From NCBI GenBank assembly GCA_037447655.1, contig JBBHKE010001206.1, positions 1-50,342 on the forward strand: 50,342 nt of DNA, written 5' to 3'. This DNA is from Zygnema cylindricum (Eukaryota; Streptophyta; Zygnematophyceae; Zygnematales; Zygnemataceae). The position numbers and the translations under genes are program-made. Positions 1-50,342 of this stretch are shown piece after piece. Below the pieces are notes generated by a model. It searched no databases and was not told the origin of the DNA. It saw nothing but the letters and a program-made list of their open reading frames with translations. Numbering within the stretch: position 1 is the first letter of the stretch; every line of letters begins with the position of its first letter.

Positions 1-669
1 ACGGCCAGCGCAACACATAAACGTTGACGAATTTAAAACAATAATTTACAGTTCTAAAACTACAGTATAGAACCGAAACCATAGTTGTTCATTCGATTTT
101 TCCTTTTTTCCAATTTTTACGTATAGTTTGTGACTTTTGAAAAAATCGCAAAAAAACGTGGAGTACTTTCTGTCCGGTAAACTGAACGGGAAATTTAGGG
201 GAAATGCACAGTTTTTTACGTGAAATGTACGAACTTTGACAAAAATATACGTTGCGCTTTGTAGTACTTTCTGCACGTTTAACTGAACATAAATTTTACG
301 GGAACGTACGGCATTGTACCGACAAATTGATGAACAAGGAACAGAAAAAGGATGGCGGACACAAAGTACAATGGATGCAAAAGAACATTCTGCGCGCCGC
401 CGGAATCGAACGGACAACTTTGAATGAGAATATACGAGAGGACAGCCTGAATGAGCGTCGGCATCCCGGAATGGCTCTTTTGGCGGCTTTTGCCAAAAAA
501 GCTGGCGGATTAACACGTGACAGGTTTCTAGTGGATCCCAAGGAAGAAAGGGACAAAGCCATGGCGTCGGATGTGAAAGGTATATCGTTTTTACTGGAGC
601 GGTACGAAAGTCGTGCATACCTTGTGCCGGCTACTATACATTCGGCTTGTACAAATGTACGATACAGTT
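1..669. other. unassigned AT-rich DNA
   Basis: No gene is recognised. A plus-strand open frame (252-695) has no motif I know and runs into the MITE at 670, so I do not call it a gene. A diverged direct repeat of about 40 bp is visible around 160-200 and 258-300; both copies share GTACTTTCTG followed by a TAAACTGAAC-like block. This is probably decayed repeat DNA. Confidence 0.4.
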
Positions 670-1152
670 GTTGCATTCACACTAGAAATGGATGATGAAT
701 GAGATGAGGAAACGGATGCTCCTGTACCATTCATTCCCCAAAAAAACAAAAACAGAGGCGCCAAACAGGCCGACCGCTCGACTGTCAACCTTTTTGGAGC
801 GTAGTGACGGACAAAATACACGATTTGAAGCGTAGCGACGAACAAAACATACGGTCAAGTGCGTCAAAACTTGACAACTGTGGTAAGTAATCTACTGTAC
901 TTTTCCAAAAAACCTTTTGGAAATGCATAAATCCTACTTTGAAAAATATGAAGTCGTATCCCGAATGAAATGAATGAATGAGTGGTACGAACGAATTTGA
1001 GTCATCGGCGACTAATCGTACGGCAACATGAATCACATCGCGACGTTTTTGTTGACGTGGGGTGACGTTAAGTGCGATTAACATCCAAACAAAAAAAAAA
1101 TGACATTCATTTCCTCATCTCATTCATCATCAATTTCTAGTGTGAATGCAAC
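670..1152. mobile_element. MITE with long terminal inverted repeats
   Basis: The two ends are inverted copies of each other over roughly 45 bp. The left end reads GTTGCATTCACACTAGAAAT and then GATGATGAATGAGATGAGGA; the right end is its reverse complement with few changes. The interior (about 390 bp) has no convincing ORF. I could not identify a clean target-site duplication, so the exact ends and the superfamily are uncertain. Length and structure fit a non-autonomous DNA transposon. Confidence 0.65.
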
Positions 1153-1584
1153 TTGTGATGTGATTGGTAGATACCTCAGTAGATAGGGGTTGTGAGTACA
1201 GGGCGTCAGGGGAATAACACTGCAGTTAAGTGAACTAGTCGTACATTTATCTGTATGGTCCGTACATGTATCGTCGATAGTCATCGATATCGGTGTTATC
1301 GCCGATTATAACTGATAAACATTGGTTATTTATCGGCTATAACATCGATAGCGATACATCGTACCAATATATTGAATATCGGCTACCCAAAAAAAAGCAT
1401 ATCGGTTATCGACAAATATTTACCAATGCACAACACTACAAGATATGTACGAAGATGTACAATTTGAGGGGCACCTTCTAGGTTTGAGAGGTGTCCACCA
1501 AAACCCGCGAATAATTTTGTGACCGTATCGACGGCCACTGGCACCTCTCCGACAACGCGCGTGTTTATATCCAATGGTTTTGAC
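1153..1584. other. unassigned; decayed CGATA-rich MITE remnant
   Basis: Between about 1262 and 1438 the sequence is dense in ATCGAT/CGATA words and ends in CACAACACTA. This resembles the terminus of the well-preserved CGATA-rich element at 49723-50157. A left terminus is not clear, so this is probably an old truncated relative. The rest of the interval shows nothing recognisable. Confidence 0.35.
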
Positions 1585-2283
1585 CATAATTCAAAAGTAG
1601 GTGAAATTAGGCCCATACAATATGCATATTGTATGTATAACATACAATATTAAAACCCATATTGTATGGGTCGCAAAATTTATAATAATAGTATCAAGGT
1701 TGAGTTGCACATAGATCGATAGATAATTAAAAGTCATGTCTAAACATTGAAAAACACTTCGGAGAAAAAAAAAATTGTGAGTTTTGGGGTATTTTTTATT
1801 TGGACGATCGGACGGTCGCTGATCAAAGTAGCGATCTAAGAAGATCACATGAAACGATAGGACTATGTGTCACATTAGCGTCTGCAATTTTGAAGGCCAC
1901 ACTAAATAAAGCCTCAATTTGACCAACTAGGCAGTATGGGACGATAAAAATAAAATATTCCACACTGCCAAAAATATTACCAAAACTTACCCGTTGGTGG
2001 CGACAAAGACACTTTGGCGGTTTCGCCTTTTCCGGTTGCCTGTCCGCGTTTTTCTTTTTCTTGATTTTCTTTCCCACGGAATGTCATCCTACGCCGTGTC
2101 AGTTCGCTAATAAAAATCATCCGGCACCGTGCGCTGAACTATGATCATACGTCAGTATTGTACGTTCGTACAAGAGTGTGCACAACGCACACACATACGT
2201 TATGCCTACTTTACGCGAGTTTTATGCCTAGTTTTGTGCGCCTACCAAAGGCTTACTATAAAAACGCCTACTTTTGAACTATG
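1585..2283 (-). mobile_element. hAT-like MITE, copy A
   Basis: This is a 699-bp element flanked by a perfect 8-bp duplication GTTTTGAC (1577-1584 and 2284-2291). Its ends are inverted copies of CATAGTTCAAAAGTAGG with small changes. An 8-bp duplication with CA...TG ends is typical of hAT superfamily insertions. There is no transposase ORF, so it is non-autonomous. Near 1615-1680 it carries near-palindromic blocks of ACAATATG/CATATTGT, shared with copies at 11048 and 48652, relative to which this copy is inverted. Confidence 0.85.
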
Positions 2284-3637
2284 GTTTTGACACCTCCTTC
2301 TTGAATCTTGGCCTTTAGCCTTTAGGGTATGTGCCCGTGTAATTGGTACTTTAAAGAAGTATTTTCGATTTCAATGATTTTTTCTCGTACAACCTTTCAA
2401 AGGGTTCCAATGTGCGAAAATGAAATCGGAACTTTGAAATGTGACGGTTGTAGACGTCGGTACAACTAAAGACGATTGAAGACGACTACAAAATGTCCAA
2501 CAATCGGTGACGTCTACCGAACAACGAGTAGTTTTTTGTGACATTTTTTATGTTTAAGGTTTTGTGACATTATGACGCCATGCTCACTTGTGACAACATC
2601 GACGTCACTGATTCAATAACTTTCCGCCATGACTTTTCAATTTCATTTTTCTTACTTTTCTCTCTCAAATTGCCATCAAAATATGCCTGAAGGTAGTCAA
2701 TTTTTTTTTTCAAAGCTTTTTCATTTCATACTAGTAACGTTGTGTTTCATTCCATACAGTGTGAGATGAAACAGACAGCGACAAAAGGAGAGGGAGAGGC
2801 GACGATATAACCTTCTGCATATGACCCATGAATGAAAGTGGAGGTCTAAGACCATGCAATTTTTTTCCATACATGCGCGTGACAGGAAAATAAAACAATA
2901 GCGAGAATTGTCCATCGTGCTACAAAATTTACACTCGTGTGGCGCGTGCGTGGACGTTTTCTTGTTAGTTGTTCGAGTGATACTTTAACAAAAATCACCT
3001 CACGAGGTGATTTTCGACAAATTTTCTTAATGAGTTAGATTCTCGTGCCCAGGGGTTGAAAAGAAGAAAACGCCAACATGAGTATATAAGACAACAAACG
3101 TGGAGTACAATCAAAGCATCAAGTTGTAATGTGGTAAATGCAATTTTTTCGTACAACAAAATATTTTCACGTTGGGATTAAATTTTGGAGGAAAACGACA
3201 AAAAAAAACTCGATACTTTAACACATGGTCACACCCCCTTAAACACACCCACCTCGTCATTCTCACCATGTTGTAAACCGTTTTTATAGCATGTCTACAT
3301 CTCTAGTCCCTTATCTTGCTTGCGTGATTTGGCGAGACACGCTATGGCTTATCCAATGACCATTTAGAATCATTATAATTCACAATACAGGTATCATACA
3401 ATGAATCCCTCTATTTAGCGACACCTCTATGACGACAACCGAAACTTTGTTCTCAACCTTAACGTGTTGGGGTGTTACAACTTAAGTTAATCTGGACCCT
3501 AACTTTACTCTCATAATTTGCATCACTTTCGATAAGTCTTTCAAATTGCATTTAAGTTATCATTCAAAATTTTGGCACATGACATTATAATAAGGCGATT
3601 GTAAACCTTCTTCTTTAGTTTCCGTTTGGGTCTTCCT
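2284..3637. other. unassigned DNA with a perfect hairpin
   Basis: No gene is seen in about 1.35 kb. A perfect 10-bp stem with a 4-base loop lies at 2991-3014 (AAAATCACCT, loop CACG). A TATA-like string TATATAAG lies at 3083-3090 with no evident coding sequence downstream before the retrotransposon at 3638. The last five bases, TTCCT (3633-3637), are the left target-site duplication of that retrotransposon. Confidence 0.4.
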
Positions 3638-4679
3638 TGTAACTCTGAGACCTCCATAAGTCCTCAGAGTGGACAGCTTCCAAGAAGCCTCTAGGATAAT
3701 CCTGACCCCTTTGTGATTAAGCAAAGATAACTGCCACCCTGGCAGACAAGAACGCTGACCAACTTCACCCCTGTGAAGACAAGACTCCCCTGAGTCGATA
3801 GCAAAAAGAATCTTTGAATTTGCTCCCCTGAGCAGTAAGTTATGGGGGGTCAAAGTTGACCTTTTATACAGAAGCTCTCTGGGAGAGGGGGTCCTATCTT
3901 CTAATTTTTCTAAGTCCTATCTCTCTCACAGACTCTATCTACTGATGTACGGAACCAATCAGAATTGAGTTCCGTACGTAAAAGTACAGCCGCCGGTGTA
4001 CTTTATGTACGGACATTGTACAACATGGCCAAAATGTCGACACATGTCAAATCCGGATTCGGTGCCATGATCTCCGGAGATTCTACGATCCAACGGAATT
4101 TCGCCACGCGTCATCCGATGTGGCGATGGCCACAAACCGCCGAAATCTTCCTCCGTGATCTCGGCGCTAATCCCGGCCGTCCGATTAAATTCAGATTTAA
4201 TCGTGGCCGTAATAAATACATGCGCGGTATTTGTTTTACTTCCGAAACAAATGCGCGGTATTGATTCGTAATCCGTACTATCATTCGTACCGGATCTATG
4301 CATCCCGTAAATCGTAACAGTTAAATGAATTATCGTATGTATTCTAATTTATATAATTATCAAACTACATAGTACGTAATACTACTGCTAGATCTAACGG
4401 CTAAGGCTACCGGCTATTTCCTATCTGCCGGCCGGTAGGTACAAGGATCAAATCCTGCCGCCGGCACATTCCTTTTAAATAAATAAATAAATCCTAGTAT
4501 AAAATTCCCGTAAACCTCAGGATAGCCAAGGTAGCCATGGCTCTAGCTTCCTCTCCAATTTCTCAGTGACTGCGACAAGTTTGAGATTTGGAGAGAGAAG
4601 TTAGAGGTAGACTGCCTCGGCTTCTTTCTATATTTCTATTCAGACCTAGAAAATACTAATAAAACCATTAGTTTCTACA
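3638..4679 (-). repeat. F1a 3' LTR
   Basis: The 1,042-bp LTR is nearly identical to 9032-10073. In element sense it begins TGTAGAAAC and ends GAGTTACA. It carries a TATA box (TATAAAAG, reverse complement of 3861-3868), a U3 rich in GTAC words with a CCAAT box, and an antisense tRNA-like cassette. The gag start codon is also present in this copy, so a transcript starting in the 3' LTR could begin translation there and read into flanking DNA. Confidence 0.95.
4395..4476 (+). other. antisense tRNA-like Pol III cassette in U3
   Basis: On the plus strand, opposite to the element, a tRNA-like unit shows a D-arm/A-box-like block (TAACGGCTAAGGC, 4395-4407), a GC-rich middle stem (TACCGGC with GCCGGTA), a B box GGATCAAATCC (4445-4455, one change from GGTTCAAATCC) and a T-run CCTTTT (4471-4476). 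It is not a canonical tRNA: the middle arm is too long and the acceptor arm pairs poorly. RNA polymerase III promoter function is inferred from the boxes. Confidence 0.6.
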
Positions 4680-4691
4680 CTCCCCTTATTT
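4680..4691 (-). promoter_or_regulatory. polypurine tract of F1a
   Basis: In element sense AAATAAGGGGAG directly precedes the TG of the 3' LTR. This is the expected primer site for second-strand DNA synthesis. Equivalent purine tracts precede the 3' LTRs of F3 and F4. Confidence 0.85.
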
Positions 4692-4692
4692 T

Positions 4693-7600
4693 CTAGTCAA
4701 TCTTTAATTTCAGACCACACTTCTCCCTGCAAAAAATTAGCTTAGGGGAAGGCACAGGTTTGGTCATCATATCTGCTACCATCTCACTATCTGGTCTGTA
4801 CTCTAAACTGATTATTTTGTTTTCTACTTTCTCTCTAACAAAACTGAGTCTGATGTCCATGTGTTTGGCTTTAAAATGGTGTTTAGGATTGGCAGAGATA
4901 GCGATTGCTGCCTGATTATCACAAAATATTTTCTGCACACCACTCTTAAGGTGACCAAGCTCACCAAGCAAAGACTTGACCCACATCAATTCTTTTACAG
5001 CAGAGCAAGAGGCCATATACTCAGCCTCCATGGTGGACTGAGCAATAACCTTTTGCTGTTTGCTACTCCAACAGCAAGCCCCATCACCCACATATAATAC
5101 ATATCCAGAAGTACATCTCCTCATCGGAGCATCACCATAACTGGCATCACTCCAAGTAGTGATGTCAGTATTCTCCCCACCCAAATGCAACCATAGATCT
5201 CTAGTTCCTACCAAGTATCTAAGGACTCTCTTAGCTGCCTCCCAATCCTTCTTAGTGGGAGCATTTAGACTTCTACTCAGCACTCCTACAGCTGCAGCTA
5301 AATCCGGCCGGGTACAATTCATAAAATAGATTAGACTTCCCACTACTTGCCTGTAAGGAATAGTCTGCATGAACTTCTGTTCATCAGGAGATAATTCCTC
5401 GTCTAAGACTATGACTCCTTCTTCCTCACTCCCCTCACTTCCCTTCTTCAACTCCATTGGAGTTGTACAACTATTAGCTTTATCCATTTGAAATTTTTCA
5501 AGCATGTTCCCTATTGCTTCTTTTTGAGTCAATCTTATAATTTTCCTTTTTCGGTCTCTCTCTACTTGAATTCCCAAAATATATCTTGCTTCTCCCATAT
5601 CCTTCATTTCAAATCTCCCCTTAAGATCGGTTTTCAGTTTGTTAATTTTTTCCATTGATTTACTTAATACAAGCAAATCATCAACATAAATTGCAATAAA
5701 TATCAAACCTTCCTCATCTTCGAAAACATAGATTGAGTGATCTGAGCTGATCCGAATATATCCCAGACCGGTAAGAAACTCATCAAGCTTCTTATTCCAT
5801 TGTCGAGGTGCCTGTTTCAAACCATAAAGAGATTTAATCAGCCGGCATACCTTACTCTCCTCTCCTTCTTCCACAAACCCTTCGGGTTGTCGCATGAAGA
5901 TCTCCTCTTCCAATTCTCCATGCAAAAAGGCTGTTTTTATGTCCATCTGGTGCACTTCCATGTCTTCCGCCGCCGCTAAACTGAGAAGTATGCGGACGGA
6001 GGGAAATCTGACCACCGGAGCAAAGGTTTCCTCGTAGTCAATTCCTTCCTTTTGTGTAAATCCCTTTGCCACTAATCTGGCCTTGTAGCGCTCGATTGTG
6101 TTATCTGGGTTCAGTTTTAGTTTGAAAACCCACTTACAACCGATTGGTTTTCGGTTAGGTGGACAGTCCACCAGCTCCCAAGTATCGGCTGCCATGATTG
6201 AAGCCATCTCCTCATTGATGGCTGTCTTCCATCGGTTTCTTTCTGGACAAGTCATCGCCTCTCCATAAGTTTGAGGTTCATCTTGATGAGATAGTTTAGT
6301 TACCTTGTTAATAACCTGTTTTTCTTGCAGTCTTTTGCTACTTCTCCTCCCCCCCTCAAAATCTGAGGCCGGAATAGATGGTTCTCGTGGATTCTTTCGA
6401 ACAAACTCGGCTTCTCCCCTATCCCTTGATTCCGAATCAATTTCCACCACGTCTTCCGCTTCGAGTAGAGTTGTCACTGGAGTTTCCACAGCCGAGTCCT
6501 TTTCGGTCTGATTTGTTCCTGCAAGAATGTCATCTTCTCTAAAACCTGGATAGTTAGGAAGCTCAAAGTCATCGGAATTTTCTGACTCAAATCTGATTTT
6601 TACTGACTTCGTATATTTGAAGGGATCTACAGACTTTCCTTCATCCATAACTACTAGATGCTTTACTAAGATTATATCTTCCCTTTTTAGATCATAAACT
6701 CTATATCCTTTAACATCTTCATCATATCCTAATAAGTATCCTGGTTTTCCTTTAGGATCTAGCTTCCAATTGGACCGATCAGTATCTAGACTGAACACTT
6801 GACTGCCGAAAACCTTTAAGTGAGATATGTCTGGTTTCCGGCCTGTCCATCTCTCATAAGGTGTTTGATCTTTTATAGCTGAAGTAAGAACTCTATTCTT
6901 GAGGTAATTAGCACAGTTCATTGCTTCTGCCCAAAACCTTTTCCCTATCCTTTTATCTGACAACATACTTCTAGCACTATCACTTAGTGTTCTATTTAAC
7001 CTCTCAGCTACCCCATTCTGTTCAGGATTTTCTGGAACTGTCTTTTGGTGTTGAACCCCATCTTCCCTCAGAAAATCCTCAAACTGGTTAGAAGTATACT
7101 CTCCACCATTGTCACTCCTTACTCTCTTGATTGGAGTTTCATGGAGTTTTTCGCTCCATGCTTTATATTGTCTAAAACAATTCTCAGCTTCGGACTTGTT
7201 TTTCAAAAAATATACCCGGGAATACCGAGACCAATCATCAGTTATAGTCATCATAAATCTCTTCCCCCCCGGTGAGGGTACTTTAGCCGGTCCCCAAATA
7301 TCTGTGTGTACTAGATCTAGAATTTTTTCTCCCTTATAGGTGGCTGACTTAGGAAAGGGTAATCTGTGTGCTTTACCTTGAGCACATCCACTACAATCAC
7401 TTATATCATCACTCTCACTGAACTGAATCCCTTCCACCACTCCCATCTTTTTCATCTCTCTTAACTTATCTAGATTCACATGCCCAAGCCTCTTATGCCA
7501 CATCATAATATCATGAACACCAGCATAATAAAGTTTCTTCTTTTCATTACTTAAGATCAGCCTAAACATCCCATGGCTACCTTTCTCAGCAATGAAATAG

Positions 7601-9051
7601 ACATCATCCTCAAAACTAGCAGTAAAGACTCCTTCCCTAGTGCTAGTAAAAAAACCCTTATCATCTAATACTGATGTAGAGATAAGATTTTTGTTCAGCT
7701 CCGGAATAAACAATACATCGGAGAATGTTAATATGGATGTCTTTCCTTCCACTAACACTTTTAGATCTACCGATCCTACAAGAGTAGTGGTGACTATCCT
7801 CCCATCCCCGTACTCTATCTCTACGGTGGGAATCTTTCTTATCTTAGTGAACAGGTGTCTATCCTTACACATGTGCATGGAGGCACCTGAATCTACAATC
7901 CAGCCTGCTTCACCTTTCAATCCACCGTACGCACATTTCTGCCTCCGTGGAATTTCGACCTCATTTTTCGCCTCCAACTCCTCATCCAAAAGGAGCTCAT
8001 CGTCCTCGTCCTCGGATTCAGCCTCAAGTACCTGTGTGACAAGGGCCTTTTTCTTTCCTCTCGAGGTACCACCGGTCTGCCCCTCCTTTAACCGAAGCTC
8101 GGTTAGCTTAGTGCACTCTGCCATATAGTGCCCCGGTTTCTTACAAAAATGACATAGTCCTTTGGGAGCCCTTGGTTCGAACTCATCGGCCGGTTTTTTC
8201 TGCTCCCTACCCCCATAGTTTCCGACCGGTTTTCGGGAATCCCTGTTCCTCCAATCAGTCGCTGTTGCCAAGGCTTGGCCACTCTTTCCTCCCCTTCGGA
8301 TCTCAATTGTATTCTCTTGAACGAGGATCATTCCTACCACTGAGTTCCATATCCACCTTGAGTCAGGCAAGTCCTGCACACGGTAAACTATGTTCACGAA
8401 CTCATCAGGTAACTTCATCAGTAAACAGTTAACCTTTTCTTTTTCACTCAAATCTTTTCCCGCACTCTGTAGCTCCATGAAGAGTGTAGCAAGCTCATTG
8501 CAAAAATCCAACATATTTCCCCCTTTGTATACATACTCCTTAACTTTCTGATCAGCCAACTGTTGTTGCTGAATCGTACCACTTCGGTACATCTCTATAA
8601 GAGCCATCCAAAGATCGGATGCCCTTTCTACCTGCAAATGAGGACATGCAAGTCCTTGAGTGAGATGGCGTAGGATGAAGTGCTTTGCCGCCATATTGTT
8701 GAAGTCCCAGGTTTCAGTATCATTCTCCTCGTTCCTCGGAATAGGTGACATGAATGCTAAACCAGTTGCTATTGGTGTGGTCGCCTCCTTCTCCTTTCCT
8801 TTGTCCACCACCTCTCCTTCCTTTGTTTCCTCCGTTGAAGGTGAATCCTCTTTCCTGGTGAATCTGCTTCCTCCAAACCCTGGAGGAATTCCAAGACTTG
8901 ATGGACGCCCCAATCGTCCACTCACTATCCCCCAAAACCTTTTTTCGCATAGAGCTCCTATCATCATACTTTCCCAGTATATGAAGCCAGTTCCATTAAA
9001 GATTGGTACCCTAGAGGGTGGGCCCATAACCTGTAACTCTGAGACCTCCAT
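4693..9051 (-). CDS. intact copia Gag-Pol polyprotein, 1,452 aa
   Basis: One open frame encodes all Ty1/copia domains in the usual order. Gag occupies about residues 1-300, with a CCHC zinc knuckle (C300, C303, H308, C313). The protease motif DSGAS has D387. The integrase zinc domain has H519, H524, C553, C556; the integrase core has D584, D647 and E683, the last two separated by 35 residues as in D,D35E enzymes. The reverse transcriptase has D1037 and YVDD at 1122-1125. RNase H has D1302, E1342 and D1378. The start ATG at 9051 lies inside the 5' LTR; the first codons read MEVSELQ, the Gln codon spans the LTR/internal boundary and VMGPP is encoded by the primer-binding site. No frameshift separates Gag from Pol, so Gag excess must come from another mechanism (unknown). 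No missing catalytic residue was seen. Confidence 0.95.
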   Translation of the reverse strand: MEVSELQVMGPPSRVPIFNGTGFIYWESMMIGALCEKRFWGIVSGRLGRPSSLGIPPGFGGSRFTRKEDSPSTEETKEGEVVDKGKEKEATTPIATGLAFMSPIPRNEENDTETWDFNNMAAKHFILRHLTQGLACPHLQVERASDLWMALIEMYRSGTIQQQQLADQKVKEYVYKGGNMLDFCNELATLFMELQSAGKDLSEKEKVNCLLMKLPDEFVNIVYRVQDLPDSRWIWNSVVGMILVQENTIEIRRGGKSGQALATATDWRNRDSRKPVGNYGGREQKKPADEFEPRAPKGLCHFCKKPGHYMAECTKLTELRLKEGQTGGTSRGKKKALVTQVLEAESEDEDDELLLDEELEAKNEVEIPRRQKCAYGGLKGEAGWIVDSGASMHMCKDRHLFTKIRKIPTVEIEYGDGRIVTTTLVGSVDLKVLVEGKTSILTFSDVLFIPELNKNLISTSVLDDKGFFTSTREGVFTASFEDDVYFIAEKGSHGMFRLILSNEKKKLYYAGVHDIMMWHKRLGHVNLDKLREMKKMGVVEGIQFSESDDISDCSGCAQGKAHRLPFPKSATYKGEKILDLVHTDIWGPAKVPSPGGKRFMMTITDDWSRYSRVYFLKNKSEAENCFRQYKAWSEKLHETPIKRVRSDNGGEYTSNQFEDFLREDGVQHQKTVPENPEQNGVAERLNRTLSDSARSMLSDKRIGKRFWAEAMNCANYLKNRVLTSAIKDQTPYERWTGRKPDISHLKVFGSQVFSLDTDRSNWKLDPKGKPGYLLGYDEDVKGYRVYDLKREDIILVKHLVVMDEGKSVDPFKYTKSVKIRFESENSDDFELPNYPGFREDDILAGTNQTEKDSAVETPVTTLLEAEDVVEIDSESRDRGEAEFVRKNPREPSIPASDFEGGRRSSKRLQEKQVINKVTKLSHQDEPQTYGEAMTCPERNRWKTAINEEMASIMAADTWELVDCPPNRKPIGCKWVFKLKLNPDNTIERYKARLVAKGFTQKEGIDYEETFAPVVRFPSVRILLSLAAAEDMEVHQMDIKTAFLHGELEEEIFMRQPEGFVEEGEESKVCRLIKSLYGLKQAPRQWNKKLDEFLTGLGYIRISSDHSIYVFEDEEGLIFIAIYVDDLLVLSKSMEKINKLKTDLKGRFEMKDMGEARYILGIQVERDRKRKIIRLTQKEAIGNMLEKFQMDKANSCTTPMELKKGSEGSEEEGVIVLDEELSPDEQKFMQTIPYRQVVGSLIYFMNCTRPDLAAAVGVLSRSLNAPTKKDWEAAKRVLRYLVGTRDLWLHLGGENTDITTWSDASYGDAPMRRCTSGYVLYVGDGACCWSSKQQKVIAQSTMEAEYMASCSAVKELMWVKSLLGELGHLKSGVQKIFCDNQAAIAISANPKHHFKAKHMDIRLSFVREKVENKIISLEYRPDSEMVADMMTKPVPSPKLIFCREKCGLKLKID
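9019..9031 (-). promoter_or_regulatory. primer-binding site, initiator tRNA-Met anticodon arm type
   Basis: In element sense GGTTATGGGCCCA follows the LTR terminus directly. It is complementary to the anticodon arm of eukaryotic initiator tRNA-Met (TGGGCCCATAACC), not to the tRNA 3' end. Drosophila copia is known to prime from a cut initiator tRNA-Met in this way. Here the site is also translated. Confidence 0.85.
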
Positions 9052-9254
9052 AAGTCCTCAGAGTGGACAGCTTCCAAGAAGCCTCTAGGATAATCCTGAC
9101 CCCTTTGTGATTAAGCAAAGATAACTGCCACCCTGGCAGACAAAAACGCTGACCAACTTCACCCCTGTGAAGACAAGACTCCCCTGAGTCGATAGCAAAA
9201 AGAATCTTTGAATTTGCTCCCCTGAGCAGTAAGTTATGGGGGGTCAAAGTTGAC
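9037..9254 (-). promoter_or_regulatory. leader hairpin array with gag AUG in the last loop
   Basis: Six perfect short stems lie in order between the TATA box and the LTR end: 9241-9254 (GGTCAA), 9215-9228 (TGCTC), 9177-9190 (GACTC), 9157-9172 (CTTCAC), 9125-9139 (CTGCCA) and 9037-9063 (CTCTGAG, 7 bp). Loops of the middle four are GGG-rich in element sense. A smaller stem CTTC/GAAG lies at 9071-9081. The loop of the last hairpin contains the gag AUG (9049-9051). The same order of stems, with different sequences, recurs in F3, F4 and F5. A structural role in RNA packaging, dimerisation or translation is inferred. Confidence 0.75.
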
Positions 9255-9340
9255 CTTTTATACAGAAGCTCTCTGGGAGAGGGGGTCCTATCTTCTAATT
9301 TTTCTAAGTCCTATCTCTCTCACAGACTCTATCTACTGAT

Positions 9341-9415
9341 GTACGGAACCAATCAGAATTGAGTTCCGTACGTAAAAGTACAGCCGCCGGTGTACTTTAT
9401 GTACGGACATTGTAC
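9341..9415. promoter_or_regulatory. GTAC-rich U3 segment with CCAAT box
   Basis: Six GTAC palindromes fall in about 75 bp upstream of the TATA box, with an inverted pair GTACGGAA ... TTCCGTAC around CCAATCAG. The same arrangement is present in the 3' LTR (3947-4021), and looser versions occur in F1b, F1c, F3, F4 and F5. GTAC is the core recognised by plant SBP-domain and copper-response factors; whether such a factor binds here is unknown. Confidence 0.5.
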
Positions 9416-9788
9416 AACATGGCCAAAATGTCGACACATGTCAAATCCGGATTCGGTGCCATGATCTCCGGAGATTCTACGATCCAACGGAATTTCGCCA
9501 CGCGTCATCCGATGTGGCGATGGCCACAAACCGCCGAAATCTTCCTCCGTGATCTCGGCGCTAATCCCGGCCGTCCGATTAAATTCAGATTTAATCGTGG
9601 CCGTAATAAATACATGCGCGGTATTTGTTTTACTTCCGAAACAAATGCGCGGTATTGATTCGTAATCCGTACTATCATTCGTACCGGATCTATGCATCCC
9701 GTAAATCGTAACAGTTAAATGAATTATCGTATGTATTCTAATTTATATAATTATCAAACTACATAGTACGTAATACTACTGCTAGATC

Positions 9789-9870
9789 TAACGGCTAAGG
9801 CTACCGGCTATTTCCTATCTGCCGGCCGGTAGGTACAAGGATCAAATCCTGCCGCCGGCACATTCCTTTT
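9789..9870 (+). other. antisense tRNA-like Pol III cassette in F1a 5' LTR
   Basis: Same unit as at 4395-4476, in the 5' LTR. The B box GGATCAAATCC is at 9839-9849 and the T-run is at the right end. The unit is on the strand opposite to gag-pol and upstream of the element's TATA box. Confidence 0.6.
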
Positions 9871-10073
9871 AAATAAATAAATAAATCCTAGTATAAAATT
9901 CCCGTAAACCTCAGGATAGCCAAGGTAGCCATGGCTCTAGCTTCCTCTCCAATTTCTCAGTGACTGCGACAAGTTTGAGATTTGGAGAGAGAAGTTAGAG
10001 GTAGACTGCCTCGGCTTCTTTCTATATTTCTATTCAGACCTAGAAAATACTAATAAAACCATTAGTTTCTACA

Positions 10074-10655
10074 TTCCTCTCACCTCCTCATGTGGGTGTT
10101 AGCGGCGTTTATGAAAGATGATCACGATGTCATATTTCCTACATGTGGATTGGGAATCTCTTCAGCGAGAGCATACAGGTCAATTAATTACCCATTTGTT
10201 TCCCATCCTCCACGTGAAGTTCCATTTTTTACCTTTATGGCTCATATGCGTCTATTTACGTACCTTGAGAGGTGTGGCCAACTCTCTCGTGTCGCGCAGG
10301 CACTTCAGCCTTTTACGCCACCACCAATGGATGACACTCTTGTTTTGGCCCAAGTTCTTTGTCGAGTTGAAAAAGGGCTTATTATTAGATAAGAATCGTC
10401 ATTGCCTGCTAGTTTAATTTCACCACGTAAGCCTCAAAACCATCTTCCCTCGTCATGGAATACCTCTCATTGACCCCATAATAGCCCGTTTATCAAATAA
10501 CCACTATGTATTAATCTTATTAAGGTATAAGTTTTTAAGGATGAAACACATGCTCGACTTTTCTCTTGGTCGAGGCCAAGTTACAAGAATTGGGTTTTTA
10601 CTTCACCAATTTTTTGTCGGCCCACTAACCTTTCAAAAACTTTTTTGTATACCTC
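10074..10655. other. unassigned DNA between two retrotransposons
   Basis: This is flanking DNA shared with 25412 onward before F2 inserted. Overlapping plus-strand frames (10090-10392, 10118-10417) show no domain I recognise. The right target-site duplication of F1a is 10074-10078 (TTCCT), and the left one of F2 is 10651-10655 (ACCTC). Confidence 0.4.
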
Positions 10656-12670
10656 TATTGAAATTTAAATCTTTAGTTTAGTAAAAATAGGTATTATGGA
10701 CTTAGATTAATTTTTAGTCAGATTTAATTCTTACCAATTATAGTGTAACAGTAGCACATATGCAGTAAGTGTGTATTGTATGTCTGCACGGACACGTGCC
10801 AAGATTTGAAGATGATACAGGTATTCCGGAGTAGCACAGACACCTACATACCCGTGTCAAAAATCGTACGGGGGGTTTTTGTGAATCGGACGGACGGAAA
10901 CCAAGCCGAGTATCTGGGAGAATATTGCACAAAATCAAAGACAAATCGTCGATATGGAGCGGCTTCGACGGACGCGATTAGCGTGGGACAACATTGACTA
11001 ATTACACCTTACGTGAGGACCACATTGACTGATTGTGCCGTACGCACCATTGTTCAAAAGTAGGCTTTTTTATGGTAGGGCTTAGGTAGGCGCACAAAAC
11101 TTTGCACAAAACTCTCGCAACGTAGGCATACTGTATGTGTGTGCGTTGTGCACACTCCTGTACGAACGTACGAATCTGACGTATGATCAAAGTACAACGC
11201 ACGCCGCCGGACGGAATTTTTTAGCGAACTGACACGGCGTAAGATGACATTCCGTGGGAAAAAAAACCGAGAAAAAAAAAATCCGGGAAAATTCTCAAAT
11301 AGCGTAGTTTACTCTATATTTTTCATTACTCTAATTAGGGCTATTTTCCAAGTACCGTAAAAAATGAAAGTACGTTGTCTCTTAAATAGAGTGGTGTACG
11401 GACAGTGTCAGACCGTACATAAATGTACCTTTTTGAGTTAAAAAGTACAATAAACTAGTTTTAGTAACCGCGGACGCATGAGAATGGGCTTTCTAAAAAG
11501 GGAAAAAAACCATGTCGTAAAAAATCCCGTTCACACACATTTTTCTAACTGCCGCGTTTCGATCGTGTGAACGCAAACGGGGTTGGTCCGTAGGTTTTGG
11601 TAATTTTTTTGGCAGTGTGGTATTTTTTTTTTTATCGTCCCATACGGCCTGGTTGGTCAATTTGAGGCCCTATTTTGTGTGGCCCTCAAAATTGAAGACG
11701 CTAATATGACAGATTCTCCTTTCGTAAGTTGTGTTATGGGATTTTCATGTGTTCTTTTTAAAATCGCCTACTTTGATCAGAGACCGTCCGATCGTCTAAA
11801 TCTGACGGTTTAAATAAAAAGTCCCTCAAAACTCACATAAATATTTGTTTTTGTCCGATTTTTTTTCAAAATTTAGACATGTCGTTTAATTCTCTATCGA
11901 TCGATGTGCAACTCAACCCTGTCTCTATTCTATTTCATTTTGCGGCCAATACAATATGGGTCTTAAGGGCATATTGTATGTTTTGTGTACAATAGGCATA
12001 TTGTATGGGCGTACGGTCACCTACTTTTGATCTATGGTACGCACTCAAGATGTTCGTACCGCTGACAAACATTTATAAGGACTTTTGCAACAAATGCAGA
12101 CAAAGCGTCGAAAAAATTATTTAAACGGACGGCATCTGTAAATTTCTGGAAAACAAAATGTTAATGTTTAGTGCATTAATAAATAGTGCATAAATAAATA
12201 GTGTTACACTATTCGTTTAGCGGCAGGTAGTAATTAGGGTTTTGGATGTACTCACGGTACAGTGACATACTAGTAGCATACTTTGTTGTAAGTCAGAATA
12301 GTATTTTATTACAGTTACCCAAATTAGTGTAGACTAGTAGATACACACTGTGAGTATATAACTTAGGACTTAGCCAAATTTGTATCATCCAGTTTTGGGA
12401 ATTTTATTTTCTAAGGGCAGTTTTGGGAAACTTCCAAACATCATATCTTATGGTTTACTAGATCATTTGCGCTGCAAATTTGGGAATTGTCAGTTTACTG
12501 TATTTTGTATCCTTGTGGCAAATTTGAAGCATATTGGCTCTCTGAGTCATAGTTTGTGTTAGTTCAAAGTTGGCTGTTGAGTAGGTACTTTGATAGATTT
12601 TGTTGTTTTTCATGTCTACTTCCACTACTACTGCTGGTCCTCCGCCTGCAACAGTGGTTGTAGAATAACA
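10656..12670 (+). repeat. F2 5' LTR, split by an hAT MITE
   Basis: It aligns with 23327-25406 from TGTTGAAATTTAAATC (first bases mutated to TA here) to ...GTTGTAGAACAACA (here GAATAACA). A TATA box lies at 12355-12360 (GAGTATATAAC). A gag-type start codon lies at 12612, 59 nt before the LTR end. No perfect B box or hairpin array like those of F1, F3, F4 and F5 was found. Confidence 0.88.
11048..12036 (+). mobile_element. hAT-like MITE, copy B
   Basis: This 989-bp insertion in the F2 5' LTR has a perfect 8-bp duplication GTACGCAC (11040-11047, 12037-12044). The uninterrupted site is visible in the F2 3' LTR near 23711. Ends are inverted copies of CATNGTTCAAAAGTAGGC. There is no transposase. 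It shares internal blocks with copies A and C. Confidence 0.92.
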
Positions 12671-15147
12671 AGTTATGGGCCTTTCGTCAAGAATTCCTAT
12701 CTTCAATGGCCAAAAGAATGCGTACTACGCGGCGATGGTTGAATCGTCTTTTGAAACTGCTGACTTTTTGGGGGTCTAGGATAGCTCCCTTGATGAAATA
12801 GATCCAACTTGGGCGAAAAAGAATTCAATAGCAAGGAACAATCTAATCCTCTGTATTTCAGAAAATTTGGTCATGTCTCGACTAAAAATAAAAAAGGCGA
12901 GCGAGATTTGGACATCGCTGAAATCTGCTTTTGACAAAGCGAATGTTCAAGAGGAGCTTTTGGTGGCTGGAAAAATTTGGGGATACAAATACTCGAGGGG
13001 AACTATGGTCAAGTATTGTGACAACTATCGTGCTCTCATTGATGCTCACTCTTTTGCTGGGGGGTCATTTCCTGAGTTCCAATAGGTAGCTTTTCCTATT
13101 AGAGGTCTCCCTAGTAGCATGAAGGGTGTGTTTGTTCAACTAAATAGTCATGATAAAGCTAGCCGGGCAATTCAATTAGCGTATAATCTTATATTCGAGG
13201 AAGAAACTAATACTCAAATCCTTGAATGAGAAGGAAAAGGGTGGCTGAAAAAAGTTGGGGATACAAATACTCGGGGGGAACTATGGTCAAGTATTGTGAC
13301 AATTTTCGTGCACTCATTGATGCTCACTCTTCTGCTGGGGGGTCATTTCTTGAGTTCCAACAGGCAGCTTTGCTTATTAGAGGTCTCCCTGGTAGCATGA
13401 AGGGTGTGTTTGTTCAATTAAATAGTCATGATAAAGCTAGCTGGTGAATTCAGTTAGCGTATAATTTTATATTCGAGGAAGAAACTAATACTAAACTCCT
13501 TGAAGGAGAAGGAAAAGTTGAAATATTTTCCACAGATTTTGAAAAAAGAACTCAGTTCAATCAAAATATGAGTCAGTTTAACCAGAATCATAATAAGTTT
13601 AATCAGAGGCAGAATAGGCCATCTACTACTTGTTTTTATTGTTCTGAGAAGGGTCATGGATGCAGGTACTGTTCTAAACTGAAGAAGGCTAATAAGAAAG
13701 GGTTATACATGCCAGGTTGGCAGCAAAGCCAGTATCACAGATATTTTTGTGGAAATCCTTCCCGTGGAAATGCTCTTTTCTCAACTTTTGCCACTGATGT
13801 AGATGAGTCTCTAAGCTTCAATGAGCAAGTGGAGGCGAAGTTATTTGCTATGGCGGCTACCATGGAGGGTCCAAAGGATGCAGGATGGATCATGGACACC
13901 GGAGATTCTTCCCACATGTGCTGGAACAAGGCGGCTTTTACAAATCTGTAACAAACATCTCCAAAGAGTATTTACTATGCTTGTGGCATGAGTGTTCAAA
14001 CCTCAGTTCAGGGTGATGTATCTTTGATGGTAGATGTGGGGGGAAAGTCGGTAGAGATAACCCTTCACAATGTTTTGTATGTTCCAAATTTTAAGAAAAA
14101 TCTTTTTTCTACATCATTAGTGGAGATTAAAGGCTTTGAATTTGTTCAGAAAGGAGGGAGAGAGGTTGTTAGCAAGAAAAGAAAAGTAGCAGTGACAGGA
14201 ACTAGGGATGCTAGCAAAATGTTCCGAATGGACATGGCTGAATATAAGGAAAATGATGTTCTCTACTCTAGTGTCCAATGTGATAATGAGTTGTGGCATA
14301 AGAGATTAGGACACATGAATTATGATAGTCTAAAGAAAATGGTGAACTCGGGAAAAGTCGATGGAGTCACTTTCACCTCCCATCCTGTAAAATCATGTTA
14401 TGGTTGTTCACTTGGCAAGATCCACGAATTGCCATTTCCACCGGAAGCAGACCACAGATCGGAAAGAATTTTGCATCTAATACATTCTGATGTTTTCGGT
14501 CCTTCACAAGTGGCTTCGGCTGGAGGCGTCCACTATATGGTCACATTTACAGATGACTACTCGAGGTACACCAAAGTTTATTTCATGCAATATATAAGTG
14601 AAGTGTTTACTCACTTGAAACGCTACAAAACATCGGCGGAAAAGCTTCATGGATTCCAAAATTGGCGTTGATAACGGACAACGGGGGAGAATACACGTCA
14701 AAGGAATTCGAAGAATTTCTCCTTCAAGAAGGTATTAGTCACAATCTTACAGTTCCAACAGAATGGTGTTTCTGAGAGATAAAATAGGACGAGCTCGGTC
14801 TATGCTTGCAGATAAAGGGCTAGATTTGAAATTATGGGCTGAAGCACCTAACTGTGCTATTTATATTAAAAATAAAATTGCTTTTAGGTCTGTTAGCACT
14901 ACACCTTATGAAATTTAGACATGAGAAAAACCTGATGCTAATCACTTTAAGATCTTTGGCAGCAAGTGTTTTGTTTTAGATACTTCACATGATAGATTGG
15001 AATATAAAGGCTAAAGGCCTACCTGGGATTTTTATGGGGTATGATGATAATGCAAAAAGATATATAGTTTTTGTATTTGAGAAATAGAAAGTGATTATCT
15101 CCAAGAATATCCAAATTAAAGATTAACAGGATTTGGTTGACCTTTTT
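12612..15147 (+). pseudogene. F2 gag-pol 5' part: Gag, protease, integrase start
   Basis: Translation from the ATG at 12612 gives an MSTSTTT-type N-terminus followed by a mutated VMG-SSR-P-FNG start shared with the other families, with a stop where the LTR/internal junction lies. Gag continues in pieces (12867-13085, 13226-13447). A zinc knuckle C-X2-C-X4-H-X4-C is visible near 13630-13680, a protease motif changed to MDTGDSS near 13890, an integrase zinc domain with WHKRLGH near 14295 and an integrase core start (HSDVFGP) near 14490. Several stops and frameshifts follow, and the F3 element interrupts integrase at 15148. It is non-functional. Confidence 0.85.
12963..13516 (+). repeat. 278-bp tandem duplication within F2 gag
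   Basis: The segment starting TGGCTG...GGGATACAAATACTCG at about 12966 recurs at about 13242 with an offset of 278 bp and high identity, ending at GAAACTAATACT...CTTGAA. Each copy has its own stop codons. The duplication repeats a central part of Gag and looks like post-insertion damage. Confidence 0.85.
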
Positions 15148-16035
15148 TGAAATTCTGTGGTCAACATTGACCCACAGAATTAGCAGCCTATGTAAAGCCT
15201 CTAGGATAATATTTGCCCCTTCTACTTTCCCACTGAATAAGTGCCGCCCAGGCACAAAAATATTTTGACCACTCTCACCCTTGTAAAGACAAGACTCCCT
15301 TGAGTCAAACGCAAAAAGAATCACTGAATTTGCTCCCCTAAGCAGTAAGTTATGGTTGGTCAAAGATGACCTTTATAGTTACAAGCTCTCTTGAGGAGAG
15401 GTACCTAAATATCACTAAGTCTTGGTCTGCCTACTCACGACTACCTACCACTAAAACCTAGTTCAATAGAAACACTATATAGTACAAGAAGGTACAATAT
15501 GCGATGTACTTATTGTACGACCATTGTACGACATGGTCTACAAGGTGACACCTATCAAATTGGGAGTCATGGTTCCTCCTCCCATCTTCTCCGGTATCAA
15601 ATAATATGGCGCCACGTGGCACCATGTGACGCTATCTCCAAATGCCGCCAAAAGCTCACTTCGCGGGGCGGCTACAATGCTGGTCGTCCGATCAAAACAT
15701 ATTTAACACGGTTCAGATTCGCGTACATGTATGAATTGCTCCTTTTCGTTAGTCTGCTGTTAATTAGCTGTCGCGGTAATGTTTATATATCTTTGAAACC
15801 CGTCACTTGTATCGTTTCGATAACGCCCTAGTGGATAAGGCTTTTCTGTACATATTGGTTCACAGACCCAGGTTTAAATCTTGACGTAGGCAACATTTTA
15901 GAAAAATATCCTCTACTTCAAAATCTGCCACTTTCTAAAAATGGCGGCAGCCATGGCGTGCATTTGATCCTCACTCTCTTTATTTCAAGTAAAACTAACA
16001 TAGAGTAGTGAACTATTAATTACTTGTTTTCAACA
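15148..16035 (-). repeat. F3 3' LTR
   Basis: 888 bp. In element sense it starts TGTTGAAAACAAG and ends GAATTTCA. The TATA-like CTATAAAGG lies just upstream of the first leader hairpin (15358-15371). Leader stems recur at 15293-15306 (GACTC) and 15241-15255 (GTGCC). The last hairpin, 15151-15181, has a 10-bp stem with the gag ATG (15165-15167) in its loop. Confidence 0.9.
15814..15900 (+). other. antisense tRNA-like cassette, F3 3' LTR
   Basis: On the strand opposite to the element. The D-arm block CGCCCTAGTGGATAAGGC resembles the 5' half of arginine tRNAs. A decayed B box GGTTTAAATCT lies at 15871-15881, and TTTT follows at 15896-15899. The acceptor and anticodon arms are poor, so this is tRNA-like rather than a working tRNA. 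Confidence 0.5.
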
Positions 16036-16048
16036 CTCCCCTTAATTC

Positions 16049-19000
16049 CTAGTCACTTTTCAATTTTAATCCACAGTTTTCTCTGCAATAAATCAACTTA
16101 GGGGAAGGCACTGGTTTTGTCATCATGTCTGCAATCAACTCTCTATCAGTTTTATGAACAAGTTTGATAATTTTATTTTCAACCTTCTCTTTGACAAAGC
16201 TTAGTATAATATCTATACGCTTAGCTTTGAAGTGATGTTTGGGATTAGCTGCAATAGAGATAGCAGCTTGATTATCACAAAAAACATTTTGAGTTCTAGA
16301 CTTCATGAACCCAAGTTCTTCAAAAAGAGATTTAATCCACATTAATTCTTTGGTGGCAGCACAGGAAGCCATGTATTCAGCCTCCATACTGGGCTGAGCA
16401 ACTACTTTTTGTTGCTTGCTACTCCAACAACATGCACCGGATCCAATTTGCAACACATATCTAGTCGTACACCGCTTTAAATGCACATCTCCATAACTGG
16501 CATCACTCCAAGTGGTGATGTCAATGTGCTCCCCTCCCAAATGCAACCATAATTCCCTTGTCCCCACTAGATACCTCATCACCCTTTTGGTAGCCTTTTA
16601 GTCTCTCTTTCTTGGTTCACTTAGACTTCTACTAAGGACACCTAAAGCTGCAGCTATATCCGGACTGGTACAGCTCATAAAATAGATTAAACTGCCTATG
16701 ATCTGCCGATAAGGGATATTTTCCATAATTTTTTTTTATATCTCATCCATTTCATCATTAATGATCAATATTCCTCTCTTCACTCCCCTCAGACACTTTT
16801 TTCAAATCCATAGGAGTAGTGCATCCGTTTGCTTTTTCCATCTGAAATCTTTCTAGCATATTACCGATTGCTTCTTTTTGAGTGAGTCTTATAATTTTAT
16901 TCCCTCTATCTCTCTCCATCTGAATTCCCAAGATATACTTCGCTTCGCCGAGATCTTTCATATCAATACGACTTCTAAGATCCCGTTTTAGTGTGTTACT
17001 TTTATCTAAGGACTTGCTTAGGACTTACAAATCATCCACATAAATAGCAATAAATATCACTCCATTCTCATCCTCGAATAAACTTATAGAGTGATCTGAA
17101 CTAATTGTGATATACCCCAAACCGATCAAAAATTTGTCTAGCTTTATATTCCATTGTCGGGGGGCTTGCTTAAGCCCGTAGAGTGATTGTATCAGTTTGC
17201 AAACCTTGCTTTCTTCCCCACTTTCCACAAATCCTTCCGGTTGCCTCATGTAAATTTCTTCTTCCAACTCTCCGTGCAAAAAGGTCGTTTTAATATCCAT
17301 CTGGTGGTTTTCCATATCCTCCGTTGCGGCTATACTTAAAAGGATTCTAACAGAAGGAAATCTGACTACAGGTGCAAAGGTTTCTTCGTAGTCTATCCCC
17401 TCTTTCGGAGTATAACCTTTTGCAACTAACATAGCTTTGTACCTCTCAATGGTATTATCCGGATTTAATTTAAGTTTAAGAACCCACTTACATCCGATAA
17501 GTTTTCGATCCGGTGGACAATCTACCAACTCCCATGAATTAGCTTCCATGATAGAGGCCATCTTTTCATTTATAGCTGTGATCCACCGGCTACTTTCTGG
17601 GGTGTTTATGGCCTCTAAGTTTGTCTAAGGTTCATTCGGGTGAGACATCTTTGTGAGTTGGTTATTTACTTGTCTTTTTTGAAGTTGTTTACTACTTATT
17701 CTTCCCCCTTCAAAATCTGAAGCCGGTATGGAAGGCATCCTTGGGTTTGGTTTAGGAAGATTTTCAGCTCCCCTATCTTCCAATTCCGGTGTCTCATCAA
17801 AATCCTCATCGGTTTCCACTTCGTATTGTGGCGTTTCCTCGAAGTTATCCTTTCCTCCTTCTCCTTCGGTAGATCTGCAAATTTTTCTTTTTCTCCATCT
17901 TCCTTCTCTTCATTTTCAAAGTCAAAGTCAGAAAAGTGATCCGTTTCAAATCTGATTTTGACTTCTTTATTATATTTTAATGGATCAATGGACTTCACTT
18001 CATTCATCACCACTATGTGTTTTACCAAAATTATATCTCTCTTTTTCAAGTCATACACTCGGTATCCTTTTGTGCTCTCATCATATCCTACAAGATATCC
18101 TGGTTTCCCTCTTCCTTCTAACTTCCATTTACTCTTATTGGAATCCAAACTGTAGACTTGACTTTTGGACACTCTTAAACTAGAAAATTCAGGTTTTCTT
18201 CCTGTCCACCTCTCATACGGAGTTTCCTCCTTTTTTGCTGAAGTTATAACTCTATTTTTTATGAAATTAGCATAGTTTATAGACTCAGCCCAAAACTGCA
18301 GCCCTATCCTCTTATCACTTAACATACTTCTGGACATATCTCCTAAAGTTCTATTCACTCTTTCTGCTACTCCATTTTGTTCCATATTATAGGGAACAGT
18401 TTATTCATGATGAATTCCTTCTTCTTTAAGATATTGTTCAAATTCCATTGAGGTGTATTCTTTCCCATTATCACTTCTTATCTCTTTTATTTTGGTTTCA
18501 TGTAGCTTATCACTCCATACTTTATACTCTTTGAAACATCTTAATACCTCTGACTTATGTCCGAGAAAGTATACCTTCGTGTATCTAGACCAATCATCTG
18601 TGATGGTTAGCATCCATCTCTTCCCCCCATGTGAAGCATACCTAACAGGTCCCCAAACATCAGTATGAACTAGATCTAATACTTTCTCTCTCCTAAATGT
18701 AGTTGCCTTTGGAAATGGAAGTTTATGTATCTTCCATTGGGCACATCCACTACAATCATCAAAGGTCTCATCATCCTCAAAAGTAATACCCTCTAGTGTT
18801 CCCTTTTTCTTCATTTTCTTTAATCTATCTAGGTGCACATGCCCCAACCTTTTATGCGAAAGCATCATCTCACTTGCACACGAGTAGAGAACACTTTTTT
18901 CATTGCAAATAACAATTCTGAACATTCCTTGATTGCCCTTCTCATCTATGAAATAAACCTCATTATCAAAGTTTGCTATAAAGATTCCTTTACTAGTTCG

Positions 19001-20529
19001 TGTTTCAAACTCCTTTTCATCTAGGACACCTGTTGAGATTAGGTTCTTGCTAAGCCCTGGAATGTAGAGAACATCTGAGAGTATTACAATTGAGGCCTTT
19101 CTATCAACTAGAACCTTCAAGTCAACAGTTCCAACAAGACTTGTGGTTTCTACTCTACCATCTCCGTACTCTATCCTAAACCTTTCATTAAATATTCCTC
19201 TTCTCCCCAATCTTTTAAAACCCCCTCTAGTTTTACTTCTCCCTTTTCCTCGAAATTCGTTGAAATCTCCATTTCCGACCAGTTTTCTGTTTCCAAAGTA
19301 TCCATAGAATTATCCTCAATATTTTGAACTCCCTCAAGTATCTCTTTTCTTTTCACTTCCCTTATACCTCCAAAAGCACACTGTTGCTTTCGTGGAATTT
19401 TTGTGTTCTTTTCTCTCTTCCCCATACTACCGATGCAGAGAAGCTCCAACATATCTTCATCCTCTTTCTCCTCTTCCCTTTCTTCCTCCTCATCCACATT
19501 CCAACTTCTAAGTTCTTCCAAAGAAGGGCATCTCTCTATATAACGACCCGGTTCCGTACAAAAGAAGCAAACCCCCTTTTTCAAAGCTCCCCTTTCTTTT
19601 CCTCTCCCTCTCTTTCCACCAAAGTTTCAATAAGGTTTACCTTCGTCTTTCTTCCTCTCATCACGCTTCCGCTCGTCACTACCGTTCCTCTCATCACGCT
19701 TCCGCCAATCACCACCAGCTGTAAATGCAGTCACCCTCTCACTTCCCCTACGAAGCTCCAAAGTGCTTTCCCTCACAAGAATTATCCCCATGGTAAAGCT
19801 CCAAGTCCCTGAGGAGCCATCCATTCCCTGCATACGGTAAATGATGTTTTTTTACTCATATCGGAGCTTCATGATTAGTGTATTAATCTTTCTCACCTCA
19901 GATTCTACGTATCCCGCACTAGCAAGCTCAACATATAACGCAGCAATATCATTGCAAAACTATATGATGCTACTGCCTTTATAAACATAGGCCTCTATAT
20001 CTTGTTTTACTAACTGCTGCCTCTATATAGTCTCACTCTTATAAATCTGAATTAGTGCTTCCCAGATTTCGGAAGACTTGGTAAGACTTAAACGAGTGAT
20101 AGCTATGGACTTAGACACATATCTAAGTATGAGATGTTTTGCTATTGTGTTTTTATATTCCCATATTTTTTTGTCAATATCTTCAGTTTTAATCCCTACA
20201 AGTGGTACTATAGCTGAGAGCCTAGCTCCCCTCTCCATAGGTGTCTCTTTATCCTTCTCCCCTATTTCCCCATCCACGGTAATGTTTTTCCCTTCACCTT
20301 CCGTTGCATCTCAACTCCGGTTGATATTCTCGGCAAATTTAGATGATTCTCTATAGTAAGCTCCTTCAAAGCCAGGTGGCGGACATCTCACTTATCCCGA
20401 AACAATTCCCCATAAGTGCTTTTTGAAAAGCAATCCCTCCATCGTAAACTCCCAATAAGTGAAGTCTGTTCCATCAAACATAGGCACCCTAGATGGTGGG
20501 CCCAAAACCTGAAGTTATGTGGTCTCCAT
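16049..20529 (-). pseudogene. decayed F3 gag-pol
   Basis: Reading from the LTR-internal ATG at 20529, the frame stops after four codons. Gag pieces lie at 20277-20023 and 19833-19627. The zinc knuckle near 19560 has lost its histidine (Arg in its place). Integrase lies at 19210-18401 with HTDVWGP, and 18385-17696 begins with a damaged QNGVAER region. RT pieces lie at 17561-17025 (YVDD kept) and 16961-16758; RNase H lies at 16582-16049 with WSDASYGD. At least eight breaks separate these pieces. The protease motif was not found, so part of the protease region is probably deleted. Confidence 0.88.
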
Positions 20530-21394
20530 TGACCCACAAAATGAGCAGCCTATGTAAAGCCTCTAGAATAATATTTGCCCCTTCCACTTTCCCACTAAAT
20601 AAGTGCCACCCTGGCCTACAAATATTTTGACCATCCTCACCCTTGTGAGGACAAGACTCCCTTGAGTCAAACGCAAAAAAATCACTGAATTTGCTCCTCT
20701 GAACAGTAAGTTATGGTTGGTCAAAGATGACCTTTATAGTTACAAGCTCTCTTTGAGAGAGGTACCTAAATATCACTAAGTCTTGGTCTACCTACTCACG
20801 ACTACCTACTACTAAACCCTAGTCCAATAGGAACACTATATAGTACAAGAAGGTACAATAGGCGATATACTTATTGTACAGTCATTGTACGACATGGTCT
20901 ACAAGGTGACACCTTTCAAATCGGGAGCCATTGTTCCTCCTCCCATCTTTTCCGATATCAAATAATATGGCGCCACGTGGCACCGCGTGACGCTATCTCC
21001 AAATGCCGCCAAAAGCTCACTTCGCGTGGCGGCTACAATGTCGGCCATCTGATCTAAACATATTTAACACGATTCAAATTCGCGTACATGCATGAATTGC
21101 TCATTTTCGTTAGTCTGCTGTTAATTAGCTGTCGCGGTAATATTTATATATCTTTGAAACCCGTCAAGTGTATCGTTTCGATAACGCCCTAGTGGAAAAG
21201 GCTTTCTCTATATATTGGTTCACAAACCCAAGTTTAAATATGGACCCATGAAATATTTTAGTAAAATATCTTCTACTTCAAAATCTGCCACTTTCTAAAA
21301 TGGCGGCAGTCATGGCGTGCCTTTGATCCTCACTCTCTTTCTTTCAAGTAAAACTAAAATAGAGAAGTGAACTATTAATTACCTCTTTTCAACA
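20510..21394 (-). repeat. F3 5' LTR
   Basis: 885 bp, paired with 15148-16035. The gag ATG is 20 nt from its end (20527-20529). The primer-binding site next to it (20497-20509) reads GGTTTTGGGCCCA, one change from the F1 site. The leader stem CCTCAC/GTGAGG near 20636-20651 is a compensated variant of the F1 stem CTTCAC/GTGAAG. Confidence 0.9.
21174..21260 (+). other. antisense tRNA-like cassette, F3 5' LTR
   Basis: Counterpart of 15814-15900, more decayed: the B box is changed to AGTTTAAATAT. The GCCCTAGTGGA block is kept. Promoter function is doubtful in this copy. Confidence 0.4.
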
Positions 21395-21399
21395 TTTTT

Positions 21400-23326
21400 A
21401 AAGTGCAAGATCAAACGGTAAAGGAAAAGTTGGAAAATATGTCATTTTTCACCATACGCAACGAGTCTACTTTTCACCAGCAAGTGGGACACCTCTTCTT
21501 TCAATTCCCCTAGTGCCTTTAGAGGATGCTTCTCCACAAGTTACACCTTAGGCAGAAGGTATTGCTTCACATTTTGTACCAGCTCAAGCTACGGTTCAAA
21601 CTAAACAAAAAAATCAGAGGTTGCAAACGATTTCAACCTCTGAATTTCCTGGGGGAAAGAGATCTAGCAGCCGTCTACAAGCAAGCTCTCACTTTAATTT
21701 TTCTGCAGCTACAGAGGATCCTCTAACGATCCAACAAGCCTTCTCATCACCTGAGAGAAATCACTGGATCGAGGCGGCAAACGATGAAATGAAGTCTATT
21801 ATGAAGGCACAAACATGTGAGATGGTGGATCTTCGTCCGCGCAGAAAAGCCATCGACAGCAAATGGGTATTCAAGGTGAAACTGAACTCGGGCAACACCA
21901 TCGAAAGGTATAAGGCCAGGCTAGTGGCTAAAGGTTACAATCAAAAAAAAGGTATTGACTTTGAAGAAACCTTCTCTCTAGTTGTCAGATTTCCCACTGT
22001 CGGAATTTTGCTAAGTCTAGCGGCTATAGAGAATATGGAAATACAACAAATAGAAGTTAAAACAACTTTCTTGCATGGAGAGTTAGAAGAAACCATTTAT
22101 ATGAAACAACCTGAAATGTACGTTGAAAAGGGAAAAGAAGAATTACTGTGTAAATTGATGAAATCTTTCTTTGGGCTAAAATAAGCTCCGCGTCAGTGGA
22201 ATCTAAAGTTAGATGAGTTTTTGACTAGGCTAGGTTTTAAGAGAATTAGCTAAGATTATTCTGTATATGTTCTACAAGGAGAGGATGGGATAATTTATAT
22301 TGTTGTATATGTGGATGATCTTTTATTAATAAATAAGTCAATGGATGAAATAAATCGCATTAAAATGGCTTTAAGGTCTAGGTTCGAGATGAAGGACCTC
22401 GGTGAGGCCAAATACATCTTAGGAATATAGGTAGATAGACACAAAAACAAGAGGCTGATTATGTTGACTTAGAAAGTAACAATAGGTAACATGCTGGAAA
22501 GACTTGAAATTAAAGATGTAAAAGGATCTATAACTCCCATGGAATTCAGGCAGAAATTGGAAGGAAGGGATTCAGATTCAGGCATAATCGTGTGTGAGAG
22601 TCTTGAGTTAGGGGAGGAGGAGTTTATGGCTTCAAAACCATATTGACAGGTAGTTGGAAGTCTTATATATTTTATGAACTGCACGAGACTTGATATCGCA
22701 GCAGCTGTGGGAGTCTTGAGTAGAATTCTGCAGAATCCAAAGAGGGTAGACTGGGAAGCAGCGAAAAGGGTGTTAAGATATCTTGCAGGTATTCGAAATT
22801 TCAAGCTTCTACTCGGAGGAGGAGAGGTGAAAATACAGACATGGAGCGATGCTAGCTATTGGGACATGGGGAAATGCCAAGCCGGAAATCTACAACTGGT
22901 TTTGTGCTCAAGATTGGAGAGGGAACTTGCTGTTGGAGTAGCAAATTATAAAAGGTTACAGCTCAATCCACAATGGAGTCTGAATACATGGCACCAGCTT
23001 CGGCCCTCAAGGAGCTCCTATGGGTCAAGTCTATTCTACAAGAACTTGGTTACATGCAAACACGTCCTCCGTCTATCTGGTGTGACAACCAAGCAGCCAT
23101 TGCCATTGCCTCTAACCCGAGCCATCATTTTAAAAGCAAACACATGGATGTTAGACTTCACTTTGTCATGGGAAAAAGTACTTGCAAAAGTCACTAAGTT
23201 GTGTTATTTACCAGATGAGAAGATGGTGGCTGACATATTAACAAAAGCCCATCCTGCTCGTAAATTGTAGTTTTGTAGAACGACTATTGGTTTAAGTGAG
23301 TAACTAAGTCTAAAGATTTAGGGGAG
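21400..23326 (+). pseudogene. F2 pol 3' part: RT and RNase H
   Basis: Continuation of F2 after the F3 insertion. The RT start is at about 21720-22184 (KWVFKVK, ERYKARLVAKGY, KTTFLHGELEE), followed by a frame with VDD near 22315. RNase H lies in two frames: 22674-22880 with WSDASYWD, and 22973-23197 with CDNQAAI. The PPT-like AGATTTAGGGGAG precedes the 3' LTR at 23327. Stops and frameshifts make it non-functional. Confidence 0.85.
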
Positions 23327-23781
23327 TGTTGAAATTTAAATCTTTAGTTTAGTAAAAATAGGTATTCAGGACTTAGATTATTTTTTTGTCATATTTAATT
23401 CTTACCAGTTATAGTTTGACAGTAGCACATATGTTGTATGAGTGTAATGTACGTCTGCAGGGACACGTGCCAAGATTTGAAGATGATGCAGGTATTCCGG
23501 AGTAGCGGTGACACCTGCATACGCGTGTCGAAAATCATACAGGGGGTTTTTGTGAATCGGACGGACGGAGACCAAGCCGAGTATGTGGGAGAATATTGTA
23601 CGAAATCAAAGATAGATTGTTGATATGGAGCGGCTTCGACAGACGCGATTAGCGTTGGACTATATTGACTAATTACACCTTACGTGAGGACCACATTGAC
23701 TGAGTGCGCCGTACGCACTCAAGATGTTCGTACCGCCGACAAACATTCATATAGACTTTTGCGACAATTGCTTACTAAGCG

Positions 23782-24829
23782 TGAAACTCTGAGACCTCCA
23801 TAAGTCCTCAGAGTAGACAGCTTCCAAGAAGCCTCTAGGATAATCCTGACCCCTTTGTGTTTCAGCAAAATTAACTGCCACCCTGGCGGACAAAAACCCT
23901 GACCACCTGCACCCCTGTGAAGGCAAGACTCCCCTGAGTCGATAGCAAAAAGAATCTCTGAATTTGCTCCCCTGAGCAGTAAGTTATGGAGGGTCAAAGT
24001 TGACCTTTTGTACAGAAGCTCTCTGGGAGAGAGGGTCCTATCTCCTAATTTTTCTAAGTCCTATCTCTCTCACAGACTCTATCTACTGATGTACGGAACC
24101 AATCAAAATAAAGTTCCGTACGTAAAAGTATAGCTTCCGGTGTACTTTATGTACAAACATTGTACGACATGGCCTAAATGTCGACACATGTCATATCCGG
24201 ATTCGGTGCCATAATCTCTGGAGATTCCACGATCCAATGTAATTTCGCCACGTGTCATCCGATGTGGCGATGGCCACAAACCGCCGAAATCTTCTTCCGG
24301 GATCTCGGCCTTAATCGCGGCCGTCCGATTAAATTCGGATTTAATCGTAGACGTTATAAATACATGCGCAGAATTTGTTTTAATTATGAAACAAATGCGC
24401 GGTAATGATTTTTGTTCGTACTGTTATTCGTACATTATATATTACTGGATCTATGTATCCCGTAATCCATTACAGTTAAATGATTTATCGTACGTATAAA
24501 TATTTAAATAAATATCAAACTATATAGTATGTGACACTAATCCTAGACTTAACGGCTAAGGCTACCGGCTATTTCCTGTCTACCGGACGGTCGGTACAAG
24601 GATCAATTCCTGTCGCCGGCACATACCTTTCAAATAAATAAACCCTAACTATTACAAATTTCCCGTAAACCTCAGGATAGCGAAGGTAGCCATGGCTCTA
24701 GCTTCCTCTCCAATTTCTGAGTGACTGCGACAAGTTTGAGAGTTGGAGAGAGAAGTTAGGGATAGACTGCCTCGGCTTCTTTATTTCTTTTCAGACCTAG
24801 AAAATACTTAAAAACCATTAGTTTCTACA
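23782..24829 (-). repeat. F1b solo LTR
   Basis: 1,048 bp, homologous over its length to the F1a LTRs, flanked by AAGCG (23777-23781, 24830-24834). No internal region is present, which is the usual product of LTR-LTR recombination. The leader hairpins, TATA box and GTAC-rich segment are recognisable. Confidence 0.93.
24550..24629 (+). other. antisense tRNA-like cassette in F1b
   Basis: The same D-arm block (TAACGGCTAAGGC) as F1a, with B box GGATCAATTCC (one more change than F1a). The terminator T-run is reduced to CCTTTC. It is on the strand opposite to the LTR. Confidence 0.45.
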
Positions 24830-25406
24830 AAGCGTCGATACCATTATTTGTACGCACGGCATCTGTAAATATTTGGAAAACAAAATGTTTAGTGCATTGA
24901 TAAATAGTGTTACACTATTCACTTAGCGGCAGGTAGTAATTAGGGGTTTCGATGAACTCACGGTACAGTGACCTACAGGTAGGATACTTTGTCGTAAGTC
25001 AGGATAGTACTTTATTACAGTTACCCAAATAAGTGTAGACTAGTAGATACACACTGTGAGTATATAACTTAGGACTTAGCCAAATTTGTATCATCCAGTT
25101 TTGGGAATATGATTTTCTAAGGGCAGTTTTTGGAAAATTTCCAAACATCATTTTCTTTACTTTTTCTTTTACTTTTTCTTTTTCATTTCTTTTACTAGAT
25201 CATTTGGGCTACAATTTTGGGAATTGTCAGTCAACTGTATTGTGTATCATTGTGGCAAATTGAAGCATATTGGCTTTCTGAGTCATATTTTGCGTTAGTT
25301 CAAAGTTGGTTATTGAGTAGGTAATTTGATAGTTTCTGTTGTTTTTCATGTCTACTTCCACTACTACTGCTGGTCCTCTGCCTGCAACGGTGGTTGTAGA
25401 ACAACA

Positions 25407-26066
25407 ACCTTGACTAAACATCAATTTGTCGCACCGTTGTAGATGAGTAAGGCATACATTTGTTCCGTTACTCGCATAATGAGGGGCGAACAAAAACTCA
25501 CGACATGTAGATGCAATAGTTAAAGTGGGAAACCGAGCATGGTTTATACTAAAAGCCGAAACGTTGCATATACACTTAACCTATCTTCTGTCTACACGTA
25601 TTAATAACTTTCGCTTAAAATATGTTTTTGCATAAACAAAAAGCAATGAGCGATGGATTTATCACAAACCTTAATGCATTTTATGTGTCTTCTTTCATGG
25701 ATTACGCACTAGCCCTACACTTTAGAATGCGTTAATATCTAGGGAACGGGACTACAAACATCATGACTTGTAGACAACTTAACACCGTTTGCTTTGTATA
25801 TCGTTGGGACCTTGGCCTCATATTTCAAGAATTTATGTTGATTGCGATTATCGACATTTTTATGTTTGAGGACCTGATTTCCCCTCCTTGCCTCTCATGT
25901 CTACTTTTTAATGCCAACTTATATATGCCATTGGTCAACGTGCCCAATCTTTTGCCCTTATTACTAAGCTTTCGCCCTTATTACTAAGCTTTGGCCTTTA
26001 GTTGGTAGAGTGAGGTGAACGATGTTTGTGGACTTTGCGCCGAATTGTCAGGCTATTTGGTGTATG
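25407..26066. other. unassigned DNA with a small tandem repeat
   Basis: Flank of F2, continuous with 10074-10655 before insertion. No gene is recognised; a plus-strand frame at 25763-25987 has no known motif. A 20-bp direct repeat (CCCTTATTACTAAGCTTT plus flanks) occurs twice near 25955-25995. Confidence 0.4.
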
Positions 26067-27130
26067 TACAGTACACCGCAAATGGCTATTACACCGTGAA
26101 TCGCTATTAGCGTAATGAAGTAGATAACGTAATGAAACAATTAGCGTTATTTAGGCTATTTGGGAATTCGGGGGTTTTGAAGGAAATCATTTACTCTAAC
26201 TTGTTTTTTAAAGGGATTTTATTAAATCTACTTAAGAATTTGGGTAAATAAACGGGGTTCCGCGATTAGAGTCATTGACGCTAATAGCGATTCAAGGTAT
26301 AGCGTATTGAACGCTAATTCGGTTCCCCGAAATTTTTGCCCAAATTCTCAAATAAATTTATCCATACTTCAAAAAAAACCGCTAAAAAACCCTCTAATTA
26401 TAGTAAATGATTCTTTTGATTTTTTTTAAATTTCCAATTAGTGTTAATAACGCTAATTATCTTTATACGCTGTTTAATCTTATACGCTACACTGCGAATC
26501 GTAATTAGAGTAAAGGAAAAATCAGAGTTAAAAAAGTAAATATAATAATTAGAGTTATGAACTCTAATTTGTGTGATTTTATAACTTTTTCAAAAAGGAA
26601 ATTTACTCTAATTTTTCAATAACTCTAATTTGGGCGTAAATCTGGGCGTTAAATATATCCACTGTAAACTACGTACAAGTACACAATTTGACAAAACGTA
26701 CAATTTCACGTCATTATGACGTTTGCATTACGTGGTTTGTTAAAACTCATTTACATGAAAACGGCCTGTACATTGCGAATTGTAATTAGAGTAAAGAAAA
26801 AATTTAAGTAAAAAAAGAGAAAAAAATAAGTAGAGTTATGAACTCTACACCTTGAATCGTTATTAGCGTTGAGAAATTATTAGTGTAAAGAAAAAAATAG
26901 CGTCATTAATTCTAATTTACTGCCAAGAGACGTGGCAGATTATGGTCCACGTCCTTAAATAGTGTAGTTTATTCTATTTAAGGTATTAATGTCAAAATTT
27001 TGGGGTGCCAATATAGAGTTCATAACGCTAATAACGATTCGCGGTGTAGTTGGTGTGTTAAAACTTTTTTAAAAAGGAATTTACTCTAATTTATTTGGGA
27101 ATTGCTAATCGCATAGACGATTTTTGCTGC
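26067..27130. mobile_element. cluster of TA-flanked mariner-like MITE copies
   Basis: Several inverted pairs of a terminus reading CACCGCGAATCG followed by NTATTAGCG occur here. Clear pairs are about 26091-26300 and 26845-27048, each bounded by TA. Further single termini lie near 26483 and 26755. A repeated CACC...GGTG end with TA flanks fits Tc1/mariner-type MITEs. Interiors are AT-rich with many ACTCTAATT words and no ORF. Another copy starts at 50183. Confidence 0.65.
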
Positions 27131-27179
27131 GCGTTGGTAGTTGTCATAAATTGTACATTTGAAGTACAGTTTCGTACAA

Positions 27180-28025
27180 GCTACGCACCTTTAAGTGCAG
27201 ATTTGACGGTTAATCCGTCGAACAACTTTGACTAGAGAAATATTGTACTGGCGGTTAAAAAAGTGTCGCGCTTGCGAACGTCCACCGTCATAAAAAAATA
27301 AACAATTCACACGGCCGACGCAAGTTTACTGTAACAAAACTGCGGCAGCCACATATAGATAAAATGGCTGCGCGCTGGTAGTTAATCACTTCACGCCTGT
27401 TAGAGCACACATTGACATTTGACTTGACCTCGCGAACCGTTACATTGAACTTGGACACAAATTAAAGGACGACGTACAACATGTATAAACTCGCACGAAA
27501 CGAATTAAACTTCTTACAAAATAAAAAAACGTACCCGCGTATAAATATCGATGAAACTAAAATGACGCGTCGTCACGTGTGACGTGACGAATCGTCATTT
27601 TAGTTTCACGTGACGACGCGTCATTTTAGTTTCATTGATATTTATACGGGGGTACGCTATTTTATTTTGTAAGAAGTTTATTTCGTTTAAAGCGAGTATA
27701 GACATGTTGTATGTCGTCCTTTAATTTGTGTCCAAGTTCAGGGTAACGGTTTGTGAGTAGATTTCATTTTTGCGGCTAAGTCAAATGTCAGTGTGTGCTC
27801 TTACAGACGTGAAGTGATAAACAATCGCGCAACCATTTTATTTATATGTGGCTGCCGCAGTTTTATTACAGTAAACATGCGCTGGCTGTGTGAATTGTTT
27901 ATTTTTTTATGACGGTCGACGTTCGCAAGCGCGACACTTTTTTAACCGCCAGTACAATATTTCGCCAATCAAAGTTGCTCGACGGATTGACTGTCAAATC
28001 TGAACTTAAAAGGGTACGTAGTGTA
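27180..28025. mobile_element. foldback element, ~420-bp inverted arms
   Basis: The left arm (about 27180-27575) and right arm (about 27600-28025) are inverted copies with scattered differences, so a single strand would fold into one long hairpin. The centre holds three copies of a GTCATTTTAGTTTC block in alternating orientation with ACGTGACG palindromes. No ORF is found. The right arm abuts and seems to truncate an F4-type LTR. Superfamily is unknown, since no target-site duplication was recognised. Confidence 0.75.
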
Positions 28026-28322
28026 ACAGGATCTCCGTGTATCGTTTCGTTGGTGCCTTAATGGATAAGGCGTGGGTCTACACCATATAATGTAGACCCC
28101 GGTTCAAATCCGGCCGGGTGTAGTATTTTGCTAAACTAGTAAAATACCTTCTAATTCAGTCTGCCTCCTTCTAAATGACGCAGCAGCCATGGCTTACCTT
28201 TTTTCCTCTCTTTCTCTCTCTTTACATTCTAACTAAAATATAGAAGTGAACTATTAATTACCTTTTTCCAACACTCTATTTATTTTTCCAATACAGACAT
28301 AGAAAATAAATAAATTTCAACA
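28026..28322 (-). repeat. F4-type LTR fragment (U3 end)
   Basis: In reverse complement this matches the first ~300 bp of the F4 LTR, from TGTTGAAATTTAT onward, and is cut at about 28025 by the foldback element. It lies inside the left LTR of F1c, just before the CCTTTT run that follows the tRNA-like unit in intact F1 LTRs. Confidence 0.8.
28044..28129 (+). other. antisense tRNA-like cassette in the F4-type fragment
   Basis: The best preserved cassette: D-arm GCCTTAATGGATAAGGC, a 9-bp middle stem (GGGTCTACA/TGTAGACCC), a perfect B box GGTTCAAATCC at 28101-28111 and TTTT at 28126-28129. The middle arm is longer than an anticodon stem and there is no clear 7-base anticodon loop, so it is not a standard tRNA. 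Confidence 0.65.
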
Positions 28323-30892
28323 TCCTTTTAGTAAATAAACCCCTAAAGGTAAATAAACTAGTATTTATATCTCGTAAACCTCTGGATAGCCTAGGTAGCC
28401 ATGGCTCTAGCTTCCACTCCAATTTTTAGTGACTGAGACAAGTTTGAGTGTTGGAGAGAGAAGTTAGAGGTAGACTGCCTCGGCTTCTTTCTATATGTCT
28501 ATTTAGACTTAGAAAATACTTAAAACGGACCATTAATTTCTACACTCCCCTTATTTTCTAGTCAATCTTTAATTTCATACCACACTTCTCCTTGCAGAAA
28601 GTTAGTTTAGGGGAAGGCACAGGTTTGGTCATCATATCTGCTATCATCTCGCTATCTGGTCGGTACTCTTAACTGATTATTTTGTTTTCTACTTTCTCTC
28701 TTACAAAACTGAGTCTAATGTCCATGTGTTTGGCTATAAAATGATGTTTAGGATTGGCAGAAATAGCGATTGCTGCCTGATTATCACAAAAAAAATTCTG
28801 TAGACCACTCTTAAGGTGACCAAGCTCACCAAGCAAAGACTTGACCCACATCAATTCATTTACACCAGAGCAAGAGGCCATATACTCAGCCTCCATGGTG
28901 GACTGAGCAATAACCTTTTGTTGTTTGCTACTCCAACAGCAAGCCCCATCACCCACATATAGAACATATCCAGAAGTACATCTCCTCATCTGAGCATCAC
29001 CATAACTGGCATCACTCCAAGTAGTGATGTCAGTATTCTCCCCACCCAAATGCAACCATAGATCCCTAGTTCCCATCAAATATCTAAGGAATCTCTTAGC
29101 TACCTCCCTATCCCTCTAAGTGGGAGCGTTTAGACTTCTACTCAGCACTCCAACAGCTGCAGCTAAATCCGGCCGGGTACAATTCATAAAATTGATTAGA
29201 CTTCCCACTAATAGCCTGTAAGGAATAGTCTGCATGAACTTCTGTTCTTCATGAGATAATTCCTCGTCTAAGACTATGACTCCTTCTTCCTCACTCTCCT
29301 CACCTCCCTTCTTGAACTCCATTGGAGTTGTACAACTATTAGCTTTATCCATCTGAAATTTTTCAAGCATGTTCCCTATTGCTTCCTTTTGAGTCAATTT
29401 AATAATATTTCTTTTTCGGTCTCTTTCTACTTGAATTCCCAAAATGTATTTTGCTTCCCCCATATCATTCATTTCAAATCTCCCCTTAAGATCAATTTTC
29501 AGTTTATTAATTTTTTCCATTGATTTACTTAAAACAAGCAAATCATCAACATAAATTGCAATAAATATCAACCCTTCCTCATCTTCAAAAACATAGATTG
29601 AGTGATCTGAGCTGATCCGAATATATCCCAAACCGGTAAGAAACTCATCAAGCTTCTTATTCCATTGTCGAGGTGCCTGTTTCAAACCATAAAGAGATTT
29701 AATCAAGCGACATACCTTACTCTCCTCTCCTTCCTCCACAAACTGTTCGGGTTGTCGCTTGAAGATCTCCTCTTCCAATTCTCCATGCAAAATGGTTGTC
29801 TTGATGTCCATCTGGTGTACTTCCATGTCTTCCGCTGCTGCCAGGCTGAGAAGTATGCGGACGGAGGGAAATCTGTCGACCGGGGCAAAGGTTTCCTCGT
29901 AGTCAAATCCCTCCATTTGTGTAAATCCCTTTGCCACTAATCAGGCTTTGTAGCCCTCGATTGTGTTATTTGGGTTCAGTTTTATTTTGAAAACCCACTT
30001 ACAACCGATTGGTTTTCCGTAAGGTGGACAATCCACTAGCTCCCAAGTATCGGATGCCATAATTGAGGCCATCTCCTCATTGATGGTTGTCTTCCACCGG
30101 TTCCTTTCTGGACAAGTCATCACCTCTCTATAAGTTTGAGGTTCATCTTGAAGAGATAGTTTTGTTACCTTGTTATTAACCTATTTTTCTTGCAGTCTTT
30201 TGCTACTTCTCCTTCCCCCCTCAAAATTTGAGGTCGGAATAGATGTTTCTCGTAGATTCTTTCGAACAATCCCGGCTTCTCCCTTATCCCTTGATTCCGA
30301 ATCAATTTCCACCACGTCTTCCTCTTCGGGTAGAGTTCTCACTGGAGTTTCCAAAGCCGAGTCCTTTTTCGGTCTGATTTGTACCTGTAAGAATGTCATC
30401 TTCTCTAAAACTTGGATAGTTCGAAAACTCAAAGTCATCGGAATATTCTGACTCAAATCTGATTTTTACTGATTTTGTGTACTTGAAGGGATCCAGAGAC
30501 TTTCCTTCATCCATAACTACTAGATGCTTTACTAAGATTATATCTTCCTTTTTTAGATCCTAAACTCTATATCCTTTAACATCCTCATCATATCCAAATA
30601 AGTATCCCGGTTTTCCTTTAGGATCTAGCTTCCAATTAGACCGATCTGTATCTAGACTGAATACTTGAATGCCGAAAACCTTTAAGTGAGATATGTCTGG
30701 TTTCCGGCCTGTCCATCTCCAATAAGGTGTTTGATCTTTTATAGCTGAAGTAAGAACTCTATTTTTGAGGTAATTAGCACAGTTCATTGCTTCTGCCCAA
30801 AACCTTTCTCCTATCTTTTTATCTGACAACATACTTCTAGCACTATCACTTAGTGTTCTATTTGTTGTCTTTTTGGAAAGCTTTCAGTCTCA

Positions 30893-31185
30893 AAGCAGCG
30901 CAGCTGCTTTACAGACAAAGCAGCGCAGCTGCTATACAGACAGAGCAACGCAGCTGCTATATAACAGAGCACCGCAGCTCCTATACAGCAGAGCAGCTGC
31001 TATTCAGCAGAGCAGCTGCTATACAGCAGAGCAGCTGCTATGCTGCAGAGCTGATGCTATACACCAGAGCAGCTGCTATACAGCAGAGCAGTTGCTATAC
31101 AACAGAGCAGGTGCTATACAGCAGAGCAGGTGCTATACAGCAGAGCAGCTGCTATATTGCAGAGCAGCGCAGCAGCGAAGCTGCA
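30893..31185 (+). repeat. CAGCTG minisatellite in the F6 LTR
   Basis: About 14 tandem units grade from roughly 24-25 bp (AAAGCAGCGCAGCTGC...) to 19 bp (AGCAGAGCAGCTGCTATAC). Most units carry the palindrome CAGCTG, an E-box core. Long open frames through it are by-products of the repeat. Confidence 0.85.
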
Positions 31186-31306
31186 ACACTGACAGGACAA
31201 TGCAAACATGATTATATTTGATATGGTCCGTACGGGCAATGCATCGTCTTATATTCTTAATGTGATTTTGTACAGGATAGAGCAACTGCGATAGATACGA
31301 TTCTAG

Positions 31307-31400
31307 GTAGCTTAGTGATAGCTCAATGGTAGCTTAGTGATAGCTCAGTGGTAGCTTAGAGATAGCCCAATGGTAGCTTGACAGATTAGTGGTAGCTTGG
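31307..31400 (+). repeat. short tandem GTAGCTTAGTGATAGCT repeats
   Basis: About four imperfect units of 21-22 bp (GGTAGCTTAGTGATAGCTCA) sit downstream of the minisatellite in the F6 LTR. Confidence 0.75.
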
Positions 31401-31411
31401 TGGTTTGATGC

Positions 31412-31635
31412 ACCTCTCAAGTACACTGGTATTGCCAGTTCAACACAAGTATAAGACTTAGGACTCATAACATATTATGTATCCAGACTTCCAAGTAGTA
31501 AAACTGCAGCAATTTTTGGATGTACCTCTCAAGTACATTGGTGTTGCCAGTTCAACAGAAGTATAAGACTTAGGACTCATAACATATTATGTATCCAGAC
31601 TTCCAAGTAGTAAAACTGCAGACAATTTTTGGGAT
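31412..31635 (+). repeat. 112-bp tandem duplication of the F6 promoter-like block
   Basis: Two copies (from 31412 and 31524) with very few differences. Each contains AAGTATAAGACTTAGGACT, resembling the TATA region GAGTATATAACTTAGGACT of the F2 LTR at about 12352. The LTR may therefore carry two core promoters. Confidence 0.8.
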
Positions 31636-33904
31636 ACTTTCGACTATTATATCTTAAGTGTTGTCCGGTCAATTGTGCTGAAAATTTGGGAGTTATCACT
31701 GTTTATGCTACTCTATATTCTAATATAGTTTTGTGAAGTTTGGATGCTTGTAAAAGAATTGGTGAGCACTTAATAACAACTGTTTGGTAGGATTCTTGAT
31801 AGCTCCTGAGAGTGTATCATGTTTACTTCTACTACTACTGCAGCTCCTCCACCTGCACCGGTGGTTGTAGAACAACACTATTTAACCTATCAGCTACCCC
31901 ATTTGTTCTGGGTTTTCTGGAACTATCTTTTGGTGTTGGACCCCATCTTTCGTAGAAAATCCTCAAACTCGTTAGAAGTATACTCCCCACCATTGTCACT
32001 CCTTACCCTCTTGATTGGAGTTGTTCATTCCATGCTTTATATTGTCTTAAACAATCCTGAGCTTCTGACTTGTTTTTCAAAAAATACACCCGGGAATACC
32101 GAGACCAATCATCAGTTATAGTCATCATAAATCTCTTCCCCCCCGGCGAGGGCACTTTAGCCGGTCCCCAAATATATGTGTGTACTAGATCTAGAATTCT
32201 TTCTCCCTTATAGGTGGTTGTTTTAGGAAAGGGTAATCTGTGTGTTTTACCTTGAGCACTTCCACTACAATCACTTATATTATCACTCTCACTGAACTGA
32301 ATCCCTTCCACCACTCCCATCTTTTTCATTTCTCTTAACTTATCTAGATTCACAAACCCAAGCCTCTTATCCCACACCATAATATCATGAACACCAGCAT
32401 AATAAAGTTTCTTCGTTTCATTACTTAAAATCAGCCTAAACATCCCATGGCTACCTTTCTCAACAATGAAATAGACATCCTCCTGAAAACTAGAAGTAAA
32501 GACTCCTTCCCTAGTGCTAGTAAAAAAACCCTTATCATCTAATACAGATGTAGAGATGAGGTTTTTGTTCAGCTCCGGAATAAACAATACATCAAAGAAT
32601 GTTTTTATGGATGTCTTTCCTTCTACTAACATTTTCAGATCTATCGATCCTACAACAGTAGTGGTGACTATCCTCCCATCCCCGTACTCTATCTCTACGG
32701 TGGGAATATTTCTTATCGTAGTGAACAGGTGCCTATCCTTACATATGTGCATAGAGGCACGTGAATCTACAATCCAGCCTGCTTCACCTTTCAATCCACC
32801 GTAAGCACATTTCTGCCTTCATGGAATTTTGACCTCGTTTTTCGCCTCCAACTCCTCATCTAAAAGGAGCTCATTCTCCTCGTCCTTGGATTCCGCCTCA
32901 TGTACATGTGTCACAAGGGCCTTTTTCTTTCCTCTCGAGGTACCACCGGTGTGCCCCTCCCTTAACCGATGCTCGGTTAGCTTAGTGCACTCGGCCATAT
33001 TGTTCCCCGGTTTCTTACAAAAATGACATAAACCTTTGGGAGCCCTTGGTCCGAACTCGTCAGTCTGATTTTTCTGCTCCCTCCCCCAATAGTTTTCGAC
33101 CGGTTTACGGGAATCCTTGTTTCTCCAATCGGTCGCAGCTGCCAACGCTTGGCCACTCTTTCCTCCCCTTCGGATCTCAATAGTATTCTCCCGAACGAGA
33201 ATCATCCCTACCACTGAGTTCCATATCCACTTTGAGTCCGGCAAGTCTTGCACACGGTTGACTATGTTGTCGAACTCATCGGGTAACTTCATCAGTAAAC
33301 AATTAACCTTTTCTTTTTCACTGAAATCTTTTCCCGCACTCTCTAGCTCCATGAAGAGTGTAGCAAGCTCATTGCAAAAATCCAACATCTTCCCCCCTTT
33401 GTATACATACTCCTTAACTTTCTGATCAGCCAACTATTTTTGCTGATCGTACCACTTCGGTACATCTCTATGAGAGCCATCAAAAAATCGGATTCCCTTT
33501 CTACCTGCAAATGATGACATGCAATTCCTTGAGTGAGATGGTGTAAGATGAAGTGCTTTGCCGCCATATTGTTGAAGTCCCTGGTTTGAGTATCATTCTC
33601 CTCGTTCCTCGGAATAGGTGACATGAATGCCGAAACGTTTGCTGTTGGTGTGGTCGTCTTCTTCTCCTTTCCTTTGTCCACCACGTCTCCTTCCTGTATT
33701 TCCTCTATTGAAGGTAAATCCTCTTTCCTGGTGAATCTGTTTCCTCCAAACCCTGGAGGGATTCCAAGACTTGATGGACGCCCCAATCGTCCACTCACTA
33801 TCCCCCTAAACCTTTTTTCGCATAAAGCTCTTATGATCATATTTTCCCACTATATGTAGCCAGCTCCATTAAAGATTGGTACCGTAGAGGGTGGGCCCAA
33901 AACT

Positions 33905-34678
33905 CTAAACTCTGAGACCTCCATAAGTCCTCAGAATGGGCAGCTTCCAAGAAGCCTCTAAGATAACCCTGACCCCTTTGTGTTTCAGCAAGAAAAATTG
34001 CCACCCTGGAAGACAATATCTTTGACCACCTTTACCCCTATAAAGGCAAGACTCCTCTGAGTCGATAGCAAAAAGAATCTCTGAATTTGCTCCCCTGAGC
34101 AGTAAGTTATGGAGGGTCAAAGTTGACCTTTTGTACAGAAGCTCTCTAGTAGAGAGGGTCCTATCTCCTAATTTTTCTAAGTCCTATCTCTCTCACAGAC
34201 TCTATCTACTAATGTACGGAGCCAATCAGATTACACTTCCGTACACAAAAGTACAGCTGCCGGTGTACTTTTTATACCGACACTGTACGACATGGCCTAA
34301 ATGTCGACACGTGGTATATCCGGATTTGCTCCCTTAATCCTCGGAGATGCCGCGATCCAATGTCATTCCGCCACCTGTCATCCGATGTAGCAATGAACAA
34401 AAACCGCCGAAATTCTCTTCCGCGATCTCGGCATTTAATTCTGGCGGTCCGATTATATTCACATTTAATCTGAGTCGTAATAAATACATGCGCGGTATTC
34501 GTTTCCCTAAAGAAATAAATGCGCGGTATTCGTTTCTTATCCGTATTGTAATCTGTACTTTTACATTACTGGATCTATGTCTCTCGTAAACAATTTCAGT
34601 TAAATGAATAATCTTAGGTGTTAATGTTTAACTAAAATATCGAACCATATAGTATGTAACACTAGGTCTGGACTTAAC
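33905..34678 (-). repeat. F1c 5' LTR, U5 side
   Basis: Homologous to the F1a LTR from its 3' end up to the tRNA-like unit, where F4 inserted. The other part is 38806-39096. It retains the ATG 20 nt from the LTR end (33922-33924), a TATA-region variant and a GTAC-rich segment near 34213-34290. The adjacent primer-binding site is changed to GTTTTGGGCCCA. Confidence 0.85.
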
Positions 34679-34872
34679 TGTTGAAATTTATGTATTTTCC
34701 AGGTCTGTATTGGAAAAATAAATAGAGTGTTGAAAAGAGGTGACTAATAGTTCTCTTCTATATTTTAGTTAGAATGTAAAGAGAGAGAAAGAGAGGACCA
34801 AAGGCACGCCATGGTTGCCGCATCATTTAGAAGGAGGCAGAATGAATTAGAAAGTATTTTACTAGTTTTAGC

Positions 34873-34958
34873 AAAATACTGCCGCCGGCCGGATTTGAAC
34901 CGGGGTCTATAGGCTACTAAATAGACCAACGCCTTATCCATTAGGCTACTATCGAAAC
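34873..34958 (-). other. antisense tRNA-Arg-like Pol III cassette, F4 5' LTR
   Basis: On the minus strand, opposite to the element, TAGCCTAATGG (34948-34938) matches the A-box pattern TRGYNNANNNG. The following GATAAGGC gives a D-arm typical of arginine tRNAs. The B box GGTTCAAATCC (34901-34891) is perfect, and TTTT follows at 34876-34873. The middle arm is GGTCTAT/ATAGACC with an enlarged loop and no evident anticodon. Pol III transcription would run antisense through U3. Confidence 0.68.
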
Positions 34959-35470
34959 AATACACGTGACACGTTTCACGCACATTTACCTATTGATTCA
35001 AAGGACTAATTCGCAGCAGACTAACGAAAACGCGCATTAATCAATTGATGCATGGAAGCGAATCGAAGCCGTATAAATACAATTGATCGGACGGCCACCA
35101 TTACAGCCGCCACCCACAATAAGCTTTCGGCGGCCTTTGGGGATAGCGTCACGCGATGCCACGTGGCGCCACATTATTTGACACCGGAGAAGATGGGAGG
35201 AGGAACCATGGCTCCCGATTTGGCACATGTCACCTTGTAGACCATGTCGTACAATGGCCGTACAATAAGTACATCGCCCATCATACCTTCTTGTACTATA
35301 TAGTGTTCCTATTGGACCAGGGTTTAGTAGCAGGTAGTCATGATAAGGCAGACTAAGACTTAGTGATATTTCGGTACCTATCTCTAAGAGAGCTTGTAAC
35401 TATAAAGGTCATCTTTGACCAGCCATAACTTAATGCTCGGGTGAGAAAATTCAGTGATTCTTTTTGCTGC

Positions 35471-35765
35471 GGACTCAGGGGAGTCCAACCTACACAAAGG
35501 TGTAGTTGGTCAGAATCTTTGCGTGCCAGGGTGGCACTTATTCAGTGGGAAAGTCAAAGTGGGGAATATTGTCCAAAACACATATTGAAGCTTTGCATTT
35601 TGTGGTGGAACTGAGCACACATAAGGTCTTCTCTTCACAGGGGTGAAGGTATATTGGGGTTCTTATTTTAAAGGGATCATTTATTTGGGTTTATATCAAC
35701 TTGGAGTCGGCACTATCTAGATTAGCTTCTTTTGGATTTGCGAATTTTGTGGGCAATGGAGCCCA
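35471..35765 (+). promoter_or_regulatory. F4 leader hairpins, gag AUG in the last loop
   Basis: Perfect stems: 35471-35486 (GGACTC, loop AGGG), 35485-35509 (CTACAC, loop AAAG, extended by CCAA/TTGG), 35523-35537 (GTGCCA), 35633-35648 (CTTCAC, loop AGGG) and 35750-35765 (TGGGC). The loop of the last holds the gag ATG at 35756. Several stems are compensated variants of the F1 stems. Confidence 0.72.
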
Positions 35766-37690
35766 TAGAATTTCAGGTTATGGGCCCACCATCTAGGGTG
35801 CCTATGTTCAATGGAACAGACTTCACTTATTGGGAGTGTATTATGGAGGGATTGCTTTTCGAGAAGCACTTATGGAGAATTGTTTCGGGACAAGTGAGAT
35901 GTCCGCCACCTGGCTTTGGAGGAGCTTACTATGGAGAACCATCTGAGGCTGCCCAGAATATTAACTGGAGTTTAGATGCAACGAAAGGTGAAAGGAAAAA
36001 CCTTTCCGTGGATGGGGATATAGGGGAGAAGGATAAAAGGACACTTATGGTGAGGGGAGCTATGCTCTGCGCCACAGCTCCGCTTAGAGGGGCTATAAGT
36101 AAAACTGAAGAAAATGATTGTAAAATTTGGGAGTATAAAAACACTATAGCAAAACATCTTATACTTAGATATGTGTCTAAGTCCATAGCTATCACTCTTT
36201 TAAGTCTTACCAAGTCTTCGGAAATATGGGAAACACTAAGGCAGATTTATAAGAGTGAGACTATTCAGAGGCAGCAGTTAGTAAAACAGGAAATAGAGGC
36301 CTATGTTTATAAAGGCGGTAACATGATAGAGTTTTGCAATGATATTGCTACATTATATGTTGAGCTTGCTAGTGCGGGGTATGTAGAATCTGAGGAGAGA
36401 AAGATCAATACACTACTCATGAAACTCCCAGATGAGTACGAAAACATCATTTATCGTATACAGGAAATGAATGGCTCCTCATGGACTTGGAGCTTTACCA
36501 TGGGGATAATTCTTGTGAGGGAAAGCACTTTGGAGCTTCGTAGGGGAAGTGACAGGGTGAATGCATTTACTGCTGGTGGTGATTGGCGAAAGCGTGATGA
36601 GAGGAAGAAAGACAAAGGTAAACCTTATCGGAAATTTGGTGGAAAGAGAGGGAGAGGAAAAGACAAAGGAGCTTTGAAAAAGGGTGTTTGCTTCTTTTGT
36701 AGGGAACCGGGTCACTATATGGAGGAGTGTCCTTGTTTGGAAGAACTTAGAAGCTGGAATGTGAAAGAGGAGGAAGAAGGAAAAGAGAATGAAGAGGATG
36801 AAGAAATTTTGGAGCTTCTTCACATCGGTAGAATGGAGAAGAGAGAGAAGTACACAGAAATTACACGAAAGCAACGATGTGCTTTTGGAGGTATAAGGGA
36901 AGTAAAAGGAAGGGAGGTACTTAAAAAAGTTAGACATGATGTGGATGTTAAGGAGTATAGAAAGTCAGATATAGAATCTATAATTGAAAAAGGGAAAAAT
37001 AAAAATAATGAGGATAATTTAATAGATATTTTGGAAACAGAAAACTGGTCGGAAAGGGAGACTTCAACGGCTTTCGAGGAAAGGGGAGAAGTAAATATAG
37101 AGGGAGTTTTAAAAGATAGGGGAGAAGAGGAATATTTAATGAAAGGTTTAGGGGAGGAGAAATATTTATTGGGAATAAAAATAGAAAGTGATAGCGGGAA
37201 GAATTCCATGGGAGAGAGTGAGGAAAGTTTAGAAAATGGGGTGAGTATCATGGATAAAAATATGAGTACGGAAGAAGTAAATCTTATGAGGAACTTAGTG
37301 GGGACACTTGTTTTTTGGGATAATTTGGGGGATAATTGGTTTGACATCACTAATGGGAGTGATGGCATTTATGAAGGTGTGCCTGTAAGAGGGTTAGCAT
37401 CTGGGTGTGTGTTGCAGATTGGAGATGGGGCTGGCTGTTTGAATTGCAAGAGGGAAATTGGATTTAGTGTGGATGGAAAAGAAATGAGGTGGATAAAGTA
37501 TTTTCTCGGATTTTTGAAAAATAGCATGCAAAATAACATGTGTGATGTAATTATTATTTCAGTTCATCTAATATACATCTTTAAATACAAGGGTATTCAC
37601 TTAGAGTTTTATGAGGAGAAAAGAAAGAAGAAAAAGAAAAAGAAGAAAAAAAAATTGTGTTTAGTGGGAGTTAAAAAGAAAGTAGACTAG
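35756..37690 (+). CDS. F4 Gag-like protein with degenerate Pol tail, 644 aa
   Basis: The ATG at 35756 is 20 nt inside the LTR, giving MEPIEFQ and then VMGPPSRVP encoded by the primer-binding site. A longer frame can start upstream at TTG 35732, but the ATG matches the start in F1, F3 and F5. About residues 1-310 are Gag, with zinc knuckle CFFC...GHYMEEC (coded near 36695-36730). The protease, integrase and most of the RT are missing. The rest is a highly charged linker and weak remnants of RT (EKYLLGI near 37160) and RNase H (LQIGDGAGC near 37415, without the catalytic WSDAS/EAEY set), ending in a lysine run. No stop occurs in 1.9 kb, although the tail has diverged strongly. The product is probably a structural protein. 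Confidence 0.85.
   Translation: MEPIEFQVMGPPSRVPMFNGTDFTYWECIMEGLLFEKHLWRIVSGQVRCPPPGFGGAYYGEPSEAAQNINWSLDATKGERKNLSVDGDIGEKDKRTLMVRGAMLCATAPLRGAISKTEENDCKIWEYKNTIAKHLILRYVSKSIAITLLSLTKSSEIWETLRQIYKSETIQRQQLVKQEIEAYVYKGGNMIEFCNDIATLYVELASAGYVESEERKINTLLMKLPDEYENIIYRIQEMNGSSWTWSFTMGIILVRESTLELRRGSDRVNAFTAGGDWRKRDERKKDKGKPYRKFGGKRGRGKDKGALKKGVCFFCREPGHYMEECPCLEELRSWNVKEEEEGKENEEDEEILELLHIGRMEKREKYTEITRKQRCAFGGIREVKGREVLKKVRHDVDVKEYRKSDIESIIEKGKNKNNEDNLIDILETENWSERETSTAFEERGEVNIEGVLKDRGEEEYLMKGLGEEKYLLGIKIESDSGKNSMGESEESLENGVSIMDKNMSTEEVNLMRNLVGTLVFWDNLGDNWFDITNGSDGIYEGVPVRGLASGCVLQIGDGAGCLNCKREIGFSVDGKEMRWIKYFLGFLKNSMQNNMCDVIIISVHLIYIFKYKGIHLEFYEEKRKKKKKKKKKKLCLVGVKKKVD
35776..35788 (+). promoter_or_regulatory. 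F4 primer-binding site (coding)
   Basis: GGTTATGGGCCCA directly follows the LTR and is identical to the F1a site. It is complementary to the anticodon arm of initiator tRNA-Met and is read in frame as part of Gln-Val-Met-Gly-Pro. Confidence 0.85.
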
Positions 37691-37703
37691 AAAATAAGGG
37701 GAG
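37690..37703 (+). promoter_or_regulatory. F4 polypurine tract
   Basis: GAAAATAAGGGGAG precedes the 3' LTR, overlapping the end of the gag frame. Confidence 0.82.
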
Positions 37704-38800
37704 TGTTGAAATTTATGTATTTTCTAGGTCTGTATTGGAAAAATAAATAGAGTGTTGAAAAGAGGTGACTAATAGTTCACTTCTATATTTTAGTTAGAAT
37801 GTAAAGAGAGAGAAAGAGAGGACCAAAGGCACGCCATGGTTGCCGCATCATTTAGAAGGAGGCAGAATGAATTAGAAAGTATTTTACTAGTTTTAGCAAA
37901 ATACTGCCGCCGGCCGGATTTGAACCGGGGTCTATAGGCTACTAAATAGACCAACGCCTTATCCATTAGGCTACTATCGAAACAATACACGTGACACGTT
38001 TCACGCACATTTACCTATTGATTCAAAGGACTAATTCGCAGCAGATTGACGAAAACGCGTATTAATCAATTGATGCATGGAAGCGAATCGAAGCCGTAGA
38101 AATACAATTGATCGGACGGCCACCATTACAGCCGCCACCCGCAATAAGCTTTCGGCGGCCTTTGGGGATAGCGTCACGCGGTGCCACGTGGCGCCACATT
38201 ATTTGACACCGGAGAAGATGGGAGGAGGAACCATGGCTCCCGATTTGGCACATGTCACCTTGTAGACCATGTCGTACAATGGCCGTACAATAAGTACATC
38301 GCCCATCATACCTTCTTGTACTATATAGTGTTCCTATTGGACCAGGGTTTAGTAGCAGGTAGTCATGATAAGGCAGACTAAGACTTAGTGATATTTCGGT
38401 ACCTATCTCTAAGAGAGCTTGTAACTATAAAGGTCATCTTTGACCAGCCATAACTTAATGCTCGGGTGAGCAAATTCAATGATTCTTTTTGCTGCGGACT
38501 CAATGGAGTCCAAGCTACACAAAGGTGTAGTTGGTTAGAATATTTGCGTGCCAGGGTGGCACTTATTCAGTGGGAAAGTCAAAGTGGGGAATATTGTCCA
38601 AAACACATATTGAAGCTTTGCATTTTGTGGTGGAACTGAGCACACATACGGTCTTCTCTTCACACGGGTGAAGGTATATTGGGGTTCTTATTTTAAAGGG
38701 ATCATTTATTTGGATTTATATCAACTTGGAGACGGCACTATCTAGATTAGCTTCTTTTGGATTTGCGAATTTTGTGGGCAATGGAGCCCAGAGAATTTCA
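37704..38800 (+). repeat. F4 3' LTR
   Basis: 1,097 bp, matching the 5' LTR. The leader stem GGACTC is changed on the loop side (CAATGGAG), while the gag-start hairpin is kept. It again contains an ATG that could start translation of a 3' readthrough product. Confidence 0.92.
37898..37983 (-). other. antisense tRNA-Arg-like cassette, F4 3' LTR
   Basis: A copy of the cassette at 34873-34958 with the A box, the perfect B box and the T-run all unchanged. Confidence 0.66.
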
Positions 38801-38805
38801 TTAAC

Positions 38806-39096
38806 AGATAAGGCTACCGACTACCGGCAGCTTAACAGCAGGTACCAAGATCAAATCCTGGAGGCATCGCATATTCTTTTAGTAAATAAACCCCTAATGG
38901 TAAATAAACTAGTTTTTATTTCTCGTAAACCTCTAGATAGTTTAGGTAGCCATGACTCTAGCTTCCTCTCCAATTTCTCTTTGACTGCGACAAGTTTGAG
39001 AGTTGGAGAGAGAAGTTAGAGGTAGACTGGCTCGGCTTCTTTATATATTTCTATTTAGACCTAGAAAATACTTTAAACGGACCATTAATTTTTACA
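38806..39096 (-). repeat. F1c 5' LTR, U3 side
   Basis: The remainder of the F1c LTR after F4. It begins within the tRNA-like unit: AGATAAGGC, then a decayed B box AGATCAAATCC near 38849-38859 and a CTTTT run. It ends ...TTTTTACA. F4 inserted at the 5' edge of this tRNA-like unit. Confidence 0.85.
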
Positions 39097-39101
39097 GTGT
39101 T

Positions 39102-39836
39102 CTCCTACACGAGTATCATTCGGACCATTGTGTTCCACTTCCAAGAATTGTCATCTATTTTTTGTACTTGGTACACTATGTTTTCATACTCCTCACGCAA
39201 CTTCATGATGAGGGTGTTAACTTTCATCTTCATTGTGCCTATCCATCCGGCACTTTCCATCTCCATATACAAACAAGAGAGATCATTACGGTAGTCTAAC
39301 ATCTTCCCTCCTTTGAAAGTATAACTCCCCAGCCTTTGCTCAGCCAACTGAAGCTCCTGAATGGTACCAGATTTATAGATCTCCACTTAAGTAATCCACA
39401 ACTCTTCGGCCTTGAAGATGTGAAGATGAGAGGTTGCCAAAGCTTGAGTGAGGTGTCTCAGAATGAAGTGCTTGGCATTCATGTTGCTGTTCTCCCACAT
39501 CTGAATATCGTTTTCCTTGGTCTTCACGGCCACCGCTCTGGGTGACGTGGCAATGGGAGTAAGAGGTGTCTCTTTTCCTTTCCCTTTTTCGGACACACTG
39601 TTGTCCCCATCGTCTGTCTCATGCGTTGGCTCAGATGCTGCTGCAGAAAACCTCACTCCACCAAACCCCGGTGGAGTTCCCTGAGATAGACGTTTCATTT
39701 GTCCACTGACAATACCCGAGTATCGCTTTTCACACAATGCCCCTATCATCATGGCTTCCCAGTAAATGAACCCAGATCTGTTGAAGATGGGCACCCTAGA
39801 GGGTGGGCCCATAACCTGTAATTTTGTGTCCCCCAT
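39102..39836 (-). pseudogene. F5 gag, truncated
   Basis: The ATG at 39836 lies 20 nt inside the LTR (MGDTKLQ, then VMGPPSRVP). Gag runs 149 codons to a stop at about 39387, continues in the same frame to about 39105 and is cut off where F1c inserted. Everything downstream (zinc knuckle, Pol, 3' LTR) is missing from the window. Confidence 0.82.
39804..39816 (-). promoter_or_regulatory. F5 primer-binding site (coding)
   Basis: In element sense GGTTATGGGCCCA, identical to F1a and F4, directly after the LTR terminus TTACA. Confidence 0.82.
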
Positions 39837-40813
39837 TAGACTGCAAAGTTTAAGAAGCTTCTAGATAGCTTTTGACTAACCCACTTTCAACTAGAACTGC
39901 TGCTACCCAAGCAGGCAAATAGGTAATCTGGCTACACCCCAGTGTAGTGTGGACTCCCGTGAGTCCACAACAAAAAGAATCACTGAAAACGCCCAACCAG
40001 GCGATTAGTTATCAAGTGGCAAATATGCCAATATCTATACAAGCTTGTTGGGAGAGAGGCGGCTACCTTCTCAATCCTCTTAGTCCTAAACCCCTCTCAC
40101 AACCCCTATCTACTGATATACGAACCAATCAGAAGACTGTACAGTACAGAAAGTTACTAGGGCCGATGTACTTTTTGTACTGCTTGTGTACAACAAGGCC
40201 ATGGAGTAGACGTCTGTCCCCTTCAGACTTGTCCTCGCGCTCTGCGGGATTCCCGCTTCCCAATGATATTTTGCTACATGTCGACAAGTTATGTCACGTC
40301 CGAAAACCGCCAAGGCAGCCATTCCGGGATCTTGGCGATGATGAGGGCCGTCGGATCCAAACCGGTTTTTAATGCTAGCTGTTCAAAAAAACAAATGTCC
40401 GGTACATTTGTTTCGTGCGTACTAAAAATCAACTAGTTTCTATGTTGTCATTTTTTTATTCCGTTAATCGAATTAATGATCTAGCTAATGTTTAAATAGA
40501 AATCAAACCTTATGTATCCTAATGGACTACTTCGACAGACCGGTAAGAGCTGACGGCTACGCCTCGTTTGCCGGTCAGAGGTTCGAGTCCTCCCGGACTC
40601 AACCTTTTTGTTGAGAGTGACTTAGGTCACTCTTTAGTCTTGCTTATGGAGCTGAGGCAGCCATGGCTCCACCGCCCTCTCTCTCCTTCAGTGACTACAA
40701 GAAGTTTGGGGGCTAGAGAGAGAAGGTGGAGGCAGGCTGCCTAGGCTTTTCTTTAGCTATTCTAATCAATTAAGATCTAGAAAATATCTCCCCTAAATCT
40801 AGTGATTTCAACA
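39817..40813 (-). repeat. F5 5' LTR
   Basis: 997 bp with TG...CA ends. Leader stems: 40017-40030 (TGGCA), 39990-40003 (CGCC), 39949-39968 (GTGGACTC, 8 bp), 39932-39947 (CTACAC) and a weaker CTGC/GCAG near 39897-39913. The gag-start hairpin is imperfect (TTTG and GTC pair with GAC and CAAA). The U3 has a CCAAT box and clustered GTAC words near 40135-40195. Confidence 0.85.
40529..40609 (+). other. antisense tRNA-like cassette, F5 LTR
   Basis: On the strand opposite to the element: GGTAAGAGCTGACGGC as the D-arm-like block, GACCGG/CCGGTC middle stem, perfect B box GGTTCGAGTCC (40580-40590) and TTTTT at 40605-40609. Its sequence differs from the F1 and F3/F4 units, so it probably derives from another tRNA type. 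Confidence 0.6.
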
Positions 40814-41483
40814 GTTTCTAACTCTTTCGATCATTATGCAGACTATACACTTGACTCCCAAATAATTTCAGATGAGATACATCCGTCTTCCTCCCAACCC
40901 ATCTCTCATACGGTGTTTCTCTTTTTATAGTTGTCGTAAAAACTCTATTTTTGATGTATTAGCACAGTTCATAGCTTCAGCCCAAAAGCGTTTTCCTATC
41001 TTTTTATCTGTTAGCATGCTTTGTTCGTTATCACCTAGAGTTCTATTGAGTCTTTCGACTACAACGCTTTGTTCTGGATTATCAAGGACAGTCTTTAGGT
41101 GTTGTACTCCCTCGTCTCTCAAGAAATCCTCAAACTGATTAGATGTATACTCTCCCTCATTATCACTTTTATTTCACTAAATGGGGATTCATGCAACTTC
41201 TCACTCCATGCTATATACTTTAAGATATAGTGGTGCTTCAGACTTATTTTTGAGGAAGTAGACTCTGGAATCTAGACTAGTCATCAGTTACTTATTAGCA
41301 TATATCTTTTCCTCCTACCAAAGGTACTTTTAGCCTTTAGTCCCTCAGATATCCAGTGTGTACAAGATCTAGCACTCTTTTCCCTCATATGGCAAATTTG
41401 GGAAAGGGCAATCTGTGAGCCTTACCTTGTGCACAACCACTACAATCATGCATCACTTCACCATCCCCAAAGTGAATCCCTTC
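40814..41483 (-). pseudogene. F9: integrase fragment of an older copia element
   Basis: In reverse, 41483 to 40814 runs from the integrase zinc domain (cysteine pair near 41430) through the core to the region after the NPEQ-VVVERLNRTL motif near 41060. It is homologous to F1 integrase but with many breaks. F5 inserted on its left and F8 on its right, so the rest is absent or lost. Confidence 0.78.
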
Positions 41484-42138
41484 TGATATGAATAAGAGTC
41501 AATCGGAATGCGCTCACAAATACTTAAATGTCCTAATGCGGAAGCGATATTAAAATGAAATGAAACAATACAACACATCGAAAGCGCATAATCCAAGATA
41601 GAGAGAAATTGAATACTCAATATAATAAGCTCATATTAACTTAATCCTTAACATTACACTTCTATTAATTTATTCCTCCTTAATTGACTCTTGATTCATT
41701 TCTAATTGTTATACTATCTAAATTACACGATGGCTTTTTAACTTAGCCGCGGAAAATAATATAGAACACTTACTCTATAAGTGTTTAAATGTACTTAGAC
41801 GTAAATGTGGTACAAAACAAAATGAAACTACTAGAAACTAATGTGACAAAGTTCTGTACGACAAGTTTAACTTACGTGAAACGAACATACTAGACGTACA
41901 ATGCACAAAACGAAACTTCTCGACGTAAGGTAATAGAACTTAAACAAAATTAAATCTCATCGTGTACGTGTAAAAAGTACACGCACGAAATACTACATCA
42001 AACTATTTGAAACAAAACCGAATCTGCGAACTAAATGAAACCAAGTTAAGTACGCGAAGTGACACGAGACCAAATCTAATCCACACTTAAAAACGAACAA
42101 GCATCACGTAAACCTAGATTCAACAATTGTACTTAACA
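41484..42138 (-). repeat. F8 3' LTR
   Basis: 655 bp. In element sense it begins TGTTAAGTAC and ends GTATCA or similar, preceded by the purine tract AAAGGGGGAT (42139-42148). Confidence 0.85.
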
Positions 42139-42181
42139 ATCCCCCTTTCAATATTGAATCTACACTAACTCTTAACCAAAC

Positions 42182-45100
42182 TCAAAACAATCCTAACTTA
42201 GGCCTTCCTCTCACAAAGAAATCATACATAGCAACTTTAGTTAACATGTCACCTGCTTCTTCACCCGTTGGCACAAAAACGAACTCAATCTCACCAACAT
42301 TTACTAAATCTCTCACAAAATGCCACTGAATCCTAATGTGTTTAGTCCTCTTATGAAAAACTGGATTCTTAGCCAATGCAATGCTAGACATACTGTCTGA
42401 AAATAACTTCATACACTTAATGATAATTCCCAACTCACTTAACATTTCTCTTAACCAAATTGAAGCTTTGGCAGCATGGCAAGCCGCCATATATTCGGCC
42501 TCTGTCGAACTCAAGGCCACCGTAGGTTGAAGTATCAAACTCCAAGAAATTGCACCTCCACATAAAACGAAAGCGTAACCGGATGTTGACTTTCCCGTGT
42601 CGAAGTCTCCACCCCAATCGGAATCGCAATATCCAAAACAATCTAGCTCTAAATCCGCCTCATAAACTAAACCATAACTTAAGGTTCCAACCAAATATCT
42701 AAAGATCCTTTTAACAGTCTCCCAATGACACTTCTTAGGTGCTTGAAAAAACTTACTCACAATACTAACAACAACTGAAATATCTGGTCTAGTTCCAACA
42801 CTAAGGTAAATCAAACAACCAACTGCTTCTCTATAAGGTACATCAATTGTTGGCTCACTTTCTGCTTTACTCAACTGATCTCTGGGATCCAAAGGTGTAC
42901 TTAAAGGCTTAGCATTGAACATAGAGAATCTAGCTAAGACTTCCTTACAATATTGTTCCTGACTAAGTTTCAAAGAACCAAACTCATCTCTAATTACCTC
43001 AATACCAAGAATGTACGTAACTTCTCCTAAATCTGTAACTTTGAAGAATTTACGAAGAAAACATTTCAATTCATGAATCCTTTCAAGACTGTCTGAAATC
43101 ATAATAAAATCATCAACTTACACACTAAATATAATCTGATCAACTCCTTCTCCTTTCACATAAACACCTAAATCCGAAAATGTACGAACAAAGCCAAAAT
43201 CCAAAAGTACCTTATGAAGACGAGTGTATCATGTCCTTGGTGCTTGCTTAAGTCCATAAATGGACTTTTTCTACTTCAACACATGTCCAGGTTTGCCCGG
43301 AACTCCTTGTGGAATCTTCATATTGTTGTTTTTGAAATGTTAGTTTCGTACTTACGCCACATTTTGTGCGCACGCGACGGTTCGTGCGTAGATTATTACC
43401 GAAAATAATGTGGTGGTACAAATGGAGGTTCGAATGGATTTGTGGATTGGGGAAGTAATTGTACGATTGAAATTAAATGGAGTAATTGAGTGGCTCGGAA
43501 TACTTTTGCTAATGGACGGCAGATCGCGAAGCGATCCGATGTGAAATTTACGAAATGTTGAATATGTACGCCGCCGGTACGGAGCGTCTTATTTGGACAA
43601 GTGTACTTTATTTGCGAGAGGCGTATTTATTGCAAAGGACGCAAGTTCGGTATGGAAAAGATTTTGAAGGTACGGTGTAATTTCGGCAAGTGGTCCGTGG
43701 TACATTTGGAGGGCGGACGGCGTCTACCGATATTTTTCAAGGAATCGCAATTTTGATGACGTGGTATCAAGTGAACCGTACGTATGTGATGTCGGTTCAC
43801 TACGTGGTTTCGTCCACAAGTGAATAATCAAGTTGATACTCAGTACGTGGATTTTATGGATGCGTCCGTGTAAATATTTGGATTTAACATTGTTTTGTCT
43901 TTTTGTGCATTAATTATTAGTGTAGAACTACATTTTTTGACATACCTTGAATTATTCAGGTATACTCACATTAAATTAAATAGATGGTAACTTACGTACG
44001 GCTGGTATGCCTCCGTACATTTAGTAGGTTGCCTGAGTGTATATATTGTAGAACTTAGTCATTTCAGAACATAGGAACTTTTTGGACCAAAAACTGTTTA
44101 TGGTTATTTTTGGTAATTTTATTTGAGGATTACTCTGAGATCTATTGGCGGAATTTTCTGAAATTCTGCATGTGTGTTCCTCTTTATATTTTTAATATTG
44201 TCACAGATTTGCAGGCCTATTTTGTGCCTGGTCTGTTTTTACTTCATTGTGAAGCTGGCCGGTTTATCAAAGTTCTGGCAAACTGTTTTTGTGCAACTTT
44301 GACCAGATGATGTGATCACTCTGTTTATTATTTTTATCTGAAACTTTGTGAGGTTATTTTTTAGCTTAGAAAATATTTGTGTTTGTAGTTTCAGCTTGTT
44401 TTGATATTTTTGTAGAATTCTGTGTTGATTCAAAGTAGGCTGTTTTTGGGTAGTCTGTGGTGCTTCCGAGGGTAAATCCATGGCTGAAAATAGCTATGGA
44501 CAACAGATATAAATTTCTTCTTCCAATTCTCCATTTAGAAAAGCGGTTTCAACATCCATTTGGTGGATATGCTTCCTCTTAGCAGCAGCAATTGAAATAA
44601 TCATCCTTAAACTATCAAATTTAACTACAGGTGCATATGTTTCTGTGTAGTCTATACCTTCTTTCTGCTGAAAACCTTTACCAACTAATCTTGCCTTATA
44701 TTGATAATTTCACCTGATGCACCCGTCTTAGTCTTAAATACCCATTTACAATCAATAGCTTTCTTTCCCTCAGGTAAAACTACTTCTTCAAATGTTCCAT
44801 TATCAATAATAGACTTAAGTTCTTTCTCAAAAGCTGGTTTCCACTTTTCATTCCAATCACTTGATGCAACAGCTTCTGAATAGGACTTAGGATCCCCATT
44901 CAGAGGCTCACTCAGTAATTGCTATAAAAGAAACTCATTTAACCTAGCATCTGAAATAAAATTAACCGACTTATCTTTAGCATTCATATGAAGGGTTAAT
45001 CTCTCAGGAGCCTTTCCTTTATTCGCTCGATTACTTCTCCTAACAACTTCTTCTTCAACAACATCATCTCTTTCACCCTTCTCACTTACAGATGGCAAAC

Positions 45101-46501
45101 TACATTCACTTCTTTGTCTGCTAAGGGATCTTTCACTAGACTTAGAACTTTGACTTTCATATGCGGAATTTGCAGAATTGACAGCAACATTTCCATCTTC
45201 TTTCATTATCCTAGAAATGTTTAGAGACTTATCGCCTTGATCGTCATTGAAATCTGAATAGTGGGTTTGATGTCCTCCTCCAAGTGATTGTCCAAATCTT
45301 CCAACACCTCGTCCTCGTTGTCCATATCGACCTCTTCCTCTTTCCGAGTAGTACGTTGTTCCTCCTCCATTTCGTTGAAAACACTGAGCACTAATATGTC
45401 CCCATTTTCGACAAATATTGCATTGCTTTTCCCTATCTGGACAGTTAGTAGCCATATGTCCTTCCTTATTACACTTATAACAAGTAACATGACTTATATC
45501 ACCTTGATGGCTATAACTTCTTTCAAATCGTGAATACTTAAAATTGTTTCTACCCCCTCTTGATCTAAATCTTCCTCTACCTCCACCACCACGTAGAGAA
45601 TATACCTCAGACGTGTCAGTGAGGTTTACATTACCATTTCCAAATCCTCTACCATCTTTCTCTTTACTCTTTTCTGCACCTTTTAGAAGGTTAATAGCAA
45701 AATCAAAAGTGGGTTTCTCTGTAGATCTTATGACTTCAACGGTGACATCAAACTTAGATGGTAATCCATTTAGAAACTCAAATACTTTTTCATCTTCAGG
45801 AGGAAACTTTCCTGCGCTATTCAACTGCTCTATCAATACATTAAATCTTTTTAAAGCATCATCAATCGACTCATTACTTTTCATCCTAAACTGAATAAAG
45901 TCTTGAAATACATAACTAGACTTAGTTGCAAATCCCTTCTCATACAAATTTTGTAGATGAGTCCAACAAGCATGAGCCGTAACATGAGTCAATATATGCT
46001 CATGAACTGAACTACTACTACTCTGAAGTAATGCAGTCATAGCTGCCATATCTTTATCATCCAACTTTTTCCTTCCTTTTGCATCTAATGGTCTTTTCTC
46101 TTCTCTAGAAAGTATTTTCTACAATTTCTTTAGAGCAACGGTTCTCGAATATATCTCTTCCATACAGGATGATTATTTCCATTAAGCATGATAGTCTTAG
46201 ACGACACCTTATAATCTGACTCTTCATCTAAACTTGACTCATCATCATCATCATAAAATGGTACTTTTATTTTGCCCTTTTTAATCTTCTTAGAACTCTC
46301 ATCATCTGAATTGCCCCCAAAGGTATGAGTTTTACCGAAAGATTGTCCTTCTTTTTTTGCCTTTAGAAATTCGTAAAGTTCCTCCATAGTCGTTAGATCA
46401 AACTGAATTGTGAACCTCTCCTTCGCCATTGATAACTTCTCCAATTCTCCAACTCCAAAACTGACTTCAGTGTCTTCTTTCTTTGCAGAGTATTCCTCCA
46501 C
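42182..46501 (-). pseudogene. F8 gag-RT-RNase H with protease-integrase deleted
   Basis: Gag lies at 46501-46130 and 46064-44922; the 46501 frame has no ATG in place and appears to start at GTG. Two zinc knuckles follow (CYKCNKEGHMATNC, CNICRKWGHISAQC, near 45500-45380). The frame then passes directly into the linker before RT (RRSNRANKGKAPERL, near 45030) without protease or integrase. RT continues in broken frames to 44506, is split by the solo LTR at 43324-44505 and resumes towards 43103; the YVDD region near 43110 is damaged. The 42182-43102 frame carries the RT end and RNase H (CDSDWGGD, STEAEYMA). It is inactive. Confidence 0.85.
43324..44505 (+). repeat. F10 solo LTR inside F8 RT
   Basis: 1,182 bp, ends TGTTGT...ACAACA, flanked by CATAT (43319-43323) and GATAT (44506-44510), a 5-bp duplication with one change. 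Removing it rejoins the RT frame (ELEEEIY followed by MKIPQG). TATA box GTATATAT near 44038-44045. An ATG at 44480, 26 nt from the LTR end, encodes MAENSYGQ and would read into a primer-binding site, the same design as F1-F6. Confidence 0.88.
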
Positions 46502-46564
46502 CGTGACAGATAAACTCTCAATTCTTAATCAATTCTTAACTCAAATCTAAGTGGAATAAACACT

Positions 46565-46576
46565 GCTCCGATACCA
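46565..46576 (-). promoter_or_regulatory. F8 primer-binding site
   Basis: In element sense TGGTATCGGAGC follows the LTR end after two bases. It resembles the usual plant-type site TGGTATCAGAGC for the 3' end of initiator tRNA-Met. Confidence 0.82.
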
Positions 46577-46578
46577 AT

Positions 46579-46986
46579 TGATACGAATAAGAGTCAATCG
46601 GAATGCGCTCACAAATACTTAAATGTCTTAATGCGGAAGCGATATTAAAATGAAATCAAAAAACACAACACATCGAAAGCGTATAATCAAAGATAGAGTG
46701 AAATTGAATACTCAATAAAATAAGCTCATATTAACTCAATCCTTAAACATTACACTTCTATTAGTTTATTCCTCCTTAATTGACTCTTGATTGATTCCTA
46801 ACTGTTATACTATCTAACTTACACGATGGCTTTTTAACTTAACCGCGGAAAACAATCTAGAACACTAACTCTAGAAGTGTTTAATGTACTTAGACGTAAA
46901 TGTGGTACAAAACAAAATGAAACTACTAGAAACTAATGTGACAAAGTTATGTACGACAAGCTTAACTTACGTGAAACGAACATACT
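46579..46986 (-). repeat. F8 5' LTR, truncated
   Basis: Aligns with 41484 onward up to CATACT, where the gypsy-like LTR begins. The U3 start is missing. Confidence 0.85.
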
Positions 46987-47501
46987 TGTAACAGGGTTAC
47001 AGTGTTGAGTACTTAGTAGCTAGTAACTAGGCTGCTACAGTTGCGGTGTCAGAGCAGCGCAGGTGCGATTCCAAACCAGCGCAACATAGCAGCATAGCAA
47101 CTTAGCGGTGTAGCAACTAAGTAGCGTAGCAGCATAGCAACAGAGTATAGGAGCGCAACATAGCAACGTAGCGTAGCAGTATAGCAACGCCGCGGAAGGT
47201 AGTTTGAATTGTATAGTTCTAGAAGGATGTCTTGAGATTGATCTAGGAAGACCTTGAAAGTCCATGTGTTCACTTGTACAGTACAAAAGTGACTAGCAGC
47301 TAGTGAGTTTAAATAGTCGGGCAGACTTAGTTAAGGAAAGACTCTTCGAGTAGACTTTCGCAGCGAGCGCTGGATGTTGTAATCTTCTCCTGAGTAATAA
47401 AGTGCTACTCTTTACTTATCTTTGTGGTGTGAACTTGCTGTTGCTACGAGGAGGTCCTGGGTATCTTCAGCTGTGCAATCTGGCATTTTGTCCCTTTTAC
47501 A
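46987..47501 (+). repeat. 5' LTR of a gypsy-like element
   Basis: 515 bp, ends TGTAA...TTACA, unrelated to the copia LTRs. The segment 47050-47200 holds imperfect repeats built on AGCAACATAGC/AGCGTAGC words. It interrupts the F8 LTR. No matching 3' LTR is in the window. Confidence 0.8.
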
Positions 47502-47502
47502 C

Positions 47503-47514
47503 TGGTATCGGAGC
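47503..47514 (+). promoter_or_regulatory. primer-binding site of the gypsy-like element
   Basis: TGGTATCGGAGC lies one base after the LTR terminus, matching the 3' end of initiator tRNA-Met. Confidence 0.82.
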
Positions 47515-47535
47515 TCCTCCTTATGACTCGACAGC

Positions 47536-47690
47536 ATGGTCGACCACGGCGTGTCTACCGCAGAAATGTTAGCGCAAGTTTTTTGGGAGTTAGAAAACGT
47601 TAGATTACAGAACGCGCAACTGAGCAACACCGTCACAGCATTGGAAGCTCGTCTCGCCGAACGTCCTGTCAAACTCGAGTGCTTTTCAGG
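47536..47690 (+). pseudogene. truncated gag start of the gypsy-like element
   Basis: An ATG shortly after the primer-binding site opens a frame with a leucine-rich, coiled-coil-like N-terminus (about residues 10-40) and a PVKLECFSG segment. This resembles the N-terminus of gypsy-type Gag proteins, where a coiled coil precedes an FSG-like motif. Similarity is lost after about 47690. The assignment to gypsy rests on this motif only; no Pol is present. Confidence 0.55.
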
Positions 47691-48651
47691 CACACTTCTA
47701 TATTACCGAGGATTTCCGTACCCTTCCTACCCGTACTGTTCTCAGAGTACGGAAAAGTGAGCGCAACCAGCCAAAAGGATTATGGTATTTCCTCAACTGA
47801 ACCAGACGCACTTTATTTCGCGCCTAACGGAGGCCGGACGACAAAGTTCTACCGTCTCAAAGATCGCAGTTCCGTCGCATAGTACTAGCTTCCACCAGCC
47901 CCAAAGAGTACAAAGTACAATAATGTTGGATTGTATGGACAGTACAAAATTTTCATTTTTTTTGGTTGACCAACTGTAACCGACCGGTTTTTTTTTCTGG
48001 TGAATCAACCGACCACAACCTCCCGGCCCTCAAAATTTGGCAACCGAATCCGTTTCGGATCCGGCGCGTGCGATCGGTTAGCGGTCGGTCACGATTTCGA
48101 TTGACCCTTTGCGACCTCTGATGTGAATATCGCGAGAGTGAGTTTTCTAAAAATGTACCTTTTCGTACGAGATTTTTTTCCTGGGATGTCCAAGATGGGG
48201 TTTGGGGGAGTTCACAACGTGGGATCACAAATATATTTTTCCATTGCTGTGAACCAATTAGGGCAGATCTCCATTGTAACGGAACGCTCTTCTTTAGCCC
48301 AAAAGTTAAACAACCTGCAAAGCACAATCTACACTATATTGTTTATTGATCCGCCCAATTCAAGGACGCTTAAAACAACTATTTCAAAATGCATTTGTTA
48401 TTATTTGTAATTTATTTCATATATTTGTACTTGCCATGCGGCTACTTTTGTGTGGCCGAGAGAACGACCCGCGCTCATCCGACGGGCGCACAGAGTGGCA
48501 ATCGCTCAAATCGAACGTGACTTGCATTCTGTACTTTCGTTCCACAGAGTACGGATCGGATTGTCGTACGTGACGCAAACATATTATACAGTACAGTATA
48601 CACCATACACAACAAAATTTTATGTGGTGTGTATGTTATTGATAAATAAAA
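47691..48651. other. unassigned DNA
   Basis: No gene, LTR or clear inverted repeat is recognised in about 960 bp. Short frames on both strands have no known motif. A T-run inside ACCGGTTTTTTTTTCTGG lies near 47985-48000. Confidence 0.35.
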
Positions 48652-49158
48652 CATAGTTCAAAAGTAGGCGTTTTTATGGTAGGCCTTTAGTAGGCGCACC
48701 AAACTTGGCACAAAACTCGCGTAGAGTAGGCATACTGTATACGTGTGCGTTTGTGCACACTCTTATAGAAACGTACGAATATGACGTATGATCATAGTAC
48801 AGCGCACGCCGCCGATTTTTTTTTTTTTGCGAACTGACACGGCGTAGGATGAGTTATGTTATGGGCTTTCCATGTGATCGTCTTAGATCGCTAATTTGAT
48901 CAGCGACCGTGCGATCATCCAAATCCGATGGTTTAATTAAAAAAAACCTCAAAACTCACAGATTTTTATTTTTTTGTCTAAATGTTTTTTAAAATTTAGA
49001 CATGACGTTTAATTCTCTATCGATCGATGTGCAACTCAATCCTGTTACTATTTTTTTCATTTTGCGACCAATACAATATGGGTCTTAAGGTCATATTGTA
49101 TGTTTTACATACAATAGGCATATTATATGGGCCTACTTTCACCTACTTTTGAACTATG
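48652..49158 (+). mobile_element. hAT-like MITE, copy C1
   Basis: It starts CATAGTTCAAAAGTAGGC and ends CACCTACTTTTGAACTATG. Internal blocks (GAACTGACACGGCGTAGGAT, ACAATATGGGTCTTAAGG) are shared with copies A and B. The flanks do not form a clear 8-bp duplication because a second copy abuts on the right. Confidence 0.75.
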
Positions 49159-49461
49159 AAATAGGCATTTTTATGGTAGGCCTTTGGTCGGCGCCTTTAT
49201 CGTAAGTTGTGTTATGGGCTTTTCATGTGATATTCTTAGATCGCTACTTTGATCACCGATCGTCCGATCGTCCGATCGTCCGAATCTGACGGTGTCAATA
49301 ATTTTTTTAGTCTGAATGTTTTAATTGGTCCAATTTTTGGTCTGAATGATTTAATTGGTCCGAATAGGTCAGAATACAATATGGGTCTTAAGGTCATATT
49401 GTATGTTTTCCATACAATAGGCATATTGTATGGGCCTACTTTCACCTACTTTTGAACTATG
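49159..49461 (+). mobile_element. hAT-like MITE, copy C2 (5'-truncated)
   Basis: It begins at AAATAGGCATTTTTATGG, which aligns with base ~14 of copy C1, and ends with an intact CACCTACTTTTGAACTATG. Near 49258-49272 the word GATCGTCC is repeated. It is probably a shortened tandem partner of C1. Confidence 0.65.
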
Positions 49462-49722
49462 ATATATATACATATATGTGTATATTGGTCAGCGTGCGGA
49501 GTATCGACCCACCCTGCTTCTCAATAACCAATAATATCGGCTATCGGAATTGTCTAGACTAGCAAAATACCGATACACAACACAAAAATCTACGACATAC
49601 GGCATTCAACATACATACGAAAGATTGCGGCATTGCGCAAGGCAAATCACATACGTCAGGTCGCAAACGAAGGCGTAAAGCTTCTCGCTACGTTGGGAAA
49701 TTAGTCGAAGCACCCCTAAAAG
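49462..49722. other. unassigned; second CGATA-type remnant
   Basis: A TATATA-rich start is followed by AATATCGGCTATCGG and ATACCGATACACAACAC near 49535-49580, resembling the terminus of the element at 49723. No gene is seen. CCTAAAAG at 49715-49722 is the left duplication of that element. Confidence 0.35.
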
Positions 49723-50157
49723 TAGTGTTGGGTATCGGGTAGTTTCATATCGCGATAATTTCGATATTCGATATATCGAATATCGATCGAGCAGATTCCT
49801 CGATATATCGTACCGGGACCAACATAAATTATCGCGATATATATATCAAAAATTGCATATCCGTACAGTCAGAGTACGGAAAACCGTACTAAAAAGCGTA
49901 CGGAGAATCGTACGAAAAATTGTACGGATATTTTTGCCCCCCCCTCCCCCCCCTCCCCCCCACTGAGCGCGGGGGGGTGGTGGGGGTTTGGAAAAAAATT
50001 ATAAATTTTTCATTTTCGATATATCGTCGATACGATATATTGGCGATATATCGCGATAATTTGAAATTCGATATATCGAAGCGATATATCGAATATCGGG
50101 TACATGAAATTCGATATATATCGAATATCGGCAATGGGTCCTCGATACCCAACACTA
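49723..50157. mobile_element. hAT-like CGATA-rich MITE
   Basis: 435 bp with inverted ends TAGTGTTGGGTATCG and perfect 8-bp duplication CCTAAAAG (49715-49722, 50158-50165). The interior is made of ATATCGATAT/CGATATATCG words that form many small palindromes, plus a C-tract/G-tract block at 49936-49987. No ORF is found. End sequence and duplication length fit hAT. Confidence 0.88.
49936..49987. other. facing C- and G-tracts
   Basis: Runs of 7-8 C separated by single T are followed within 10 bases by runs of G. The block could form a hairpin, and each strand has tracts able to form a G-quadruplex or i-motif. It lies inside the hAT-like MITE. Confidence 0.6.
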
Positions 50158-50182
50158 CCTAAAAGTGCTGTACCGTACACTA

Positions 50183-50342
50183 CACCGCGAATCGCTATTC
50201 TCGTTAATCACGCTTATTCGGCGCCCCTAGATTTTTACCCAAATTCTTAAATAGAGTGATTACAAATACCCTAAAAACCAAATTAGGGTGACTGATTTCC
50301 TTTGAAAATCCCCAAATTCCCAATTAGCGTTAATCACACTAA
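50183..50342 (+). mobile_element. mariner-like MITE, cut by the window end
   Basis: After TA, the terminus CACCGCGAATCGCTATT matches the ends in the 26067-27130 cluster. It continues to the window edge with CCAATTAGCGTTAATCAC. Confidence 0.65.

What the first reader, a model, noticed from the sequence alone, without database searches (positions are those of the whole stretch)
34873..34958. tRNA-like Pol III cassettes embedded antisense in the U3 of four copia families
F1, F3, F4 and F5 each have a D-arm/A-box-like block, a B box and a T-run within about 80 bp. All are in the same place (U3, upstream of TATA) and always on the strand opposite to the element. The B box is perfect in F4 and F5 and one base off in F1. 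The units differ in sequence (Arg-like in F3/F4, other types in F1 and F5), so the feature either was acquired repeatedly or diverged under constraint. Cassandra LTRs with 5S sequence are the closest analogue I know; tRNA-like units in autonomous copia LTRs would be new to me. An antisense Pol III RNA could regulate the element or open its chromatin.
Basis: partly seen in the sequence, partly recalled or inferred. Interest (0 to 1): 0.88.

Follow-up and report, generated by a model that had tools for sequence, protein, structure and literature searches.

The report
Antisense tRNA-derived module in copia LTRs
Several related copia retrotransposons here carry, backwards in the regulatory end of their terminal repeats, a stretch that looks descended from a transfer-RNA gene and still resembles a start-and-stop signal for the enzyme that makes small RNAs; it appears to be inherited from one ancestor, and whether it still works is untested.

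Summary
Over both strands of the window, A box + B box + T4 sets scoring >=1 occur at 4 sites (0.00 expected) and >=0 at 5 (0.10 expected), all antisense in U3 of these copia LTRs. The named site has perfect boxes and a T4, and matches Rfam's tRNA model without its acceptor stem, below the gathering score (24.4 of 29 bits).

Corrections: the 'F4' unit lies in an F3-type LTR nested in F4; F4's own unit is a decayed F1-type one interrupted by F3; F2 carries decayed units too. Units and flanks align, so one ancestral capture explains place and orientation. LTR pieces of two other copia lineages lack it.

Against function: in six pairs the boxes differ as much as the rest of the LTR; F1, F1b, F4 and one F2 unit are near or within chance alone.

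New: further along the antisense strand, F1, F4 and F5 carry a ~100-nt hairpin folding better antisense than sense in 5 of 5 distinct copies.

Closest kinds: Cassandra, Helenus, Ajax (non-autonomous TRIMs). An antisense unit in full-size copia LTRs looks like a new variant. Host genome could not be searched.

The parts
34873..34948 (-). F3 5' LTR unit: A box 34938-34948, B box 34891-34901, T4 34873-34876; antisense to the plus-strand LTR
37898..37973 (-). F3 3' LTR copy of the same unit
28053..28129 (+).
40515..40609 (+). F5 unit: A box 40515-40525 (1 mismatch), B box 40580-40590 (perfect), T5 40605-40609; LTR is on minus
4389..4476 (+). F1 3' LTR unit, B box GGATCAAATCC (1 mismatch), weak A box, T4; LTR is on minus
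9783..9870 (+). F1 5' LTR copy of the same unit
24544..24610 (+). F1b solo LTR: decayed unit, B box GGATCAATTCC, no T4
38801..38880 (+). F4 own unit (B box side), F1-like and degenerate; A-box side continues at about 34660-34678, across the F3 insertion
15824..15899 (+). F2 3' LTR: degenerate unit (B box GGTTTAAATCT)
21185..21259 (+). F2 5' LTR: more degenerate unit (not above chance alone)
34679..35775 (+). F3 5' LTR (3' LTR 37704-38800), TSD TTAAC
9032..10073 (-). F1 5' LTR (3' LTR 3638-4679)
39817..40813 (-). F5 LTR
4519..4626 (+). F1 U3 hairpin on the antisense strand (same strand as the unit); identical in the 5' LTR
24674..24781 (+). F1b U3 hairpin, antisense strand
38944..39038 (+). F4 5' LTR U3 hairpin, antisense strand
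28384..28488 (+). F4 3' LTR U3 hairpin, antisense strand
   Evidence: no shuffle z computed
40648..40749 (+). F5 U3 hairpin, antisense strand

Best explanation
One ancestor of this Ty1/copia lineage captured a tRNA-derived sequence (tRNA-Arg-like by recall; a tRNA pseudogene or the head of a tRNA-type SINE) in antisense orientation roughly 200 nt into U3, and F1, F2, F3, F4 and F5 inherited it. In F3 and F5 it keeps what a type-2 Pol III promoter needs: A box, B box at tRNA-like spacing and a T-run 14 nt past the B box. There it most likely still binds TFIIIC and Pol III and gives an antisense RNA of roughly 85-110 nt ending inside U3. In F1, F4 and F2 it is decaying. Likely effect: at the 3' LTR it opposes the element's own Pol II transcript, which must cross U3 (interference); at the 5' LTR it may keep chromatin open upstream of the Pol II promoter. 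Shown: anatomy, homology, orientation, excess over chance. Inferred: capture from a tRNA gene or SINE, Pol III occupancy, the RNA, its effect.
For: Perfect or one-off A and B boxes with T4/T5 in F3 (two LTRs), F3-like and F5, 0/500 shuffles each; 4 sites at score >=1 window-wide, all antisense in U3, 0.00 expected; partial tRNA covariance-model match in F3; T4 or longer at 14-18 nt in 7 of 8 units; alignment of units and flanks; no unit in 5 of 5 F6/F7 LTR pieces; a precedent for antisense Pol III interference in PMC5358760.
Against: Boxes differ as much as the rest of the LTR in six pairs (Fisher p 0.66-0.985) and the B box ranks 102 of 1087 windows LTR-wide. F1, the element with the intact frame, has a weaker unit (19 and 21/500). 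The unit's own fold is not strand-specific. F1b and F2_5 have lost it. No expression data; acceptor stem absent.
Confidence: 0.5

Rival explanations
1. Inert relic: a tRNA-derived SINE or pseudogene landed once in an ancestral LTR and has been carried along without function; F3 and F5 keep the boxes by chance or because little time has passed.
For: No excess conservation of boxes in six pairs; F1, F1b, F4 and F2 units decayed.
Against: F3 and F5 are very diverged from each other yet both keep near-consensus boxes and a T-run at the same 14-nt spacing; in the first 409 nt the B box is among the most conserved windows, rank 8 of 409.
Confidence: 0.35
2. TFIIIC landing site: the boxes recruit TFIIIC as a boundary or chromatin opener, and the RNA itself does not matter.
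For: Boxes without a full tRNA fold; known extra-TFIIIC behaviour (recalled).
Against: A T-run at tRNA-like distance in 7 of 8 units suggests transcription was or is used.
Confidence: 0.1
3. Integration beacon: the unit draws new insertions of the lineage, as tRNA genes do for yeast Ty1 and Ty3.
For: Both F3-type insertions seen lie in F4 units: one in the A-box region of the 5' LTR, one just inside the T4 of the 3' LTR.
Against: Only two events, noticed after the fact; the four other insertions whose targets could be placed (F1b, F2, F4, F5) show no site at the target.
Confidence: 0.04
4. Chance resemblance to A box, B box and T-run.
For: F1, F1b, F4 and F2_5 units alone are near or within chance.
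Against: F3, F3-like and F5 0/500 each; 0.00 expected window-wide; covariance-model match.
Confidence: 0.01

Closest known systems
Helenus, TRIMs with a tRNA-like sequence in the LTR (Kojima 2024, PMC10886601; abstract, introduction, methods, results up to the start of 3.7, discussion and some passages read)
   Same: tRNA-derived A and B boxes inside the LTR of an LTR retroelement, no full tRNA; fungal families have 5-bp TSDs and PBSs matching the anticodon loop of initiator tRNA, as copia does
   Different: Helenus is non-autonomous and 311-1263 bp, with the tRNA-like part proposed as its own promoter; here LTRs alone are about 0.9-1.1 kb, the unit is antisense, and F1 has an intact frame and a separate TATA-like Pol II site
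Cassandra and Ajax, TRIMs with 5S rRNA sequence (as described in PMC10886601; Cassandra papers seen only as listings)
   Same: Pol III promoter captured in an LTR
   Different: 5S not tRNA, non-autonomous, promoter used for the element's own RNA
Antisense MIR in the mouse Polr3e intron (PMC5358760; abstract and one section read)
   Same: tRNA-type Pol III unit antisense to a Pol II transcript; in a reporter it lowered expression 20-30% in antisense, with no measurable effect in sense orientation
   Different: host gene intron, not an LTR; effect shown by experiment there, not here
Bovine leukaemia virus Pol III miRNA cluster (PMC4992882; abstract read)
   Same: type-2 Pol III promoters within an LTR retroelement; collision of convergent Pol III and Pol II reported
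   Different: miRNA-producing cluster; the abstract names no tRNA-derived LTR unit
MHV68 TMER tRNA-miRNA genes (structure recalled; listings only)
   Same: tRNA-like part followed by a hairpin
   Different: in TMERs both lie in one transcript; here a T4/T5 stands between unit and hairpin in F1, F4 and F5

Membership tests
Helenus / TRIMp3 | tRNA-like sequence with A and B boxes in the LTR | tested here: met
   F3, F3-like, F5 strong; F1, F4, F2_3 weaker; F1b and F2_5 not above chance
Helenus / TRIMp3 | short non-autonomous element (311-1263 bp, no coding) | tested here: not met
   F1 spans 3638-10073 with a 1454-aa frame; F3 is about 4.1 kb with a 654-aa frame
Helenus / TRIMp3 | tRNA-like promoter usable for the element's own transcript (sense orientation implied; the text searched does not state orientation) | tested here: not met
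   8 of 8 units are antisense to their LTR
tRNA gene | full cloverleaf with acceptor stem | tested here: not met
   ARAGORN 0; Rfam positions 7-64 of 71, 24.4 bits below 29
free tRNA-type SINE | dispersed copies with their own TSDs outside LTRs | tested here: inconclusive
Type-2 Pol III transcription unit | A box, B box, T-run terminator at tRNA-like spacing | tested here: met
   met in F3, F3-like and F5; partly in F1, F4, F2; not in F1b
Type-2 Pol III transcription unit | Pol III/TFIIIC occupancy and RNA | not testable with these tools
   needs ChIP and RNA-seq
MHV68 TMER-type tRNA-miRNA gene (definition recalled) | tRNA-like promoter and hairpin in one Pol III transcript, terminator after the hairpin | tested here: not met
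   T4/T5 lies before the hairpin in F1, F4 and F5; read-through is not testable; F1b lacks the T4 but its promoter is decayed

The most novel reading that the evidence does not exclude
The U3 of this copia lineage carries a two-part antisense non-coding RNA locus: a captured tRNA-type Pol III promoter followed, on the same strand, by a ~100-nt precursor-like hairpin selected for its antisense RNA fold. Leaky termination at the short T-run would give a hairpin RNA complementary to the element's own U3: a built-in small-RNA regulator of the element or an interferer with its silencing.
Probability: 0.1. Interest if true: 0.85.

Novelty: new variant of a known kind. Interest (0 to 1): 0.55.

Why it matters
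In the papers found, Pol III promoters inside LTRs are described for small non-autonomous elements that use them for their own RNA. An antisense unit in full-size copia LTRs would set a Pol III gene against a Pol II retrotransposon promoter in each new copy. Its graded states (near-consensus in F3 and F5, decaying in F1, F4 and F2) would make it possible to test whether Pol III interference or TFIIIC binding controls a retrotransposon.

Tried and rejected
Independent acquisition in four families: rejected, units and flanks align. A separate F4-family unit at 28101: rejected, it is in an F3-type LTR. Functional tRNA: rejected. Excess conservation of the boxes: tested in six pairs, not found. 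Strand-specific fold of the unit: not found; with G-U pairs allowed the stem between the boxes is longer antisense in F5, F1 and F1b, longer sense in F3-like and F2_3, equal in F3. Strict covariation of that stem across families: not testable, the stems are out of register. Rfam on the F3-like, F5 and F1 unit regions lists no tRNA match.

Relatives: viral contigs with an RT piece and two RT alignments, none confirmed; a unit DNA pattern, 0; genome contigs, none confirmed; gag piece, none of 1140 candidates. The host stays unknown; an animal is guessed only because the PBS fits the animal initiator tRNA-Met anticodon arm (recalled).

Literature: 10 searches were answered. No listed title or abstract start describes an antisense tRNA-like unit in autonomous copia LTRs; the lists were capped at 12-15 papers each. 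PMC3286476 (one passage) concerns tandem tRNA copies at the PBS of a gypsy element; PMC5248466 (one passage) has nothing on this; PMC10186651 has no occurrence of the Pol III or tRNA terms. PMC3911700: abstract only.

Full report
What is there. The window is a nest of Ty1/copia elements. LTRs were found by self-BLAST and by their ends: F1 (3638-4679 and 9032-10073, minus), F2 (15148-16035 and 20510-21394, minus), F3 (34679-35775 and 37704-38800, plus), F4 (minus; 5' LTR split by F3, 3' LTR starting at 28544), F5 (one LTR, 39817-40813, minus), a solo F1-type LTR, F1b (about 23784-24829, minus), and two other copia lineages, F6 (plus, interrupted by F2 and F1b) and F7 (LTRs 41484-41891 and 46579-46986). 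F1 has one uninterrupted 1454-aa frame and LTRs that differ at 1 of the 1035 nt compared: a young, possibly autonomous element. F3 has only 1928 nt between its LTRs, with a 654-aa frame. F6 is the more distant relative: its RT piece is 61% identical to F4's, F2's is 83%.

The unit. On the minus strand at 34873-34958 the sequence reads A box TAGCCTAATGG, a D-arm-like GATAAGGCG, a 7-bp stem, B box GGTTCAAATCC, and TTTT 14 nt after the B box. Rfam's tRNA model matches 34887-34949 with 24.4 bits (gathering score 29), positions 7-64 of 71, so without most of the acceptor stem; E is 0.0074 for 422 nt against 4227 families. ARAGORN reports nothing. The D arm resembles tRNA-Arg (recalled, not tested). 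For the F3-like, F5 and F1 unit regions no tRNA match is listed.

Chance. A consensus score (A box, B box, T4 in the right place; consensus recalled) over the whole window, both strands, lists 11 sites at score >= -1. Eight are units described here, all antisense in U3; three are elsewhere (402, 8174, 13062), all at -1. At >=0 there are 5 sites and at >=1 four, all in these U3s; 40 block shuffles average 0.10 and 0.00. Per LTR against 500 dinucleotide shuffles: F3 0/500 in both LTRs, F3-like 0/500, F5 0/500, F2_3 3/500, F1 19 and 21/500, F4 22/500, F2_5 108/500, F1b 320/500. On the sense strand the lowest is 98/500 (F2_3), the other nine 238-448/500. In F1, F2 and F4 the best-scoring A box is not the one homologous to F3's, so their scores flatter them. 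The F6 and F7 LTR pieces (5 of 5) reach only -4 or -5 antisense.

Whose unit is whose. F4's own unit is F1-like: joining the flanks of the F3 insertion (TSD TTAAC) gives a sequence that aligns with F1b through the A-box region. F3 is therefore inserted in the A-box region of F4's unit, and the F3-like LTR just inside the T4 of the unit in F4's other LTR.

One origin. In an alignment of the first ~420 nt of ten LTR sequences the units share columns and flanks: a GCCATGGCTGCC-like block about 80 nt before the B box (sense direction), then B box, A box and a shared region after it. B boxes start at LTR position 154-239. F5 differs most: its best A box is 54 nt from the B box, against 36 in F3, and a separate origin of the F5 unit is not fully excluded. 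Common place and orientation are best counted as one inherited event.

Constraint. For: among 409 11-nt windows of the first part of the LTR the B box ranks 8th, ties included, behind the GCCATGGCTGCC block. The stem between the boxes is longer than in mononucleotide shuffles in F3 (7 bp, p 0.006), F3-like (9 bp, p 0.0003) and F1 (8 bp, p 0.003). Not in F5, F1b, F4, F2_3 and F2_5 (p 0.12-0.55). Against: over the whole LTR the B box ranks 102 of 1087 and the A-box window 364. In six pairs (F3/F3-like, F1/F1b, F1/F4, F1b/F4, F3/F2_3, F3/F2_5; not independent) the boxes differ as much as the rest (Fisher p 0.66-0.985). Folding of the unit is modest and not strand-specific: z antisense -0.15, -2.07, -2.33, -1.44, -1.10 and sense -0.94, -3.49, -0.53, -0.55, -0.82 for F3, F3-like, F5, F1, F1b. 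Function is not demonstrated.

A second antisense feature. F1, F1b, F4 (both LTRs) and F5 share a ~100-nt hairpin that begins about 57-85 nt beyond the B box in the antisense direction in the four copies where the unit is contiguous with it (F1, F1b, F4 5' LTR, F5). The antisense fold is better than the sense fold in 5 of 5 distinct copies: -56.2/-47.7 (F1), -48.1/-35.6 (F1b), -46.1/-35.3 (F4_5), -49.4/-35.4 (F4_3), -62.5/-52.1 (F5) kcal/mol. Antisense z is -6.44 (F1), -3.95 (F1b), -3.27 (F4_5), -5.12 (F5); sense z where computed is -5.03 (F1), -1.86 (F4_5), -4.34 (F5). In a strand-blind alignment of the two arms, differences that are G-U on the antisense strand outnumber those that are G-U on the sense strand 5:2, 7:2, 7:1, 7:1 and 4:1 (F1, F1b, F4_5, F4_3, F5). 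F1, F1b and F4 are close relatives, so these are not five independent counts. On the alignment 94.9% of 217 cells pair and 4 pairs change on both sides; 1 of 500 shuffles reaches the covariation score, but 364 of 500 reach the number of further pair types. Consensus fold energy is -48.6 antisense and -33.2 sense, with covariation terms -0.04 and +1.6. The corresponding stretch in F3, F3-like and F2_3 does not fold beyond chance (z -0.54, 0.15, -1.26). Because a T4 or T5 stands between unit and hairpin in F1, F4 and F5, and F3, which has the best unit, has no hairpin, the two are best treated as separate modules.

Mechanism. Most likely a captured tRNA-type Pol III promoter that in F3 and F5 still makes a short antisense RNA ending in U3. 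The nearest known effect is interference by an antisense MIR, which lowered a Pol II reporter by 20-30% in antisense, with no measurable effect in sense orientation (PMC5358760, one section). In an LTR element the 3' copy of the unit lies inside the Pol II transcript (established LTR-retrotransposon biology), so similar interference would be expected there. All of this is inference.

Known kinds. Kojima (PMC10886601; abstract, introduction, methods, results up to the start of 3.7, discussion and passages read) describes Helenus and Ajax, with Cassandra, as non-autonomous TRIMs with small-RNA-gene promoters. [quoted passage not shown] The case here differs in orientation, element size and coding capacity. 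None of the listed results of 10 answered searches describes it (see Tried and rejected). Subscription papers, Repbase and supplements were not searched, so novelty is provisional.

Limits. The host is unknown and its genome could not be searched. The evidence is ten LTR sequences from one window, several close relatives by descent or LTR pairs of one element.

Noticed in passing
9019-9051 (minus), 35756-35788 (plus), 39804-39836 (minus): In F1, F3 and F5 an ATG in frame with gag lies inside the LTR, 20 nt before its end, so the frame runs through the PBS (GGTTATGGGCCCA, read as ..VMGP); the PBS directly follows the LTR and fits the anticodon arm of initiator tRNA-Met as in Drosophila copia (recalled).
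   Followed up: partly
34678/38801 and 28322: Both F3-type insertions seen are inside F4 units: one in the A-box region (5' LTR), one just inside the T4 (3' LTR). Two events only; possible targeting.
   Followed up: partly
35726-37690: F3 looks like a deletion derivative that keeps a 654-aa gag-containing frame with a lysine run near its end: a candidate gag-only copia derivative.
   Followed up: no
27466-27720: Long, nearly perfect inverted repeat inside a larger insertion that truncates the F3-like LTR; it matches plant-type miRNA-precursor models below their gathering scores, probably a foldback element.
   Followed up: no
30936-31201: Array of ~19-nt tandem repeats between the two halves of F4's pol region.
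   Followed up: no
12962-13517: 278-nt head-to-tail duplication, 92% identical, near the start of F6.
   Followed up: no
LTR position ~128-141 of F1-F5 (e.g. 34808-34819): A GCCATGGCTGCC-like block is the most conserved stretch in the first 409 nt of these LTRs; in F1, F4 and F5 it forms part of one arm of the U3 hairpin, yet it is also kept in F3 and F2, which lack the hairpin.
   Followed up: partly
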